Shown here one piece after another: positions 1 to 64,000 of a DNA stretch of 64,000 bases. The notes below the pieces were generated by a model. That model was not told the DNA's origin. It worked only from the letters and a program-made list of their open reading frames with translations, and searched no databases. The translations under genes were made by a program, and so were the position numbers. How positions within the stretch are numbered: position 1 is the first letter of the stretch; every line of letters starts with the position of its first letter. Source of the DNA: Bacteroidota bacterium (GTDB lineage: Bacteria > Bacteroidota > Ignavibacteria > UBA10030); the NCBI GenBank assembly GCA_025454835.1, contig JALONQ010000002.1:1-64000 (forward strand), in the 5' to 3' direction.

Positions 1-5
1 ATCTT

Positions 6-180
6 GCCGCAGGATGAATCCTGCGGCATGTAGGAAAGAAACCCGAAGGGTTTCATTCCTAACTGCCCCGGAATTCGTTCGTAAACCTGCCCAGGCTAAA
101 CCCGGTGGCATGTGGGAAGAAATCCGACAGAAACCCGAAGGGTTTCATTCACAACTGCCCCGGAATTCATTCCGGGGCAG
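6..180. repeat. REP-like palindromes and direct repeat beside transposase
   Basis: Four inverted repeats are packed here. A perfect 10-bp arm pair lies at 6-15/18-27. GAAACCC-gaa-GGGTTTC occurs twice (38-54 and 130-146). An 11-bp perfect arm pair with a 4-nt loop lies at 155-165/170-180. The segment from about 28-80 is repeated in modified form at about 109-170: both start with CATGT(A/G)GGAA and end in TGCCCCGGAATTC. They sit just past the 3' end of the minus-strand transposase gene, as expected for REP/BIME elements mobilised by RAYT-type enzymes. That they are its substrate is inferred from position. Confidence 0.7.
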
Positions 181-202
181 AGCCTCCCAAGTCTGGGCCA
201 CC

Positions 203-640
203 CTACTCATCCGTGCCGACTTCACCATCCATTTCAAGATCCGAGATCAGCTGGTTCTGTGCGTGATGTTCCTTCTGCCCTTCTATATACTTCCGAATGC
301 GTTTCACGGCTTCTGGGGAAACTGAAATCACGGCGAATCCTCTCTGCCATTCAAATCGCGCCATCCGTGGAGCCCGGGCCTTGTTGATCGCGAATGCCGA
401 AGCTCCCTTGAAGTGCTTGACAACCTCAGAAGGACTCAGCATGGGTGGCATACTTGCCAACACATGTATATGATCCTGAGTCCCGTTGAACGCCACGATA
501 TAGAGGCCAAGCTCAATCGCCTTTGATCTGACCACCTGCATGATGATGCGCTCCGATTCCTCATCGATATTCGGAACGCGGTTCTTCGTGGACCAATTGA
601 AGTGCAGGTAGATCCTGACCAGATTTCCAGATGATCTCAT
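203..640 (-). CDS. IS200/REP-associated (Y1) transposase
   Basis: A 145-residue HUH single-strand transposase of the Y1_Tnp family. The metal-binding HUH motif is visible as DHIHVLA near residue 90. The catalytic tyrosine is in RKYIEGQKEHH near residue 117, and the preceding WQRGFAVISVS strand is typical. Proteins of this type nick single-stranded hairpins and either move IS200 elements or act on REP palindromes (RAYTs). The flanking palindromes at 6-180 favour the second role. The C-terminal tail after EHH is short and unlike the usual F-x-E-x-x-x-L-L extension, so the gene may be end-diverged or lightly truncated. No accessory tnpB is present. Confidence 0.85.
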   Translation of the reverse strand: MRSSGNLVRIYLHFNWSTKNRVPNIDEESERIIMQVVRSKAIELGLYIVAFNGTQDHIHVLASMPPMLSPSEVVKHFKGASAFAINKARAPRMARFEWQRGFAVISVSPEAVKRIRKYIEGQKEHHAQNQLISDLEMDGEVGTDE

Positions 641-690
641 CCCCCCATCCCAGGAATGACAACCTCAGATGACGCAATGTACGTCTTCGA

Positions 691-719
691 TTGACACCTC
701 TCAAACGTTCGCCTACATT
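691..719 (+). promoter_or_regulatory. sigma-70-like promoter for lipoprotein gene
   Basis: TTGACA at 691-696 and TACATT at 714-719 are separated by exactly 17 bp. Transcription would start near 726, about 18 bases before the ATG at 744. No other gene lies between. Confidence 0.7.
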
Positions 720-743
720 GCTTCGTCATCCATCGAGGACCCT

Positions 744-1118
744 ATGCGCTTGTCTCTTGTGCTCCTGACCTTCCTGTTTCTCTCCTGCTCATCCTCCAAG
801 CCATCAGCCGAAGAGCTGGCCGCCGCCGATTTCGGGAACCCCCCGACGAACCACGTCGAGTTGCTCCGCGCATGGCTGAAGGATACCTACGGAGACTACC
901 AGCAGGCCGGTCTTCGCGACATTCAATTCGGCACACCGGCCAAGGGCTATCATATGCCCAGCGCATTGGAGAGCGGGAACCCAAGCTTCGGCTACGAGGT
1001 CGAAGTGAACTTCACGCGGCCGGCGAGTGAAGGCCGGCGGACGGTCCGCCAGCGCATGCTGGTGCTCGTCCTGATCCGGAACGATCAGGTGATCTCCTAC
1101 AAGGAAACCACTCAGTGA
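744..1118 (+). CDS. small lipoprotein of unknown function
   Basis: A 124-residue protein starting MRLSLVLL, with a short hydrophobic segment and a lipobox (LFLSC) near residue 16, so it is predicted to be lipidated and exported. The mature part is soluble, with a mixed alpha/beta look (YEVEVNFTRP, RMLVLVLI). I recognise no family. An in-frame ATG exists further upstream at 669, but the start at 744 gives a proper signal peptide and sits just after the promoter at 691-719. The stop overlaps the GTG start of the following aldo/keto reductase, which indicates co-translation. Confidence 0.75.
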   Translation: MRLSLVLLTFLFLSCSSSKPSAEELAAADFGNPPTNHVELLRAWLKDTYGDYQQAGLRDIQFGTPAKGYHMPSALESGNPSFGYEVEVNFTRPASEGRRTVRQRMLVLVLIRNDQVISYKETTQ

Positions 1119-2092
1119 GCGCCCCACGCCTCCGGATCGATCATACCGACCTGGACGTCTCCCCCGTCCTGTATGGCTGCATGAAGATCGGCGGTTCATG
1201 GACCGACGAACCGCTGGACCGCGAGGTCATCGACCGAGGGCTCACCTGCATTCGCGCGGCGCTTGACGGCGGCGTCAACTTCTTCGACCATGCCGATATC
1301 TATTGCCGCGGCAAGTCGGAGCAAGTGTTCGCCCTCGCGTGGGGCGAGCTCGGACTCCGGCGCGAACAGGTCGTCCTCCAATCCAAGTGCGGCATCCGGC
1401 GGCCGGATGAGCCTCAGGGATCGCCGCATCGCTATGACCTGAGTCGCGAGCATATCCTCTGGTCGGTCGCACAGACCCTCCAGCGTCTTAAGACCGATCA
1501 CCTCGATATCCTGCTTCTCCATCGACCCGACCCGCTCGTCCAGCCCGAAGAGGTCGCCCTCGCGTTCGAAGATCTGCGTTCACAGCGGCTTGTACGATAC
1601 TTCGGCGTCAGCAATCACAACGCAGCTCAGACGGCCCTGCTCCAGAAGGCGCTCGCACTGCCGCTCGTGGCGAACCAGCTGGAGATCAACCTCCTTCACA
1701 GCGACCTTATCGACGAAGGGGTGACCGTCGACAGCCCCCAACGGACGCGCCTCATCGGAGACGGCACCATCGACCATTGCCGGCTCCACCGGATGAGCAT
1801 TCAGGCGTATTCGCCCGTTGCCAAGGGCCGCATCACATCCCCGCCGCCCGACGCCGACGATCGGACGCGATCGGTCTCCCAGGCCGTCCATGAGACGGCC
1901 CGGCAACGCGGTTGCTCGGCCGACGCCGTCCAACTGGCGTGGCTGCTCCGGCATCCGGGGCAGATCCAACCCGTCCTGGGCTCCACAGATCCTCAGCGCA
2001 TCAAGGGATCGCTGGAGTCGATGGGAATGGAATTGACGAGGGAGGAATGGTACCGACTCTTCACGGCAGGCCGGGGGCGCGCGCTTCCGTAG
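1115..2092 (+). CDS. aldo/keto reductase
   Basis: A 325-residue NAD(P)H-dependent oxidoreductase with a TIM-barrel aldo/keto reductase fold, probably cytoplasmic. The catalytic set is visible: Asp58 and Tyr63 in FDHADIY, Lys91 in LQSKCGI and His136 in LLLHRPDP. The cofactor region near the C-terminus (PVLGSTDPQRIKGSL) is also conserved. The layout resembles the YdhF-type branch. The start is GTG at 1115, overlapping the stop of the lipoprotein gene, and gives the usual family N-terminus. The substrate cannot be told from sequence. Confidence 0.9.
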   Translation: MSAPRLRIDHTDLDVSPVLYGCMKIGGSWTDEPLDREVIDRGLTCIRAALDGGVNFFDHADIYCRGKSEQVFALAWGELGLRREQVVLQSKCGIRRPDEPQGSPHRYDLSREHILWSVAQTLQRLKTDHLDILLLHRPDPLVQPEEVALAFEDLRSQRLVRYFGVSNHNAAQTALLQKALALPLVANQLEINLLHSDLIDEGVTVDSPQRTRLIGDGTIDHCRLHRMSIQAYSPVAKGRITSPPPDADDRTRSVSQAVHETARQRGCSADAVQLAWLLRHPGQIQPVLGSTDPQRIKGSLESMGMELTREEWYRLFTAGRGRALP

Positions 2093-2120
2093 AGCGCTGC
2101 GCCCTGAGGAGCAAAGGCAG

Positions 2121-2181
2121 CCCGGTCGAAGCCGGGGCCTGAAGCGTCAAGAGCGCCTGTCGAGGTCGACCTAACGCTCTT
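2121..2181. terminator. tandem hairpins between convergent genes
   Basis: Two hairpins fill the gap between the aldo/keto reductase (+) and proline dehydrogenase (-): CCCGG/CCGGG at 2121-2136, and AAGAGCG/CGCTCTT at 2149-2181 followed by CCGTTCTTTGG. The position suggests bidirectional termination. The T-tract is weak, so function is inferred. Confidence 0.45.
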
Positions 2182-2267
2182 CCGTTCTTTGGCACGCCCT
2201 GACGCGAGGCGAGATGACCTTCTGCGTGCTTAGCATCCGTCCGGATGTTGAGCGACGTCGCGGCCGA

Positions 2268-3194
2268 TCACGGGAGGATGTTTCTCACGACGAACCACAC
2301 GTTGGCAGGCCGCTCCGCCAGGCGCCTCATGTACCAGGGGAACCAGTACTCGCCATACGCCACGAGCACCCGCATGCGGTAGCCCTTCGCGGCAAGGCGC
2401 CGTTGTTCTCCGGTCTGGATACCGTAGAGCATCGTGAACTCCGGCGCCGTTCTCTGCAGTCCCAATCGCTCGGCTTCCGCAGCGATCCGGCGAACAAGCG
2501 TCAAATCGTGCGTGCCGTACTGAAGGATCGCTTTCGTGCGATCGACGGCCTTCAGGTAGTCGGCGCAGAGCCGGAAGAACGCTTCATCCACCTCAGACTT
2601 TTCCGGAAAGGCCACGCTCGGCGGTTCCTTGTACGCCCCCTTCACCATGCGTACGGCCGCCCCCGCCTCCATGAGCGAATCGAGGTCCTTCGGGGTCCGA
2701 CGCAGGTACGACTGCAGGCAGATGCCGATGTTCGGGAATGCTGCATGGATGCGCTTGAAGATCTCGAGCGTGACCTCGACGTACGACGATTGCTCCATGT
2801 CGATCCACGTGAACTGTCCGAGCCGTGCCGCCTTCTCCGTGATCGACCGCATGCCGCGGTAGGCGAGGTCGGGATCGATGTCCAGGCCGAGTTGCGTGAG
2901 CTTCGTGGAGATGTGCGTGTCGAGGCCTCTTCGCTTCACCTGGTCGGCCACCGTCAGATAGTGGTCACGCACGCCGTTCGCCTCTTCGGCATTCGTGACG
3001 TTCTCACCCAATCGAGTGAACGTGCTGGCGATCCCGGCCGCCCGAAGCTCCTCGGCCGCCCGCAGCGCCGACTCCAGGTCCTCGCCCGGCATGAATCGTC
3101 TGACCGCCCTCCGGACGAACCGATAGCGCGGCAATGTGCGACGCAACCCCGGGCTTTGCGAAGCCCACAGCAGCGCATTGCGCATCATGCCCAT
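2268..3194 (-). CDS. proline dehydrogenase (monofunctional)
   Basis: A 308-residue FAD-dependent proline dehydrogenase that oxidises proline to pyrroline-5-carboxylate. The barrel motifs appear in order: ISTKLTQLGLDID, TWIDMEQSSYVEVTL, GICLQSYLRRTPKDL, VRMVKGAYKEP, LQYGTHD, and the C-terminal RRLAERPANVWF substrate helix with paired arginines. Its length fits single-domain bacterial PRODH and there is no PutA aldehyde dehydrogenase part. The start at 3194 is chosen because AAGGGAGG lies 7 bases before it; a longer in-frame opening to 3236 lacks such a site. It is the last gene of a long minus-strand run. No P5C dehydrogenase is in view. Confidence 0.92.
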   Translation of the reverse strand: MGMMRNALLWASQSPGLRRTLPRYRFVRRAVRRFMPGEDLESALRAAEELRAAGIASTFTRLGENVTNAEEANGVRDHYLTVADQVKRRGLDTHISTKLTQLGLDIDPDLAYRGMRSITEKAARLGQFTWIDMEQSSYVEVTLEIFKRIHAAFPNIGICLQSYLRRTPKDLDSLMEAGAAVRMVKGAYKEPPSVAFPEKSEVDEAFFRLCADYLKAVDRTKAILQYGTHDLTLVRRIAAEAERLGLQRTAPEFTMLYGIQTGEQRRLAAKGYRMRVLVAYGEYWFPWYMRRLAERPANVWFVVRNILP

Positions 3195-3370
3195 GCACGA
3201 ACCTCCCTTGCCGTTCAGCCTGCTCAACAGCCACAATCAGCGCAAAGCTCACAGAGCGCGATGAGCCTCAGGCTCCTTGACTGTCGACTCCATCGCCCTG
3301 ACATCGAGGGTCGCCCACCGCGCAACCGTCGGTCAGATGGATGAACATTTCTTCCGAGGCGCGGCGCTGC

Positions 3371-4162
3371 CTACATGACCGACTTCACCAATCCGCCGTC
3401 GACGAGCAACGACGCGCCCGTGATGTAGGACGCGGCGTCCGACAGCAGGAACACGGCAGCGTTCGCGAACTCGTCAACGTTCCCGTAGCGTCCGAGGGCG
3501 ATCGTCCTCTCTGTTCGCGCTTTTTGTTCCTCGGGAGCGATACCTTCCTTCGCCGCGCGGATCGCGTCGAGCTCCCGAACACGGTCCGTATCGATGCGAC
3601 CGGGCAAGATAACGTTCACGCGGATCTTGAACGGAGCCAGTTCCACGGCCAGCGTCTTCGACAACGCCGCCACCGCGGGGCGCTCAACGTTCGACAGCGC
3701 CAGGCTGGCGATCGGCTCTCGGATCGAGGTGGATGTATTGAAGAGGATGCTTCCTCCGCCGCGGGCCTTCATCGACGGGACGACCGCCCGCGCCATGCGG
3801 ATCGAGCTCAGCACCAGCAGCTCGTGCGCATCCTTCCAGGCGTTGTCGTCGAACGATAGGACCGTTCCCGATGCCGGGCCTCCCGTGTTGGCGAAGAGCC
3901 GGTCAACGCCGCCGAAGCGCTCGACCGTTGCGGCCGCCCAATGATCGATGGCACCGGCCAGATGCAGATCGGCGGGATACGTGTGCACCTCCGCGCCCGT
4001 CTCCTTCGTCAGACGCTCGCCTGCAGATCTCAGTGTCGCCTCGTTCCGGGCCGCCAACGACACCTTGGCCCCTTCCATCGCCAACGCCCTGGCAACGGCG
4101 AAGCCCATGCCGCGGCTGGCACCCGCCACCATTGCGACCATTCCCCGAAGCCTCAGATCCAT
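3371..4162 (-). CDS. SDR-family oxidoreductase lacking canonical Tyr/Lys
   Basis: A 263-residue Rossmann protein with the SDR cofactor loop GASRGMG near residue 14, NTGG near 92 and a C-terminal ITGASLLVDGG strand. At the place of the catalytic YxxxK motif the sequence reads ALSNVERPAVAALSKTLA, so the usual tyrosine and lysine are replaced (S and R). The FabG-like subgroup with LSNxxR motifs is known to deviate from the catalytic tetrad in this way. Activity and substrate are therefore uncertain. AAGGAGG lies 6 bases before the ATG. The start overlaps the end of the DapA-like gene by 10 bases, so the two are probably made together. Confidence 0.88.
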   Translation of the reverse strand: MDLRLRGMVAMVAGASRGMGFAVARALAMEGAKVSLAARNEATLRSAGERLTKETGAEVHTYPADLHLAGAIDHWAAATVERFGGVDRLFANTGGPASGTVLSFDDNAWKDAHELLVLSSIRMARAVVPSMKARGGGSILFNTSTSIREPIASLALSNVERPAVAALSKTLAVELAPFKIRVNVILPGRIDTDRVRELDAIRAAKEGIAPEEQKARTERTIALGRYGNVDEFANAAVFLLSDAASYITGASLLVDGGLVKSVM

Positions 4163-5067
4163 GGTGCATCCTCCTTCCCGTGGTAATAGGCAAGCAGCGT
4201 ATCGAGCATGCGTTGTGTCAGCGGGTCGGCCTGCGGCGCCGGCGGCCGAACGCGAGCGTTGGCGATCGCCCCGCGCCGCCGCAGGACCTCTTTGCGGATC
4301 GCCATCCCCACACCCTCCTGAAACTCGAATCGCATGAGCGGCACGAACCGATAGAACAGGTCAGCCGCCTTCCGATGGTCACCCGAGCGATACGTCTTGA
4401 CGATGTCGACAAGGATCTCGGGATATGCGAAGCCGGTCATGGCGCCGTCAGCGCCCGCGATGAGTTCTTCCAACAGATACACGCCGCCCAGTCCGCCCAG
4501 GACCTTCACCGGATGGTCGGCCGCTTCCGCCCGGATGCGCGTGACCTTCGACGGCGTGGGCGCGTCCTCGAGTTTGATACAGGCGATCGCCGCGACCTCA
4601 TGCGCGATACGGACGAGCAGCGCCGCCTCCATCGCAAATCCCGAGATGGGTGGAAAATCCTGAAGGACGATCGGCACGTCGACCGCGTCGGCCACCGCCT
4701 TGAAGTGCGACACAACCGCATCGGAATTGAGCTTTGGCATCCGAGGCGGGCTGATCATCACCGCCGAGGCCCCGGCCTCTTTGGCCGTTCTGGTGAACTC
4801 GATGCACGTGCGGAATCCTTCCGCCGTCGTGCCGACGACGACGGGCACGCGACCGGCGACATGCCCGATCACGGTCTCGAGCACGACGGACCGCTCACGC
4901 TCCGAAAGCCTGGCGACCTCGCTCGTCACACCCAGCGCGGTGAAGCCATTGACGCCCGCGGCAATGAACAGGTCGATGATCTTCTTCAGCCCGGCGACGT
5001 CGATCTCGTCGGCAGGCGTGAATGGCGTGGGCAGGACAGAGTAGACGCCTTCGAATCGAGGTTTCAT
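4153..5067 (-). CDS. DapA/NAL-family aldolase, not a true DHDPS
   Basis: A 304-residue class I aldolase-type TIM barrel of the dihydrodipicolinate synthase/N-acetylneuraminate lyase superfamily. The Schiff-base lysine is visible in ACIKLEDAPTP, and the substrate-loop region reads GVTSEVARLS in place of the usual GTTGE. Where DapA has the YNxPxR motif with catalytic tyrosine, this protein has LQDFPPISG, so lysine biosynthesis is unlikely. A sugar-acid aldolase or dehydratase role is more plausible. It overlaps the SDR gene downstream, so the pair may act on one hydroxy- or keto-acid pathway (inference). Confidence 0.85.
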   Translation of the reverse strand: MKPRFEGVYSVLPTPFTPADEIDVAGLKKIIDLFIAAGVNGFTALGVTSEVARLSERERSVVLETVIGHVAGRVPVVVGTTAEGFRTCIEFTRTAKEAGASAVMISPPRMPKLNSDAVVSHFKAVADAVDVPIVLQDFPPISGFAMEAALLVRIAHEVAAIACIKLEDAPTPSKVTRIRAEAADHPVKVLGGLGGVYLLEELIAGADGAMTGFAYPEILVDIVKTYRSGDHRKAADLFYRFVPLMRFEFQEGVGMAIRKEVLRRRGAIANARVRPPAPQADPLTQRMLDTLLAYYHGKEDAPWI

Positions 5068-5100
5068 GGTTCGTTCCGGGATGGACGATGACCGTATGGA

Positions 5101-5700
5101 TCAGGCGGGTTTGCGCGCCAGCACTTGCGCAACAGCGCTCCACCCGTCGTGCAGCACTCCCTCGTGTATGTCGCGTTCGATCTCTCGGGCGATCACGTAG
5201 TCGAGTCCCGACAACTCCCGACGGAGGTCCTCGATCGTCGGGAGCAACTCCGGATCGGTCGGCCCGCCCGTGCCGTGCTCCAGCTGTTTCGGCGTGTATG
5301 ATTCGACGACGAGCACGCCCCCGGGCCGCAATCCCTTCTTGACCCCTTCATGCAGCGCCGTCCGGACCGGCGCGGGGAGGTGGACGAAGATCTCCACGAT
5401 GCCGCTCCATGCCGACGGTGCGAACGGGACTTCGGCCAGGTCGGCGCACACCGTCTCGAGGTGGACGCCTCTGGATGCCGCGAGCTGTTCGGCCTTCGCC
5501 AATCCGACCGGGGACCAATCGATCGCGGTGACGGCATGTCCCCGCTCCGCCAGAAAGACGGCGTTGCGCCCCTCGCCCTCTCCGACGCAAAGCACAGGGC
5601 CCCGGGGGATCTGGTCGGCGATCGACGCCAGAAAATCATTCGGCGCCGTGCCGTAGGCGTAGGCCTCCGTCCGGTAACGTTGGTCCCAGACTCTGGACAT
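5101..5700 (-). CDS. class I SAM-dependent methyltransferase
   Basis: A 199-residue methyltransferase. The SAM-binding motif I reads VLCVGEGEGRNAVFLAERG near residue 35, followed by the acidic turn AIDWSP and the motif IV region GIVEIFVHLP. Size and layout resemble TehB-like and thiopurine-type small methyltransferases. The N-terminus WDQRYRTEAYAYGTAPNDFL is typical of that group. The substrate is unknown. It lies between galT and the aldolase on the same strand with short gaps, so it is probably co-transcribed, with no functional link evident. Confidence 0.87.
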   Translation of the reverse strand: MSRVWDQRYRTEAYAYGTAPNDFLASIADQIPRGPVLCVGEGEGRNAVFLAERGHAVTAIDWSPVGLAKAEQLAASRGVHLETVCADLAEVPFAPSAWSGIVEIFVHLPAPVRTALHEGVKKGLRPGGVLVVESYTPKQLEHGTGGPTDPELLPTIEDLRRELSGLDYVIAREIERDIHEGVLHDGWSAVAQVLARKPA

Positions 5701-5743
5701 GCGTGCGCGCGTGCCTTCTCTGCGAACGGCGGCCGATCGGCTC

Positions 5744-6745
5744 TCAGCCTTTCGGCGTCACCTCGCGCAGGAAGCGGGCACTCTCCTCGGGGATGGATGG
5801 GTTGATGAAGATGCCGCTGCCCATTTCGAACCCCGCGGCGATCGAGATGCGCGGCACGATCGAGATGTACCAGTGGAAGGCGTCCGATTGGACCATTCTG
5901 ACCGGCAGCGACCGGATCAGCAGGTTATAGTCGGGGTCGTTGAGCCCCGCGTGCAGCTTTCCGAGGAGCGTGCGGAGGATCGCTGCCAGGTCCGCCAGCT
6001 CCTCGTCGGTCGAGGCGTCGAACGAGGACATGTGCCGAAGCGGAAAGACCCACAGATGGAACGGCGACAGCGCGGCGTACGGGATGAAGGCGACGAAGTT
6101 TCGGTTGGCGCAGATGACACGGTCGGCCACCGAACGTTCATCGCGGGCGGTGCGACAGAAGACGCACTCTCCTGTTTCGTCAAAGTACCGCACGGCGATC
6201 TCAAGCCGGTTGCGGACCTGTGTTGGAACGATGGGCGTCGCCACGATCTGCGAATGTGGATGGGGCTGCGACGTGCCTGCGGCCGCGCCGTGGTTCCTGA
6301 AGATGACGACCGCCTCAATGCGCGGATCGGTGCGGAGCTCCTGGTATCGCTTCCGATAGACGCCCAACAACGCAGACAGTTCGTCGAGAGACGCCTGGTG
6401 CAAATGGAGGTCGTGCCGCCGATTCTCGATGACCACTTCGTGATGGCCGACGGCGTTCATCGAGCGGTAGATGCCGTTCAGCTTGCGCATCGGAAGGCCT
6501 TCGCGGACGAGGGCCGGATACTTGTTGGCGATGACCCGGATGCGCCAACCCTCCGGGCTGTCAACGCGGGTGTGCTCCTCGGCGGTGTCAGCTTCGCGGC
6601 CTGGACAGAACGGACAATGAGGATCGTATGTCAGTGGCGGAGGGGTCGCGACGCGCGGCACGGCAAAGGCGTCGGGACGGCGTGCGCGCTCCGTGGCGAT
6701 GATGACCCAATCACGGGTGACGATATTCTGCCGGAGTTCGGGCAT
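5744..6745 (-). CDS. galT: galactose-1-phosphate uridylyltransferase
   Basis: A 333-residue GalT that exchanges UMP between UDP-glucose and galactose-1-phosphate (Leloir pathway). It has the two zinc-type cysteine pairs (CPFCPG and CVFCRT) and the nucleotidylated active site GAAAGTSQPHPHSQI with the HPH triad, plus the second-domain histidines in FHLWVFPLRH. The frame stays open upstream to 6940, but family members begin at the MPELRQ equivalent, so 6745 is preferred. No clear Shine-Dalgarno decides this. If 6745 is right, 245 bases separate it from the gene ahead, leaving room for its own promoter. No galK or galE is nearby. Confidence 0.92.
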   Translation of the reverse strand: MPELRQNIVTRDWVIIATERARRPDAFAVPRVATPPPLTYDPHCPFCPGREADTAEEHTRVDSPEGWRIRVIANKYPALVREGLPMRKLNGIYRSMNAVGHHEVVIENRRHDLHLHQASLDELSALLGVYRKRYQELRTDPRIEAVVIFRNHGAAAGTSQPHPHSQIVATPIVPTQVRNRLEIAVRYFDETGECVFCRTARDERSVADRVICANRNFVAFIPYAALSPFHLWVFPLRHMSSFDASTDEELADLAAILRTLLGKLHAGLNDPDYNLLIRSLPVRMVQSDAFHWYISIVPRISIAAGFEMGSGIFINPSIPEESARFLREVTPKG

Positions 6746-6990
6746 TGGTTCGCAATGTACGTCTCCGTTCATCATGCCGCAATCGATCGGAGGCGATCTG
6801 CAGGGAAAAGGCACGGGAACGCCCATGGGCATGACCGATGCGAACAGGTCGCCGATCTCCACCTCGCTCATGAAGAGCAGGAGCGACGGGAAGAGGCGAT
6901 CGGAGAAGGCCGTGGCGCAACGCCCGAACGCACCATGCAAGCGAGCGGGCCGCGGACATCACATCGGTTGGTCTTGCGCCGGTGAGGGGT

Positions 6991-8226
<1,236 letters not shown>

Positions 8227-8245
8227 GGTCCCGCGGACGAACCGC

Positions 8246-9841
8246 TTACGCTCGTTCCTGATACCACCACCGCCGCACGACGTCGCTCACGTCGGTCGGG
8301 GCTTGACGCAACTTCCACTTGTCGAAGAACTTGATGTCCGCGCTGGTCGGCTCAGGCTCTGGCATGTCGACCTGTACCCGGAGCGGCATCGGCACCGCAT
8401 CTCCGACCACGAGCGCTTCGCCCGGACGGAGCGAAGGCAGCAGGTTCTCCAGACCGGGGAACGTATCAGCGACGAGCCGACGGACGTAGTTCTGGTCGAC
8501 GGGGTTCGTCAGCCTGAGCACGACGAAATTGTTGCACTGCGAGAGGATCGTTTCAGAGATGTCGGACGGCCGTTGGCTGACGATCATACAACTGACGCCG
8601 TATTTCCGTCCTTCTTTGGCGATGCGCTCGATGGTGCGCCGGGCCGCGCGGGTCCCGTCTCCCGACGAAGAAAGGTAGTTGTGCGCTTCTTCAAAGACAA
8701 GCAGGATGGGAAATTCGCGGCGATTGGTGTTCCAGAAATTGAAATCGAAGGCCAATCGGGCCACCAGCGAAACGATCGTATTCACGATGTCGAACGGCAC
8801 GCCGCTCATGTCCATGATCGTGATCTTCGACTTGCCGCTCATGCCGAACATCTTTCCGAGCAGTTCCTCGATGGTCGATGAGTGGATGTACAACCGCGGC
8901 CGGAACAGGAAGTCGTAGCGGGGATCGTTCAACTTCGTGTCGAGCTGGACGAGGAACCGGGCGAACTTGCCCTGGAACGGCCCTCCGGCTTCGCTGTCCA
9001 GCGCTTCGATCTTCGTCCGCACCTCCGTGAGGTTGTAGTAAACCGGCGTGTCGACCGTGAGCACATTCTTGAGCTCGGGGTTCTGGTCTCGCTTCGCCTG
9101 GTAGACCAGGTCCTTGAGCACGGTGATCTGCGTGGCCGCGTTCTCATCCGTGTCGTCGATGAAAAGCTCCAGCAGTTCCTGGAAGTTCATCAGCCAGAAC
9201 GGAAGCTCGAGCTCGGTCAAGTTCAGATACTGGCTGTTCTCCGGGAACGCGCTCTGATACTCGTTATGGATGTCGAGGATGATGACATTCGTATCCGGAT
9301 AGCCGACGACCTTCTGGAGGATGGAGGCCACCGTCGACGACTTGCCCGACCCGCTGGCGCCAACAACGGCAAGGTGCTTGCCGAAGAAGCGGTTCGGGTC
9401 GAGGTAGGCGCGCTCATTCTCGAACAGCGAGAGCCGACCGATGGAGAACCCGTATCGTTGGTAGACGGAGAATGCGACCGACAGATCCTTGTCTTCCAGC
9501 AGATATACGGGCGTATCGGCCGTCGGGAACGTCGAGACCCCCCTCTCGAACATGCCGTTCCTCACCATCCCGACGAGCGTCACGTTCATCTGATAGATCG
9601 AATGGATGCTCCCGTTCTCATGGACCCCCACCTTGTGGAAGCCGGCGATCATGCCGAGCAGGACCGACTTGTTGACGGGGACGAGCACATAGGTGCCGAT
9701 CTGACCGATCGGATAGCTCTTGCCGTTCAGCGGCAGGATGAGCTTCGACACTTTCGGGTCGATCTCGACCGTCAGTCCGCTCGTCGTGACGTCTCGCACG
9801 AAGCCGATCCGCTTCTGTTCCCAGTTCGCAGGCGTGGACAT
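8246..9841 (-). CDS. HerA-like hexameric ATPase
   Basis: A 531-residue ATPase of the HerA/FtsK superfamily. An N-terminal beta-barrel region (~1-140) precedes the Walker A GASGSGKSSTV (~175), a Walker B with LLVFEEAHNYLS (~400), and the C-terminal TRAARRTIERIAKEGRKYGVS and SQRPSDISETILSQCN motifs typical of HerA. HerA normally works with the nuclease NurA in DNA end processing or in phage-defence modules, but no NurA, SIR2 or other nuclease adjoins it. It sits between a hybrid kinase and a receiver protein with 16-19 base gaps, so it is likely part of that signalling operon. What DNA task it has there is unknown. Confidence 0.87.
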   Translation of the reverse strand: MSTPANWEQKRIGFVRDVTTSGLTVEIDPKVSKLILPLNGKSYPIGQIGTYVLVPVNKSVLLGMIAGFHKVGVHENGSIHSIYQMNVTLVGMVRNGMFERGVSTFPTADTPVYLLEDKDLSVAFSVYQRYGFSIGRLSLFENERAYLDPNRFFGKHLAVVGASGSGKSSTVASILQKVVGYPDTNVIILDIHNEYQSAFPENSQYLNLTELELPFWLMNFQELLELFIDDTDENAATQITVLKDLVYQAKRDQNPELKNVLTVDTPVYYNLTEVRTKIEALDSEAGGPFQGKFARFLVQLDTKLNDPRYDFLFRPRLYIHSSTIEELLGKMFGMSGKSKITIMDMSGVPFDIVNTIVSLVARLAFDFNFWNTNRREFPILLVFEEAHNYLSSSGDGTRAARRTIERIAKEGRKYGVSCMIVSQRPSDISETILSQCNNFVVLRLTNPVDQNYVRRLVADTFPGLENLLPSLRPGEALVVGDAVPMPLRVQVDMPEPEPTSADIKFFDKWKLRQAPTDVSDVVRRWWYQERA

Positions 9842-9857
9842 GATGCGTTCCCTTGGC

Positions 9858-12626
9858 TTAGGCCGCCTCGACCAACGATTCTTCCGTCACGAGCGCCGCG
9901 GACAAGATCCGCAATAGCGCTTCGGGGTCGAACGGCTTCGAGAGGAACGGCAGAGATTTCAGCAATGCGGCGTTCTCGTCCGAGGTCTTCTCCAGCAACA
10001 GGCCGCTCATCGCCACGATCTTCAGGTCGGCATTGATCTTTGTGAGGGCCCGGATCGTCGAAGCTCCATCGAGGACCGGCATCAGCATGTCGACGAGGAC
10101 GAGCTGGATGAGGTCGCGATGCGCCATGTAGACGGCGAGCGCTTCCGTGCCGTCCGTCGCCGTGAGGACGTTGTAGTTCTTGCCGGTCAGGATGGTCTTG
10201 ATGAGCCCGAGCACGCTTTCTTCATCCTCGACGACGAGGATCGTCTCGCCATGGCCCGACGGGATCTCCTGGGCGGTTGCTTCCACTTCTGCTTGTTCGA
10301 CCTCCGTGGCCGGCAGATACACCTTGAACTGCGTGCCCCGCCCAACCTCGCTCTGGAGGTCGATGAATCCGCCGTGACTCTTCACGATCGTCGTGACGGT
10401 CGCGAGACCGAGACCCGTTCCCTTCCCCGGCTCCTTCGTCGTGAAGAAGGGGTCGAAGATGCGGCTCAAGTTCTCCGGCGAAATGCCCGTGCCGGTGTCG
10501 GCGACGGTCAGAAGAACGTACGGCCCGGGCTTTGCGTCGAGATGGCGGTTGGCCATCTCGGGGCTCAGCGTCAGGTTTTGCATCTCGATACGGAGCGTCC
10601 CGCCGTCGGGCATCGCGTCGCGGGCGTTGATCGACAGGTTCATGAGGACCTGCGACAGCTGCGTTGCATCTCCTTTGACCTGCCACAACTCGGCCGGGCA
10701 TCGCGTCATGATCTTGATCGACGGGTTGACCGTCTCGCGCAGAAACCGCGACAGTTCGTTCACCAGGTGCTTCATCTTCAGCGCCGACCTTTCGCCTTCC
10801 ATGCCGCGGACGAACGAGAGGACCTGCTTCACAATGCCTTCGCCGCGCTTCGCCGTCATCTCGAGCGTCTCGAGGATGGTCTTGGACGACGGGGTCGTGA
10901 GGGCGTCGCGCAGAAGCGGGATGGCCATGCGCATCGGAGCGAGCACGTTGTTCAGGTCGTGCGCGATGCCGCTGGCCAGCGTTCCGATGCTCTCCATCCG
11001 CTGCGCACGAAGGAACTGCCGCTCAAGCTGCTTCTTCTCGGTGATGTCGGTGTTGATCACGAGGACCGACGTCGGCTGCCCGTCTTCGCTGCGCACGAGG
11101 TTCCATCGGCTTTCGACGATGACCGGCTGTCCCTTCTTGTCGACCTGCGTCAGTTCCCCGAACCACAGGCCCGAGCGCATCACCTCCTCGATCGCCGCCT
11201 CAAGGTGGCTCTGCTGTCGTTGGAAGAGGTCCTCGGCTTTCTGCCCCGTGGCCTCGTCCGCCGACCAGCCGTAGATCCGTTCCGCGCTCTTGTTCCAGAA
11301 GATCACCCGGTGGTCCATGTCGAGCTCAAGGATCGCGTCCTGAGCGATGTCGAGGAGCCGCACCTGGTCGCGGATCTTCTCTTCCGCCCGTTTCCGTTCG
11401 ATCGCCATGGCGATCTGCTCGGAGACGTACGAGAGGATATTCTGCTCCGTTTCGCCGAACCGCGTCCCTTCGGCATAGCTGCACACGGCGATAACGCCCG
11501 TGGGACCTTGTGCCGACCGAAGCGGCACACCCAGCCAGTCGATGAACGCCGCCGGCCCGTTCGAGATCGTTCCAGCCGCCAGCAGGCGGCCATACTCTTC
11601 AGAGGAGACGATCATCGGGCGGTTCTGCCGCAGCACATACTCCGCCAGACATCGGCCGGTACTCCGGATGGCCATCGTGTCCTCGTGCTCATCCGAGAAG
11701 TAGGCGAACGACGACTCATCGGAGCTGCCGTTGCGCAGAGCGATGGAGAAGTTGCGGGCGGGCATCAGTTCGCCGACGATCTCGTGGAGACGGCTGAAGA
11801 GATCGATAAGGCTTCCGCCGCTGCTCGTCGCTTCGGAGATGCGGTAGACCGCCCGCTGCAGGGTCTCGGAGCGCTTCCGGTCTGTGATGTCCTGGGCATA
11901 GATCGACAGACCGTCGTCGGCGGGATAGGCGCGCACGTACAGCCACGCACCGAACGCGGGAAAGTACTCTTCGAATTCCGCCGGCACGCCCTCGGTCATC
12001 GCCCGGAAGAGGGCCTTGCGCCCCGGCGACGACTCGGGCATGGGGAACTCATCCCACCAGACCCTCCCCCACAGGTCCTGCCGCGACTTCTGCATCCGTT
12101 TCAGGAAGTCGTCGGACTTCGGGTTGAGATACATCAGATTCCAGTCGCTCGTGACCGCGAAGAAGGCGTCGGTGATGCTCTCGAAGATCGTCAGGGTTCG
12201 CGCCGCCGACCGCTGAAGCTCTTCCTGGAGCAACATCCGTTCCTGCTCGGCCTTCCGCTTGGCGAGGGCGTTATGGATCGCACCCGGCAGCCGCTTGAGA
12301 CTCGTCTTCAGGATGTAGTCGTCCGCCCCCTCCTTCATGCATTCGACGGCGACCTCTTCGCGCTGCGTCCCCGTGACGAGGATGAACGGCACCTTGAGCG
12401 CACGTTCTTTGACGATCTTGAGCGCCTCGAGACCCGAGAACTGCGGCAGCGTGTAGTCCGCGAGGATCACGTCCGGCCGGTCCTCGTCGAGCGCTCGCAG
12501 GAACTTCTTCTTGGTCGCGACGCGCGTGACCTGACACGGGATGTTCGCGTTCATCAGCTCCCGTTCGGTGAGCTCGGCATCGATGGGAATGTCTTCGACG
12601 AGGAGGATGTTGACTCGGTTGTCCAT
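9858..12626 (-). CDS. soluble hybrid histidine kinase (REC-PAS-GAF-PAS-HK-REC)
   Basis: A 922-residue cytoplasmic sensor kinase with no membrane segment. Visible in order: receiver (~6-125, [14 protein letters not shown]), PAS (~150-255), GAF (~265-415), PAS (~425-540), HisKA with phospho-histidine in [14 protein letters not shown], HATPase with the N box [10 protein letters not shown] and G boxes [15 protein letters not shown], and a C-terminal receiver (~795-915, [18 protein letters not shown]). Having receivers at both ends suggests it takes phosphate from, or is gated by, a partner. It follows an Rcp1-like single-receiver gene by 21 bases. Signals would be intracellular small molecules sensed by GAF/PAS. 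Confidence 0.93.
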
Positions 12627-12647
12627 GGTCGTTCCGTTGAAGGCCGC

Positions 12648-13085
12648 CTAGCGGCTAGCCAGGGTGGTGTTCAATTCGATCCAGTATTGACCCAGGCCGG
12701 CCACGACCCGGGAGAAATCGACAAATTGCAGTGGTTTCACGATGTAGCTGTTGACGCCGAGGTCATAGCAGGAGATGAGGTCGGCCTCCTGTTGCGATGA
12801 GGTCATGACGACGACCGGAATACGGCGCATCCCCGGATGAGATTTCATGCGGTCGAGCACCTGCACGCCGCCGAGCCGCGGCATCTTCAGGTCCAGCAGC
12901 ACGAGACGCAGCGAGTGGTGACCCGACGCGACGTACGCCTCGAGCCAGTTCCACGCTTCGACCCCGTCCGTCACATGGGTCAGGCGGTCGGTGAGCCCGT
13001 GCCGGCGCAGTGTGTGCATCGTCAGGTCCGCATCTTGCGGATCGTCCTCGACGAGCAGGATCTCGGTGTCAGGTAGTGTGGTCAT
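12648..13085 (-). CDS. Rcp1-like single-domain response regulator
   Basis: A 145-residue stand-alone receiver. It has the acidic pocket EDDPQDAD, the phospho-acceptor Asp in LVLLDLKMPRLGG, the conserved T/S in VVMTSSQQEADL and Lys in YIVKPLQF. The long QDADL helix and YDLGVNSYIVKPL motif are typical of Rcp1-type regulators that partner with multi-PAS or phytochrome-like kinases. Its start overlaps the end of cheB by 17 bases and the next gene is a hybrid kinase, so it is a natural phosphorelay partner for that kinase. It is similar in form to the regulator at 28334-28789. Confidence 0.9.
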   Translation of the reverse strand: MTTLPDTEILLVEDDPQDADLTMHTLRRHGLTDRLTHVTDGVEAWNWLEAYVASGHHSLRLVLLDLKMPRLGGVQVLDRMKSHPGMRRIPVVVMTSSQQEADLISCYDLGVNSYIVKPLQFVDFSRVVAGLGQYWIELNTTLASR

Positions 13086-14250
13086 GGGTCGTCTGTTGGT
13101 GCATCAGCGCCGGCCGGGCCGCGCGCTGCGCGACGCCGACAAGGGCCGAAGGGATCTCGTCAAGGCTGAGGACAGCGTCGGCCAAACCGTCGTCGACGGC
13201 AGCACGCGGCATGCCGTAGACGACGCAGGAGGCTTCGTCCTGTGCAAGGATGATGCCGCCTCGATGCTTGATGGACCGCAGGCCGTTGAGTCCGTCCTTT
13301 CCCATCCCGGTCATGATGAGACCGACGACAGGACGCGGCGCCACGGCAGCGAGCGAGAGCATCATCACATCGGCCGACGGCCGGTAGAGCGTCGTCCGGG
13401 GTTCGTCCGACACGACGACGACGATGTCGTCGCGGTCCCGTTCAAAGGTCAAGTGACGACCGCCGGGGGCAACGTACACGGAACCGGCGGAAAGCCGGTC
13501 GCCCGTCGCAGCCTCCTTGACGGCGACGGCACTCACCGAATTCAGCCGCTGCGACATCGTCTGCGTGAAATGCGGCGGCATATGCTGCACCACGACCATC
13601 GGAAGCGGGAATGACGCCGGCAACTGCGGGATCATCTGCAAGAGCGCCAACGGACCTCCGGTGGAAACTCCGACCGCGACCGCCGACAAGCCTGATGAGG
13701 GAATGCTCACCGGCAAAGGTGCCCGGCGGGCCGGGGCCGTTTTGACCGGCTGCTGCCGCTGCCGAAGGGTCTCAAACCGAAGCCGGATGTAGCGGCTCGT
13801 GGCGATCTCGCGCACCTTCGCGATCAACTCGTTGCGGATCTGAAGGATACCGACCGAGACGAACGACATCTCCTTGGAAATGAAATCGACGGCGCCAAGG
13901 TCGAGCGCCTCCATCGTGGCCTGCGCCCCTTCGGTCGTCAGCGAGCTGACCATCAGGACGGGTACCGGATGGTCGCGCATGATGACGCGGAGCGCCGAGA
14001 GACCGTCCATGCCGGGCATCTCGACATCGAGCGTCACGACATCGGGCCGGAGACGGCAGATCTTCTCCAGACCCTCCTGACCGTCTCGGGCCACGCCGAC
14101 CACCCTGATCTCCGGATCGGAATCGAGCATCGAGCTCAGGGCCTTGCGCATGAACGCCGAGTCGTCAATGACCACGACGGTGATGGGCCGCACAAGGCCG
14201 CGTGCCGGAGCCGGTGAGGCCCCCGGGGCGATATGGCCCCGATCGGTCAT
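13069..14250 (-). CDS. cheB: chemotaxis methylesterase/deamidase CheB
   Basis: A 393-residue CheB that removes methyl groups from MCP glutamates and provides adaptation. The N-terminal receiver (~25-145) has VVIDDSAFMRKALS and TLDVEMPGMDG. The C-terminal esterase (~205-385) has the nucleophile Ser in GVSTGGPLAL, the His in VVQHMPPHF and the Asp in GMGKDGLNG. The start at 14250 overlaps the stop of the STAS-like gene as ATGA. An earlier in-frame start would intrude on that gene. It is part of the cheA-centred operon, with cheR further upstream at 18812. Confidence 0.95.
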   Translation of the reverse strand: MTDRGHIAPGASPAPARGLVRPITVVVIDDSAFMRKALSSMLDSDPEIRVVGVARDGQEGLEKICRLRPDVVTLDVEMPGMDGLSALRVIMRDHPVPVLMVSSLTTEGAQATMEALDLGAVDFISKEMSFVSVGILQIRNELIAKVREIATSRYIRLRFETLRQRQQPVKTAPARRAPLPVSIPSSGLSAVAVGVSTGGPLALLQMIPQLPASFPLPMVVVQHMPPHFTQTMSQRLNSVSAVAVKEAATGDRLSAGSVYVAPGGRHLTFERDRDDIVVVVSDEPRTTLYRPSADVMMLSLAAVAPRPVVGLIMTGMGKDGLNGLRSIKHRGGIILAQDEASCVVYGMPRAAVDDGLADAVLSLDEIPSALVGVAQRAARPALMHQQTTHDHTT

Positions 14251-14600
14251 CGCGCCACCCACTCCAACGCTTCGCGTTCCGTCGAGAACGGCACAAGATG
14301 TGGTCCGGCGAGTCGGGCCCACACCCGCACGGCGGCGCGCGAAAACGGGTTCTCGACGACGACCGCCCCGCGCCCCGACTTTGTGCGAAGAACGGCGCGG
14401 GCAAGCCGCAGCACCCGCGTCATCGTTCCGCCTTCAAGTGCCGCTCCATCGAATCGGCAGATGACTGCCACGCCGCTGTCCACACGGTCCATTTCACTGG
14501 CTTGCCGCCGGTAGAGCCGGGCTTTGTGGCGCTGGTCGAGTCCGCGGTAGTCGGCGAACAGGATCGGTTTGTTGCGATAGTGCATCCACGAGACAGGCAT
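14247..14600 (-). CDS. STAS-like small protein in che operon
   Basis: A 117-residue soluble protein between cheA (18-base gap) and cheB (4-base overlap). The pattern KPILFADYRGLD...GVAVICRFDG...GRGAVVVENPFSRAAVRVWARL...LVPFSTEREALEWV resembles SpoIIAA-like/STAS proteins with alternating strands and helices, ending in a typical EAxxWL-like helix. STAS-type proteins often act as phospho-switches or scaffolds in signalling. Here it could tune CheA or CheB, which is inference from position. The frame remains open upstream inside cheA, but the ATG at 14600 avoids overlap and starts the recognisable part. Confidence 0.75.
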   Translation of the reverse strand: MPVSWMHYRNKPILFADYRGLDQRHKARLYRRQASEMDRVDSGVAVICRFDGAALEGGTMTRVLRLARAVLRTKSGRGAVVVENPFSRAAVRVWARLAGPHLVPFSTEREALEWVAR

Positions 14601-14617
14601 GGGCGTCTTCCCTTTGA

Positions 14618-16333
14618 TCAAGCGTTTGCATTCATGTTCATACGACGGTCCTCGCCGGCGCGACCGCCAACGAGCGTCATCAGTTGACCTACGTCGACGA
14701 TCAAGATCGTCCGTCCGTCGCCCAGAATGGTTGACCCGGCGATGCCCGTGGTGTGGCTGAGATAGTCGCCCAACGATTTGATGACGATCTCGCGCTGGCC
14801 CATCATCGCATCGACGACGAGGCCGGTCCGTTGGTCCGCCCACCCGACCACGACGACATAGAGCCATGGGTTTTCGTGCTGCCAGCCGGGCACCTGGAGG
14901 ATCTCTCCGAGCGAGACAAGGGGCAGGACAGAATCGCGCAGACGAATGGTCCACCGTCCGTGGACGGTCTGGAGGTCGTCGCGATGCACTCGGACCACTT
15001 CGAGCACCGAAGCAAGCGGCACGGCGAAGATCTCGCGCGCAACGCGGACCAGCAGACCCTGGATGATGGCCAACGTCAACGGAACCTTGAGCGTGATGAG
15101 TGTGCCATGACCGGGCTGCGACTGGACGTCGATGATGCCCTTCAGGCGGGCGATGTTCGACCGAACGACGTCCATGCCCACGCCTCGTCCGGAGATGGAG
15201 GTGACCGACGCCGCTGTGCTGAATCCGGGGGCGAAGATCAGGTTGATCGCGTCGCGGTCCGTCAAGTCCTTCGATTGGTCTTCGGTGATCATCCCTTTCT
15301 CCACCGCTTTGCGGCGAAGACGCTCCGGGTCGATGCCGCGACCGTCGTCCTCGATGGAGATGACGATGTGGTTCCCCTGGTGTTCCGCATTCACGACGAT
15401 CGTGCCGCGAGGGTCCTTGTGCGACGCTCGGCGCTCGGCCTCGGCTTCGATACCGTGGTCGACGGCGTTGCGGATGAGATGGACGAGCGGGTCGTTGAGC
15501 TCCTCGATGATCGACTTGTCGAGTTCGGTCTCTTCGCCGTAGATCTGAAGATCCACCGGCTTGCCTGTCTCGCGCGCAAGGTCACGGACCAGGCGCGGCA
15601 GACGATTGAACAGTCGGGCGACGGGGACCATGCGCGTCTTCATGACCGCCATTTGGAGCTCGGTGGTGATGAAGTCCACCTGAGTGCTGGCCTCTTGCAG
15701 CTCAGAGGAGCGGCCGGTGTTGGCAGACTCTTGTCCGATGGCGACGGCCGTTTGCGACAGCCGGTTGCGCGCCAGGACCAGCTCGCCGACCAGGTTCATC
15801 AAATGGTCCAGCCGGCTGACGTCCACGCGGATCGTCAGGTCCGAGTTCTTCGGTTCCGCGGCCTTTGCCGCATCCACCGCCTCACCGCCGGACGTCAGCG
15901 CGGAGGCCGACTCGCCCCGGATCTCTCGCTGCAGATGGTCGACGACGACCGACACATCCTGCGGCGACAGGTCCTTTCGCTCCACCGCGGCGACGAGTCT
16001 TCGAAGCTGGTCCGCGGCTTCGAGCATGACGTCCATCATCGACGAACGCACCTGCAGGACGCCCTTGCGCAGCTTGTTCAGCAGGTCCTCGTACTCGTGC
16101 GCCAGCTCTGACACCGCGGTGAAACCGAGGAACGACGACGTCCCTTTGAGCGTGTGGACGCCGCGGAAGATCTTGTTGAGCAGGTCAGCGTCGGCTGGCC
16201 GCTTCTCGAGCTCGACCAGGTCATGGCCGAGAGTCTCGAGGATCTCGCGCGCCTCGACGAGAAAACTTTCGAGGAGTTCGTCGTTCATCGCGTCTGACAG
16301 CGCCGCATTGTTCGGGGAGAGGGTCTCGCTCAT
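14618..16333 (-). CDS. cheA: chemotaxis histidine kinase CheA
   Basis: A 571-residue CheA. An Hpt domain (~15-115) has the phosphorylated His60 in FRGVHTLKGTSSFLG. Next come the dimerisation domain (~175-240, VSRLDHLMNLVGELVLARNRL), the HATPase (~240-425, HLIRNAVDHGIE, DDGRGID, GRGVGMDVV) and a CheW-like P5 domain (~430-565). There is no P2 regulator-docking domain between Hpt and dimerisation, so CheY and CheB probably bind the kinase core directly. Gaps to neighbours are 9-17 bases. It would couple the two MCPs through CheW at the inner membrane. Confidence 0.96.
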   Translation of the reverse strand: MSETLSPNNAALSDAMNDELLESFLVEAREILETLGHDLVELEKRPADADLLNKIFRGVHTLKGTSSFLGFTAVSELAHEYEDLLNKLRKGVLQVRSSMMDVMLEAADQLRRLVAAVERKDLSPQDVSVVVDHLQREIRGESASALTSGGEAVDAAKAAEPKNSDLTIRVDVSRLDHLMNLVGELVLARNRLSQTAVAIGQESANTGRSSELQEASTQVDFITTELQMAVMKTRMVPVARLFNRLPRLVRDLARETGKPVDLQIYGEETELDKSIIEELNDPLVHLIRNAVDHGIEAEAERRASHKDPRGTIVVNAEHQGNHIVISIEDDGRGIDPERLRRKAVEKGMITEDQSKDLTDRDAINLIFAPGFSTAASVTSISGRGVGMDVVRSNIARLKGIIDVQSQPGHGTLITLKVPLTLAIIQGLLVRVAREIFAVPLASVLEVVRVHRDDLQTVHGRWTIRLRDSVLPLVSLGEILQVPGWQHENPWLYVVVVGWADQRTGLVVDAMMGQREIVIKSLGDYLSHTTGIAGSTILGDGRTILIVDVGQLMTLVGGRAGEDRRMNMNANA

Positions 16334-16342
16334 GACAGTGTC

Positions 16343-16981
16343 TCAGGACGGGTCTTGCGCTGATCGACCTTGTTCGCGAAACTGACGAACGACGTCGTCG
16401 ATCCGCTCCTGCGTCTCGGTGGATTTCAGATAGGACGCGTTCTTGTCGAACGCCACCACGGCGCCGGCTGTCGGCAGGGTCACTGTCGGCACGATCAGGC
16501 GGTCGCGAAGCTCCGTCCCCTCGAAGTAGCTCAGTTCATGCATCAGCTCGAGCCGGACCGATTCGATCAGATGATTGGCGGCGGCGATCTTCTGCGCCGT
16601 GATGTCTTGTACCTGCAATGCCATCGTGATGTTCATCGTATCTTGCCGGACCTCGGCGAGCGTGCCCTGCACCGACGTGGCCAGGTCGGCCTGACCGTTC
16701 ACCGATCCGTACGACATACGAGCCACGGCCTCTTCGACCGTTTCGATCTTGTGCGACATCATGTCGAGCACATTGAGGATCTCGACCGTGGCCATTTCCG
16801 TCGCCTGCGTCACAGTAGACAATTGGATGGCGGCCTTCGGGATCTTGTTCGAGCTCTCTTCGATGGCGCCTTTGATGCGGTCGAGGAGGTCGATCACCTT
16901 GTGCAGGGCGATGACGACGCTCTCGACGGCGCCGGTGGGCGTCGTCGTGCTCATCGTGGACTCAGCGTTCAGGGTTTCCAT
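16343..16981 (-). CDS. CheZ-like CheY-P phosphatase, copy 2
   Basis: A 212-residue, mostly helical protein. The segment NITMALQVQDITAQKIAAANHLIESV (20 residues at its core, from ~117) matches the CheZ active-site helix, with Asp126 and Gln130 at the D-x-x-x-Q spacing that CheZ uses to hydrolyse aspartyl-phosphate. The G of the common DxTGQ is Ala here. The C-terminal end (RIDDVVRQFREQ) may be an amphipathic CheY-binding tail. It is adjacent to a second CheZ-like gene upstream and to cheA downstream. A GGAG 9 bases before 16981 supports this start. Confidence 0.78.
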   Translation of the reverse strand: METLNAESTMSTTTPTGAVESVVIALHKVIDLLDRIKGAIEESSNKIPKAAIQLSTVTQATEMATVEILNVLDMMSHKIETVEEAVARMSYGSVNGQADLATSVQGTLAEVRQDTMNITMALQVQDITAQKIAAANHLIESVRLELMHELSYFEGTELRDRLIVPTVTLPTAGAVVAFDKNASYLKSTETQERIDDVVRQFREQGRSAQDPS

Positions 16982-17002
16982 ACGGTTGTGCTCCGATGCG
17001 GC

Positions 17003-17761
17003 TCAGGGGTTGGACCGAAGATCGCCGCTGCGCGCTTTCGCGAGGAGCGCTTCGACCATGCGCTTCCGTTCGTCCGCACCGACGAATCCCTGCGGCGGGA
17101 CGGCGGCATCAGCGGGGGCAACGGGTTCCGGCGATTCGACCGGCGCCGCTTCGCCGATGTCAGCAACCAACCGGCGCAGCACATCGCCGACGGCCTGCAT
17201 GAGACCGATGACCGACGCGATCTGCTGGCCCGTGATGTCCTGCACCTGTTGCGCCATCATGACGTTCGTGCAATCATCGCTCAGCTGTTCAAGGCTGGCG
17301 CTCAAGGCGGAGGAAGGCTGGAGGGCTGAGATGCTCTGCCGATGAAGGTCCCAGGCCGACAACAGCGAGGTCAGGTCGGTGTCGGCGGGCAGCTTCGCCG
17401 CGATCGTGTCGATGGCGGCGTGAACGTCGCGCGACGACTCGACGAGGTTCTCGGCACCGAGATGGCTGCGCACCTGCCGCTTGAGGTCCTCGACCTGATT
17501 CATCATGCGGTCGACCGTGTTGAGGATGTCGTTCGACGCTTTCTCCGACGACAGGTTGACACGCTCGAGTTGGGCCGTCGCTTTCGGCAGACGCTCCGAC
17601 GTGATCGCCGACAACGAACGGATCCCGTCGACGAGCGGACCGATCTGCTGCACGAAAGATCCGACCTCTTCGAGCGCGGGCAGTGTCTTCTGACCGAACT
17701 CGAAGAAGACCTTCAGCTCCGAAGCTTTTTCAAGGATGCCGTCAAGCTCTTGGGCATTCAT
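17003..17761 (-). CDS. CheZ-like CheY-P phosphatase, copy 1
   Basis: A 252-residue helical-bundle protein with the motif MMAQQVQDITGQQIASVIGLM. Asp175 and Gln179 are in the same D-x-T-G-Q arrangement as the catalytic residues of E. coli CheZ. The preceding ~165 residues are long amphipathic helices. A Pro/Ala/Val linker (~200-225) leads to a terminal helix RKRMVEALLAKARS that could be the CheY-capturing tail. It lies 40 bases after cheY and 21 bases before the paralogous copy 2. Presumably it ends the CheY-P signal. Having two copies is unusual. Confidence 0.8.
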   Translation of the reverse strand: MNAQELDGILEKASELKVFFEFGQKTLPALEEVGSFVQQIGPLVDGIRSLSAITSERLPKATAQLERVNLSSEKASNDILNTVDRMMNQVEDLKRQVRSHLGAENLVESSRDVHAAIDTIAAKLPADTDLTSLLSAWDLHRQSISALQPSSALSASLEQLSDDCTNVMMAQQVQDITGQQIASVIGLMQAVGDVLRRLVADIGEAAPVESPEPVAPADAAVPPQGFVGADERKRMVEALLAKARSGDLRSNP

Positions 17762-17801
17762 AGTGGTCTCGTGTGAATGGCGGACTTCAATCAGGATCGG
17801 T

Positions 17802-18194
17802 TCAGGCGGCGTTGACGGACGTGACCTTCACGATCTCGTCGATCTTGTCCTTGAGCTCCTGCGGCGTGAAGGGCTTCACGATGTAGCTGTTCACTTTCGC
17901 TTGCAGCGCCTCGATGACGTCCGACTCTGTTCCGCGCGTCGTGATCATGAGGATCGGAAGCTCCGCCGTTGCGCTGGCATTCCGAACTTCCTTCGTGAAG
18001 TCGAGTCCGTTCATCTCCGGCATATTCCAGTCGGTGATGATGAAGTCGATCGCCACGGCGGCAAGCTTGTCGAGAGCCTCCTTGCCGTTGGCAGCTTCGA
18101 CGACCTCGGAGTAGCCGATGGTCTTGAGAGTGTTGGTAATGATCCGGCGGATGGTGATCGAGTCATCCACCACCAGAAATTTCATCGATGCCAT
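17802..18194 (-). CDS. cheY: chemotaxis response regulator CheY
   Basis: A 130-residue single receiver: FLVVDDSITIRRIITNTLK, phospho-acceptor Asp in FIITDWNMPEMNG, the switch Thr in ILMITTRGTESD and Lys in YIVKPFTPQEL. The N-terminal DDSITIRRIITNTL and NTLKTIGY motifs are those of bona fide CheY proteins that act with CheA. It heads the cheY-cheZ-cheZ-cheA-cheB segment. The 226-base gap before it holds a TAGGA-type palindrome at 18318-18331, so it probably has its own promoter. The start at 18194 gives a CheY of normal length. Confidence 0.93.
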   Translation of the reverse strand: MASMKFLVVDDSITIRRIITNTLKTIGYSEVVEAANGKEALDKLAAVAIDFIITDWNMPEMNGLDFTKEVRNASATAELPILMITTRGTESDVIEALQAKVNSYIVKPFTPQELKDKIDEIVKVTSVNAA

Positions 18195-18265
18195 GTGAGG
18201 CCCTTTCGATCGAGAGGTGAGCGTGGTCAGCATGATCGCACGAAGATCGCGTCGTCTGTGGATGC

Positions 18266-18331
18266 AACATACACATCGCGTCGTCCCGTGAGTATCGGCC
18301 CGTTCTTGATTCGCGGGTGGGAATTTTCCTA
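18266..18331 (-). promoter_or_regulatory. candidate activated promoter with TAGGA-N4-TCCTA box ahead of cheY
   Basis: The 14-mer at 18318-18331 reads TGGGAATTTTCCTA, one base from the palindrome TAGGA-N4-TCCTA seen at 32771 and in 25869-26194. On the minus strand a TATGTT (-10-like, 18271-18266) follows without a good -35. With a start near 18259 the box is centred about 65 bases upstream, as for class I activators. The promoter itself is inferred. The rest of the 18195-18420 gap shows nothing else clear. Confidence 0.5.
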
Positions 18332-18420
18332 CGAGGGGTCGGGTCTGGGACGAGGGTCGGTCGGGCCTCTGTCCCATGGCAGGGGGCGACGCAAAGGGCG
18401 ATTTTGCCCGAAAATCGAGC

Positions 18421-18807
18421 CTAGGGGGCTGGCTGCGGGTGGTCGGCGAGCAGGCGGCGGACTTCTGCACAGACCTGCTCCCGACTGAAGGGTTTTTCGA
18501 GGTAGGCAAAGGCTCCGAGCTCGCGCCCCAGCTCTTTTTCCGGCTGATCGGTGATGGACGAGAGGATGATGACCGGAAGGTCTCGGTAGGCGTCTGACGA
18601 GCGGAGATTTCGAATGAGCTCAAATCCGTCCATCTCCGGCATGTTGAGGTCTGTGATCACCAGGTCGACTGGCTCTAGCGGCAGGCGCTCCAGCGCCTCC
18701 ATGCCGTCGCAGGCGGTGACCACCCGGATCCCCTCCAGTTGCAAGGCGGCCGAGACGAATTTTCGCACCGTCGCCGAATCATCCACCACTAGGACCACGT
18801 TCTTCAT
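18421..18807 (-). CDS. single-domain response regulator (CheY-like)
   Basis: A 128-residue receiver: VVLVVDDSATVRKFVSAAL, phospho-acceptor Asp in LVITDLNMPEMDGFEL, Ser in VIILSSITDQPEKELG and Lys in FAYLEKPFSREQV. It is a second CheY-type protein in the same operon, 4 bases after cheR and before the gap that leads to cheY. It could be a phosphate sink or feed a different output, since the residues after the conserved Lys differ from those of CheY. It has no DNA-binding domain. Confidence 0.9.
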   Translation of the reverse strand: MKNVVLVVDDSATVRKFVSAALQLEGIRVVTACDGMEALERLPLEPVDLVITDLNMPEMDGFELIRNLRSSDAYRDLPVIILSSITDQPEKELGRELGAFAYLEKPFSREQVCAEVRRLLADHPQPAP

Positions 18808-18811
18808 GGCG

Positions 18812-19669
18812 CTACCGTTCCTTCTTGTACAACGTCGTCTTCGGGAAGCTCACGACGCGGAATGCGTTGGAGATCCCGTGCAGCAGTTCCGAATAGCCGA
18901 TGACCAGATATCCGCCGAAGCGGAGACTGTCGTACAGGTCGGACACGACCTGCACTTTCGCCGGAGTGTCGAAATAGATCATCACGTTCCGGCACAGAAT
19001 GAGGTCGAAGTCGCGCATCGACCGCATGAAGCCCCGTTCGAACAGGTTCAGATGTTGGAAGCGTACCATCGCCCGGATCTCATCTTTGACGGTCCGTCGC
19101 TGTCCGTCGACGGTAAAGTACTTCTGCAGGTAGTGCGGCGGAGTATTCCGGGTCGCGTAGTCGCCGTACGTACCCTTCTTCGCCGTGTGAAGCACCGTCG
19201 AACTGATGTCCGTTCCCACGACCTCCATGCGCATGCCGGGAAAGCGATGCCGCAGCTTCTCGTGGAAGATCATGGCCAGCGTGTACGGCTCCTCACCGGA
19301 GGAGCAGGCCGCACTCCAGACCCGGACGGCGTCTGCCCCAGCGGCCCGTCGCGCCTGGAAGACCTCCGGCAGCACGACCGTTTCGAGCGCGTCGAACTGC
19401 GGCTCGTTACGGAAGAAGAAGGTCTCGTTGATCGTGACGGCGTCGCAGAGATACTCGAACTCGAGGTCTTTCTGAGCCCCGTACCGGAGCACGTGGAGAT
19501 ATTCCTCGAACCCTGCCAGTCTCAACAGCTGGACCCGCTTCCCCAGACGCCCTTCGAGCAGATACTTCTTCTTTTCCTGAAAATAGATCCCCAATCGTTC
19601 ATAGATGAAGTCCCGCAAGACGCGGAATGTGGCATCGCTCATCGCCACGGCGGGGGCGGTCACCGTCAT
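18812..19669 (-). CDS. cheR: chemotaxis methyltransferase CheR
   Basis: A 285-residue SAM-dependent glutamate methyltransferase acting on MCPs. It shows the N-terminal helical domain (FIYERLGIYFQEKKKYLLEGRL), then the catalytic domain with AACSSGEEPYTLAM, VVGTDISSTVL, and the FDLILCRNVMIYFD and GGYLVIGYSELL motifs. The start at 19669 follows the HEAT-repeat gene by 44 bases. A second ATG 27 bases later (19642) is possible, and neither has a strong ribosome site. The partner esterase CheB is in the same strand run. The MCPs here lack a visible C-terminal NWETF-type tether. Confidence 0.94.
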   Translation of the reverse strand: MTVTAPAVAMSDATFRVLRDFIYERLGIYFQEKKKYLLEGRLGKRVQLLRLAGFEEYLHVLRYGAQKDLEFEYLCDAVTINETFFFRNEPQFDALETVVLPEVFQARRAAGADAVRVWSAACSSGEEPYTLAMIFHEKLRHRFPGMRMEVVGTDISSTVLHTAKKGTYGDYATRNTPPHYLQKYFTVDGQRRTVKDEIRAMVRFQHLNLFERGFMRSMRDFDLILCRNVMIYFDTPAKVQVVSDLYDSLRFGGYLVIGYSELLHGISNAFRVVSFPKTTLYKKER

Positions 19670-19713
19670 CGAGCGTATATCGATCGGGGGGAGCACGGGG
19701 GGACCGGATCGGG

Positions 19714-21183
19714 TCAGTTGGCGGTAACGGCTTCGAAGCCCGGCAGGGAGATGCCTCGCGCTTCGAGGGCGGCTTGGGCCGTCATCCGCACGGTCTCTTC
19801 CTCGTCCTGCAGGCAGGCGAGTGCGATGTGCAGGACACGCTGGTCCTCCACGTCGAACAGCAATTCGAGCACATGGACCTTGAACCACGGGTCCGACCCT
19901 GACAACATCGACATCAGGAATCCAACGGCGCGATCGCCGTCGAGGCGGAACATGGTCTCAAGCAGGAAGAAGCGCACCTCTTGGTCTGCATCGGGCCACA
20001 GCGCTTCGACGGCCGCCGAAGCACGGTCGACATCTTCGGCTGTGATGTCGACGAGGCGGCCTTCGGCATACCCCTCCATGATCTCACGAGCCAGCTTGCC
20101 CAGCAGCAACACGATCTCCCGTCGTCCGGCGACCGGCTCGCCCAGCACGGAAGACAGGGCCTGGAAGGTCCGCGGCCGGTGGGCGAGTTGCGCGAACAGT
20201 TGCAGATCGAGGTCGTCATCATGCCCGAGCGCGCGCGCGAGGTCGCTCGTGATCGCCTCGCCTTCGAACGCCTGCAGAGCCCTGGCGGCGCTCAGACGAA
20301 CGGGGATCGGGTCCTCGGCCAGGCTTCGACGAAGGTCCTCCACCCAGTCCCCGAGGTCCACATGACCGTCAGAGTGCTCCGCGATCAGAACGATGGCGTG
20401 GAGGATCATCCGGCGCAGGGTATCTGCGGACCGTGACAGTCGCTGACGCAGGGGTTCGAGGGATGCCTCGTTGCCGCAGACGGCCAGCGCTTCCGCCAGC
20501 GCATACCATGTTACATCGTCCAGGAAGCGATGCTCGTTGTCCATCCGGGCCAGCTCTGACAGGAAGATGGTCGCCCTCGGCCCACCCAGCCGGCCGAGCG
20601 TCTCCACGATCTGCGTATGGGCGAACGTGCAGCGCGGAAAGATCTCCGTGATCGGCTGCACCGCGGCCCTGTCGCCGATCTTCCCCATGGCTTCGAGCGA
20701 TGAAACAACGACGTTCGGATCGGGGTCGTCCAAAGCCTCGACGAGCCACGGGGTCGCTTCGGTCGACATGATCTCGCCAAGGATATCGATGGCGAACTTC
20801 CGGACGTCCTTGTTGGGATCCTTGACGAACGGAAGCAAGGGGGCTTGGGCGACCTGGCCAAGCCGCATCAGGAGCGACGAAGCCAGATTCCGCGTACCGA
20901 TGTTGCGTGACGCGATGGAAGGCGCCAGGGCGCGCGCGACGGAGGGTCCGCCGATCCGAAGCAGGGACCGTGCGGCCGCATCCCGGACCCCCTTGTTCGG
21001 GTCCTCCAACGCAGCGACGAGGGCCATCTCGGCGTGGGGGCCGCCTGCCTCGGCCAGCGCTTCCGCCGCCTGACGCCGTGCGTCGGGGTCCGGGGCGGTC
21101 AACACCAGGCTGAAGAGACTGCGCTGTTCATCGTTCATCGTGGCAGTGGCGACGGCGCTCATGCCGGTCAGTCCTTCAGGCAT
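19714..21183 (-). CDS. HEAT-repeat protein in chemotaxis operon
   Basis: A 489-residue, almost wholly helical repeat protein. About ten HEAT/PBS-type units are readable, e.g. [38 protein letters not shown] and [20 protein letters not shown], each with the D-P-x-x-x-V-R turn. No catalytic domain, signal peptide or membrane segment is seen. HEAT arrays are protein-binding scaffolds. The gene lies between an MCP (8-base overlap) and cheR, so it may organise the receptor array or bind MCP tails (inference). A second start at 21162 with GAAGGA upstream is equally plausible. Confidence 0.85.
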
Positions 21184-22813
21184 GCGGCAACTCCAGCTCG
21201 TATCGTGAATCGACCCGTCGGATCGGGCGGTGCGTGGCGGCGAGAACCGGGCTGACCCGTTCCGCTGCCGGCGCCTCCCCCTTCAATCGGAACTGGCCGA
21301 TGAGCTCCTGCAAGTTCTCCGTTAGCCGGTTGAGGTCCTCCGCCGTACGGGCGATCTGTTGAATGCCAGTGGCCGTCTCGCGCGCAACGCTGCTGATGCC
21401 GTCGACGCTCTTCGAGATCTGCTCGCTCGCCGACGCCTGGAGTTCGCTCGCCGACGCGATCTGCGCCACCATCTCGGTGACCGTCTGCGACATTGACACG
21501 ATGCCGCGCAACGACGACCCGGCGGCGTCGGCCAGCTTGATACCGTTGTCCACTTCGACCGTCCCCTGCTCCATCGACCGGACCGCTTCACCCGTGTCGG
21601 TCTGGATCTTCTGGATCATGTCGGCGATCTCTTTCGTCGCCGTCGTCGTCCGTTCGGCCAGTTTCCGGACCTCATCGGCGACCACCGCAAAACCCCGTCC
21701 CTGCTCTCCGGCCCGGGCCGCTTCGATGGCCGCGTTGAGGGCCAGCAAGTTCGTCTGGTCGGCGATATCGTCGATGACCGAGACGATCTGTCCGATCTGG
21801 GCGCTTGACTTGCCCAAGGCACGGACCGTTTCAGCCGACGCCTGGACCACGTGCGCGATCCGCTTCATGCTCTGGACCGATTGCTCCACGACCTTTCCGC
21901 CCTCATCGGCAGAAGCACGCGCGGCGCGAGCCGTCTCTGATGTGCCGACGGCCCCACGGGAATTGTCGGCTGTCGTGCGGGAGAGATGCTCCACCGATGC
22001 GGCCACGGCCGTCACCTGCGAGGTCTGTTCGCGTGCACCCGCCGCCATCTCTTCCGTGCTCGCCGAGATCTCGGCCGAGGCGCTCGCCACCGCCGCGGAG
22101 GCCTCGACAAGGCGCCCGATGGTGCCCCGCAACCGTTCGACCATTCGCATGAATGACGATGCCAGCTGTCCGACCTCGTCGCCGGACGTGCTGACGATAT
22201 CCACTGTCAGATCTCCCGATGCGATGAGCTCAGCCTTCTCGGCCAGGTCCTTCAACGGCTGAAGGACACGGCCAAGCATCATCGTCGCCCCGAGGGCGAG
22301 AAGGAGGAACGCCGACGAGATGAAGACCGACCAGAGCATCGCCGACGTCCTCGTCGCATTCACCGATTCGTACGAGATCTCAACACGCGCCATGCCGATG
22401 GGGGACCCGCCGCCTCGAGAGTACACCGGCATCTGGAACTGCGCCCGATCGTTTCCCTGTCCGTCGGCGAGCGTCGCCCACGTCACGTCGCCAAAGCGTT
22501 CGCCGTCGACCGCCAGGCCCGCCGAACGTCCCCGTTCGATGAGCTTCGCCTGACCAGCGTCAAGGAACGCGACGTACCGGACATCGGCCGTCGACAGCAC
22601 GGATTCGACGAGAGGCGCCAGTTGGCTCGAATCCTGCATCAGGACGCCCATGCGACCGTTGGACGCAAGCTCCGACACGACCGAAGCTCCGCGCTTCCGG
22701 AATTCGTCATCGATGACGCTGTTCATGAGCAGGCTGAAGACGACCGACAGCGAGACGGCCAGCATCGCCAGCAGGACAAGGGTCATGAGTTGTATCTTCG
22801 TTTGGATCTTCAT
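21176..22813 (-). CDS. methyl-accepting chemotaxis protein
   Basis: A 545-residue transmembrane receptor. It has TM1 near residues 8-30 ([22 protein letters not shown]), a small periplasmic sensor of ~120 residues, TM2 near 150-172, HAMP (~172-225) and a signalling domain whose hairpin tip reads [20 protein letters not shown]. Adaptation helices with Q/E pairs flank it. The start at 22813 is preferred, with AAGGAG 7 bases before. A gene for a small periplasmic protein precedes it by 30 bases and might be its ligand-binding partner. The C-terminal end has no CheR-docking pentapeptide. Confidence 0.95.
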
Positions 22814-22843
22814 AGAAAGCTCCTTGTGCCCCGTGGGCACTGA

Positions 22844-23395
22844 CTACTGCACGACGTAGGCGATCGAACCACTTTGTTCGGCAGGGACCACCGCGCCGAC
22901 CACGTTGGCCGCCTTCTGATTCACATGGACCACGAACTTGCCATTCTCGCTCTGAATGGTACATAGCGCCCCGCCCGTCAGTTGTTGCATCGTCGGGACG
23001 CAGAGACCCACTCGGTCGAGCGCCGCGTTTTCACGCAGGAATTCAACGCTTGCGCCTTCGAACCAGTCTCCGCCGCCCGGCATCGCCAGCAGCAGATCGA
23101 TCTTGTTCTCGCTGACGAGCTTCTTATAGAGGAGCGACACCTCGCGCGCGTTCTTCGGACGGGCCACGATGACCGTGAGACCCTGCCCCAATCCCGCCCG
23201 GGTCAACGATTGTACATCTTCGTCGCTCAGCTCCGCCCCGATCACGCCGAGGGTCTTCGACGCCGGCTTGAGGGACTTGAGCAGGAACAAGCGCTGCCCG
23301 TACGCTCCTTTGACCTGGGCGGAAGCTTCGAAGGTCGACCCCGTGGCGATCAACATGGCCAGCAGCAGGCTCAGGGTACGTGCGATGGTCTTCAT
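22844..23395 (-). CDS. periplasmic ABC_sub_bind-like protein between CheW and MCP
   Basis: A 183-residue protein with a cleavable signal peptide (MKTIARTLSLLLAMLIATG...ASAQ). The mature part shows alternating strands and helices with LGVIGAELSDEDVQSL, LTVIVARPKNAREVSLLYKKL and LLLAMPGGGDWFEGASVEFLREN, resembling one lobe of periplasmic solute-binding proteins of the ABC_sub_bind type. It is about half the length of a full binding protein. AAGGAG precedes the ATG at 23395. Lying between cheW and an MCP, it may present a ligand to that receptor. No transporter genes are near. The family call is by eye and tentative. Confidence 0.7.
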   Translation of the reverse strand: MKTIARTLSLLLAMLIATGSTFEASAQVKGAYGQRLFLLKSLKPASKTLGVIGAELSDEDVQSLTRAGLGQGLTVIVARPKNAREVSLLYKKLVSENKIDLLLAMPGGGDWFEGASVEFLRENAALDRVGLCVPTMQQLTGGALCTIQSENGKFVVHVNQKAANVVGAVVPAEQSGSIAYVVQ

Positions 23396-23436
23396 GGCTC
23401 TCTTCTCCTTGCGTGACCGAGGGCGTGGGCGGTCGG

Positions 23437-23928
23437 TCAAGCCGCCGTGAGTTGTTCTTGTTCCGTGGACGTGAGGATCCGCTCGAGGTCGATGAGGATG
23501 AGAAGCCGGTCCTCGAGCTTTCCGACGGCTGTGATGTATTCCGACCCGATCCCGGCCACCATCGGCGGAGGCGGCTCGGTGATGTTCTTTGGAATACGAA
23601 GGACCTCCTGCACGCTGTCGACCACGAAGCCGACGACGCGGCCCTTCAACTCCACCACGATGATGCGGGTGTTCTTGTCGTTCTCTTTTTTGGAGAGGCC
23701 GAACCGCTCGCGCAGATCGACGATGGGAATGACCCGGCCGCGCAGGTTGATGACTCCGCTCACGAACGGGGGCGCGTTCGGCACCCGTGTGATCTCGACC
23801 ATGCGGTTGATCTCCTGGACCCGCAGAATGTCGAGTCCAAATTCTTCCGACCCGATGTGAAAGCTGACCAGCTGCAACAGCTCTTCTGAGGTCGTGGTGC
23901 GAGCGGATGTTTGCATTGCGGATGCCAT
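23437..23928 (-). CDS. cheW: chemotaxis coupling protein CheW
   Basis: A 163-residue CheW that links MCPs to CheA. The SH3-like pattern is complete: LLQLVSFHIGSEEFGLDILRVQEI, VPNAPPFVSGVINLRGRVIPIVDLRERFGL, and the second half VVGFVVDSVQEVLRIP and LEDRLLILIDLERIL. The frame continues upstream inside the MCP gene, but the ATG at 23928 is 13 bases after that gene's stop and has GAGGA six bases ahead. It sits between an MCP and the periplasmic protein in one operon. Confidence 0.95.
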   Translation of the reverse strand: MASAMQTSARTTTSEELLQLVSFHIGSEEFGLDILRVQEINRMVEITRVPNAPPFVSGVINLRGRVIPIVDLRERFGLSKKENDKNTRIIVVELKGRVVGFVVDSVQEVLRIPKNITEPPPPMVAGIGSEYITAVGKLEDRLLILIDLERILTSTEQEQLTAA

Positions 23929-23941
23929 GTCTCTTCCTCTC

Positions 23942-25672
23942 TTATGACGGGGTGACGCGTGAGGTCGTCCGCGGGACGACGTGGCCGTTGGCGCGGACCG
24001 CCAGGTCGCCGATCGATTCGCGGCGGGGTTCGTGTTTGCCCGGCCCGGACAGCTGGAATCGGGCCATAAGTGCTTCCAGATTCTCGGTAAGCCGATTGAG
24101 GTCCTCGGACGTGCGGGCCACCTGCTGCAGGCCTGTCGCCGTCTCCTGCGTGACGCTGCTGATCCCTTCAACGCTCTTGGCGATCTGCTCGCTCGTGCGG
24201 GCCTGCTGTTCACTGGCCGAAGAGATCTGCATGACCATGTCGGAGACCTGGCGGGAGATCGATTCGATCTCGCGGAGCGACGATCCCGCCGCATCGGCGG
24301 TCGACATGCTGCCGTCGACGTCGCGCACACCCCGCTCGATCGTCGACACGGCCGATGACGTATCCTCCTGGATGTGACGGATCATCTCGGCGATCTCCTT
24401 CGTCGCGGTCGTCGTCCGCTCGGCCAGCCGACGGACCTCGTCGGCCACGACGGCAAAGCCGCGCCCCTGTTCACCGGCACGCGCAGCCTCGATCGCCGCG
24501 TTCAGGGCCAGCAGGTTCGTCTGATCGGCGATGTCGTCGATGACGGCGACGATCTTGCCGATCTTCGCGCTCGACTGCCCCAGCGACCGCACCGTGTCGG
24601 CCGACGCGCGAAAGACGTCCACCATCCGACGCATGCCGTTCACACCTTCGCCGACCACGTGTCCGCCGTTCGACGCGGCCTGTTGCGCGTCGCGCGCCGT
24701 TTCCGCCGTGACCGACGCATTTCGGGAATTCTCGAGGATCGTCTTGCTCATTTGTTCGACGGCCGCGCTCACCTCCATGACCTGGGCACTCTGTTCCTGC
24801 GCTCCCGCCGCCATTTGCTCTGTGCTCGCCGAGATCTCCGATGCGGCGCTCGCCACGGCCGCGGAGGCCTCGCCCACCCGAAGGAGCGTGTCTTTGATCG
24901 TATCGGTGAAGATGTTGAACGAGCGCATGAGATCCCCCACCTCATCCCGGCGCTCGGCGTCAAATCGCGTCTGCAAGTCGGCCGCTTCGATGCTCTTGGT
25001 GACCCGTCTGATCGGGACGGTGATCGATCGCACGATCCAGATGCCGGCGACCGACCCGGCCACGATCATGGAAAGGACCAGCCCGATCGTGATCAACTGA
25101 GCCCGATCGGTCACTGAGTTGGCTTCCTGAATGACAGCGTTGCCGTCGCGGACCGAGATCGCCGACAGAGCGTCCAAACCGGCCTTGATCCCGCCGACGC
25201 TCGCTGCCATCCGTCCGCTGACGATCGGTCCGACCGATGCGGTCTGCCGACGATCAACGGCAGCCTGCAACTCCTGCGCCGCCGAGAAGAAGTCCGTCAT
25301 GTGCCGTTCGACGCTGACGAACACGCTGCGCTCCTCGTCCCCGGTCATGGACCCCTTGAGGGTCCGCATCGATTCGAGCAATTCCTCTTGGGCGCGGTTC
25401 AGCATGACAGGGTCGACCTGTCGGAGCAGCGTCGCACTCATCACGTCGGCCTGATACGTGTGAAACCGTTCCGAGAACTCCTTCAGGGCATCAAGATGCT
25501 CGATCTCGTGATGGAAGCTCCCTGCCACGGTGTCGGACATCCAATCGATCGTGACCAGCCCTGTGATCCCAATGGAGACGGTGAAAGCGATGGCGCCGAC
25601 GGTGGCGACCGCCAGCTTTGTCCTGATCTTCAGGTCGAGCATCCACGTACGCATCACAGTGAGTGTTCGCAT
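23942..25672 (-). CDS. methyl-accepting chemotaxis protein (4HB-type sensor)
   Basis: A 576-residue receptor, first gene of the chemotaxis run. It has TM1 near residues 18-40 ([22 protein letters not shown]), an all-helical periplasmic part of ~150 residues as in four-helix-bundle MCPs, TM2 ([21 protein letters not shown]), HAMP, and a signalling domain with tip [20 protein letters not shown] nearly identical to the MCP at 21176. Tandem ATGs occur at 25675/25672. GAGG lies 6 bases before the second, which is used here. It has no CheR-docking tail. Its upstream region carries the palindrome cluster. Confidence 0.95.
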
Positions 25673-26104
25673 CATCTGCCTCGGGAGATCGCGTTGTCGA
25701 GATCCTTCTTCACGAATCAACGGTTCCAATTTAGCAGGGCGCCGGGGGTGGCAGTATCAGAGCCGGGACGATTGTGCCGTGAGATGAATCCGACACGCAC
25801 CCCCCGTCCGGATGAGGTGTGGTAGGAAATCGTGAGGTAGATCGACCGAAGGCATCGCTCGAAGGTCATAGGACATTTCCGATGGACATCAGAAAAGTCC
25901 TAGACACCCCCCGGGTAGTCGACCCGGCCGCCAAAGGCATGGAGGTGGGCGCCCCGGAACGCCGCTTTCCCCGCCGACGAGAGGGCGGAACACGATGGAT
26001 GCACACCGAAAATATGCGAGATTTGCGGTGGCCGTAGGAGATTTCCTAGGCCCATAGGATTTCGCCGATACGACCCGACAGCTTTCGTCGTCGTGCGGGG
26101 AGTC

Positions 26105-26124
26105 GCATCAGAATATTCTGATGC
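26105..26124. promoter_or_regulatory. perfect 20-bp palindrome
   Basis: Arms GCATCAGAAT and ATTCTGATGC meet with no spacer, a different motif from the neighbouring TAGGA boxes. It lies 4 bp from the best TAGGA box. It could be a second operator or the 3' hairpin of a transcript. No T-tract supports a terminator on either strand. Confidence 0.5.
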
Positions 26125-26174
26125 GGATAGGAAATTTCCTACTCGGTGGGGGGTGAGACGCCGCGCTTGAGGGG

Positions 26175-26200
26175 CCGGGGTAGGATATTTCCTACCCCGG
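26175..26200. repeat. 26-bp inverted repeat enclosing a TAGGA box
   Basis: CCGGGGTAGGA and TCCTACCCCGG are perfect 11-bp arms around TATT. It lies 27 bases past the stop of the NarL-type gene, so it may serve both as a 3' hairpin for that transcript and as a regulator site. No T-run follows on the minus strand. Confidence 0.55.
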
Positions 26201-26226
26201 CAGGAAAACGCTGAGGTGGAGGGCTG

Positions 26227-26859
26227 CTACGAAAGGAGCTTGTTGTGGAGCGCGTAGGTGACGATCTGCGCGTTGTTCTCCATGTTCAGCTTTTCGAGGA
26301 TGTGCGTCCGATGGGTACTGACGGTCTTGACGCTCAGAGAGAGCTCCGCGGCGATCTCCTTGAGCGAACGTCCGCGGGCCAGCATGAGCATGATCTGGTA
26401 TTCCCGGTCCGAGAGGGTCTCGTGCGGCATCTTTGGCGAACCCTTGCTGACGTTGAGTGCCAACGACTCTGCCAACCCTTCGGAGACATAGACCTTGCCC
26501 GCCGCGATCCGCCGTATGGCCGTGATCAGCTGTTCAGGAGCGCTGTCCTTCGACAGGTAACCTGAGGCACCCAGCCGCAGGGCCCGCATGCCAAAGACCT
26601 CCTCCGGGTTCATGCTGAGCACCAGAATGCCAAGGTCGGGCTGCTCTGACTTCAATCGTCCGATCGTCTCGAGTCCATCCAACTTCGGCATGGTCAGGTC
26701 AAGGATGAGCACATCGAATTCCTCGCCCCGAACCTTCTCCAGCACCTCCAGCCCATCCCCCGCTTCGCCGGCCACCTCGATATCGCTCGCTTCCTTCAGA
26801 ATGTTCTTCAGCCCGCGCCGAACGACGGGATGGTCATCGGCAATGAGGACCTTGATCAT
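26227..26859 (-). CDS. NarL/FixJ-type response regulator
   Basis: A 210-residue DNA-binding regulator. The receiver (~1-120) has VLIADDHPVVRRGLKNIL, phospho-acceptor Asp in VLILDLTMPKLDG, and the Ser and Lys in VLSMNPEE and YLSKDSAPEQL. The LuxR-type HTH (~143-205) reads LSDREYQIMLMLARGRSLKEIAAELSLSVKTVSTHRTHILEKL. Such proteins bind palindromes of the RcsB/NarL kind as dimers. The ATG overlaps the stop of the NarX-type kinase (ATGA), making that kinase its likely partner. The palindrome cluster begins just past its 3' end. The frame is open further upstream, but 26859 starts the domain correctly. Confidence 0.95.
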   Translation of the reverse strand: MIKVLIADDHPVVRRGLKNILKEASDIEVAGEAGDGLEVLEKVRGEEFDVLILDLTMPKLDGLETIGRLKSEQPDLGILVLSMNPEEVFGMRALRLGASGYLSKDSAPEQLITAIRRIAAGKVYVSEGLAESLALNVSKGSPKMPHETLSDREYQIMLMLARGRSLKEIAAELSLSVKTVSTHRTHILEKLNMENNAQIVTYALHNKLLS

Positions 26860-28313
26860 GACGGAGATGCTCCTTGCGGTGCGGCACTCACGGGCATCTC
26901 GACGACGACCGTGGTGCCATGGTTTTTGCGACCGGTGATAGTGATCCGGCCATTCCACGGCCGGACCCGTTCGCGCATCCCGACGAGCCCCAGGGAGGTC
27001 GATCCCTGTAACTCAGCGGTGTTGATGCCGCGTCCGTCGTCACGCACTCTGAGACGGATCATCCCGTCGTCCATGCGCAACTCGACCTCAATGAACCGCG
27101 CATGCGCATGACGGGCGATGTTCGTGAGCGCTTCCTGAAAGACCCGGTACAACGCCAGCGCCAGGTCGCGTTCCAACGCGATCTCCGGCGGGTCGATCGT
27201 GACGAGGGCCCGGATCCCAAGCTTCTTGGTGAACTGCGTGACGTCGTACTGAAGGGCACCCCCCAATCCCAACGCATCTAGTTGGGGCGGGCGCAACTCC
27301 CGGGCGATCCTCTTGACCGATCCCAACGACTCCTGCAGGGATTCGAGGACCTGGTCCAGTCGCTCGTCGACAGCCGGACCGCCCTGAGCGTGGTTCAACT
27401 TAAGCCAGCTCAGGTCAAACTTCAAGACCGTCAGCATCTGTCCAAGTTCATCATGGATCTCCCGCGAGATCCTCATCCGCTCGGCTTCCCGTTCCCGCTC
27501 CAGGCGCTCCGCGAACAACTGCAATTGACGGCGCTGGGAGGCCAATTCTCGCTCATCCTCTTTGCGCTGGGTGACGTCGCGCGCGACAAGGACCACCCGT
27601 TCGATGCTGGTCCGATTATGGAACCTCTGTCCCGAAAGCTCAAGCCAATGCCAGTTCCCGGAGCCGTCCCGGTATCGGAACTCACCCCGCGGCCGCGAAC
27701 CCTGCAGTTCCGTACGCAGCGCCGCCTGGTCGTCAGCGTGGAATCCCTTTCCGATCGGTGTACCGACGAGGCTCGAAGGGTCGACCCCCAAGAGCAACCG
27801 AAAATTTGGACTGGCGTACTGCACAATGCCCGCAGCATCCAACTCGGCCACGAGATCGGCAGAATGCTCGACCAGACGTCGGTAGCGATCCTCACTCTCG
27901 GCCAGCGCTTCCTGCGCCTGTCGCCCTGCCAGACGGTGGCGCGTCTCTTCGATCGCACGGCGCACCGCCGGCCCGAGGCGCGTGAGCTTGTCTTTGAGCA
28001 CATAGTCCGTTGCGCCCGTCCGGAGGGAACTGATGGCCACCTCTTCTCCGAGCGCGCCGGAGACAAAAACAAACGGAAGGTCGGGGAAACGGCCGCGCAC
28101 CGCTTGCAGGGCTGCGATACCGTTGTAGGACGGGAGGGAATAGTCTGACAGGATGATGTCGAAGCGTCGTTCCTCGAGCGCCGTCAACAGCTCACGCTCT
28201 GTCTGCACACGTACGACGTCGAACACGAGCCCTTCGCGTCGAAGGGTATGGCAGATCAGATCAAAGTCGGTAGCGTCGTCTTCGAGCGATAGGATCTGGA
28301 GCGGCGCATCCAT
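26856..28313 (-). CDS. NarX-type soluble sensor kinase (REC-PAS-HisKA_3)
   Basis: A 485-residue cytoplasmic kinase. An N-terminal receiver (~5-125, ILSLEDDATDFDLI, IILSDYSLPSYNG) is followed by PAS/PAC (~145-265), a coiled linker (~265-295), HisKA_3 with phospho-histidine in RISREIHDELGQMLTVLKF, and a compact HATPase (~385-480, VFQEALTNIARHA, DDGRGIN). HisKA_3 kinases pair with NarL-type regulators, and one follows with a 4-base overlap. The receiver at its front could accept a signal from the large kinase or the Rcp1-like regulator encoded upstream in the same operon. Confidence 0.95.
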   Translation of the reverse strand: MDAPLQILSLEDDATDFDLICHTLRREGLVFDVVRVQTERELLTALEERRFDIILSDYSLPSYNGIAALQAVRGRFPDLPFVFVSGALGEEVAISSLRTGATDYVLKDKLTRLGPAVRRAIEETRHRLAGRQAQEALAESEDRYRRLVEHSADLVAELDAAGIVQYASPNFRLLLGVDPSSLVGTPIGKGFHADDQAALRTELQGSRPRGEFRYRDGSGNWHWLELSGQRFHNRTSIERVVLVARDVTQRKEDERELASQRRQLQLFAERLEREREAERMRISREIHDELGQMLTVLKFDLSWLKLNHAQGGPAVDERLDQVLESLQESLGSVKRIARELRPPQLDALGLGGALQYDVTQFTKKLGIRALVTIDPPEIALERDLALALYRVFQEALTNIARHAHARFIEVELRMDDGMIRLRVRDDGRGINTAELQGSTSLGLVGMRERVRPWNGRITITGRKNHGTTVVVEMPVSAAPQGASPS

Positions 28314-28333
28314 GCCGGTGCGTGGGAGAGGGA

Positions 28334-28789
28334 TCAGGCGGTACTGCGCGAAGATTCCGGCGGCGGCTCGTTGACAGACCCCCAGAATTCACCGAGCAAC
28401 CGCACATGCCGCAGATGGTCCGTGAACTCCATCGACTTCACGACGTACCCGTTGACCCCTCCTCGATAGCAGGCGATGAGATCGCGCTCCTCGCGAGACG
28501 ACGAAAGAACGACGATGGGTAGCGTCCGCAAGACCTCATCCTCGCGGATCTGCCGGACGACCTCTAGTCCATCGACCTTCGGCATCTTCAGGTCGAGGAT
28601 CAGGAGCGCCGGGATCGCGCGTGGACGGCCGGCAAAACGTCCGCGGCAATGCAGATAATCGAGAACATCGGCGCCGTCGTTGGCCACGTCGACGCGCGAC
28701 CCCATGCCGGCATCGCTGAGCGCTTTCAGGGTCAGCTCACGGTCCTGCGGATCGTCTTCGGCCAGAAGGATACGACGATTAGGGTTCAT
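28334..28789 (-). CDS. Rcp1-like single-domain response regulator
   Basis: A 151-residue receiver with ILLAEDDPQDRELTLKAL, phospho-acceptor Asp in LLILDLKMPKVDGLEVV, VVLSSSREERDLIACY and Lys in GYVVKSMEF. The extra loop after the third helix (HCRGRFAGRPRAIPA) and the CYRGGVNGYVVK motif mark the Rcp1-like group. It lies 48 bases after the large multi-PAS kinase, whose HisKA is of the type that pairs with such regulators, and 20 bases before the NarX-type kinase. It has no output domain, so it probably relays phosphate or binds a protein target. Confidence 0.9.
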   Translation of the reverse strand: MNPNRRILLAEDDPQDRELTLKALSDAGMGSRVDVANDGADVLDYLHCRGRFAGRPRAIPALLILDLKMPKVDGLEVVRQIREDEVLRTLPIVVLSSSREERDLIACYRGGVNGYVVKSMEFTDHLRHVRLLGEFWGSVNEPPPESSRSTA

Positions 28790-28837
28790 GGTCCGATCTG
28801 AGAGGTAGTATACGAAGATTCCAGGAGATTCTCCGGC

Positions 28838-31800
28838 TCACACGGTGAAGGAGAAAGTCGCGCCGGCGTCGGGCTTCGCGGAAGCCCAAGTCTTCCCGCC
28901 ATGACGATGAACGATCCTCCGCACGTTGGCCAGCCCGATCCCCGTCCCTTCGAATTCTTCAACCGTGTGCAGACGCTGGAACACGCCGAACAACTTATCG
29001 GCATAGGCCATATCAAATCCCGCTCCATTATCCCGGATGTGAAACGCCATCCGTCCGCTGCCGTCGTCGGCCGGCAACGTGGTGATCGCGACGCTCGCTT
29101 CGTCGCGTCCGCGCGTGAACTTGATCGCATTCGAGAGAAGATTCGCAAAGACTTGTTTCAGAAGCGTCCGGTCGGCTTGGACCGTCGGCAATTCCTCACA
29201 GTCGAGGTCAATGCGACGCCCCACCCGGTCGGGCTCCAGCTCCATCCACACTTCGCGGACCAGTTCCGCGGTGTCAACCTTGTCGCGCCGCAACTCGGTA
29301 CGACCCAGCCGCGAGAACGCGAGGAGGTCGTCGATCAGGATCCCCATCCGTTTCGCGGAACCCATGATGGCCTCGAGGTAGCGCCGGCTCGTGGGGTCGA
29401 GCGTTCCATTGATGTGGTCTCGAAGCATCTCGACGTAGCCCGACACGTGACGGAGCGGTGCCCGGAGGTCGTGTGACACCGAGTAGCTGAACGCTTCCAG
29501 TTCACGGTTGGCGGATTCCAGTTGGGCCGTTCGATCGATGACCCGACGCTCCAGTTCCGCGTTGAGGCGTCGCACCTCTTCTTCAGAGCGACGCCGCTCG
29601 GTGATGTCCTCTTTGACGGCGATAAAGTGGGTCGTGACGCCCTGCGAATCACGCACGGGGGAGATCGATGCGAATTCCCAATAGAGGTCCCCGTTCTTCC
29701 GCCTATTGCAGAGCTCACCGTGCCACTCGTGGCCCGACGAAAGGGTCTTCCACAGGTCCTGGTAGACCTCGCCCGGAGTCGTGCCCGATTTGAGGATCCG
29801 CGGATTCTGGCCAAGGACCTCCTCACGCGCATAGCCTGTCGTGTGCGTGAAGAACGGATTGACGTATTCAATCGCGCCTCGAGCGTCGGTCATGACGATC
29901 GACACTTGGCTCTGGTCCACGGCGACGGAGAGTTTCCGCAACTCCACCTCCGCACGCTTGCGCTCGCTGATGTCTGTGATGATCGACATCATCCGGACGA
30001 TGCGGCCGCTGGCGTCCGGCAACCCGGTCGCGGAGATCGCCACGTCAACCGTATTCCCATCTTTGCGCCGGTACTGAGACTCCGCGTTCGTGATCGATCC
30101 GCCTCCGAGGACGGCATCCTGCATGTCCACCTCGGCGTCGGCCAAGTGGGCCGGGACAAATGGCAGCGGCTTTCCGACCACGTCGACGCTACCCCAGCCG
30201 AACATCTGCTCGGCGGCGCGGTTCCAGAACTCCACGGTCCTGTCTTCACCTACGATGAGGATCGCCAGCGGAGAGACCTCGAGCACGGTCCGTAGCGCCT
30301 CGGAGGTCGACCGGAGCTGTTCCTCCGCCTGCTTCGTGAGCGTCAGATCGGTCGCGATCGTGACGCGCCCGCGGGGGATGCCGTCCTCACCGGGAATGAC
30401 GGATGTCGAAAGGAAGGCGGGGAACTCCGAGCCCGACTTGCGCCGGTGGACCTGCTCTCCGCGCCATGCTGCAACGTCCGCCAGACCGCCTCCGGATGGC
30501 TCTTCGATCGAGAGCAGTTCCGAACGCCGGCGCCCGATCGCCTCCGACCGCGTGTAGCCGTACGTTTCCTCGAACGCGTCGTTGGCATAGATGAGCGAGC
30601 CCGTCAGGTCCTCGATCGTCACGCTCTCCGAGATGCTCATCATCGCGTGGGCGAGCAGATGCACGTGTTCCTCCACCTGCATACGCTCCAGCTCGGCAGC
30701 CGCACGGGCACCGAAGACCGTCATGATCGACGACAGGATGTCGGAGTCGTCGATCGGATGCATACCGATCACCGCCAAGACGCCGAGGGGCTTGTTCGAA
30801 GATGACATCAACGGAACGCCGAAGTAACTTTCGGCGCCGATGTCGTGGAGCATCGGACTCGCGGGGAAGAGCTCCCGGAGACCGCTGGCGAAGAAGGTCG
30901 TCTTGCGGCCGTAGACATGCTCGCACGGACTTCCGACAAGGTCGCATTCGAACTGAGGCGCTGCCGTCCCCTGATCCGCGACTGCCAGGGTCCGGAGCAT
31001 CGGGGACGGTCCGGAGACGACGCGTGAGATGAAAGCAAGCCGTACGCCCAGGGCGCGGCTCAGCTCACGCACAAGGTCTTGCAAGAACTCCCGGCCGGTC
31101 GTCGTCGCCGTGCCTCGCACGATCGCCTCGAGGGCTCCTTCGGTCATGCGGCGGTGCGTGATATCGGCCATCGTCCCCGCCATGCTGCGCGGGTGTCCGT
31201 TCTCAAGGCGGTACAGCGTGCCGCGTACTTCCACCCATCGGATCGAGCCGTCGGGACGTCGGATGCGGTGCGTGATGGTATGAAGGTCCTTCGTCCAGCC
31301 GTAGAGCGCATCATACATGGTACGGCGCGCCCGCCGCTGCTCCTCACCCGGGATCATCCGAAGATACTCCTCCGGATCGCCGCCGAATCCGTTCGGCACC
31401 AACCCGAAGATCCGCTCAAGCTGCTCAGACCAGACCATGCGATTGGTCTCGAAGTCCCACGACCAGGTCCCCATCTCGGCCGCCTCGAGCGCCAGCCGCA
31501 GCCGGTCCTCGCTCTCCCCCAGTCTCGCCTCCGCCAACTTTCGGTCCGTGACATCGCGGAAGATGCCTTGCGCTCCGTCGTAGGTGCCGGGGGTGGACGC
31601 ACGCGGCGAGGCGGTGATCTCGATCGTTCGGTGTTGGCCGTCTCGACGGCGGATCGACAGTTCATAGATTGAACGGCGACCAGTTCTCCGCTCCTCGATC
31701 TCCCGCTCCATGGACTCGAGTTGGCCGTTCTCGAGGTAGTCGGTCAATCGGCAACCCACAAGCCCATGCTCCAACTCGCCGAAGATCTCGTCGGCCGCGC

Positions 31801-32629
31801 GATTGCTGTACAGGATGGTCTCATGGGCATCGACGATGGTGACCCCTTCGCTCAGATTCTCCACCAACGACCGGAAGCGCTCCTCGCTCCGTCGTAGTTC
31901 GGTCGAAGCTGATGTCCATTGCTCCACCATACTGTTGAAGGCCGCTCCGAGGGCGCCGAACTCATCTCTCGACGATGCGTCCGCTCGTGCGTCGAGACGG
32001 CCCGACGCAATGGACGACATGGTGCGGACCAGTTCCGTAAGAGGGCGCGTGAGCCAATTGCTCGCGACGAAGGCCACAGCGATACCGAAGAACAACAGGA
32101 CGAGACTTCCAATATGGAAGGTGGCAACCTCTGCCTTGATCTCGATCAGGTCAGAGGTGAGGTCGTAGCCGACAACGAGGGTTCCGAGGTGATGGCCGTG
32201 CACTTCCAGGCGTTCGACGGTGCGCAAGAGCCGGTCGTGCCGGGTCAACTCGCTTGCGCGGCTTGCCGAAAGACTCGGTGCCTTCTCCGTCGCCGGACCG
32301 AGCCAGGCCAACGGAGTCCCCTGTTCATCGAACACGCCCGCGTACACGACAGTGGAATCGAACGGTACCCGCGCCAGCGTGCCCGACGCTGAGAGGACAC
32401 CTTGCCGGGGCAGGGTCTCGATGAAAATGCGACCGGCCATTGCCGTGGTCTGCTGGCTGCGGCGCAGGGCCGAGCCAAGGACCTCCCGCTCGATCACCGT
32501 CGGCATGCGTACACCGACATAGATCGCAACGATCGCGACCAGCAGCAAGATGAGCATCGCGATCTTGGCGCGGACCGTGAACGGTCCGAAGCGACCGGGC
32601 CCCCGATGATATGCGGCGGGGTCGGTCAT
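28838..32629 (-). CDS. membrane multi-PAS/GAF sensor histidine kinase
   Basis: A 1263-residue inner-membrane kinase. In order: TM1 (~22-42, AKIAMLILLLVAIVAIYVGV), a periplasmic sensor of ~130 residues, TM2 (~175-195), HAMP (~195-250), two PAS/PAC (~255-500), GAF (~510-660), three more PAS/PAC (~665-1040), HisKA with phospho-histidine in SYSVSHDLRAPLRHV, and HATPase (~1150-1263, LLSNAIKFTRG, DNGAGFDM, GTGIGLANV). This type commonly signals to Rcp1-like regulators such as the one encoded next. It starts a four-gene two-component operon with a well-formed promoter and TAGGA box upstream. Confidence 0.95.
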   Translation of the reverse strand: MTDPAAYHRGPGRFGPFTVRAKIAMLILLLVAIVAIYVGVRMPTVIEREVLGSALRRSQQTTAMAGRIFIETLPRQGVLSASGTLARVPFDSTVVYAGVFDEQGTPLAWLGPATEKAPSLSASRASELTRHDRLLRTVERLEVHGHHLGTLVVGYDLTSDLIEIKAEVATFHIGSLVLLFFGIAVAFVASNWLTRPLTELVRTMSSIASGRLDARADASSRDEFGALGAAFNSMVEQWTSASTELRRSEERFRSLVENLSEGVTIVDAHETILYSNRAADEIFGELEHGLVGCRLTDYLENGQLESMEREIEERRTGRRSIYELSIRRRDGQHRTIEITASPRASTPGTYDGAQGIFRDVTDRKLAEARLGESEDRLRLALEAAEMGTWSWDFETNRMVWSEQLERIFGLVPNGFGGDPEEYLRMIPGEEQRRARRTMYDALYGWTKDLHTITHRIRRPDGSIRWVEVRGTLYRLENGHPRSMAGTMADITHRRMTEGALEAIVRGTATTTGREFLQDLVRELSRALGVRLAFISRVVSGPSPMLRTLAVADQGTAAPQFECDLVGSPCEHVYGRKTTFFASGLRELFPASPMLHDIGAESYFGVPLMSSSNKPLGVLAVIGMHPIDDSDILSSIMTVFGARAAAELERMQVEEHVHLLAHAMMSISESVTIEDLTGSLIYANDAFEETYGYTRSEAIGRRRSELLSIEEPSGGGLADVAAWRGEQVHRRKSGSEFPAFLSTSVIPGEDGIPRGRVTIATDLTLTKQAEEQLRSTSEALRTVLEVSPLAILIVGEDRTVEFWNRAAEQMFGWGSVDVVGKPLPFVPAHLADAEVDMQDAVLGGGSITNAESQYRRKDGNTVDVAISATGLPDASGRIVRMMSIITDISERKRAEVELRKLSVAVDQSQVSIVMTDARGAIEYVNPFFTHTTGYAREEVLGQNPRILKSGTTPGEVYQDLWKTLSSGHEWHGELCNRRKNGDLYWEFASISPVRDSQGVTTHFIAVKEDITERRRSEEEVRRLNAELERRVIDRTAQLESANRELEAFSYSVSHDLRAPLRHVSGYVEMLRDHINGTLDPTSRRYLEAIMGSAKRMGILIDDLLAFSRLGRTELRRDKVDTAELVREVWMELEPDRVGRRIDLDCEELPTVQADRTLLKQVFANLLSNAIKFTRGRDEASVAITTLPADDGSGRMAFHIRDNGAGFDMAYADKLFGVFQRLHTVEEFEGTGIGLANVRRIVHRHGGKTWASAKPDAGATFSFTV

Positions 32630-32719
32630 AGGAGGAGAGCGAACGAGGGTTTGGAGGACATGTTTCCGTCGAAAGGATCACCGCGGAACGGGTCGCGTGA
32701 CCGCGGTCTATCCACTAGG

Positions 32720-32748
32720 AGTGTACAAGCCTCTCAGGACGGCATCAA
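32720..32748 (-). promoter_or_regulatory. sigma-70-like promoter of the two-component operon
   Basis: On the minus strand TTGATG (32748-32743) and TACACT (32725-32720) are spaced by 17 bp, giving a start near 32713 and a leader of about 84 bases before the kinase ATG at 32629. The TAGGA box at 32771-32784 is centred about 65 bp upstream of this start. Confidence 0.6.
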
Positions 32749-32770
32749 CTTCAAAATGGCTGGAACGCTA

Positions 32771-32784
32771 TAGGAAAAGTCCTA
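32771..32784. promoter_or_regulatory. TAGGA-N4-TCCTA operator-like box
   Basis: TAGGAAAAGTCCTA has perfect 5-bp arms and the same form as the boxes in 25869-26194 and at 18318. It is the only such site between the kinase operon and the PBP-like gene, and its spacing to the promoter suits a class I activator. Binding by the NarL-type regulator is inferred. Confidence 0.6.
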
Positions 32785-32819
32785 CCGGCAAACTGGGAAT
32801 CGTTCGCGGACGGTACAAA

Positions 32820-32853
32820 CGAAGGCCGCCGGGCGAAGACTCACCCGGCGGCC
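32820..32853 (-). terminator. intrinsic terminator of PBP-like gene
   Basis: A perfect 10-bp GC stem (32824-32833 with 32844-32853) and a 10-base loop begin 28 bases past the stop at 32881. On the minus strand it is followed by TTCGTTTGT. Confidence 0.7.
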
Positions 32854-32880
32854 ACTGAACGGCTACGAACGACCCGAAGA

Positions 32881-33300
32881 TCACCTCCCGAATCGCATCA
32901 GCACTTTCACGCCCTTTCCGACCTTGTTGGCCGAAACGTATCCGACGGCGCCCGGCGTTGATGCCACACGTTCCATGATCTCTTCCTCGGTCGCCAGCAC
33001 GTCGGGAGACTTCGCGGCACCCGATGCGACCGCCTTCAGCCAAATGCGACGGAGCTCGATCGGCTCTTTGCCGATCAGATCAAGCATCTTGGCCCTGACC
33101 GGGTGATCTGGCTTCAGGTCAACCACGGTGGCCATGGAACCATCGCTCCACTTCGACTCTGCCAGCGTGTAGAACTTCACGACCAACGACCGGTCGATCG
33201 TATACTCCTGAACCGAAGGATTTGCGATGATGGCCACTTGAGCCGCCGCCATCACAGGAAGAAGTGTGAGTACCAACAACAAGAGGATCGATCTCTTCAT
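32881..33300 (-). CDS. small PstS-like/PBP-domain periplasmic protein
   Basis: A 139-residue exported protein with signal peptide MKRSILLLLVLTLLPVMAAAQ. The mature ~118 residues (VAIIANPSVQEYTIDRSLVVKFYTLAESKWSDG is the opening, then a helical part and the closing TPGAVGYVSANKVGKGVKVL) resemble a single lobe of phosphate-type binding proteins. The GAVGYV turn is characteristic of the PBP-like group. It is too short for a classical PstS and no pst genes adjoin it, so phosphate binding is not established. AAAGGA lies 7 bases before the ATG. It is flanked by its own terminator and stands alone. Confidence 0.75.
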   Translation of the reverse strand: MKRSILLLLVLTLLPVMAAAQVAIIANPSVQEYTIDRSLVVKFYTLAESKWSDGSMATVVDLKPDHPVRAKMLDLIGKEPIELRRIWLKAVASGAAKSPDVLATEEEIMERVASTPGAVGYVSANKVGKGVKVLMRFGR

Positions 33301-33841
33301 GACTGGTCCTTTCAATGCGAAGGTGATCGCCGCCCGAGGCGGCCTTGCGACAACAACGACAACGAACGGTATCCGGCAAATGGCCTCATCACCGGCACTA
33401 CGGAAGTAAAATACTGACCGATTCCCACAACCTCAATGGATGGTCTGACCCTCGATCGCTCTCGCGTCGCTCAGCGACCGAGCACTTCTTCGAGGTCCCG
33501 AGAAGCGAGGATCGTCATCCTAGAACGTGTGACCCGCTCATCGGTTGCACTTCGCCTCAAATCCTTGCGTGACAATGTGATACGGCTCTCGGTGTTCGCT
33601 CCCGGGGCACGTTCGACGTTTCGACGAAGATCAGACATCGCACCGCGGACCCCCATGCTCGACCCAGCCGAAGCCATACGGCACGAGGGACCTGCCGACT
33701 GACTCTGCTGTACACAATGAAAGCCTCCACGCGGAGGCCTTCATTGTTGATCGCGCAGAGATCACAGCGCGAATCGCAGCTTCGTCCTCTCTCGGAGGGC
33801 ATCCGATCGAAACCCCCGATCGACGATCGAAAACCCTTCGT
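33301..33841. other. 541-bp stretch without recognisable gene
   Basis: Open frames here lack ribosome sites and family-like protein patterns. It holds a 15-bp hairpin at 33714-33747 (one mismatch; arms ACAATGAAAGCCTCC and GGAGGCCTTCATTGT), which could end transcription of the tRNA region read leftward. Nothing else is clear. Confidence 0.5.
33714..33747. terminator. hairpin downstream of tRNA-Arg region
   Basis: A 15-bp stem with one mismatch and a 4-base loop, GC-rich at the loop end and A/T-rich at the base. It lies past the tRNA fragment on the minus strand. There is no long T-tract, so terminator function is likely but unproven. Confidence 0.45.
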
Positions 33842-33970
33842 GACCCCGGCGCGATTCGAACGCGCGACCTACGGTCCCGTCCCGATCAGAGATCGGGACG
33901 CAGATCCTCGTCCCGCCAACGAATTCGCGAAGCGAGTTCGGGCGAGACGGGACTTAGAAGGCCGTTGCTC
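33842..33970 (-). pseudogene. rearranged tRNA-Arg remnant split by palindromic DNA
   Basis: Bases 33842-33874 are identical to the 3' half of the intact tRNA-Arg (33979-34011), including the acceptor 3' strand, T-arm and end of the anticodon stem. Bases 33953-33970 match the anticodon-loop/5' anticodon-stem part (34012-34029). Between them lies a 78-bp insert (33875-33952). It starts TCCCGTC, ends GACGGGA, and contains hairpins TCCCGATC/GATCGGGA and a CGAATTCGCGAAGCGAGTTCG palindrome. The 5' acceptor and D-arm are missing, so it cannot form a tRNA. The insert is far too short for a group I intron. Confidence 0.75.
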
Positions 33971-33977
33971 AGCTTGG

Positions 33978-34051
33978 CGACCCCGGCGCGATTCGAACGC
34001 GCGACCTACGGCTTAGAAGGCCGTTGCTCTATCCAACTGAGCTACGGGGTC
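33978..34051 (-). tRNA. tRNA-Arg (anticodon TCT)
   Basis: A complete 74-base cloverleaf on the minus strand. A 7-bp acceptor (GACCCCG/CGGGGTC) is followed by a D-arm with AGTTGGATA loop. The anticodon stem ACGGC/GCCGT carries loop CTTCTAA, giving anticodon TCT. The T-arm GCGCG/CGCGC has loop TTCGAAT, and the discriminator is G. CCA is not encoded. A partial copy lies immediately downstream. The 136 bases between it and the small lipoprotein gene show nothing else. Confidence 0.95.
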
Positions 34052-34187
34052 TACGGTGTTCACCTCACGCCCGCCTTCGCATCTCCGCCGAAGCTTGCTC
34101 TGCGAAACGAGGCGACGAGGTCAGACTCTCGTACGCAACAGATCCACGGAACAGCGTGCGAAAGCACGCTCCAGCATCGCAGGCGGA

Positions 34188-34397
34188 TCAACGCGAGCAG
34201 CAACTGCGATCGACGATGCTGCTCGTCGACATGTCGCGGCAAATGCCGGTCTTCGAATCGTAGCTGAACGGTCCCGACCCGCAATTCTGTTCGGGCCCCG
34301 TCGGTTCTTCCTCGCAACCGTAGTGCAACACAACGACGGAGCTGATCACGATGGCGTAGAGAAGCATCAGCAACAGATCTCTGGTGCGATTCATCAT
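34188..34397 (-). CDS. small cysteine-containing lipoprotein
   Basis: A 69-residue protein starting MMNRTRDLLLMLLYAIVISS, whose lipobox-like LHYGC is near residue 27. The mature part is about 43 residues, acidic at first (EEEPTGPEQ) and with four further cysteines (C36, C47 and the CC pair near the end), which suggests disulphides. GAAGGA lies 8 bases before the tandem ATGs. It follows the GT9 transferase by 23 bases on the same strand. I recognise no family. Confidence 0.6.
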   Translation of the reverse strand: MMNRTRDLLLMLLYAIVISSVVVLHYGCEEEPTGPEQNCGSGPFSYDSKTGICRDMSTSSIVDRSCCSR

Positions 34398-34420
34398 TGG
34401 TCGTTCCTTCTCGAACTGCG

Positions 34421-35500
34421 TCACGTCGAGGGCGTGCCGATCCGGCCTCCCGACGAGGTCTTTCGTTCCCTGACCGCCCGGACGACGGCTTCGACGGTCG
34501 TGTCGGTGAGACAGCGGAGATGCCCCTCGGGGCACGCCGCTCGTCCGATGTGCGAACAGGGCCGACAGCCCAGTCCGGGCACTTCGATCGTGGTCGCCTC
34601 AGAATGTACGGGAAAGAAACCGAACTCGCGTACGGTCGATCCGAAGACGGCCACCAGCGGACGATGCCGCGCCGACGCAAGATGCATCAGTCCGGAATCG
34701 TTCGTGACGACAACATCGACGTACTCAAACGCCGCTGCCGTCTCCATGAGCGAGAGCTCGCCGGCAAGGTTGATGACGCGTTCCGGCCCCGCCTCCGCTC
34801 CGATCGTCGCCGCGATCTCCTCGGCCATCTGCCTGTCCTCCGGACCTCCGAACAGGAGGATCACGCCGTCGAACTCCTGCGCCAGCTTGGTCCCGGCGGC
34901 CGCAAACCGCTCCGCCGGCCACCGCTTCGTGAAGTGCCGCGCCCCGGGGCACAGTCCGAAGGCCGCTTCGTAGCGGTGCAGTCTGAGGCGGGCCATGCGG
35001 GCGTTCACGCCGAATAGCACCTCGTCCGTGATGTGGAGTTCAAGGCCCTTGCCGTCGTTCACGATGCCCCACGGCGCAACCGGTTCGAGATACCGGTCGG
35101 CCACGGAAACGATCTCGCGGTAGAGGTTCTTCTTGAACTTGACGAGGGCTGTCCGCTCGAGTACACGTTTGTCGATCACGACGATGTCCCGCACACCGCG
35201 CAGGCTTCGGATGAACCGGCTCCGCAGGCTGTTGTGGATGTCGATGACGAGATCATACCGCTCGGCCGCCAGGCGACGCTTCAACGCACGCAATCCGTCG
35301 AATCCCGTGCCGCTGTCGTACGTGAACGTGTAGTTGAGCGCGTGGTGAGACCGGACGAGCTCGGCGTGCTCCGTCTTCGTCACGAAGTCGATCTGAGCCG
35401 TCGGAAAGCGCGACCGCATCGCCCGGATCAGCGGAGATGCGAGCACAATGTCGCCGATCGAGCTGAATCGAATGATGAGGATCCTGGAAGGAACGTTCAC
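34421..35500 (-). CDS. glycosyltransferase family 9 (heptosyltransferase-like)
   Basis: A 359-residue GT-B enzyme of the ADP-heptose:LPS heptosyltransferase group. It has the N-terminal RILIIRFSSIGDIVLASPLIRAM, a FITK-like FVTKTEHAELV, the second-domain FGLCPGARHFTKRWPAERFAAAG with the nucleotide-sugar loop, VVTNDSGLMHLASA, and the C-terminal PCSHIGRAACPEGHLRCL cysteine motif. It probably adds a core sugar to lipopolysaccharide at the inner membrane. GTG at 35500 is chosen because family members start a few residues before this point. An ATG at 35557 is open in frame but adds 19 unusual residues. It is divergent from the MoxR gene. Confidence 0.85.
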   Translation of the reverse strand: MNVPSRILIIRFSSIGDIVLASPLIRAMRSRFPTAQIDFVTKTEHAELVRSHHALNYTFTYDSGTGFDGLRALKRRLAAERYDLVIDIHNSLRSRFIRSLRGVRDIVVIDKRVLERTALVKFKKNLYREIVSVADRYLEPVAPWGIVNDGKGLELHITDEVLFGVNARMARLRLHRYEAAFGLCPGARHFTKRWPAERFAAAGTKLAQEFDGVILLFGGPEDRQMAEEIAATIGAEAGPERVINLAGELSLMETAAAFEYVDVVVTNDSGLMHLASARHRPLVAVFGSTVREFGFFPVHSEATTIEVPGLGCRPCSHIGRAACPEGHLRCLTDTTVEAVVRAVRERKTSSGGRIGTPST

Positions 35501-35551
35501 CTCAAAAAGTACGATATGCCCGTTGCAGGTGCAATTCGATGGCTCAATACT

Positions 35552-35580
35552 TTGCATTTACCTGGTGGAGCGGATATATT
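35552..35580 (+). promoter_or_regulatory. sigma-70-like promoter for moxR-vwa operon
   Basis: TTGCAT (35552-35557) and TATATT (35575-35580) are spaced by 17 bp. The ATG at 35608 is 28 bases past the -10. The layout is nearly the same as the promoter at 49050-49078. Confidence 0.65.
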
Positions 35581-35607
35581 CATCGACACGACTTCTGATC
35601 TCAGACC

Positions 35608-37110
35608 ATGCAACGACCCACGACGGTCGGCGCCCTCCGGGCCGCCGGCACCAAGATCCTCCCCGTCAAGGACGAGATCCGCCGCAATCTCATCGCCCGG
35701 CTTCGCGACCGGAAGCCGCTGTTCCCCGGCATCATTGGATATGAGCAGACGGTCATCCCCGACCTCATCAATGCACTGCTGGCACGTCACGACCTGTTGC
35801 TGCTCGGCCTCCGCGGGCAGGCCAAATCCCGGCTCGTACGCCACCTCCCTTCCCTGTTGGACGAACATATCCCCATCATCAAAGGAAGCGAGCTGAACGA
35901 CGATCCGTTCCGGCCCGTCAGCAAGGCAGCAGTGGACCTCGTCCGCCAGTATGGCGATGAGGTCGAGATCGAGTGGATCCACCGGGACCAACGGTTCTCG
36001 GAGAAGCTGGCCACACCCGACGTGACGATCGCCGACCTTATCGGCGACATCGACCCGATCAAGGCCGCGACCCAGCGTCTGCACTACGCTCACGAAGGGG
36101 CGATCCATTACGGCATCATTCCGCGGAGCAATCGCGGGATCTTCGCCATCAACGAGTTGCCAGACCTGCAACCACGCATCCAGGTCGGCCTCTTCAATAT
36201 CATGGAAGAGAAGGACATCCAGATCCGTGGCTTCAACGTGAGGATCCCGCTCGACCTGCTGCTCGTCTTCACGGCCAATCCCGAGGACTACACCAATCGT
36301 GGCAACCTGATCACACCGCTGAAGGACCGGATCGATGCGCAGATCTTGACGCATTACCCGCACACCCTTGAGGATGGTATCACGATCACCCAGCAAGAGG
36401 CCTGGGTCCGCCGGGGCGGTCCGGAGGTGCATATCCCGCGTCTCTTCCGGGAGATCGTCGAGCAGATCGCGTTCGAAGCTCGCGCCAGCGAATACGTGGA
36501 CCAGAAGTCCGGCGTCAGCGCCCGGTTGACGATCGCTTCCATGGAAAACCTGGTGAGCAATGCCGAGCGGCGCGCGATCATGACGGGCGAGGCCGTCGCC
36601 GTACCGAGGATCGTAGACCTCCACCACGCTCTTCCGGGCATGACCGGCAAAATGGAGCTCGTCTTCGAAGGGGAACAGGAAGGGGCCGTCAAGGTCAGCA
36701 AAGCGCTCATCGGAAAGGCCATTCGGACCATCTTCACTAAGTACTTTCCCGACCCTTTGCAGAAGCAGCCGCGTGAACGCACCGAGCGACCCGAGCGGGT
36801 GGCACGAGACCAGGTCTATGCACCCGTCGTTGGCTGGTTCGAGAAGGGGAACCATGTCGAGGTCACGGACGAGGCTTCGTCTGCCGACTTCCTCAAAGAG
36901 CTGCGTCGCATCGATGGGCTCGAGGCCATCACGAAGAAGCATCTGGCCGATCTCGACGCCAACGAGCTCGCCTCGGCCATGGAGTTCGTCCTTGAAGCGT
37001 TGCATCAATGCTCCAAGATCGCAAAGGACGAAGCCGACCGGCGCACGTCGTACACCGACATGGTCGGCAGCATTTTCTCCCCCAACAGCGAGCCCGACGA
37101 AGACCCATGA
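35608..37110 (+). CDS. MoxR/ChlI-type AAA+ ATPase
   Basis: A 500-residue AAA+ protein of the magnesium-chelatase-ChlI/MoxR superfamily. The Walker A region reads LLLGLRGQAKSRLV near residue 66. The Walker-B region reads GIFAINELPDL near residue 180, with Asn in place of the first Asp but Glu kept. FTANPEDYTNRG is the sensor 1 region, and the segment PLKDRIDAQ carries the arginine. The C-terminal ~150 residues are helical. Its stop overlaps the start of a VWA-domain gene (ATGA). MoxR-VWA pairs act as chaperone-like systems that insert cofactors or assemble complexes. The client here is unknown. Confidence 0.9.
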   Translation: MQRPTTVGALRAAGTKILPVKDEIRRNLIARLRDRKPLFPGIIGYEQTVIPDLINALLARHDLLLLGLRGQAKSRLVRHLPSLLDEHIPIIKGSELNDDPFRPVSKAAVDLVRQYGDEVEIEWIHRDQRFSEKLATPDVTIADLIGDIDPIKAATQRLHYAHEGAIHYGIIPRSNRGIFAINELPDLQPRIQVGLFNIMEEKDIQIRGFNVRIPLDLLLVFTANPEDYTNRGNLITPLKDRIDAQILTHYPHTLEDGITITQQEAWVRRGGPEVHIPRLFREIVEQIAFEARASEYVDQKSGVSARLTIASMENLVSNAERRAIMTGEAVAVPRIVDLHHALPGMTGKMELVFEGEQEGAVKVSKALIGKAIRTIFTKYFPDPLQKQPRERTERPERVARDQVYAPVVGWFEKGNHVEVTDEASSADFLKELRRIDGLEAITKKHLADLDANELASAMEFVLEALHQCSKIAKDEADRRTSYTDMVGSIFSPNSEPDEDP

Positions 37111-38210
37111 GCCGCCGATTCACCTACAGCCGCTGGAGGCCGGGGTCGCAGACCGACGAGCAACGGCTTCAGTCCCTGCTTTCCCTCTTCTCGTTCCTCG
37201 TCGTGAAGACGAGCGGCGACGTGGAGCAGGCCTTGGAGTGGCTCCGCGAGATCGCCAAGCGCTACGGCGTCTTCGACGAGGCACTCTCGTTCGAGGACCT
37301 GCTGCAGAAACTCAAAGACCTCGGCCTCATCGAAGAGGTGAACGGCACCCCCGCGATGACGACGCGGGGCGTGCAGAAACTCCGCCAGGATGCTCTTCGG
37401 CAGATCTTCCAGAATCTCAAAAAGGCTCCCGGCGGCGAGCACGAGACGCCGCACACCGGCGAAGGTGTCGATCGACTCAGCGAAACGAGGTCGTGGCACT
37501 TCGGCGATCTTGCGACAAACCTCGACCTGACCTCCACGCTCAGCAACGCTTTTCGCCGCGGCGGTATCGATACGTTCTCACTCCAGGAAGAGGACCTGCG
37601 GGTCTACGAGACGGAGCATACCTCATCCTGTGCGACGATCGTGCTCGTCGATATCAGCCACAGCATGGTCCTGTATGGCGAGGACCGCATCACGCCCGCC
37701 AAGCAAGTGGCCCTCGCGCTGGCCGAACTCATCCGCATCCGGTTCCCGAAGGACTACCTCGCCTGCGCCGTGTTCGGAGACGATGCCCGCGTCGTGAGTC
37801 TTGCCGAACTCCCTTTCCTCACGGTCGGCCCGTACCACACCAATACACGGGCTGGTCTGCAACTCGCGCGACAGTTGCTTCGAAAGCGCGGGAACGCGAA
37901 CAAACAGGTCTTCATGATCACCGACGGGAAGCCTTCGGCGATCACGGACGATGCCGGCAGGATCTACAAGAACCCTTTCGGACTTGACCCGCGCATTGTC
38001 AACAAGACTCTTGACGAGGCCGTCCAGTGCCGGAGGGAAAAGGTGACGGTCAGTACGTTCATGATCGCCCATGACCCGATGCTGGTCGACTTCGTCGAGG
38101 AATTCACGAAAGCGAACCAGGGACGCGCGTACTTCTCCTCTCTCGATGCACTCGGCGAATTCATCTTCGTCGATTACCTGAAGAATCGCCGCCGTCGCAT
38201 CGCCTCCTGA
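37107..38210 (+). CDS. VWA-domain protein (CoxE/BatA-like, cytoplasmic)
   Basis: A 367-residue protein. The N-terminal ~160 residues are helical and charged, and the C-terminal ~200 form a von Willebrand A domain. The metal-ion-dependent adhesion site is intact: DISHSM, a Thr in the later loop ([13 protein letters not shown]) and Asp in ITDGKPSA. No signal peptide or membrane segment is present. It overlaps the MoxR ATPase gene by 4 bases, so the two form one functional unit, the ATPase remodelling a client bound through the VWA domain. The start at 37107 is fixed by that overlap. Confidence 0.9.
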
Positions 38211-38242
38211 GCGCCGGTTTTCTTGTGTCTCAGGCGCTTTTT
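38210..38242 (+). terminator. possible weak terminator after VWA gene
   Basis: AGCGCC (38210-38215) can pair with GGCGCT (38233-38238) across a 17-base loop, followed by TTTT. The short stem and large loop make it weak, so readthrough into the HisA-like gene is likely. Confidence 0.35.
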
Positions 38243-38298
38243 GACGATTTTCCTTTTCGGCCCGGCCCCAAAAAGGCTCCCTGGCGGGCCGATTGCCC

Positions 38299-39063
38299 AT
38301 GCTCCTCATCTTCCCTTCCATCGAGATCCGCAAGGAATGCTGCGTCGAGGTCGTGCACGGCGTGGCCGGCCACGAGCGTACGTATTCGATCGACCCCGTC
38401 CAGATGGCGATCCTGTGGCGCGGCGAGAACGCGAAAACGCTCCACGTCATCGATCGGGACGGGATCGAAGAAGGCAAGGTGATCAACGATGAGATCATCC
38501 GGAGGATGGTCGCCTCGGTCGATATTCCGATCCAGGTCGGCGGCGGGCTTCGGACGTTCGAGGAGATCGAACGGGTCTTGTCCATGGGGGTCTATCGCGT
38601 CGTCGTCGGCACCGTCGCGGCTGAACAGCCTGAGCTCATCGAGCGGCTTGTGAACACCTTTGGAGCCCGGAAGATCGCCATCGCCATGTTCGTCCGCGAT
38701 GGCCGTGTGTATGTCGAAGGGGGCCATCGACGCACCGAGCGGACACCGATGGACCTGGCGCTCGAGATGCAACGGATCGGTGTCTCACGTATCGTCGTCG
38801 CCAACCGCACCCTCGACGGCACCCGCGAAGAGCTCTCCCTGCCGCTGCTGCGCGACCTGGCCCAACGGACCAACATCCGGCTGACCTGTTGGGGCGGCGT
38901 CGAATCGTACCGTGAATTGATGGACCTGCAGACGTTGGAGCGCTACGGCGTCGACTCGGTCATCCTGGGACGGCCGTTGTACGAGAACCGATTCCCTTGC
39001 CAGGCGCTCTGGCGCCTGAATGAAGAACAGCTCACCGACCTCGGACCGACCCGCAGGATCTGA
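38299..39063 (+). CDS. HisA/HisF-like TIM barrel lacking catalytic aspartates
   Basis: A 254-residue beta/alpha barrel of the HisA/HisF family. The phosphate-binding turns are kept (IQVGGGLRTFEEI; WGGVESYRELM; SVILGRPLY). The two catalytic aspartates of HisA are not: the strand-1 position reads IFPSIEI (Glu9), and the strand-5 position reads IAIAMFVRDG (Phe131 where HisA has Asp). No other his genes are in the window. It could be a regulatory or repurposed paralog acting on a phosphorylated sugar. The PfkB kinase follows by 5 bases. ATG at 38299 is used; a TTG two codons earlier is possible. Confidence 0.8.
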   Translation: MLLIFPSIEIRKECCVEVVHGVAGHERTYSIDPVQMAILWRGENAKTLHVIDRDGIEEGKVINDEIIRRMVASVDIPIQVGGGLRTFEEIERVLSMGVYRVVVGTVAAEQPELIERLVNTFGARKIAIAMFVRDGRVYVEGGHRRTERTPMDLALEMQRIGVSRIVVANRTLDGTREELSLPLLRDLAQRTNIRLTCWGGVESYRELMDLQTLERYGVDSVILGRPLYENRFPCQALWRLNEEQLTDLGPTRRI

Positions 39064-39068
39064 CTCGC

Positions 39069-40007
39069 ATGGACCTCACCGTCATCGGACATCTGAGCAA
39101 GGACAACATCCTCGGCCCGGTCGAGGGAGCGCCTCCCGTCGTGCAATACGGCGGCATCATGTATTCCGTGGCGACGCTGGCCGCGCTGGCCGGTCCGGAC
39201 GACACCATCCATCCGGTCTTTGGCGTTGGGCAGAAGGACCTCGAAGAGGTCAAAGAACTGCTGCGGTCTCTCCCGCACGTGGACATTTCGGGGATCTTTC
39301 CTGTCAAAGGGATGACGAACGATGTGACGTTCATCTACGGCCCGCCGAAGGCGCCGCGGATCGAATGTTCCAGTCACATTGCCGACCCGGTCCTCCTTTC
39401 TCGCATCAAGCCGTACCTCGATACGAACGGCGTGCTCGTAAATATGGTCTCCGGGTCGGACTTGACGCTCGAAACGCTGGACCACGTGCGGATGAACACG
39501 CGCGAGGCGAGGATCCCGATCCATTTCGATTTTCACTCGCTGACGTTGGGCATCGACCCGCAAGCCCGGCGGTTCCGCCGGCCCCTCACAGATTGGCGCC
39601 GCTGGTGCTTCATGCTGCACTCCATCCAGATGAGCGAAGAGGAAGCAGCCGGGTTGTCGGCGGAGCGGTACGACGAGCCGACGCTCATCAATCAACTGAT
39701 GCCCCTGATGGTCCAGGCGCTGCTGATCACGCGGAGCGACCGGGGGGCGACCCTCATCACCCAGGATGTCCACAAACGGCTGACGCGCCACGACATCCCG
39801 GGCGTCTCCGTGAACACCCAAGACGCGACCGGATGCGGTGACGTGTTCGGCGCCGCCTACTTTTCATCGGTCGTTTCAGGAGCGTCGCATCTGGAGGCCG
39901 CTACGAAGGCGAATGCCGCCGCAGCCGCACACGCCGCCACACCGGCGGCGGGCAAACTCGTTGCTCTCGTCGATCATCTGCGGCCGACCGCCGCGCGAAC
40001 GCCATGA
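39069..40007 (+). CDS. PfkB-family carbohydrate/nucleoside kinase
   Basis: A 312-residue ribokinase-like kinase. The N-terminal MDLTVIGHLSKDNI and GGIMYSVATLAAL motifs bind the sugar. The C-terminal signature NTQDATGCGDVFGAAYF contains the catalytic base Asp and anion hole (GCGD for the usual GAGD). HFDFHSLTLG and LITRSDRGATL fit the family core. The substrate is not evident. Upstream is the HisA-like barrel (5 bases) and downstream the DapD-like gene (4-base overlap), so it belongs to a compact metabolic operon. Confidence 0.85.
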   Translation: MDLTVIGHLSKDNILGPVEGAPPVVQYGGIMYSVATLAALAGPDDTIHPVFGVGQKDLEEVKELLRSLPHVDISGIFPVKGMTNDVTFIYGPPKAPRIECSSHIADPVLLSRIKPYLDTNGVLVNMVSGSDLTLETLDHVRMNTREARIPIHFDFHSLTLGIDPQARRFRRPLTDWRRWCFMLHSIQMSEEEAAGLSAERYDEPTLINQLMPLMVQALLITRSDRGATLITQDVHKRLTRHDIPGVSVNTQDATGCGDVFGAAYFSSVVSGASHLEAATKANAAAAAHAATPAAGKLVALVDHLRPTAARTP

Positions 40008-40846
40008 CCCTCAAAGAACGCATCGAAGCCGCCACCGTCTCCGACCTCTCGGACCCTGCGCGGCGTCAGGAAGCTCAGAAGGTCTTTTCCGAGCTTCGGT
40101 TCTTCCTCAATACCGGCGACGTCCGGGCGGCGCACCCGCAACCAGGCACTCCGACCGGATGGACCGTCCAGGATTGGGTGCGGAACGGTATCCTCTTGGG
40201 CATCCGCTCCGGCAACATCCATGAGACGCATCCCCACCGGGACCAGCAGTTCTTCGACAAACATACCCTGCCGTTGCGGCGGCTGACGGCCGAGGACGCC
40301 GTCCGGATCGTCCCGGGCGGGACGGCGGTACGTGACGGGGTGTATCTCGGACGCGGGGTCGTGATCATGTCTCCTTCCTACGTCAACATCGGCGCGTTCG
40401 TGGATGAGGCAACCCTCATCGACTCCAACAGCCTCGTCGGCAGCTGCGCCCAGATCGGCAAGCGGGTCCACCTCTCCTCAGGCGTACAGATCGGCGGAGT
40501 TCTCGAACCGTCGGCGGCTTGGCCTTCGATCATCGAAGACGACGTGTTTGTCAGCGACCTGGCGGCCATCCGCGGTACGGTCGTGCGACGCCGGGCGGTC
40601 ATCGGAGCGGGCGTCATCCTTAACGCGGCCGTGCCGCTTTTCGACCTCGTGAACAGAACGGTCATCCGCGCTTCGAACGGACTGCCGCTCGTGGTTCCCG
40701 AAAGTGCCGTCGTCATGCCTGGCAGCCGCACCATCCGCAGTGCGTTCGGGGCAGAGCACGGGCTGGCTCTGCAGACGCCGGTCATCGTCAAATACCGCGA
40801 CGATCATACGAATGCCCGCACGGCCCTCGAGCAAGCGCTGCGATGA
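40004..40846 (+). CDS. DapD-like tetrahydrodipicolinate N-succinyltransferase
   Basis: A 280-residue left-handed beta-helix acyltransferase. The N-terminal helical domain (LNTGDVRAAHPQ, GWTVQDWVRNGILLGIR) and hexapeptide region (MSPSYVNIGAFVDEATLID, VGSCAQIGKRVHLSSG, IGGVLEPSAAWPSIIEDD) match DapD of the lysine/diaminopimelate pathway. The first catalytic Asp (ATLID) is kept. At the FIGARSE position of standard DapD the sequence reads VFVSDLAAIRG, so the usual Glu appears to be lost. It may be a diverged DapD or act on another substrate. It overlaps its neighbours at both ends by ATGA. Confidence 0.8.
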   Translation: MTLKERIEAATVSDLSDPARRQEAQKVFSELRFFLNTGDVRAAHPQPGTPTGWTVQDWVRNGILLGIRSGNIHETHPHRDQQFFDKHTLPLRRLTAEDAVRIVPGGTAVRDGVYLGRGVVIMSPSYVNIGAFVDEATLIDSNSLVGSCAQIGKRVHLSSGVQIGGVLEPSAAWPSIIEDDVFVSDLAAIRGTVVRRRAVIGAGVILNAAVPLFDLVNRTVIRASNGLPLVVPESAVVMPGSRTIRSAFGAEHGLALQTPVIVKYRDDHTNARTALEQALR

Positions 40847-41754
40847 AGAGGGTCCTTCTGTGCGGAAGCAACGGTCTTCTCGGGCAGCAACTGGCGCTCT
40901 CGCTGAGTGTGCGGGCCGATCTGGAGGTCCTCAACACCGGACGTCAGCGGTCGTTCGTGTTTGACCATCATCTGTTCGACTACACCCAGCTCGATCTCAC
41001 ACAGCGCGGCGACGTTCGCAGCCTCATCTCGAGTTTTCAACCGGACGTTGTGATCAACACCGTCGCGGCGGTCGACGTCGATTGGTGCGAGCTGCATCAT
41101 GAGCAGGCGTGGCAGGGGAACGTGGCAACGGCCGAGCATCTGGCCGAGGCCTGCCGAAAGACCGGGGCACACCTCATCCACTATTCCACGGACTATGTGT
41201 TCGACGGCCGGCAAGGGCCGTACGACGAATCGGCCCGGCCCGGCCCGGTGAACTACTACGGAAAGACGAAGCTGGCCGCCGAGAACGCCCTGCTCGCCGC
41301 CGGCGTTCGGACCGCGATCCTCCGGGTCAGTCTGCTGTTCGGTTCCGGAACCGGCGTCAAGGGGAACTTCGGCCTCAAGACGGTTCGCATGCTGCGCGAG
41401 GGGACGATCGTTCGGGCCACGAACGATATCGGGACGAACCCGACGCACATCGCCGATGCCGCCGACGCGGCTGTGGCGTGTCTCGAACGGGGGACGACGG
41501 GCCTCTATCATGTGTCCGGCGCCACGTTCGCCACCCGCTACGAGTTCGCGCGAACCTTGGCGAACGTCTTCGGATACGACCCGGCGCTCGTCCAGCTCGT
41601 GAACGCCGGCGATCTGCGCTTGCCGGCGGCACGTCCGCCTTCGACCGGGTTCCGCCTCGACAAGGCGGGCCGCGAATTGGACTATCGACCCATGACCTTG
41701 GACCATGCCTGCCGTCGATTCAAAGACGAGCTGTTTCACCTTTCGACGAACTGA
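40843..41754 (+). CDS. RmlD-like sugar-nucleotide reductase
   Basis: A 303-residue extended SDR of the dTDP-4-dehydrorhamnose reductase type. It has the Rossmann loop GSNGLLGQQL, the domain motif VINTVAAVDVDWCE, the catalytic Ser/Thr in YSTDYVFDG and YxxxK in NYYGKTKLAAE, and a C-terminal SGATFATRYEFARTLA. All active-site residues are present, unlike several other paralogs here. The other rml genes are absent, so rhamnose synthesis is not certain. Related proteins include MAT2B-type non-catalytic forms. It overlaps dapD-like by 4 bases and touches the nickel transporter gene. Confidence 0.85.
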   Translation: MKRVLLCGSNGLLGQQLALSLSVRADLEVLNTGRQRSFVFDHHLFDYTQLDLTQRGDVRSLISSFQPDVVINTVAAVDVDWCELHHEQAWQGNVATAEHLAEACRKTGAHLIHYSTDYVFDGRQGPYDESARPGPVNYYGKTKLAAENALLAAGVRTAILRVSLLFGSGTGVKGNFGLKTVRMLREGTIVRATNDIGTNPTHIADAADAAVACLERGTTGLYHVSGATFATRYEFARTLANVFGYDPALVQLVNAGDLRLPAARPPSTGFRLDKAGRELDYRPMTLDHACRRFKDELFHLSTN

Positions 41755-42432
41755 ATGGAGTTTCTTCTCGCTCTCATATCCGGCTTCACGCTCGGCTGTC
41801 TGCACGCGTTCGATGCCGACCACATCGCCGCCGTCTCCGCGCTCTCGAGTCGTACGCGTCGCGGGTTCGTTGCCATGCGAATGGGACTGCTGTGGGGTCT
41901 GGGACATTCCACCATTCTGCTGCTCGTCGGGGGAACGCTGGTCGCGCTGCAGCTCCCGATCCCGCCGCCCGTCGAATGGTGGTCGGAAACGTTGGTGGGC
42001 GTGCTCCTCGTCGGCATCGGCCTCTGGACGATCTGGAAGGTCCGAAGCGACCGGCAACAGCATGTCCACCGGCATGTGCACGACGGCGCCGAGCACATCC
42101 ACCTCCACCAACACCCGGCACAAGGCACGCACGAGCACGACCATCACCACGGCAACTCGTTGTTCGCCGTCGGCGTGGCACACGGCCTGGCGGGGACGGG
42201 TGCCGTCATCGTGATCGTGCCCGTGGCGATGGCGTCATCTCCGATGAGCGCCGCTCTCTTCCTCGCCTGTTTTGGCGTCGGCACGATGCTCGCCATGGCG
42301 ATGTTCTCGTACCTCTTCAACGCTGCCATTCACCTGTCCCGATCGGTCCACGCGATCTCGTTCATTCGGGCTGCGGCAGGGGCCGCCAGCCTGGTCATCG
42401 GCGTGCTGTGGATCGTCGAACGCTTCCAATGA
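41755..42432 (+). CDS. nickel/cobalt transporter (UreH/NiCoT-like)
   Basis: A 225-residue inner-membrane protein with about six membrane segments. TM1 carries the metal-permease signature HX4DH (His17-Asp22-His23 in LHAFDADHI), and TM2 carries GLLWGLGHST with a further His. A His-rich cytoplasmic or periplasmic loop (~102-130; repeated VHRHVH, HIHLHQH, HEHDHHH) would bind Ni or Co. VAHGLAGTGAV in TM4 matches the family. It starts on the base after the stop of the RmlD-like gene. No urease or hydrogenase genes are nearby to show the metal's destination. Confidence 0.87.
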   Translation: MEFLLALISGFTLGCLHAFDADHIAAVSALSSRTRRGFVAMRMGLLWGLGHSTILLLVGGTLVALQLPIPPPVEWWSETLVGVLLVGIGLWTIWKVRSDRQQHVHRHVHDGAEHIHLHQHPAQGTHEHDHHHGNSLFAVGVAHGLAGTGAVIVIVPVAMASSPMSAALFLACFGVGTMLAMAMFSYLFNAAIHLSRSVHAISFIRAAAGAASLVIGVLWIVERFQ

Positions 42433-42439
42433 GAGAACT

Positions 42440-43705
42440 ATGCTCGACCCGAAATTCATCCGCGAAAACACCGACCGCGTCCGCGCAGGCGCCGAAGCGA
42501 AAGGGATCGCCGTCGATCTAACAGGGCTGCTGGCGGCGGACGACCGACGCCGCGCCCTGATCCTGGAAGGCGAGGCTCTGAAGGCCAAGCGCAACCAGGT
42601 CTCGGCCCAGGTCGGAAAAGTGAAAAAGGAAGGGGGCGACGCCGCGCCGATCATCGCCGAGATGGAGTCGGTGAAGGATCGCATTCAGAGGATCGACCAC
42701 GAGCTGCGCGAGGTCGAAGTGACGCTGAACGGCCTCCTCCTGACCGTGCCGAACCTCCCGCACCCCTCAGTGCCGGTCGGCCGGACGCCCGAGGACAACC
42801 AGCCGATCTCGTCGTGGGGTGAACCGCCGAAGGGCGATGCCGCCCTGAGGCCCCATTGGGAGATCACGGACCGTTTGGGGCTCATCGATTTCACGCGCGG
42901 CGCGAAGGTCGCAGGCGCCGGGTTCCCGTTCTACGTCGGAAAGGGAGCCACGCTCCAGCGGGCCCTGATCAACTATTTTGTCGATCAGGCCTCCACCCGC
43001 GGCTACTGCGAGATCTGGGCCCCGGCCGTCGTGAACGAAGACAGTGCGCGCGGGACCGGACAGATCCCCGACAAAGAAGATCTGATGTACGTCGCCGAGC
43101 GCGACGGCCTCTATCTGATCCCGACGGCCGAGGTGCCGGTGACCAACTTCCACCGCGACGAGGTCCTGAACGAAGCCGACCTGCCGGTTCGGTACGCCGC
43201 GTACACGCCCTGCTTTCGTCGCGAAGCCGGGTCGTACGGCAAGGATGTTCGCGGCCTCAACCGCCTCCATCAGTTCGACAAGGTGGAACTCGTCAAGTTC
43301 GTGCATCCAGATCGCTCGTATGACGAGCTCGAATCGCTCCGGGGCGATGCCGAACGGTTGCTGCAGGAGATCGGGCTCCCCTACCGGGTGCTGCTGATGT
43401 GCACCGGCGACATGGGATTCACGCAGACCAAGAAGTACGACCTCGAGGTCTGGGCCGCCGGACAGGGTCGTTGGCTCGAGGTCTCGTCATGCAGCAATTT
43501 CGAGTCGTTCCAGGCGAGGCGCATGAACCTCCGATACCGACCGACGGGGGGCGGCAAGCCCGAATTCCTCCATACGCTCAACGGGTCGGGGTTGGCGCTG
43601 CCTCGCGTGCTCGCGGCGCTCATCGAGCACTACCAGACTCCCGACGGCCGCGTGATCATTCCAAAGGTACTGCATCGCTACACCGGCTGGGAAACGATCG
43701 GGTAA
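42440..43705 (+). CDS. serS: seryl-tRNA synthetase
   Basis: A 421-residue class II synthetase. The N-terminal antiparallel coiled coil (~1-110) starts MLDPKFIRENTDRVRAGA. Motif 1 (~190), motif 2 with TPCFRREAGSYGKDVRGLNRLHQF and motif 3 with NGSGLALPRVLAALIEHYQ are complete, as is LIPTAEVPVTN. It charges tRNA-Ser. ATG at 42440 is chosen 7 bases past the nickel transporter stop, with GAGAG upstream. An open frame further back runs into that gene. The next gene begins 3 bases after its stop. Confidence 0.97.
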   Translation: MLDPKFIRENTDRVRAGAEAKGIAVDLTGLLAADDRRRALILEGEALKAKRNQVSAQVGKVKKEGGDAAPIIAEMESVKDRIQRIDHELREVEVTLNGLLLTVPNLPHPSVPVGRTPEDNQPISSWGEPPKGDAALRPHWEITDRLGLIDFTRGAKVAGAGFPFYVGKGATLQRALINYFVDQASTRGYCEIWAPAVVNEDSARGTGQIPDKEDLMYVAERDGLYLIPTAEVPVTNFHRDEVLNEADLPVRYAAYTPCFRREAGSYGKDVRGLNRLHQFDKVELVKFVHPDRSYDELESLRGDAERLLQEIGLPYRVLLMCTGDMGFTQTKKYDLEVWAAGQGRWLEVSSCSNFESFQARRMNLRYRPTGGGKPEFLHTLNGSGLALPRVLAALIEHYQTPDGRVIIPKVLHRYTGWETIG

Positions 43706-43708
43706 GGT

Positions 43709-45469
43709 GTGCGCTCCCTCCTTCGCCTCCTTCCCTATCTCCGCCGGCACCAGCGCGCACTGTGGTTCGGTCTTCTGACCGTCGTCGGCAGCAACCTCTT
43801 CACGGTCGCGCAGCCGATCTTCCTCGGCCGTGCGGTCGATGCGTTCAGTGAGAGCGTCAAGAGCGGTACGGCCGCAGCCGGCGACCTCCTCATGTGGGCC
43901 GGCCTCATCGTGGGATTCTCCCTCGTCGCCGGCACGTTCACGTTCTTTACCCGCCAGACGATCATCGTCGCGTCGCGACACATCGAATACGACCTCCGTC
44001 GCGACCTCCTCGTCCATCTTCAGCGCCTGTCGCATCGCTACTATCAGCACACGCCGACCGGCGACCTGATGGCCCACGCCACGAACGACATCGGCGCCGT
44101 CCGCAATGTCGTCGGCCCCGGCATCATGTACCCGTCCGATACGACCCTGACGCTCGTCATGGTCCTGACGCTCCTGTTCGTACGCGACTGGCAGCTGACG
44201 CTCCTTGCCCTCCTGCCGATGCCGATCGTTTCGTTCGTCGTCTATCGACTGAGCACCCTCATCCATCAGAAGTTCAACGAACGGCAGGAACAGTTCTCCC
44301 TTCTGACGACACGCGCCCAGGAGAATCTTTCGGGCATACGCGTCGTGCAGTCCTACGTCCGCGAGGAGCACGAAACGCGACGGTTCGAGTCGCTCAGTTG
44401 GGAGTATCTGAAGAAGAACCTCGTCCTCGCCCGTATCCAGTCGATCCTCTGGCCGCTCATGTTCATGCTCGTCGGCATCTCGATCGTCATCACGGTCTAT
44501 GTCGGCGGGCTGAAGGTCATCGATGGTGAGCTGACCATCGGCACCCTGACGGCGTTCCTGACGTATCTGATGATGCTGATCTGGCCGATGATCGCGCTCG
44601 GCTGGGTGATGAACCTCCTCCAGCAGGGTGCCGCTTCCATGAAGCGCCTGGCGGCCATCTTGGACACGGAGCCGGAGATCCGCGACGGAGAACAGACCGA
44701 TCATTCCATCACCACGTTGCCGGGCCGGGTGGAATTCCGCAACGTCAGCTTCCGGCACACCCCCGAAGGCCCCGAGACGTTGTCGAACATCGACCTCATG
44801 GTCGAACCAGGCATGACGCTCGCCATCATCGGCGCCACCGGGTCCGGGAAGAGCACCCTCGTCAACCTCGTACCGCGATTGTTCGACGTCACCGCCGGCC
44901 AGGTGCTCCTCGACGGTCATGACGTGCGCACCATCCCCCTGGAACTGCTCCGGCGGCATTGCGGTGTCGTGCCTCAGGAGACCTTTCTCTTCTCTGAAAC
45001 GATCGCGGACAACATCCGGTATGGCCAACCCCAGGCCACAGACGAAGCCTTCCGGCGGGCGGCGGAGATCGCGCAGATCGACGGAGACGTCGCGGGATTC
45101 CCGAAGGGCTACGACACCATGGTCGGCGAGCGGGGCATCACTCTTTCGGGCGGCCAGAAACAGCGGACGAGCATCGCCCGCGCGCTGCTGATCGATCCAC
45201 GCGTCCTTATCCTTGACGATGCCTTGTCCTCCGTCGATACCGGCACCGAGGAGCGTATCCTGCGGGGGCTCGGGGCCTTCATGAAGGGCCGGACCAGCAT
45301 TGTGATCAGCCACCGGGTCTCGACCGTCAAGCATGCCGACCTGATCATCGTTCTGGAAGCGGGCCGGATCGTCGAACGGGGCACGCACGATGAGCTTGTG
45401 ACCTTGGGCGGTCGGTACGCCACACTCGTGCGGCGACAGATGCTCGAGCAGGAATTGGTGGAGCTCTGA
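43709..45469 (+). CDS. heterodimeric ABC exporter subunit with degenerate Walker B
   Basis: A 586-residue type IV ABC exporter half: six membrane helices (~1-310), then an ATPase with Walker A GATGSGKSTLV, Q-loop CGVVPQETFLF, signature LSGGQKQR, Walker B LILDDALSSVDT and switch ISHRVSTV. The catalytic Glu after Walker B is Asp, as in one half of TM287/288-type heterodimers. It starts with GTG, 3 bases after serS, and its stop overlaps the start of the partner subunit (TGATG). Substrates of such exporters are lipids or hydrophobic compounds. Which applies here is unknown. Confidence 0.92.
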   Translation: MRSLLRLLPYLRRHQRALWFGLLTVVGSNLFTVAQPIFLGRAVDAFSESVKSGTAAAGDLLMWAGLIVGFSLVAGTFTFFTRQTIIVASRHIEYDLRRDLLVHLQRLSHRYYQHTPTGDLMAHATNDIGAVRNVVGPGIMYPSDTTLTLVMVLTLLFVRDWQLTLLALLPMPIVSFVVYRLSTLIHQKFNERQEQFSLLTTRAQENLSGIRVVQSYVREEHETRRFESLSWEYLKKNLVLARIQSILWPLMFMLVGISIVITVYVGGLKVIDGELTIGTLTAFLTYLMMLIWPMIALGWVMNLLQQGAASMKRLAAILDTEPEIRDGEQTDHSITTLPGRVEFRNVSFRHTPEGPETLSNIDLMVEPGMTLAIIGATGSGKSTLVNLVPRLFDVTAGQVLLDGHDVRTIPLELLRRHCGVVPQETFLFSETIADNIRYGQPQATDEAFRRAAEIAQIDGDVAGFPKGYDTMVGERGITLSGGQKQRTSIARALLIDPRVLILDDALSSVDTGTEERILRGLGAFMKGRTSIVISHRVSTVKHADLIIVLEAGRIVERGTHDELVTLGGRYATLVRRQMLEQELVEL

Positions 45470-47274
45470 TGCAGGACGAAGAGACCCTCGGGAAGGCCTA
45501 CGACGCGCGCCTGATGCGGCGCCTTCTCCGCTATCTGCGACCCTACCGGTGGCACGTGGCGGCCGGCGTTCTGACGAGTATCGTCATCAGCGGGCTGGAA
45601 GCCGTCAGGCCGGTCTTCACGAAGATGGCGGTGGACGTCGACATCGCCAACGGCGACAAGCATGGCCTCCTGATGACGATCCTGCTGTTTGCCGGCGTTC
45701 TGTTCGTCCGCGGACTTGTGCAGTACGCCAACGCGTACCTGACGCAGTGGATCGGCCAGCGGACGATCTACGACCTCCGGATGGAGATCTTCCGGCATCT
45801 CCAGTCGCGGTCTATGCGGTTCTACGACAAGAATCCCCTCGGACGGTTGATCACGCGGGTCACGAACGACGTAGAGGTGCTGAACGAGATGTTCTCGTCG
45901 GGAATCGTGATGGTGTTCTCTGACGTCTTTACGATCATCGGGATTTTCTACTTCATGTTCTCGATGGACGTGACCCTGTCGCTCGTGACGCTGAGCGTTC
46001 TTCCGTTCCTGGTCTGGGGGACGTTTCTGTTCCGAAGAAAGGCGCGCGAAGCCTATCGCGACGTTCGGCTCCAGGTGGCCCGCATCAACACCTTCATGCA
46101 GGAGCATATCACGGGCATGCCGGTGGACCAGCTCTTTGCCAGGGAGGACCGTTCGGCGCAGCAATTCGCCGGCATCAATGCGGCCCACCGCGACGCAAAC
46201 ATCCGGTCGATCTTCTACTACGCGCTCTTCTATCCGGGCGTCGACCTGATCGGCGCCGTCTCGGTCGGCCTGATCATCTGGTATGCCGGGTTCAACGCGC
46301 TCGACGGTACCATCACCATCGGCACGGTGATGGCCTTCGTACAGTTCAACGAGATGTTCTGGCGGCCCATCCGCGACCTCTCGGAGAAGTACAACATCTT
46401 GCAGACGGCGATGGCGTCGTCCGAGCGGATCTTCCATCTCCTCGACGACGAGACCGCCGTTCATCGGCCCGATCGGCCACGATCGATGGAACTGGTCCGC
46501 GGCCGCGTGGAGTTCCGGAATGTCTGGTTCACCTATCAGCCCCTGCCGACCGACGGCTCCGAACCGGAATGGATCCTGAAGGATGTGTCATTCGTCATCG
46601 AGCCGGGACAGACGGTGGCCCTTGTGGGCCATACGGGAGCGGGCAAGACCTCCATCATCAGTCTTCTATCGCGGTTCTACGATCTGCAGAAGGGATCGAT
46701 CCTCGTCGACGACGTCGATCTCCGTGAGTTCGACCCGCGCGACGTGCGGCGCCATATCGCGGTCGTCCTCCAGGACGTCTTCCTATTCTCCGGCACGATC
46801 CGCGAGAACATCGACCTCGGCAACGAACAGATCTCCATCGAGCGGGTCAAGGCCGCCGCTCGCGTTGTCGGCGCACATCACTTCATCGAACGACTGCCGG
46901 GAGCGTACGATGGGCTCGTGAAGGAACGCGGCGCCACCTTGTCGGTCGGTCAGAAGCAGCTGCTCTCCTTTGCGAGAGCGCTCGCCTACCAGCCCAAGAT
47001 CCTCATCCTCGACGAGGCGACCTCCAGCATCGACACCGAGTCGGAGCGCCTGATCCAGGCCGCCATTCGCAAGCTCTTGCTGCACCGCACTTCGATCGTC
47101 ATCGCGCACCGGCTGTCCACCATCCGAACGGCCGATCGGATCCTGGTCCTGCATAAGGGCGAGGTCCGCGAGACTGGCTCACACGCAGAACTGCTGGCCT
47201 TGAACGGTATCTACCGGCGACTCTACGAGTTGCAGTATCGGCAGCAGGAACCCGGCGTGGCGGCCGCCCCGTAG
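45469..47274 (+). CDS. heterodimeric ABC exporter subunit, catalytic half
   Basis: A 601-residue ABC exporter half: six membrane helices (~20-330), Walker A GHTGAGKTSII, Q-loop IAVVLQDVFLF, signature LSVGQKQL (the usual Gly is Val), Walker B LILDEATSSIDTE with Glu intact and switch IAHRLSTI. The consensus site would form from this Walker A/B and the LSGGQ of the preceding subunit. The degenerate site pairs the other Walker B with this LSVGQ. It overlaps the preceding gene by one base. 86 bases follow before fbp. Confidence 0.93.
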   Translation: MQDEETLGKAYDARLMRRLLRYLRPYRWHVAAGVLTSIVISGLEAVRPVFTKMAVDVDIANGDKHGLLMTILLFAGVLFVRGLVQYANAYLTQWIGQRTIYDLRMEIFRHLQSRSMRFYDKNPLGRLITRVTNDVEVLNEMFSSGIVMVFSDVFTIIGIFYFMFSMDVTLSLVTLSVLPFLVWGTFLFRRKAREAYRDVRLQVARINTFMQEHITGMPVDQLFAREDRSAQQFAGINAAHRDANIRSIFYYALFYPGVDLIGAVSVGLIIWYAGFNALDGTITIGTVMAFVQFNEMFWRPIRDLSEKYNILQTAMASSERIFHLLDDETAVHRPDRPRSMELVRGRVEFRNVWFTYQPLPTDGSEPEWILKDVSFVIEPGQTVALVGHTGAGKTSIISLLSRFYDLQKGSILVDDVDLREFDPRDVRRHIAVVLQDVFLFSGTIRENIDLGNEQISIERVKAAARVVGAHHFIERLPGAYDGLVKERGATLSVGQKQLLSFARALAYQPKILILDEATSSIDTESERLIQAAIRKLLLHRTSIVIAHRLSTIRTADRILVLHKGEVRETGSHAELLALNGIYRRLYELQYRQQEPGVAAAP

Positions 47275-47360
47275 CGGGGCGTGCCGAGCGCTTCCTTGCC
47301 CTTCCGGACATCGCGGCGTATCATTCCTTCGACCCCTTTCATCCCCCACCTGGGTGACGC

Positions 47361-48380
47361 ATGAAGCATCATGGCAAGGTCATTACGATCGAGCGGCACA
47401 TCATCGAGGAAGAGCGCAAACATCCGGGGGCATCGGGTGATTTCTCCGGCATTCTGCGCGACCTGACCCTGGCCTTTAAGGTCATCCACCGCGAGGTCAG
47501 CAAGGCCGGCCTCGTCAACATCCTCGGCATGGCGGGCCGTCAGAATGTCCACGGCGAAGAAGTGAAGAAAATGGACGTCTTCGCCGACGAGAAGATCTAC
47601 CAGGCCATGGACCACGGCGGCCACCTCTGCGTCATGGCGTCAGAAGAGAACGAAGACGTGCTGCAGATCCCCGACCAGTACCCCAAAGGCAAATACGTCC
47701 TGCTCTACGACCCGCTCGACGGCTCGTCGAACATTGACGCCAACGTCAGCATCGGCACCATCTTCTCCGTCTACCGGCGCGTGACCCCCTCGGGCCATGG
47801 AACGATGCAGGACTGCCTGCAGCCTGGCTACAAACAGGTGGCGGCCGGCTACGTCGTCTACGGCTCGTCGACGATGCTCGTCTACTCCACGGGCGACGGC
47901 GTCCACGGCTTCACGCTCGACCCCAGCATCGGCGAGTTCCTGCTCTCGCACGAGGATATCCGCATCCCGAAGCGAGGCAAGATCTACAGCGTCAACGAGG
48001 GCAACTATCGCTGGTGGTATGACGGCATGAAGAAGTACGTGAAATACCTCCAGCAGGAGGACAAGGCCACCAACCGCCCCTTCTCTGGAAGGTACATCGG
48101 CTCCATGATCGCGGATCTCCATCGCACGCTGCTCTACGGCGGCATCTTCATGTACCCCGGCGATGAGCGCCATCCGAATGGAAAGCTCCGCCTGATGTAC
48201 GAGGCGAATCCGACGGCCTTCATCGTCGAACAGGCCGGGGGCCGCGCCACCAACGGCAAGGACCGCATCCTCGACGTCGTGCCGACGTCACTCCACGCCC
48301 GCACGCCGCTGTTCATCGGCAGCGACGAAGACGTGGCCGAGTGCGAGGAGTTCCTGCAGGGCAAGCGGCAACTGACCTGA
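47361..48380 (+). CDS. fbp: class I fructose-1,6-bisphosphatase
   Basis: A 339-residue gluconeogenic phosphatase. The metal and substrate motifs are clear: ASEENEDVL (metal site), [22 protein letters not shown] (the DPLDGSSN signature), [19 protein letters not shown], and the C-terminal [18 protein letters not shown]. It dephosphorylates fructose-1,6-bisphosphate. Pyruvate kinase is encoded 2.4 kb away on the other strand. Its stop shares one base with the start of the exonuclease gene (TGATG). No predicted allosteric oddity is seen. Confidence 0.96.
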
Positions 48381-48988
48381 TGGTCGACCTCCCTCTCGAA
48401 CAAGCGGCGTTCGTGGTGGTCGACGTCGAGACCACGGGCATGGACCCCGCGCACGACCGGGTCACGGAGATCGCGATGCTCCGGGTCCGGGGGAGCGTGC
48501 TCGAGGACGAATTCTCGACGCTCGTGAACCCGCTCGTATCGATCCCGGCGAACATCACGCGCATCACCGGCATCGACAACGTGATGGTCCGGGACGCTCC
48601 CACCGCCCGCGAGATCGCGCCGTACATGCGGGAGTTCCTCGGGGACGACGTATTCACGGCCCACAATGCGGCCTTCGACTGGGGATTCGTCAGCCATACC
48701 TTGCGGCGCGAAACCGGGCTCGTGATCGCGAACGCGCAACTCTGCACCGTCAAACTCAGCCGCCGTATCCTGCCCCATCTCCCAAGTAAATCGCTCGGGG
48801 TCGTCGCGCAGCACCTCGAGATACGCATCCCGGAACGACACCGGGCTTCGGGTGACGCCTACGCGACGGCTCTCGTCCTCATCAAGTTCCTTTCCTACCT
48901 TCGTCGTCATGCTGGCCTCGAAACGGTCGGCGACCTTCTGCGCTACCAGGTTCGGTCCGCCCACGCCGTTCGTCCCTCGTCGAAGTAG
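48380..48988 (+). CDS. DnaQ-like 3'-5' exonuclease (DEDDh)
   Basis: A 202-residue exonuclease of the DnaQ/epsilon family. ExoI reads FVVVDVETTGMDPAHDRVTEI with the D-x-E pair near residue 15. ExoII is TAHNAAFDWGFV with Asp near 97. ExoIII is RHRASGDAYATALVL with His and Asp near 155-160. All four acidic residues and the His are present. It is a stand-alone proofreading-type domain without a polymerase fusion and could be a polymerase III epsilon-like subunit or a repair nuclease. It is coupled to fbp by a one-base overlap and is the last gene before the promoter at 49050. Confidence 0.9.
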   Translation: MVDLPLEQAAFVVVDVETTGMDPAHDRVTEIAMLRVRGSVLEDEFSTLVNPLVSIPANITRITGIDNVMVRDAPTAREIAPYMREFLGDDVFTAHNAAFDWGFVSHTLRRETGLVIANAQLCTVKLSRRILPHLPSKSLGVVAQHLEIRIPERHRASGDAYATALVLIKFLSYLRRHAGLETVGDLLRYQVRSAHAVRPSSK

Positions 48989-49049
48989 CCAACGCTGTCA
49001 GGGAGGGCCTCGACTCGTGACATGGCCCATAGATCCCGCATTCTCATTC

Positions 49050-49078
49050 TTGCAAATCGGTCGCCCCGTGTCTATATT
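49050..49078 (+). promoter_or_regulatory. sigma-70-like promoter for heme-barrel gene
   Basis: TTGCAA (49050-49055) and TATATT (49073-49078) are spaced by 17 bp. The start would be near 49085, with the ATG at 49109. Confidence 0.65.
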
Positions 49079-49108
49079 GACTCGACGTCCATCCTCCATC
49101 CCATCGTC

Positions 49109-50254
49109 ATGGCTCGCACTCTCATCCTCCTCGCCATCTCTGCGTTGATCTTGCAGCCAACGTCCGCTCTGCCAAAGTTCGCCAGCCGCACGGGCGCCAG
49201 CTGCCAGTCATGCCATGTCAATCCCGCCGGCAAGGGCATGCGAAATGAGTTCGGCAGGATGTACGGCATGGACGATATCGCCCTGCCGATCTGGAAGGAT
49301 GGGTCCGATCTCGACGAGTTCTCGGTTGCGCTTTCGCCCAACATCGATATCGGCATGGACGTGCGAGCGCTCCTCTTCTACGACCAGCGCACCCGTTCGT
49401 CGAGCGCCTTGATGATGCAGGGCGATCTCTACCTCGACCTCCGCCTCAATAAAAAGGTCCGTTTCTACCTCGACAAGGGACTCTACAACGGCTTCGAGGC
49501 CTTTGCGCTTGCAAGAGTGCTCCCCTCGGATGGCTACGTGAAGGTCGGCAAGTTCACGCCAGCGTACGGAACAAGGACAGATGACCACAATGCCTTCATC
49601 CGCGGCGGGCCGTTCGGCGGAGGGGCCTTCATCGGTCCATACGCGTCGCTGAGCTCAACTGGCTACGCCTCCGGATTGCTGTTTGGAGAGCGATCCGAAG
49701 ATACAGGACTCGAACTCGGAGTAGCCCCAGCCGGCTTCACGCTGACGGCGGGCGTGTTCAACGGCGCACCCGGTCCCGGCCTGAATGGCGTCACCGGGAC
49801 GAGGCAGAAGGCGATCGCCCTCCGTGGCGATGCTCGATTCAAGCTGTCGACGGCGAACGTGATGGTTGGAGGGTCGATCTATCGTGGACCGGTGGGGGGA
49901 TCGACACATCTGTATCGCGGGGTCTTCGGCGCCGTGACTGTCGCCGATCGGTACACGTGGAACACCGAGGTCGACCATGTTCTGATCGAACATCCTGGGA
50001 CCGATCGCGCGGGCCTGATCTTCTGGAACGAGCTGAACATCCTGCTCACACCGGGCATCGACATGAAACTCGGCTACGAGTTCTACGACCCTGATACAGA
50101 CCTGAAGAACGGCGGGTTTTCGCGCGCCGTGGTTGGAGCCGAGCTCTTCCTTCTGAGCGGCGTCGAGCTCCGGCCGCTGTACCGCATCAACCTCGAAGAC
50201 CCGACCGAGCTCCAGAACAATGAGTTTCAGGTCATGATCCATCTGTATCTCTGA
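49109..50254 (+). CDS. outer-membrane beta-barrel with N-terminal c-type heme motif
   Basis: A 381-residue exported protein with signal peptide MARTLILLAISALILQ...ALP. Directly after it comes a heme-attachment motif, SCQSCHVNPAGKG (CxxCH near residue 32). The remainder alternates amphipathic strands (LYLDLRLNKKVRFYLDKGLY, GYVKVGKFTPAYGT, MKLGYEFYDPDTDL) and ends in IHLYL, typical of a porin-like barrel. A heme at the plug end of a barrel would suit electron transfer across the outer membrane or a redox-linked porin (inference). The small cytochrome gene follows directly. It has its own promoter. Confidence 0.8.
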   Translation: MARTLILLAISALILQPTSALPKFASRTGASCQSCHVNPAGKGMRNEFGRMYGMDDIALPIWKDGSDLDEFSVALSPNIDIGMDVRALLFYDQRTRSSSALMMQGDLYLDLRLNKKVRFYLDKGLYNGFEAFALARVLPSDGYVKVGKFTPAYGTRTDDHNAFIRGGPFGGGAFIGPYASLSSTGYASGLLFGERSEDTGLELGVAPAGFTLTAGVFNGAPGPGLNGVTGTRQKAIALRGDARFKLSTANVMVGGSIYRGPVGGSTHLYRGVFGAVTVADRYTWNTEVDHVLIEHPGTDRAGLIFWNELNILLTPGIDMKLGYEFYDPDTDLKNGGFSRAVVGAELFLLSGVELRPLYRINLEDPTELQNNEFQVMIHLYL

Positions 50255-50292
50255 TGGATCTCTCACAACACATGGACAGGAGCGATCGACCA

Positions 50293-50652
50293 ATGACTGG
50301 GATCTTCGCACGACTCTTGCTCATCCTTGCACTTCCAGCAGCCTTGACCGCGCAGGACCGGCTGGCATACGCCAAGGATGTTGCGCCGATCATCAAGAAA
50401 TACTGCCTTCCGTGTCATCTCGCGGAGAATGAGAACCCGAGCCAACTGTCGATGGATTCCTACGAGGTCCTGATGAAGGGTGGCGAGCACGGCGACATCG
50501 TCATCCCGGGCAAGCCGGAGAAGAGCAACCTCTACATCAAACTCCTCCCCGATCCGCCCTTCGGGAAACAGATGGCGCGTAATCGCAAACGTTTGAGCGA
50601 GGCGGAGCTCAAGCTGATCTACGACTGGATACAACAGGGGGCAAAGAAATAG
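50293..50652 (+). CDS. small periplasmic c-type cytochrome
   Basis: A 119-residue exported monoheme cytochrome. It has signal peptide MTGIFARLLLILALPAALTAQ and a mature domain with heme motif CLPCH in DVAPIIKKYCLPCHLAEN, followed by LSMDSYEVLMKGGEHGDIVIPGKPEKS and the closing LSEAELKLIYDWIQQGA. This is the layout of planctomycete-type cytochrome C domains. AGGAG lies 10 bases before the ATG at 50293. An earlier ATG at 50254 would overlap the barrel gene's stop and spoil the signal peptide. It is a likely electron partner of the heme barrel upstream. Confidence 0.85.
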   Translation: MTGIFARLLLILALPAALTAQDRLAYAKDVAPIIKKYCLPCHLAENENPSQLSMDSYEVLMKGGEHGDIVIPGKPEKSNLYIKLLPDPPFGKQMARNRKRLSEAELKLIYDWIQQGAKK

Positions 50653-50679
50653 CGGCCGGCATCTCCCTTCAGAAACGCG

Positions 50680-50715
50680 ACAGGCGGACCTCCTCAGGCC
50701 CGCCTGTTGTTTCAT
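50680..50715. terminator. terminator between convergent cytochrome and pyruvate kinase genes
   Basis: A perfect 8-bp stem ACAGGCGG/CCGCCTGT (50680-50687 with 50700-50707) is followed by TGTTTC on the plus strand. It lies 28 bases past the cytochrome stop. Confidence 0.7.
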
Positions 50716-50779
50716 CAGGCATATACCTCGCTGCCGTCAGGTTTCACCTCGAACGCCTCTCCTCTGCTCTTCTGATTCT

Positions 50780-52219
50780 TCAATCCACCAGTTCCACTTT
50801 CAGCGTATTCGTCGCACCCCGCGTCCAGAAAGGCAAGCCGGCCGTGAAGACCACCTGGTCGCCCTTTCCGATATAGCCAAGACGCTTGAGCTCCTCGCGG
50901 ACCATGTGGAACGCTTCGTCTGAATCCTTGACAAGGTCCGATATGACCATTCCCCGGACTCCCCAGACGAGGTTCAGTTGCCGCAGGACCGACTCTTGGT
51001 CCGTAACCGCCACGACGCGCGAATTCGGACGGTACTTGCAGACGGAGAGGACCGTGCCGCCGGTATGCGTCATGGCGACGATGGCCCGAGCCCCGATCTC
51101 ATCGGCCAAAACGCACGCCGCCCGCGCGATCGCATCCGATCGCTGGTGCCCAACCGTGACCGCATCCCAGGCCGGCGAGCGGCCCCGAATCGCCTCCGAT
51201 TCCGAACGCCGAATGATCTGGTCCATAACCTTCACCGCTTCCACTGGGAAGCGGCCGACGGAGGTTTCACCGCTCAGCATGACGGCATCGGCGCCATCGA
51301 TGACGGCGTTCGCGACATCGTTGGCTTCGGCACGCGTCGGGCGGGGCTGCTCGATCATCGACTCAAGCATCTGGGTCGCGATGATGACGGGCACGCCGGC
51401 CATGTTGCAGCGACGTACGATCCGCTTCTGAATAATGGGAACCTCCTCTGGCGGCAATTCAACGCCCAGGTCTCCACGGGCGACCATCACGGCGTCGACC
51501 ACCCCCAAGATCTCGTCAAAGTGCTCGACCGCTTCCTGGCGCTCGATCTTTGCGATGACCGGCACTCGGCGACTGGTCGCCGCTTCGATCGTCCGTCGCA
51601 GTTCCCGCACGTCCTCGGCCGTCCGCACGAAGGAAAGTGCGACATAGTCCACGCCATGTTCCAGCCCAAACAGCAGGTCCGTCCGGTCCTTCTCCGTGAG
51701 CGAAGGGGCGCTGACCCGTACGCCGGGCAAGTTCATCCCCTTCTTGTCCTTCAGCATCCCCCCATGCTCGACGATGCACCGGACCTCGTTCCCTTCGATC
51801 TCTTGGACGACGCACTTCATCCGACCATCGTCGACGAGGATCGTGTCCCCGGGCCGGACATCGCGCGGGAGCGCTTCGTACGTCGTCGACACCCTCTCGG
51901 ACGTACCCTGGACCGCCTCAGTGGTGAAGGTGAACTTCTGGCCGTCCGCCAGCTCGACCGCACCTCCGGCCACCGTTCCGGTGCGGATCTTCGGACCGCT
52001 CAGGTCTTGCAGGATCGCGATCGGCTCGCCCTGGGCCGCAGCCGCCGTTCGGATCCGTTCGATCCATCCGCGGTGCTCCTCCCGTGATCCGTGGGAGAAG
52101 TTGAGGCGCGCGACGTCCATACCCGCCGAGATCAAGGACTGAAGCCGTTCTGGCGACTGCGAAGCCGGCCCGATGGTACAGATGACCTTGGTATTACCGA
52201 TGGATTCGAATCCGCTCAT
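50780..52219 (-). CDS. pyk: pyruvate kinase
   Basis: A 479-residue glycolytic enzyme making pyruvate and ATP from PEP. The barrel holds TKVICTIGPAS, ARLNFSHGSREEH, and the active site PVIAKIERQEAVEHFDEIL with Lys/Glu, plus MVARGDLGVELPPEEVP and TQMLESMIEQPRPTRAEANDVANAVIDGADAVMLSGET as the classic signature. The C-terminal allosteric domain (~350-475) is complete. Its start overlaps the sirtuin stop by ATGA. It is the last gene of the acylase-sirtuin-kinase run. Confidence 0.97.
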   Translation of the reverse strand: MSGFESIGNTKVICTIGPASQSPERLQSLISAGMDVARLNFSHGSREEHRGWIERIRTAAAAQGEPIAILQDLSGPKIRTGTVAGGAVELADGQKFTFTTEAVQGTSERVSTTYEALPRDVRPGDTILVDDGRMKCVVQEIEGNEVRCIVEHGGMLKDKKGMNLPGVRVSAPSLTEKDRTDLLFGLEHGVDYVALSFVRTAEDVRELRRTIEAATSRRVPVIAKIERQEAVEHFDEILGVVDAVMVARGDLGVELPPEEVPIIQKRIVRRCNMAGVPVIIATQMLESMIEQPRPTRAEANDVANAVIDGADAVMLSGETSVGRFPVEAVKVMDQIIRRSESEAIRGRSPAWDAVTVGHQRSDAIARAACVLADEIGARAIVAMTHTGGTVLSVCKYRPNSRVVAVTDQESVLRQLNLVWGVRGMVISDLVKDSDEAFHMVREELKRLGYIGKGDQVVFTAGLPFWTRGATNTLKVELVD

Positions 52220-52962
52220 GGTGAGTTCCTTCCTGATGCGATCGCTGTCACAACTTCGGTGAGGCCGTCCGACGCCGACGCCCGAAGGGCCCCGTCGGCG
52301 TAGCGGCTCAGGTCGGTCGATTCCGGATTGATCTCCAGAAAATATGCCCCTGCGTTCTTCGCGGTGAGCGGCAATGAGGCGGCCGGGTACACCACGCCGG
52401 ATGTTCCGACCGCGATGAAGAGATCACATCGGCGCGCCGCCCGGTCACCCTCGCCGAACGCCTCCATCGGCAGCGGCTCCCCAAACCATACGACGCTGGG
52501 CCTGACGAGACCGCCGCAGTAGTCACACTTCGGAGGGCCTTCAGACTGCAACAGGTCGACCTGAGCCGGGCGGCGACAGTGCTGGCAGTGGTTCCGGCGG
52601 ATATTCCCGTGGATCTCCAGCACCTTCGTCGAGCCGGCAACCTGATGAAGTCCGTCGACATTCTGTGTCACGAGGACGAAATCCTCGACCAATCGCTCCA
52701 TCTGAACGAGGGCGCGATGCCCCGCATTCGGCTGTGCGTCCGACAGCAGCTTGCGCCGGTAAGCGTACCATTCCCAGACGAGGGACGGGTTCGATAGGAA
52801 GGCGTCGACATTGGCCAGTTCCTCAGGTCGGAACTGCTTCCATAACCCTTGTTCGCCCCGGAAGGTCGGCACACCGCTTTCAGCCGAGATGCCGGCCCCC
52901 GTAAGCACCACAACGCGCCGGATGCGGGACACCGTCGCGCGAAGCGCGTCGGGCACGGTCAT
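52216..52962 (-). CDS. cobB: SIR2-family NAD-dependent deacylase (class III)
   Basis: A 248-residue sirtuin that removes acyl groups from lysine using NAD+. It has the NAD loop VLTGAGISAESGVPTFRG, TQNVDGLH, the catalytic His in LEIHGNIRR, the Zn pairs CQHC and CDYC, and VRPSVVWFGEPLP. WEWYAYRRKLLSD near residue 65 carries the Tyr66 and Arg69 pair that marks SIRT5/CobB-like desuccinylases and demalonylases. It overlaps the acylase gene upstream and pyruvate kinase downstream by ATGA, so all three are translated together. That proximity makes metabolic-enzyme deacylation an attractive role. Confidence 0.93.
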   Translation of the reverse strand: MTVPDALRATVSRIRRVVVLTGAGISAESGVPTFRGEQGLWKQFRPEELANVDAFLSNPSLVWEWYAYRRKLLSDAQPNAGHRALVQMERLVEDFVLVTQNVDGLHQVAGSTKVLEIHGNIRRNHCQHCRRPAQVDLLQSEGPPKCDYCGGLVRPSVVWFGEPLPMEAFGEGDRAARRCDLFIAVGTSGVVYPAASLPLTAKNAGAYFLEINPESTDLSRYADGALRASASDGLTEVVTAIASGRNSP

Positions 52963-55370
52963 CGTTCCGGCTCCAGCCGAAGCCGACGCGTTACGGTCCT
53001 CTCAACACGTGCAGGATCCATCGGCACGATGCGCGACCCGCCGCTCAGCCACAGCGGGATCTGGTCGTCGTAGTGTTCGTGGAAGGCCTGCCCCGACTGG
53101 CCGGGCGGCAGCACTGAGCGCGTACGATTCACATCCGACAGGTCGTAGACTTGGCGCGTCGACGGCCCGACGGTCATGCGATACGGCTGCGTCAGCGTAT
53201 AGTAGCCCACGCTGACAGTGGAATGCGATCCACGGACAGGGAACGGCCCGTTGTTGAAGATGAGCGCAAGCCGGGGGTCGGCGCCGAAGGCGTGCTCGAA
53301 GGTCACCGTATGGATCCGGTCCCAACTCCACGTGCGAACCTCAGGACCCAGACGGTCCGAAAGCTCCAAGACCGCGGCGCTGAACGCGCGCCGGATGATA
53401 TCGTCACGCGACTCGACAGCCGGCGTGCGAACATCATCGAACCACGGCGACGCGGGCCGGTGCAGCAGTCGCTCGACCGTGGTCAACGGCATGCTGGCCA
53501 GCGTATCGTAGACCGACAAGAGGTCGGGACCCAACTCATCCGCGAGTGTCTCAGTCACAAGGCGGTTGTACGTCGCCTCGAAGATGCTTGCCGCCGGCGA
53601 ACTCTCTTGGAGCCGATGGTCCCACGACCGCAGATACACGAGCGCGCGCCTTTCGGTGTTCGAGGCGCTCGATTCGGGTACGGAAGACACGATGAGCGGA
53701 GCGACCCGACGCGCCAACGGAGAAAGGACGTCGAGCTGCAGTCGTACCATGTCCTCGACCGTGATCAGCGAATCCCCGCGCAGGACCTCATGCAGGCGCT
53801 CGGCCCGCCATGACGGCTCCCAGATGTGCGAGATGTGATACGGGAATTCATCGCCGATGATCTTGTTGTTGGCCGTTACGATATAGCCTTGACGAGGGTT
53901 GTAGCTGAACGGCAGCGAAGAGGTCGGAATGAAGCCGTCCCAGTCGCTCGCCGAGAGCCATCCGGCAGAGGGAAGCCACGCATGGCCCTCCGGGCGGATC
54001 GGAAGCCGCCCGCTGGTCTGGACCCCAATATTGCCGGCCGTGTCGGCATAGATGATATTCTGGGCTGGAGCCGCAAGATGCTCCAACGCCGAACGAAACT
54101 CCGACCATGAGGTGGCCCGGTTGAGCATGAAGAAGGCCCGACCATCGTTCGACGGCTCATGGCCGCTCCACCGCATCGACAAGAGCTCCCTCGAGAACTT
54201 GGCCGCAGCTTCGATCCGATTGACGACGGGACCGCGATGTGTCGCGTAGATCGTCAGGACGATCGGGTCGCCGTCCCGTACGACGATCGTGTCTTCCCGC
54301 ACCGACAGTGGCCGCCAGGAACCGTCCACCTCATAGCGTGTTGGGTGGACCGGATCATCCACCCGCTCGACGTAGAAGTCGTGGTCATCCATCATCGCAT
54401 TCGTCAACCCCCACGCGATGGCCCGGTTGCGTCCGATGATGACGAACGGAACACCGGGAATGCAAAGGCCGGAGACCTCCAACCCGGGCGCCGTCAGGTG
54501 CGATTCGTGAAAGCGTCCGGGCGTCATCAACATCAGGTGGGGATCGTTGGCCAGGATCGGCTTTCCCGATCGCGTGCGTGAGCCAGCCACGACCCATGAG
54601 TTGCTGCCATGGCCCAAGGAAGACCACCCCAGCACGCGACGCGCGGCTTGTTCGGCATCCAGGAATTCCCGGAATCCCAGGGCTCGCGCCTTCCGTTCTT
54701 GTGCCGGCACGATCAGCGGCGCATCACCAGGCCAGGATGGGAAGAGCTCCATCGCGCGTTCGAGACCGAATCGCTCTACGAGCACGCCGAGGGTCACATC
54801 CATCCACCTCGAATAGTCGAGTTCCCATGCCATCAGGCGGCTGACGAGCAGCGAATGCCGTACGGTCCACGGCTCCGGCTCCAGACCGAGCAGGTCGAAT
54901 TCGAGCGGACGACGTCCCTTCGTCGAATTGATGTGAGCATTCACTCCTTCAGCGTAGGCCGTCAGAGCATCACGCGTCTCCGCGTCGAGGATCCCCTCCG
55001 TCCGGACTGCTACCTCCCATAGACCGATCGTGCGCAGGAGACGATCCACAGGAATACCCGCGGCACCGACAGCCTCGGCCAATCGTCCCATCCCCACCCT
55101 GCGGATGAGCTCCATCTGCCACAAGCGATCTTGGGCATGGACATATCCCAGAGCTCGGTACGCATCGGTCGTCGATGACGCGGTGATATGCACCATTCCG
55201 TAGGCATCACGGACGACATCGACGCTTGCGTTCAGAGGGGCCACGATGGCGCGACCATCAACGGTAGGGAAGGAACGCCGGACCAGCCACGCGCCGACCG
55301 CAGCGAGGACCAGCACGATGATGAGGAGGATGGAAACAACGCCCCACAGGCGTCGGGATCGGTCGGTCAC
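52959..55370 (-). CDS. penicillin-acylase-family Ntn hydrolase
   Basis: An 803-residue precursor of the penicillin G acylase/acyl-homoserine-lactone acylase superfamily. An N-terminal membrane segment (LWGVVSILLIIVLVLAAVGAWLV) places it in the periplasm, anchored or with a signal. The alpha chain includes VDVVRDAYGMVHITA and YVHAQDRLWQMEL. Self-cleavage would expose the Ser nucleophile in SLGHGSNSWVVAGSRT, followed by GKPILANDPHL, as the family requires. The beta chain runs to the end. GTG at 55370 is the best start: longer openings begin at TTG and would precede the hydrophobic anchor with unusual sequence. The substrate is unknown. Confidence 0.9.
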   Translation of the reverse strand: MTDRSRRLWGVVSILLIIVLVLAAVGAWLVRRSFPTVDGRAIVAPLNASVDVVRDAYGMVHITASSTTDAYRALGYVHAQDRLWQMELIRRVGMGRLAEAVGAAGIPVDRLLRTIGLWEVAVRTEGILDAETRDALTAYAEGVNAHINSTKGRRPLEFDLLGLEPEPWTVRHSLLVSRLMAWELDYSRWMDVTLGVLVERFGLERAMELFPSWPGDAPLIVPAQERKARALGFREFLDAEQAARRVLGWSSLGHGSNSWVVAGSRTRSGKPILANDPHLMLMTPGRFHESHLTAPGLEVSGLCIPGVPFVIIGRNRAIAWGLTNAMMDDHDFYVERVDDPVHPTRYEVDGSWRPLSVREDTIVVRDGDPIVLTIYATHRGPVVNRIEAAAKFSRELLSMRWSGHEPSNDGRAFFMLNRATSWSEFRSALEHLAAPAQNIIYADTAGNIGVQTSGRLPIRPEGHAWLPSAGWLSASDWDGFIPTSSLPFSYNPRQGYIVTANNKIIGDEFPYHISHIWEPSWRAERLHEVLRGDSLITVEDMVRLQLDVLSPLARRVAPLIVSSVPESSASNTERRALVYLRSWDHRLQESSPAASIFEATYNRLVTETLADELGPDLLSVYDTLASMPLTTVERLLHRPASPWFDDVRTPAVESRDDIIRRAFSAAVLELSDRLGPEVRTWSWDRIHTVTFEHAFGADPRLALIFNNGPFPVRGSHSTVSVGYYTLTQPYRMTVGPSTRQVYDLSDVNRTRSVLPPGQSGQAFHEHYDDQIPLWLSGGSRIVPMDPARVERTVTRRLRLEPER

Positions 55371-55400
55371 GTCAATGAGGTCAGTTGGATGGAACGCAGA

Positions 55401-55433
55401 ACGCCCCGGCCCGCTATGCGCGAACCGGGGCGT
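55401..55433 (-). terminator. hairpin between FadL-like and acylase genes
   Basis: A 9-bp perfect GC stem (55401-55409, ACGCCCCGG, with 55425-55433). On the minus strand it is followed by TCTGCGTTCC. It lies between the FadL-like stop (55555) and the acylase start (55370), so it could terminate the former or attenuate the latter. Confidence 0.45.
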
Positions 55434-55554
55434 AATGTACCCAAAGGCCGAACGCCATTCAACCAAGCCCAACCCCGAAACCTGCAGCGAACGGGACCAA
55501 GGCTCAACCGCTCATCCGACGTCCGGTCCTCGAACGGAAGACCTCCGCATCCTG

Positions 55555-57042
55555 CTAGAACCGGTATGTGACGCCGACCGAGATCCTCAGGTTTTCGAGC
55601 GCCTCTGTCGTCGAGGCCGGCGGCAGACCATCGATGTAGTAGTTGTCCCGGAACGACGACCATCGACCGAAAGAGCCGCCGACGTTCAGCATGGCGTTCG
55701 AATCAAGTCGTACGCCCAGGCCTCCCGTCACTACGCGTTGATCATAGCTCGACGGATCATCTTTGTAGGGAGACGGAACCAGACTGTACCCGCCGCGAAG
55801 GACGACGCCGAGGTCCCACAAGTGCACCTCAACCCCGCCTTTCAGATTGACCGTCTCGCGAAAGCTCTTCTTGATATAGCGATTCTCGGCCAGGAGATCG
55901 GGGTGATCGGAATCGAATCGCACTTGCGTCCAATCGGTGTACTCCGCGTCCCCGCTCAATGCCAGCCAATCCGTGACATTGACACTCGCTCCGCCGCTGA
56001 ACACCACTGGGGTCACAACCTTGTACGTGGTCCGGTCCGAGAACGACTTTTCGTAGCTGCTACCGTCGTCGAAAAAGCTCTTCCCCTCGTCGGTGAACGT
56101 CTCCTGCAATTCCAGCGTCGTCGGCGTTCGCAGAGCCAAGCCGATCCGATATCGACCCTGTTGGCGCATCAGCAATCCGAAGAGCATGTTGAACCCGCTC
56201 AGCTCGCTTTCAATGGTGCTGACGTACGAGAACCGGTCGACATTGTAGGGAAAGGCATAGGAGCTTTGATAGACTCCACGGCTGTCCGTCTCGACAAACT
56301 CCCGGTCATACGAATACGTGCCCGATACGAAGTTCAACGAGAATCCCAACGACAGATTACGTGCGACATCGACCGCTCCGCCGAACGACCAATGATTCAC
56401 TCCTCCCCCTTCGAAGACGGTCCCGGTTTGACCGACGCTGTCGGTGAGGATCGGATAGAGAAACCCGTTCATCGTATCCGCCAGCCAGATCTGATAAGGA
56501 ATGTTGCGCCGGAGAAGCTCGCGCTCCTCATCCAGCGTCAGCTGATAGAGGTCCACTGCCTTGTTCTGGTGAGTGTAGCCAGGCAACATGGACGGCACGA
56601 TCGAACTCGTGGCATTGAAGCCGCCGAAGTTCGCTGTCGAAGTGAAGTTCGCGACACGTCCATACCCAAGGGCGAAGGATAGGCTTCCACGGGTCGTCGG
56701 TATCGGATAGACCAACCCGACATGATCAAGCAGGGTGGCTGAATTGTCCGACCCGGTCACCGTTCCAAGGTAGCCTGCGTCGTTCGTGATGCCGTTCCGC
56801 GCGAATCCGATCGAGAATTCGTAGTCCCGCAGGCTCGCAAGCCCGGCCGGATTCGAGAACAGCGCAGTGTAGTCTTCGGCGCGAGCCACGGAGGTTCCGC
56901 CGAGAGCCATCGAGCGCGCCCCGACAGGGGCATTGAAGGTGGAGAAGCGGAGCGCATCCTCGGCGAACTGCCCATAGGCCGCGCCGGAGGTCAACAGTCC
57001 GAGGGCGGTGAGGGCGAACGATCGGATCCTGAACGAGATCAT
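55555..57042 (-). CDS. OmpP1/FadL-like outer-membrane protein
   Basis: A 495-residue beta-barrel with signal peptide MISFRIRSFALTALGLLTSGAAYG. The N-terminal plug region ALRFSTFNAPVGARSMALGGTSVARAEDYTALFSNPAGLA contains the NPAGL motif of the OmpP1/FadL transport family. The rest alternates aromatic strands and ends in VGVTYRF with C-terminal Phe, the usual outer-membrane signature. It probably admits hydrophobic compounds. The W/Y-rich lipoprotein gene precedes it by 24 bases in the same operon. Confidence 0.88.
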   Translation of the reverse strand: MISFRIRSFALTALGLLTSGAAYGQFAEDALRFSTFNAPVGARSMALGGTSVARAEDYTALFSNPAGLASLRDYEFSIGFARNGITNDAGYLGTVTGSDNSATLLDHVGLVYPIPTTRGSLSFALGYGRVANFTSTANFGGFNATSSIVPSMLPGYTHQNKAVDLYQLTLDEERELLRRNIPYQIWLADTMNGFLYPILTDSVGQTGTVFEGGGVNHWSFGGAVDVARNLSLGFSLNFVSGTYSYDREFVETDSRGVYQSSYAFPYNVDRFSYVSTIESELSGFNMLFGLLMRQQGRYRIGLALRTPTTLELQETFTDEGKSFFDDGSSYEKSFSDRTTYKVVTPVVFSGGASVNVTDWLALSGDAEYTDWTQVRFDSDHPDLLAENRYIKKSFRETVNLKGGVEVHLWDLGVVLRGGYSLVPSPYKDDPSSYDQRVVTGGLGVRLDSNAMLNVGGSFGRWSSFRDNYYIDGLPPASTTEALENLRISVGVTYRF

Positions 57043-57066
57043 AGGTGTGCGTTTGACAAGTGCTGG

Positions 57067-58020
57067 TTAGCGAGATCGCGTGCTGCCTGAAGAGCGACTT
57101 CCGCCATTCGACGAGGACGGCGAGGACGACGGCGATGGCGACGAGCTACGCGACGGCGCCGGGGCCGACGGCGGTGGCGAATACGAAGGAGCCGGACGAG
57201 CGGCCGATTCTGTTCGGCCCGATGAGCGCTCCGATGAACCCGACGAACCTGAGGACGACGACCCGCCGGAGGATGACGAGCCCGACGATCGCCCGAAGAA
57301 CTCGGGCAACGACCAACTGCGTGCCGGCGTCGAAGATCTCCGGTCCGTCGAAGTCCGCGTACGGCTTGCGCTTGGTGCAGGACGCGTCGACGTGGTGGCC
57401 GAGGGACTGCGGCCCGCCGTGCCGGGCGTCGTGGCTCGCACATCCGTTCGGCCCGCAGAGCTGCGGCCCGAAGACGAACCCGAAGACGAACCGCCCCCCA
57501 CACTCATCGAGCGCACTCCGTCGTAGTCGCTACGTGTCGTCGTGCCGGAGCGCCGTGTGCCTGACGATCGTGTGGTCGTGCGACTGTCGGTCGAGTACCA
57601 TCCGCCATGGTGGCCACCATCAACCCATGGGCGATCATAGTAGTAGTACCAGCCGGCGTAGCCACTCCAGGTGTACCACGGCCGCTCCCACCACCAGGGA
57701 TAGGCAACCGTGCATCCCCAGGGATCCCACGCATACCAAGGGTCATAGATGACGACAGAAGGGTACCTGGAAGGATAGTAGTAGTCGAATCCGATGGGCG
57801 GCCGGCGGTCTTCACTCCATTCGTCGTATGCACTGCTGGAGTCGGAGATCGCGACGGAATCCTCAGGAAGGACATCGGCCGAGTTGTCATATGCGGCATC
57901 TTCCTGTTGATACGTCGCATACCTATCTGGTTCATCATACGTCGCCAACTGAGTATAGCAGCCCTGAAGGAATATGAGACTCCCGGCGAGCAGGAAGGGC
58001 GACACAATGGACTTTTTCAT
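57067..58020 (-). CDS. aromatic- and serine-rich low-complexity lipoprotein
   Basis: A 317-residue protein with signal peptide MKKSIVSPFLLAGSLIFLQ and lipobox LQGC, so lipid-anchored. Three zones follow. An acidic spacer (~25-75) is first. A remarkably Trp/Tyr/Pro-rich stretch (~78-145; YDPWYAWDPWGC, AYPWWWERPWYTW, GWYYYYDRPW) is second. A long Ser/Arg/Thr/Gly/Pro low-complexity tail makes up the last ~160 residues. No enzyme motif is present. The tail suggests an extended cell-wall or surface linker. ATG at 58020 is used; a second two codons upstream is possible. It is co-transcribed with the FadL-like barrel. Confidence 0.75.
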   Translation of the reverse strand: MKKSIVSPFLLAGSLIFLQGCYTQLATYDEPDRYATYQQEDAAYDNSADVLPEDSVAISDSSSAYDEWSEDRRPPIGFDYYYPSRYPSVVIYDPWYAWDPWGCTVAYPWWWERPWYTWSGYAGWYYYYDRPWVDGGHHGGWYSTDSRTTTRSSGTRRSGTTTRSDYDGVRSMSVGGGSSSGSSSGRSSAGRTDVRATTPGTAGRSPSATTSTRPAPSASRTRTSTDRRSSTPARSWSLPEFFGRSSGSSSSGGSSSSGSSGSSERSSGRTESAARPAPSYSPPPSAPAPSRSSSPSPSSSPSSSNGGSRSSGSTRSR

Positions 58021-58182
58021 GGGCATTCTCTTTCAGTCGATTCCATGGCTTCAATCCCTGTGCCGTGGTTTATACCACCAACGGCCTGATTTCCTTTGAT
58101 TTTCGGCAATATTGGGGGGCAACGGCACGCACCGCAGGAACAGTGTACGGCAAACTACACAATCGATCTGCGAAATCGAGCC

Positions 58183-58231
58183 AAAACGGCGACAGGGCGC
58201 CGAGGGAGATCCTCCCCCAGACACCCTGTCG
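58183..58231 (-). terminator. intrinsic terminator of barrel gene 58252-59019
   Basis: CGACAGGG/CCCTGTCG (58190-58197 with 58224-58231) enclose an inner GAGGGAG/CTCCCCC hairpin and on the minus strand lead into CCGTTTTGG. It lies 20 bases past the stop at 58252. The remaining bases to 58020 hold a small palindrome GTGGT-N4-ACCAC (58065-58078) near the expected promoter of the lipoprotein operon. Confidence 0.65.
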
Positions 58232-58251
58232 AACACCGGCAGTTGATCTGA

Positions 58252-59019
58252 TCAGAGCGTGCCGACGTAGTCGATCTGAAGAAGCCTGTTGCCGACGCTC
58301 ACGTTCTGCTGGTTCTTGATCACGTTCTTGAGGTCAAAGCCCACGACGACCCCTTTCCCCCAATGCCAGCGGAAGGCCAGATTCAGGTAGCCTCGACCCC
58401 GGCCGACAGCACGGCCATGATCATCATTGAAGCCAAAGTCATACTCGGCGACGATCGAGATGTCCTGCCCGATCGATTTCTCCACGCCGAGGTAGGCATT
58501 CATGTCTTTGTCGCCGTCCTTCCTCTCCGCGGTGAAGTTGATGCCGCCATGGATGCTCAGGTTGCCCAAGAAGGCATAGTTTCGGCTTGCGGCGACATAC
58601 GCGCCAGGCGACTTGATGGCGAAGCGATCGAGGCTGTCAAGAAATGTCTCCCGACCCTGCGAGTCGAACCCGACGACGATCGCCGGAAGCAGGCTTCCTT
58701 CGTTGAAGACCCGCAGTTTCGCCTGGACGCCCGGTAGTGGGTTCATTCGGATGGCATGAGGACCGATGATGTCCGTCCCCCCGTATGAGATGCCGAACAT
58801 GAAGCGGTCGAATACGCCGACCGAGAGTCCGACCAGCATGCCTCCGTTCTGGAAGTAGGTGGATGAGACCAGGTACGAAGCGCGTTTCAAGATGCCAGCG
58901 GTCGGCTTGTCGACTAACGCTATGGGCTCGTTCGTTGCCGCGTCACCGGCGTATCCCTGCGCCACCGCGCCGGTCGCCAGAAGGGCCGTGAGAAGGATCG
59001 AAACAGTCAATGGTCGCAT
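58252..59019 (-). CDS. outer-membrane beta-barrel protein of unknown function
   Basis: A 255-residue protein with signal peptide MRPLTVSILLTALLATGAVAQ. The mature part shows amphipathic strands (MLVGLSVGVFDRFMFGISYGGTDIIG, PAIVVGFDSQG, ISIVAEYDFGFNDD, GYLNLAFRWHWGKGVVVGFDLKNV). The glycine/aromatic pattern fits a small outer-membrane barrel of about ten to twelve strands. The GILKRASYLVSSTYFQNGG opening looks family-specific, but I cannot name it. TGGAG lies 5 bases before the ATG at 59019. The amidohydrolase gene is 13 bases upstream. Confidence 0.75.
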   Translation of the reverse strand: MRPLTVSILLTALLATGAVAQGYAGDAATNEPIALVDKPTAGILKRASYLVSSTYFQNGGMLVGLSVGVFDRFMFGISYGGTDIIGPHAIRMNPLPGVQAKLRVFNEGSLLPAIVVGFDSQGRETFLDSLDRFAIKSPGAYVAASRNYAFLGNLSIHGGINFTAERKDGDKDMNAYLGVEKSIGQDISIVAEYDFGFNDDHGRAVGRGRGYLNLAFRWHWGKGVVVGFDLKNVIKNQQNVSVGNRLLQIDYVGTL

Positions 59020-59032
59020 ACGGTCTCCAGGT

Positions 59033-60532
59033 TCACACATCGTCTTCGCCGAACACCCGCCGGACAGTTGGAGGAAGCTCCTGAGCCGGGGGCGCCTTCG
59101 GATGAAGCGGCAGGATCGGACCGGCCGTGCGGTTCGCAACGGGACGCTTCACGATCTTGAATCCTTCTTCGAACTCCGCGTTCTCTTCTTCCCCCCGCTC
59201 TGCCCCGGCCGGTTCTACCGGGACCGCCGGAGGGGCTTGTCCGGTCTGTACTTCCAAAGGTGCGAACGCCAACAGACGACGCAGGTCAGACGCGAGATCC
59301 TCTTCGGCGTACATCATGATCGTTCCCTCACGCACGTAGAACTCTCCATTCACCATCACATCGGTGATATCCGATTCGCCGATGCGTTCGACGAGCAGCT
59401 CGGCCACGGTCGCAGGATCGAGAACCTGCAGCGCCGCCCGCATATCGGCGAAGGGCGAACGGAGCATCACGAGGTCCGCCTTCTTTCCGACCGTCACCGA
59501 GCCGAGTTCCTGTCCAACGCCAAGATACTGCGCCGCCAGCAAGGTATGTTGTCGCAACAGATCCATGGCCGGAGCCCTGTACCATTGCAGTGCTTGGCGC
59601 ACGTTCTGCCAGGGCCGCACCGGCCCCCAGTCTGTCACCAAGACCGTCGGAATACCGGCTGACATCAGAAGAGCGATCGGCGGTGGCTCGAAGCCTTTGG
59701 CCGTGCTCGCCAACGGCGACACGGCGATCGACGCTCCGGATGCATGCAGACGCGCGGCTTCGTCCTTGTCGACGGCCGAGAAGTGGATGGCCAGGTTCGG
59801 CGCACCGATCACGCGAAATTCATTCAGCACGTCGACGAACGACTTGCGGAAGTTCTTCCGTACCGCTTCTGCGTCGCGCGCTGTTTCTCCCATGTGGATC
59901 GCGATCGGCAGACCGTGCTCGCGAGCAAGACGCATCGTCGTCTGAAGGTTGTACGTCGTCAGCTCTTCGGACGCCGGCAAAGCGAGGCTGAACGCCATCG
60001 ATGAAGAGCGCGCCGACCGCAAGGACTCCAACTGGTCGCCGTTGTGGACGCACAGCATTCCGCGAAGCGAGGTGACATGAAAGGCCGCGATGCTGGCCGC
60101 GAAGGCCGCGTCGGTGTCGGGCCGCCCGTACTCGGCAACGGTCGTGACCCCTGCCCGCAGGGCATGGAAGTACGCGGCCCGATACAGCGTCAACCAGTCA
60201 TCGTGGGTCGCTTTGGTGCGCAAGTGATCGTCGAGCGCACGGTAGCCTTTGAGCCGGCCCCATTGGCTGGCGGGCGCCCCGGCCGTGAGGAGCGACAAGA
60301 GCGACGATTCACCGTGATAGTGCGCGTCGATGAAGCCCGGTAGGAGCACGCGACCGCTGCCGTCGATGCGCTCGGCATTGGGAAACTGCGCCTGGAACGC
60401 CTGGCTCACGGGACCGATCGCCGAGATGCGGTCGTTCCGGATCACCACCGTCGAGAGGCCCCCTGACCCGGCGGAGTCGCACGCCAGGACGTAGACCCGA
60501 TCGATGATCTTCACGGTATCGTGAACGGTCAT
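59033..60532 (-). CDS. metal-dependent amidohydrolase
   Basis: A 499-residue TIM-barrel hydrolase of the amidohydrolase superfamily. Metal ligands are visible: H-x-H in GFIDAHYHGESS (~68-72), His in PIAIHMGETARD, His in NLAIHFSAVDKDEA and Asp in VLVTDWGPVRPW. The C-terminal composite sheet (GSVTVGKKADLVML) belongs to the cytosine-deaminase/imidazolonepropionase/chlorohydrolase branch. No carboxylated Lys is evident, so it probably has a single metal. A ~90-residue Pro/Glu-rich tail follows the enzyme domain, which is unusual. No signal peptide is seen. The substrate is unknown. Confidence 0.87.
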   Translation of the reverse strand: MTVHDTVKIIDRVYVLACDSAGSGGLSTVVIRNDRISAIGPVSQAFQAQFPNAERIDGSGRVLLPGFIDAHYHGESSLLSLLTAGAPASQWGRLKGYRALDDHLRTKATHDDWLTLYRAAYFHALRAGVTTVAEYGRPDTDAAFAASIAAFHVTSLRGMLCVHNGDQLESLRSARSSSMAFSLALPASEELTTYNLQTTMRLAREHGLPIAIHMGETARDAEAVRKNFRKSFVDVLNEFRVIGAPNLAIHFSAVDKDEAARLHASGASIAVSPLASTAKGFEPPPIALLMSAGIPTVLVTDWGPVRPWQNVRQALQWYRAPAMDLLRQHTLLAAQYLGVGQELGSVTVGKKADLVMLRSPFADMRAALQVLDPATVAELLVERIGESDITDVMVNGEFYVREGTIMMYAEEDLASDLRRLLAFAPLEVQTGQAPPAVPVEPAGAERGEEENAEFEEGFKIVKRPVANRTAGPILPLHPKAPPAQELPPTVRRVFGEDDV

Positions 60533-60536
60533 GGGG

Positions 60537-61970
60537 TCAGGCCCGCTTCCAGCCGGTGCCGTCCTTACGGTCTTCGAGGACGATCCCGATCGCTTTCAAG
60601 CCGTCCCGGATCCGGTCCGAGAGGGCGAAGTTCTTCGCGGCCCGCGCCTCGTTGCGAAGCGCGATCAACAGCTCCATCACCTTCGCTCCATCACTCCCTC
60701 CCTCTCCCCCGGCCGCCGTCAGCTCGTCCGAGATGATCCCCAGCACGCCGCCGCCCAATTCCCGGAAAACGGCGTCGGCCGACGTCAGACCCTCGAACGT
60801 CATCCCGCCCGACGCGAGCCGGCTGTTGATCTCCTTCGAAAGATCGAAGAGAACGGCGATGGCCTGCGGCGTGTTCAGGTCGTCCTCCAGCGCCTCGACG
60901 ATGCGGGCCTGATAGGGCGAAGCATCGAATGCGGAAGCCGTCGGGGTCGGCGACTGCGTCGCTTGGCGCAGCGCCTTGACCGTATTCAGAAGCCGCTCAA
61001 ACCCTGTCTTCGCTCCCTGCATCGCTTGTTCGCTGAAATCCAGCGTGCTGCGGTAGTGCCCCTGCAGGATGAAGAATCGGACCACGAGCGGATGGAAGGT
61101 TCTGAACAGGTCCTTGAGCGTCGTGAAATTGCCCAACGACTTCGACATCTTCTGGCCGTTGACCGTCACCAGGTTGTTATGGATCCAGTAGCGCGCGAAG
61201 GGATGGCCGGTGGCGCAAACGCTCTGCGCGATCTCGCACTCATGGTGCGGAAACTGATTGTCGAGCCCGCCGCCATGGATGTCGAACGTCTCGCCCAGGT
61301 ACTTCATGGACATCGCCGAGCACTCGACATGCCAGCCGGGAAAGCCCTCACCCCACGGGCTGGGCCACCGCATGATGTGCTCCGGGTCGGCCTTCTTCCA
61401 AAGCGCGAAATCTTCCGGATTCCGCTTCTCGGAACGCGTGCCGACGCGCGTGCCACCCACGGCTTCGTCGATCGTCCGGCCGGAGAGCTTGCCGTACTCG
61501 GGATACTTTCTGACGTCGAAGTAGACGGAGCCGCCCACCTCATACGCGAATTCCTTTTCGATCAGCGTCTTGACGACCTCGATCTGTTCGATGATGTGCC
61601 CCGTCGCGCGCGGCGAGATGTCGGGCCGTTGAATGCCCAGGGCGTCCATGTCGTCGAAGTAGCTCCGCGTGATCGTCTCGGCGATCATCATCGGATGGGC
61701 ATGTTCGATGCGCGACTGCTTGAGCATGCGGTCTTCGCCGTCGTCGAGCAGATGGCCGACGTCCGTGATGTTCTGCACATACACGACCTTGTAGCCGCTG
61801 GATCGCAGGAAGCGGACGAGCACGTCGAACGACACATACGATTTTCCGTGGCCGACGTGCGAGTGGCTGTAGACGGTGGGACCGCAGACATAGATCCCAA
61901 CGTGTCCGGGGACGAGCGGAGAAAAGACCTCTTTCGAACGCGTCAGCGAATTGAAGATCGTCAGGGGCAT
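60537..61970 (-). CDS. cysS: cysteinyl-tRNA synthetase
   Basis: A 477-residue class I synthetase. The active-site Zn/Cys region [25 protein letters not shown] holds the HxGH-type motif. [15 protein letters not shown] and HHECEIAQS supply Zn ligands. KMSKSLGNF is the KMSKS loop. The C-terminal DALR-type helical part (~350-470) is complete. It charges tRNA-Cys. It begins 6 bases after recN and ends 4 bases before the amidohydrolase start, so it is in an operon with both. Confidence 0.97.
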
Positions 61971-61976
61971 GGTGGC

Positions 61977-63689
61977 TTACCGTTCGAGGCCCATCAGTTC
62001 GCGGGCGCTATCGAGCCCGCTGCGCGTGACCGATTCTCCGGACAGAAGGCGGGCCACCTCCTTCACGCGTTCTTCGAGCTCCAGCGCACGCAATGTCGTC
62101 GTCGTCCGGCCTTTGCGCTCCTTCTTCTCGACGCTCAGGTGGAGGTCGGCAAGGCCGGCGATCTGCGGCAGATGCGTGATGGCAATGATCTGATGGTACT
62201 GCGCAAGCGAACGCAGGCTCTTGCCGACGGCCTGGGCGATGCGACCGCTGATGCCCACGTCGATCTCGTCGAAGACCAGAAGCGGAAGCCGCTCGGACTT
62301 GGCCAAGATCGTCTTGAGCGCCAGCATGACGCGCGACACTTCGCCCCCTGAAGCGACCTTGGCCAGCGGCTTCAGGTCCTCGCCGGGATTGGTTGACAGG
62401 AGGAACTCAATGTCATCCATTCCGTGCGGTCCGGCGGCGATGCGTTCCTTCCCAAGTCGCAGAAAGATCGGGTCACCGTCGGCGGGGGCCGCCAGGGGCT
62501 CGATCTGCACTTCGAACTTCCCGCTCGGGATGCCGAGGGTCGACAGCTCCACAAGAACGCCGCGTGAGACCTTCGCCGTCAGCTCGCGGCGCTTGGCCGA
62601 CAAACGCTGTGCCGCCGCCGATGCAGATCCGCGGCTCTTTTCCAGAAGCTCCTCGAGCGACCTCACTTCGGCGTCGAAATTCGATGCCGTCGCGTAGGCT
62701 GCTCCGATGCTCTCACGGTGAGCGATGACCGCTTCCAGCGAGCCCCCGTACTTCTTCTTCAGGAGCGCCAGTCGGCCCAATCGCTCCCTGATGTACTCGA
62801 GGCGCTCAGGGTTGAATTCGATCCGCGAATTGTAGTGCTGTATGAACTTCGTCAGTTCGTCCACGATGACCGCCGCCGCCGAACATTCGTCGCGGGGGCC
62901 GTTGAACGCCGGGTCGATCTCCGACAGGTCTTCGAGTTGGTTGCGGGCCGTGACAAGCAGGTCGTGGACCGCCTGATCACCTTCATACAGGTTCTGGTGC
63001 AGCCGGAGGGTCGCGTCGTAGAGCTTCTCGGCATTCTCCAGGATCCGCAGCTCGCCCGACAGGTCCTCTTCCTCTCCTGCCAATGGCCCGACCTCGTCGA
63101 TCTCTTTGATCTGGAATTCGTAGAGGTCCCGTTCGCGCATCAGCCGGGCCTCAAGCGATCTGAGTTCGCGCAGCGCTGCAGCCAACCGGACCAGCTCGGC
63201 GTGTCCGTCACGATACTCGCTGACCAGTCCGTCCAGCCTGCCGTAGTCGTCGAGCAGTTCCCGGTGTGTTTCGCGCCGCAGGAGCGATTGGTGGTCGTGC
63301 TGGCCATGCAGGTCGACCAGCGCGTCACCGAACGACTTGAGGACCGCCAGGGAGACCGGTGTGTCGTTGACGAAACATCGGGACGTTCCCTTGGCAGACA
63401 ACTCACGCCGCAGGATGAGGTCTTCGGCTTCTTCCAGCTCATTGGTGAAGATCAGGTCCTTGACGGCCCGGTGCCCTTTGACGTAGAAGACCCCTTCGAC
63501 AACCGCTTTCTCAGCCCCTTTGCGCACCTCGTCGGAGCTCGCACGGCCGCCAAGGATGAGGCTGAACGCGTCGATCAGGATCGACTTTCCGGCCCCCGTC
63601 TCGCCCGTGATGATATTGAGTCCGCTTTGGAACTCAACATCCACCGACTCGATCAGGGCGAAGTTACGAATGGAGAGATGGCGGAGCAT
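61977..63689 (-). CDS. recN: DNA repair ATPase RecN
   Basis: A 570-residue SMC-like repair protein. The N-terminal Walker A is in SGLNIITGETGAGKSILIDAFSL near residue 30. A long coiled-coil region (~150-380) with a central hinge-like section follows. The C-terminal lobe has VASGGEVSRVMLALK (signature) and LLVFDEIDVGISGR (Walker B), then HLPQIAGLADLHLSVEK. It acts in double-strand break repair. An open frame reaches 63788, but family members start at MLRHLSIRNFAL, giving 63689. No LexA box is recognised upstream. Confidence 0.95.
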   Translation of the reverse strand: MLRHLSIRNFALIESVDVEFQSGLNIITGETGAGKSILIDAFSLILGGRASSDEVRKGAEKAVVEGVFYVKGHRAVKDLIFTNELEEAEDLILRRELSAKGTSRCFVNDTPVSLAVLKSFGDALVDLHGQHDHQSLLRRETHRELLDDYGRLDGLVSEYRDGHAELVRLAAALRELRSLEARLMRERDLYEFQIKEIDEVGPLAGEEEDLSGELRILENAEKLYDATLRLHQNLYEGDQAVHDLLVTARNQLEDLSEIDPAFNGPRDECSAAAVIVDELTKFIQHYNSRIEFNPERLEYIRERLGRLALLKKKYGGSLEAVIAHRESIGAAYATASNFDAEVRSLEELLEKSRGSASAAAQRLSAKRRELTAKVSRGVLVELSTLGIPSGKFEVQIEPLAAPADGDPIFLRLGKERIAAGPHGMDDIEFLLSTNPGEDLKPLAKVASGGEVSRVMLALKTILAKSERLPLLVFDEIDVGISGRIAQAVGKSLRSLAQYHQIIAITHLPQIAGLADLHLSVEKKERKGRTTTTLRALELEERVKEVARLLSGESVTRSGLDSARELMGLER

Positions 63690-63877
63690 GCAGGATCGTC
63701 GCAATGTACCAAAAAAGGAGGGAATATCCAGAGTCGCGAGGGACGGCCGGACCTTCGACGGACGGACGATCACGGATGGAAGACGCACAGCCTGCGGTCG
63801 CAGAGCATCTGATCGCCGACGCGAGCTTCGTACCGGGCGACGCTTCGACCAGCAGAGTCATCGTTCCGAATCGATCG
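63690..63877. promoter_or_regulatory. recN upstream region, no clear operator
   Basis: A 188-base gap. On the minus strand TTTTTTGGTACATTGCG lies just before recN and includes a TACATT that could serve as a -10. No matching -35 or LexA-type palindrome is visible. Confidence 0.3.
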
Positions 63878-64000
63878 TCAGTCTTCCCGTTCGGAAGGGT
63901 CGAAGTAGGCCAACTCGGGGACGTCTTTCAGGATGCCGAGATAGAAGGCGTACTGAAAGAACTCATGGACGGCGTCCTCATGCTCCTCGAGCAGATCGTA
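63878..64000 (-). CDS. 3' end of an unidentified gene (cut by window edge)
   Basis: Forty C-terminal residues are readable on the minus strand before the stop at 63878-63880. They are acidic and helical, with EEHEDAVHEFFQYAF and a closing YFDPSERED. The frame is open to the window edge, and codon use resembles the neighbours. I cannot name a family from so short a piece. It would lie upstream of recN on the same strand, 188 bases away. Confidence 0.6.
   Translation of the reverse strand, partial: YDLLEEHEDAVHEFFQYAFYLGILKDVPELAYFDPSERED

Follow-up and report, generated by a model that had tools for sequence, protein, structure and literature searches.

Introduction

BvgA and DegU are both response regulators of the NarL/FixJ type, and autoregulation of bvgAS is reportedly named in the title of a 1991 paper by Roy and Falkow. 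Promoters of the Bacteroidota carry a TTG element at -33 and a TAnnTTTG element at -7. The high-affinity site of BvgA is a pair of inverted TTTCCTA heptads (PMC4314077), and at the PfhaB promoter head-to-head BvgA dimers, starting from the primary site TAAGAAATTTCCTA, are placed every 22 bp, with the last one abutting the -35 element (PMC7250471). DegU of Bacillus subtilis is described as activating the fla/che operon, and so flagellar genes, in its unphosphorylated form through inverted-repeat-like sites (PMC2245950).

The locus considered here lies in a window of 64,000 nucleotides (positions 1 to 64,000 of contig JALONQ010000002.1, assembly GCA_025454835.1, forward strand) from a Bacteroidota bacterium of the Ignavibacteria; coordinates given without a contig are positions in this window. 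Literature searches on Ignavibacteria chemotaxis, regulators, promoters, binding motifs, type IV pili, and NarL-linked chemotaxis operons gave nothing on this system among the matches listed, as judged from the listed entries, and the exact box TAGGAAATTTCCTA occurs in none of the papers searched. The scheme that we favour, at somewhat better than even odds for the whole of it, is that a predicted dimer of a NarL-type regulator at a box upstream of a sensor kinase gene activates the regulator's own operon, in addition to chemotaxis genes.

Results

Gene content of the kinase operon

The operon consists of four minus-strand genes with short gaps: a 1263-aa sensor kinase with HAMP, several PAS, GAF, HisKA and HATPase domains (28838-32629, ATG at 32629), a single receiver-domain protein (28334-28789), a receiver-PAS-HisKA_3-HATPase kinase (26856-28313), and a 210-aa response regulator (26227-26859) whose ATG overlaps the stop of the preceding kinase gene. 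The regulator is of the NarL/FixJ type, a receiver domain (PF00072, 7.6e-29) being followed by a GerE/LuxR helix-turn-helix (PF00196, 2.2e-18), and its best PDB matches are VraR and NarL; gene order and domain matches thus bear out an earlier statement, made in a first-pass annotation of this DNA, that the kinase operon ends with a NarL-type regulator gene. Among the best 25 of 104 NCBIfam families, the regulator is below the curated cut-offs of the named equivalogs (UvrY/SirA/GacA, MctR, NarL and others), the best being PRK09483.1, which scores 177.4 bits where 280 is required. HisKA_3 kinases are more natural direct partners for NarL-type regulators than the 1263-aa HisKA kinase, and by virtue of its type the HisKA_3 protein is the likeliest direct partner of this one.

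On the 3′ side of the gene that precedes the operon, a terminator-like hairpin of 13 pairs (32824-32853, minus strand) would isolate the kinase promoter; its fold is strong (z -4.35), and terminator-like matches are expected 0.7 times by chance in that stretch. Further upstream, tandem tRNA-Arg(TCT) genes are called on the minus strand at 33840-34051 (33975-34051 and 33840-33926). The second call looks, by eye, like an incomplete copy interrupted by an insert, and could represent a pseudo-tRNA or the scar of an integration.

Promoter usage and the kinase promoter

Since a scan with an E. coli-type consensus found no promoter in the kinase upstream region, promoter usage in the organism's own genome was examined, using about 491 kb with 393 codon-scored gene calls, 191 upstream regions and, among these, 131 tandem regions. 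The tandem regions showed a single sharp spacing peak, TTG-N20-TAnnnT, with 16 matches at a start-to-start offset of 23 (15 of them independent of the kinase promoter, which is itself counted), against a mean of 1.17 at other offsets (sd 1.26, largest 6) and 4 antisense matches at offset 23. A cruder gene call (153 upstream regions) gave no clear promoter signal; sensible gene calls are thus needed for the peak to emerge. All 191 upstream regions together contained 36 matches, 35 of them of readable length; in these, TTG was followed by A (18) or C (13), and 26 had TAnnTT. A Bacteroidota-type TAnnTTTG was also tried as the -10 of this genome and was rejected, there being no clear enrichment in the tandem regions (3 sense, 1 antisense) and one occurrence in the 35 promoter matches. 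The consensus read from the 191 upstream regions, TTG(A/C)-N19-TAnnTT with rigid spacing, falls between the sigma-70 and Bacteroidota types.

The only TTG-N20-TAnnnT in the kinase upstream region is the promoter that the first-pass annotation had named, a -35 element TTGATG (32743-32748) and a -10 element TACACT (32720-32725) on the minus strand with a 17-bp spacer. Both the letters and the coordinates were right, and the genome-specific statistics lend them support, although position 5 of TACACT is not the T usually seen there. The kinase operon would be transcribed from this housekeeping-type TTGATG-N17-TACACT promoter, with a start expected near 32713, about 7 nt past the -10 element, and a leader of about 84 nt.

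The predicted regulator box, TAGGAAAAGTCCTA in plus-strand letters (32771-32784), is centred at 32777.5 and the -10 element begins at the 46th nucleotide downstream of it. Relative to the inferred start the centre is at about -64.5, in agreement with the roughly 65 bp claimed earlier. Class I activator sites are centred upstream of the -35 element on a fitting helical face, at about -61 to -72; the value of about -64.5 depends on the predicted start, and the earlier description of the box as classic class I is loose, the layout resembling instead that of BvgA promoters. The box had also been called perfect, which is true of its TAGGA/TCCTA arms and not of its 4-bp core, AAAG, which is not palindromic. 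From the density of TTG-N20-TAnnnT in the genome (0.09 per kb per strand), a match at offset 46 or 47 from the box would arise by chance about 2 times in 10,000, by arithmetic done post hoc.

Distribution of the box in the genome

The window holds 13 matches (10 places) to the box pattern at up to three mismatches, where 0.88 would be expected by chance, and none of 100 shuffles reached that count. The perfect form, TAGGANNNNTCCTA, occurs five times in 3,225,489 bp, at 26035, 26128, 26181 and 32771 in the window and at position 26982 of contig C9. Four of the five are within 6.8 kb of the kinase operon; three of these follow the gene for the NarL-type regulator, and the fourth precedes that for the kinase. 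At up to one mismatch a reversed control pattern is commoner in the genome than the box pattern (80 and 16 per strand, respectively), and weak box matches elsewhere in the genome were for this reason not used as evidence.

The cluster behind the regulator gene comprises two weaker boxes, with one mismatch (25869-25882) and two mismatches (25889-25902) to TAGGANNNNTCCTA, and three perfect ones: TAGGAGATTTCCTA (26035-26048), TAGGAAATTTCCTA (26128-26141), and one between the regulator and MCP genes (26181-26194) that is set inside a longer inverted repeat (26174-26201; 12-bp arms, fold -26.1 kcal/mol, z -5.2). The same gap between the regulator and MCP genes holds a perfect 22-bp palindrome, CGCATCAGAATATTCTGATGCG (26104-26125), whose centre is 20 bp from that of box 26128; it has a strong RNA fold and may be an operator or a hairpin. 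Further boxes in this genome, which are candidate target sites, are found beside an aminotransferase class V gene (C9, 26982), before an iron-sulfur/NAD-binding operon (C26, 41257), and on contig C3 (100769). Contig C9 also encodes two more large histidine kinases (8967-14995 of locus L127), about 2 kb from the fifth perfect box; one of the two kinases shares 62% identity with that of the window across its core.

Co-occurrence of the regulator and the box

A regulator of at least 71% identity was present in 9 of the 198 genomes searched (own genome included), all of one family, the next best being at most 54% identical; the orthologues in the eight relatives are 71-79% identical to the regulator of the window. 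The recognition-helix stretch KTVSTHRTHIL is unchanged in eight of the nine orthologues and reads KTISTHRTHIM in G005. Exact TAGGAWWWWTCCTA was found in all nine family genomes with an orthologue (own genome included) and in 3 of the 23 without one (Fisher p = 8e-6, uncorrected for relatedness). Counts of exact sites and of the reversed pattern were 24 and 4 in the nine genomes with an orthologue and 3 and 3 in the other 23, and a genome of the same genus, G001, has neither an orthologue at E 1e-60 nor an exact box. This co-occurrence predicts that the regulator very probably reads the kinase box. That another NarL-family regulator of the genome binds it instead is a reading we regard as improbable: there are nine GerE matches in the genome, and six of the others are well above the Pfam cut-off, but box presence tracks the presence of this particular regulator across 32 genomes, and the perfect boxes cluster around its gene.

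Some exact boxes of the relatives (C55 and C118 of G026, C67 of G028, C16b of G009) have common flanking letters and by eye look like a repeated element. In G017 a receiver-HisKA_3 kinase precedes the regulator in two frames of 345 and 215 aa (L164, 11890-13711), split or misassembled.

Boxes at chemotaxis genes and at other kinase operons

Beyond the box cluster lies a minus-strand chemotaxis cluster (13069-25729) encoding CheB, CheA, two CheZ-like proteins (one of them below the Pfam cut-off), two CheY-type receivers, CheR, a HEAT protein, an MCP, a 198-aa protein with no Pfam match, a CheW-domain protein and a second MCP. A box with one mismatch (18318-18331) is situated between the two cheY genes, upstream of cheY2 (17802-18194, minus strand), which encodes a receiver-domain protein and is the first gene below it. 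A box occupies the same place in all eight relatives, perfect in seven and with one mismatch in G017. The HEAT protein, cheR, both cheY, the cheZ-like genes, cheA and cheB are on the same contig as the regulator in the relatives apart from G017 and G026, where they are on another (by eye and by CheA search); a cheW-like gene follows the regulator in seven of the eight (by Pfam in G005, G009 and G024, by eye in the rest), MCP frames taking its place in G017. In the G026 assembly cheY2 is cut short at about 62 residues, next to a stretch of unknown bases, with the box and -10 intact. Matches to flagellin and FliG were absent from the own genome, and a PilT family match was over the cut-off; the chemosensory cluster could on these grounds be serving type IV pili.

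Downstream of the cheY2 box, a -10-like YAnnTT starts at 47 nt in all eight relatives and in the window, where it reads TATGTT (18266-18271, minus strand). A -10-like element starts at 46 nt from an MCP site of G017, and at 47 and 46 nt in a kinase operon common to G009 and G030. In this last case (L197 1071-4508 and L198 4867-8288) a perfect box with similar -10 spacing precedes genes for 151-aa and 209-aa proteins, which have no Pfam match in G009, and for a 667-aa PAS kinase. When YAnnTT[GA] was counted downstream of all 27 exact family boxes in both directions, 8 occurrences fell at offset 47 and 2 at 46, whereas an offset has 0.31 on average. It was missing at 46/47 from the three exact boxes of genomes without an orthologue, and from 14 of the 24 in regulator-bearing genomes in either direction. 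The MCP-side boxes of the window were tried as sites with the cheY2 spacing and discarded, no -10 match being found at 45-47 toward the MCP gene.

At 46 nt, the distance from kinase box to -10 is nearly that found at the conserved cheY2 promoters of the eight relatives, which supports the spacing. Measured against this pattern, the kinase TACACT fits the looser TAnnnT only, and its best score at offsets 45-47 against the cheY2-site profile has p of about 0.057. (G026, a near-copy of G028, was omitted from both the -10 and the second-dimer profiles.) Three others among 19 site-directions of the own genome score similarly: the C3 site on plus (0.018), the C9 site on minus (0.051), and box 26181 on plus, away from the MCP gene, where the match is weak (0.057). 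Judged on sequence alone, the poor fit of the kinase -10 to the strict profile is the main weakness of the predicted autoregulation, the case for which turns on a full TTG-N20-TAnnnT promoter being in the right register from the box.

The profile gives its best match within 130 nt (11.2, compared to 0.16 for the TACACT register) to CCATTTTG, a minus-strand element (32759-32752) whose first base is 12 nt below the box and which belongs to a pattern, [GC]CA[TC]TTTG, seen only four times on both strands of the window. Were the operon to start from this element, bound regulator would cover the -35 region and autoregulation would be negative. We consider such a repressor site unlikely, as CCATTTTG has no TTG 20 nt before its CATTTT to serve as a -35 partner and is without the TA usual in the general TAnnTT -10 of this genome, and as TTGATG-N17-TACACT is the sole promoter of the genomic type in the region.

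The four relatives with DNA upstream of the kinase (G005, G009, G024 and G026) all lack a box there at up to two mismatches, though the kinase start used in G024 is uncertain because the frame upstream of that kinase looks broken. This comparison left out G021, G028 and G030, where the contig ends inside the operon, and G017, whose contig starts inside a same-strand frame and shows no box when one mismatch is allowed. The window thus has a box upstream of the regulator-encoding operon, with a promoter in matching register, that none of the four relatives shares, and autoregulation through it, as predicted here, either is not shared by the family or arose in this lineage along with a new kinase.

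The same contrast, with cheY2 boxes in eight of eight relatives and kinase boxes in none of four, is what would be expected if the kinase box were bound and yet of minor effect, a chance or recent site or one that tunes a constitutive promoter, the real regulon being chemotaxis. It also fits that account that a -35 TTG is present in the kinase promoter itself, whereas the cheY2 promoters of the window and of G017 have no TTG at that spacing. We give it a modest share of the probability, slightly more than the repressor: a perfect box together with a promoter in matching register is unlikely to be a chance occurrence, and the similarly spaced box before another kinase operon in G009 and G030 (domains checked in G009) indicates that control of kinases recurs.

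A second dimer site was sought with a 14-bp profile at 11 related box-linked sites. The best average match is at 9-22, its centre lying 22.0 bp from that of the box, with 6.27 of 14 letters (next best 5.45), and the kinase site matches at 6 of 14, which is no better than several other offsets there. Since the sites are related, a second dimer at a 22-bp step is only suggestive. An ATC-N11-GAT pair noticed by eye near the second dimer was dropped, as it falls outside the heptads.

Discussion

In the activating reading that we prefer, a dimer of the NarL-type regulator, the product of the operon's last gene, would bind the kinase box with high affinity, presumably in a way that depends on phosphorylation. 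A first dimer on the inverted heptad near -65 would probably activate, and a second, near -43 on degenerate DNA 22 bp downstream, may sit against the -35 element, so that both could touch RNA polymerase. Dimers at these two positions favour activation over repression, and positive feedback would be expected; positive autoregulation of the kinase operon is a likely prediction. On cheY2-cheZ-cheZ-cheA-cheB the regulator would act at almost the same distance, and the box cluster at 25869-26194 would probably let it control the MCP/CheW operon, so that active sensors would lead to more chemosensory proteins and to more of the sensing system itself. Probably, then, the regulator drives a chemosensory regulon plus, in this organism, its own operon.

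An autoregulatory loop by itself is commonplace and of a well-known type, and the predicted control of the chemotaxis cluster is the more general of the two findings. It ties chemosensory gene expression to a two-component system, in a genome that gave no match to flagellin or FliG, and it provides a poorly known lineage with a regulator and its candidate box, along with a promoter consensus and a set of targets, all open to direct testing. A broader proposal, which we put forward tentatively and hold to be rather less probable than its negation, is that in Ignavibacteria-like bacteria a NarL-type regulator specific to the family employs the heptad code of BvgA, with its 22-bp dimer phasing, for a chemosensory regulon, possibly serving type IV pili in an organism whose own genome is without flagella, and that different species have put different kinases, here those of the regulator's own operon, under the same promoter layout. 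The BvgA site layout would then have been found outside Bordetella.

The promoter architecture resembles that of the Bacteroidota in having a TTG about 20 nt before TAnnTT, and differs in that the full TAnnTTTG appears in only 1 of 35 matches. The likeness to DegU is of a response regulator at inverted-repeat-like sites controlling motility or chemotaxis genes; DegU, however, acts on flagellar genes, whereas the present genome has no flagellin or FliG match and does have one to PilT. A further resemblance is to the sites of BvgA. The inverted heptad TAGGAAA/TTTCCTA is exact at 26128 and agrees at 12 of 14 letters in the kinase box, and the BvgA arrangement of a strong upstream dimer with weaker dimers at 22-bp steps has a possible counterpart in the peak at 22.0 bp over the 11 related sites, among which the kinase site is undistinguished. 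Here only two dimer positions are indicated, the second of them weak, and the targets are chemosensory in place of virulence genes in a separate lineage; the likeness drawn here is one of site layout.
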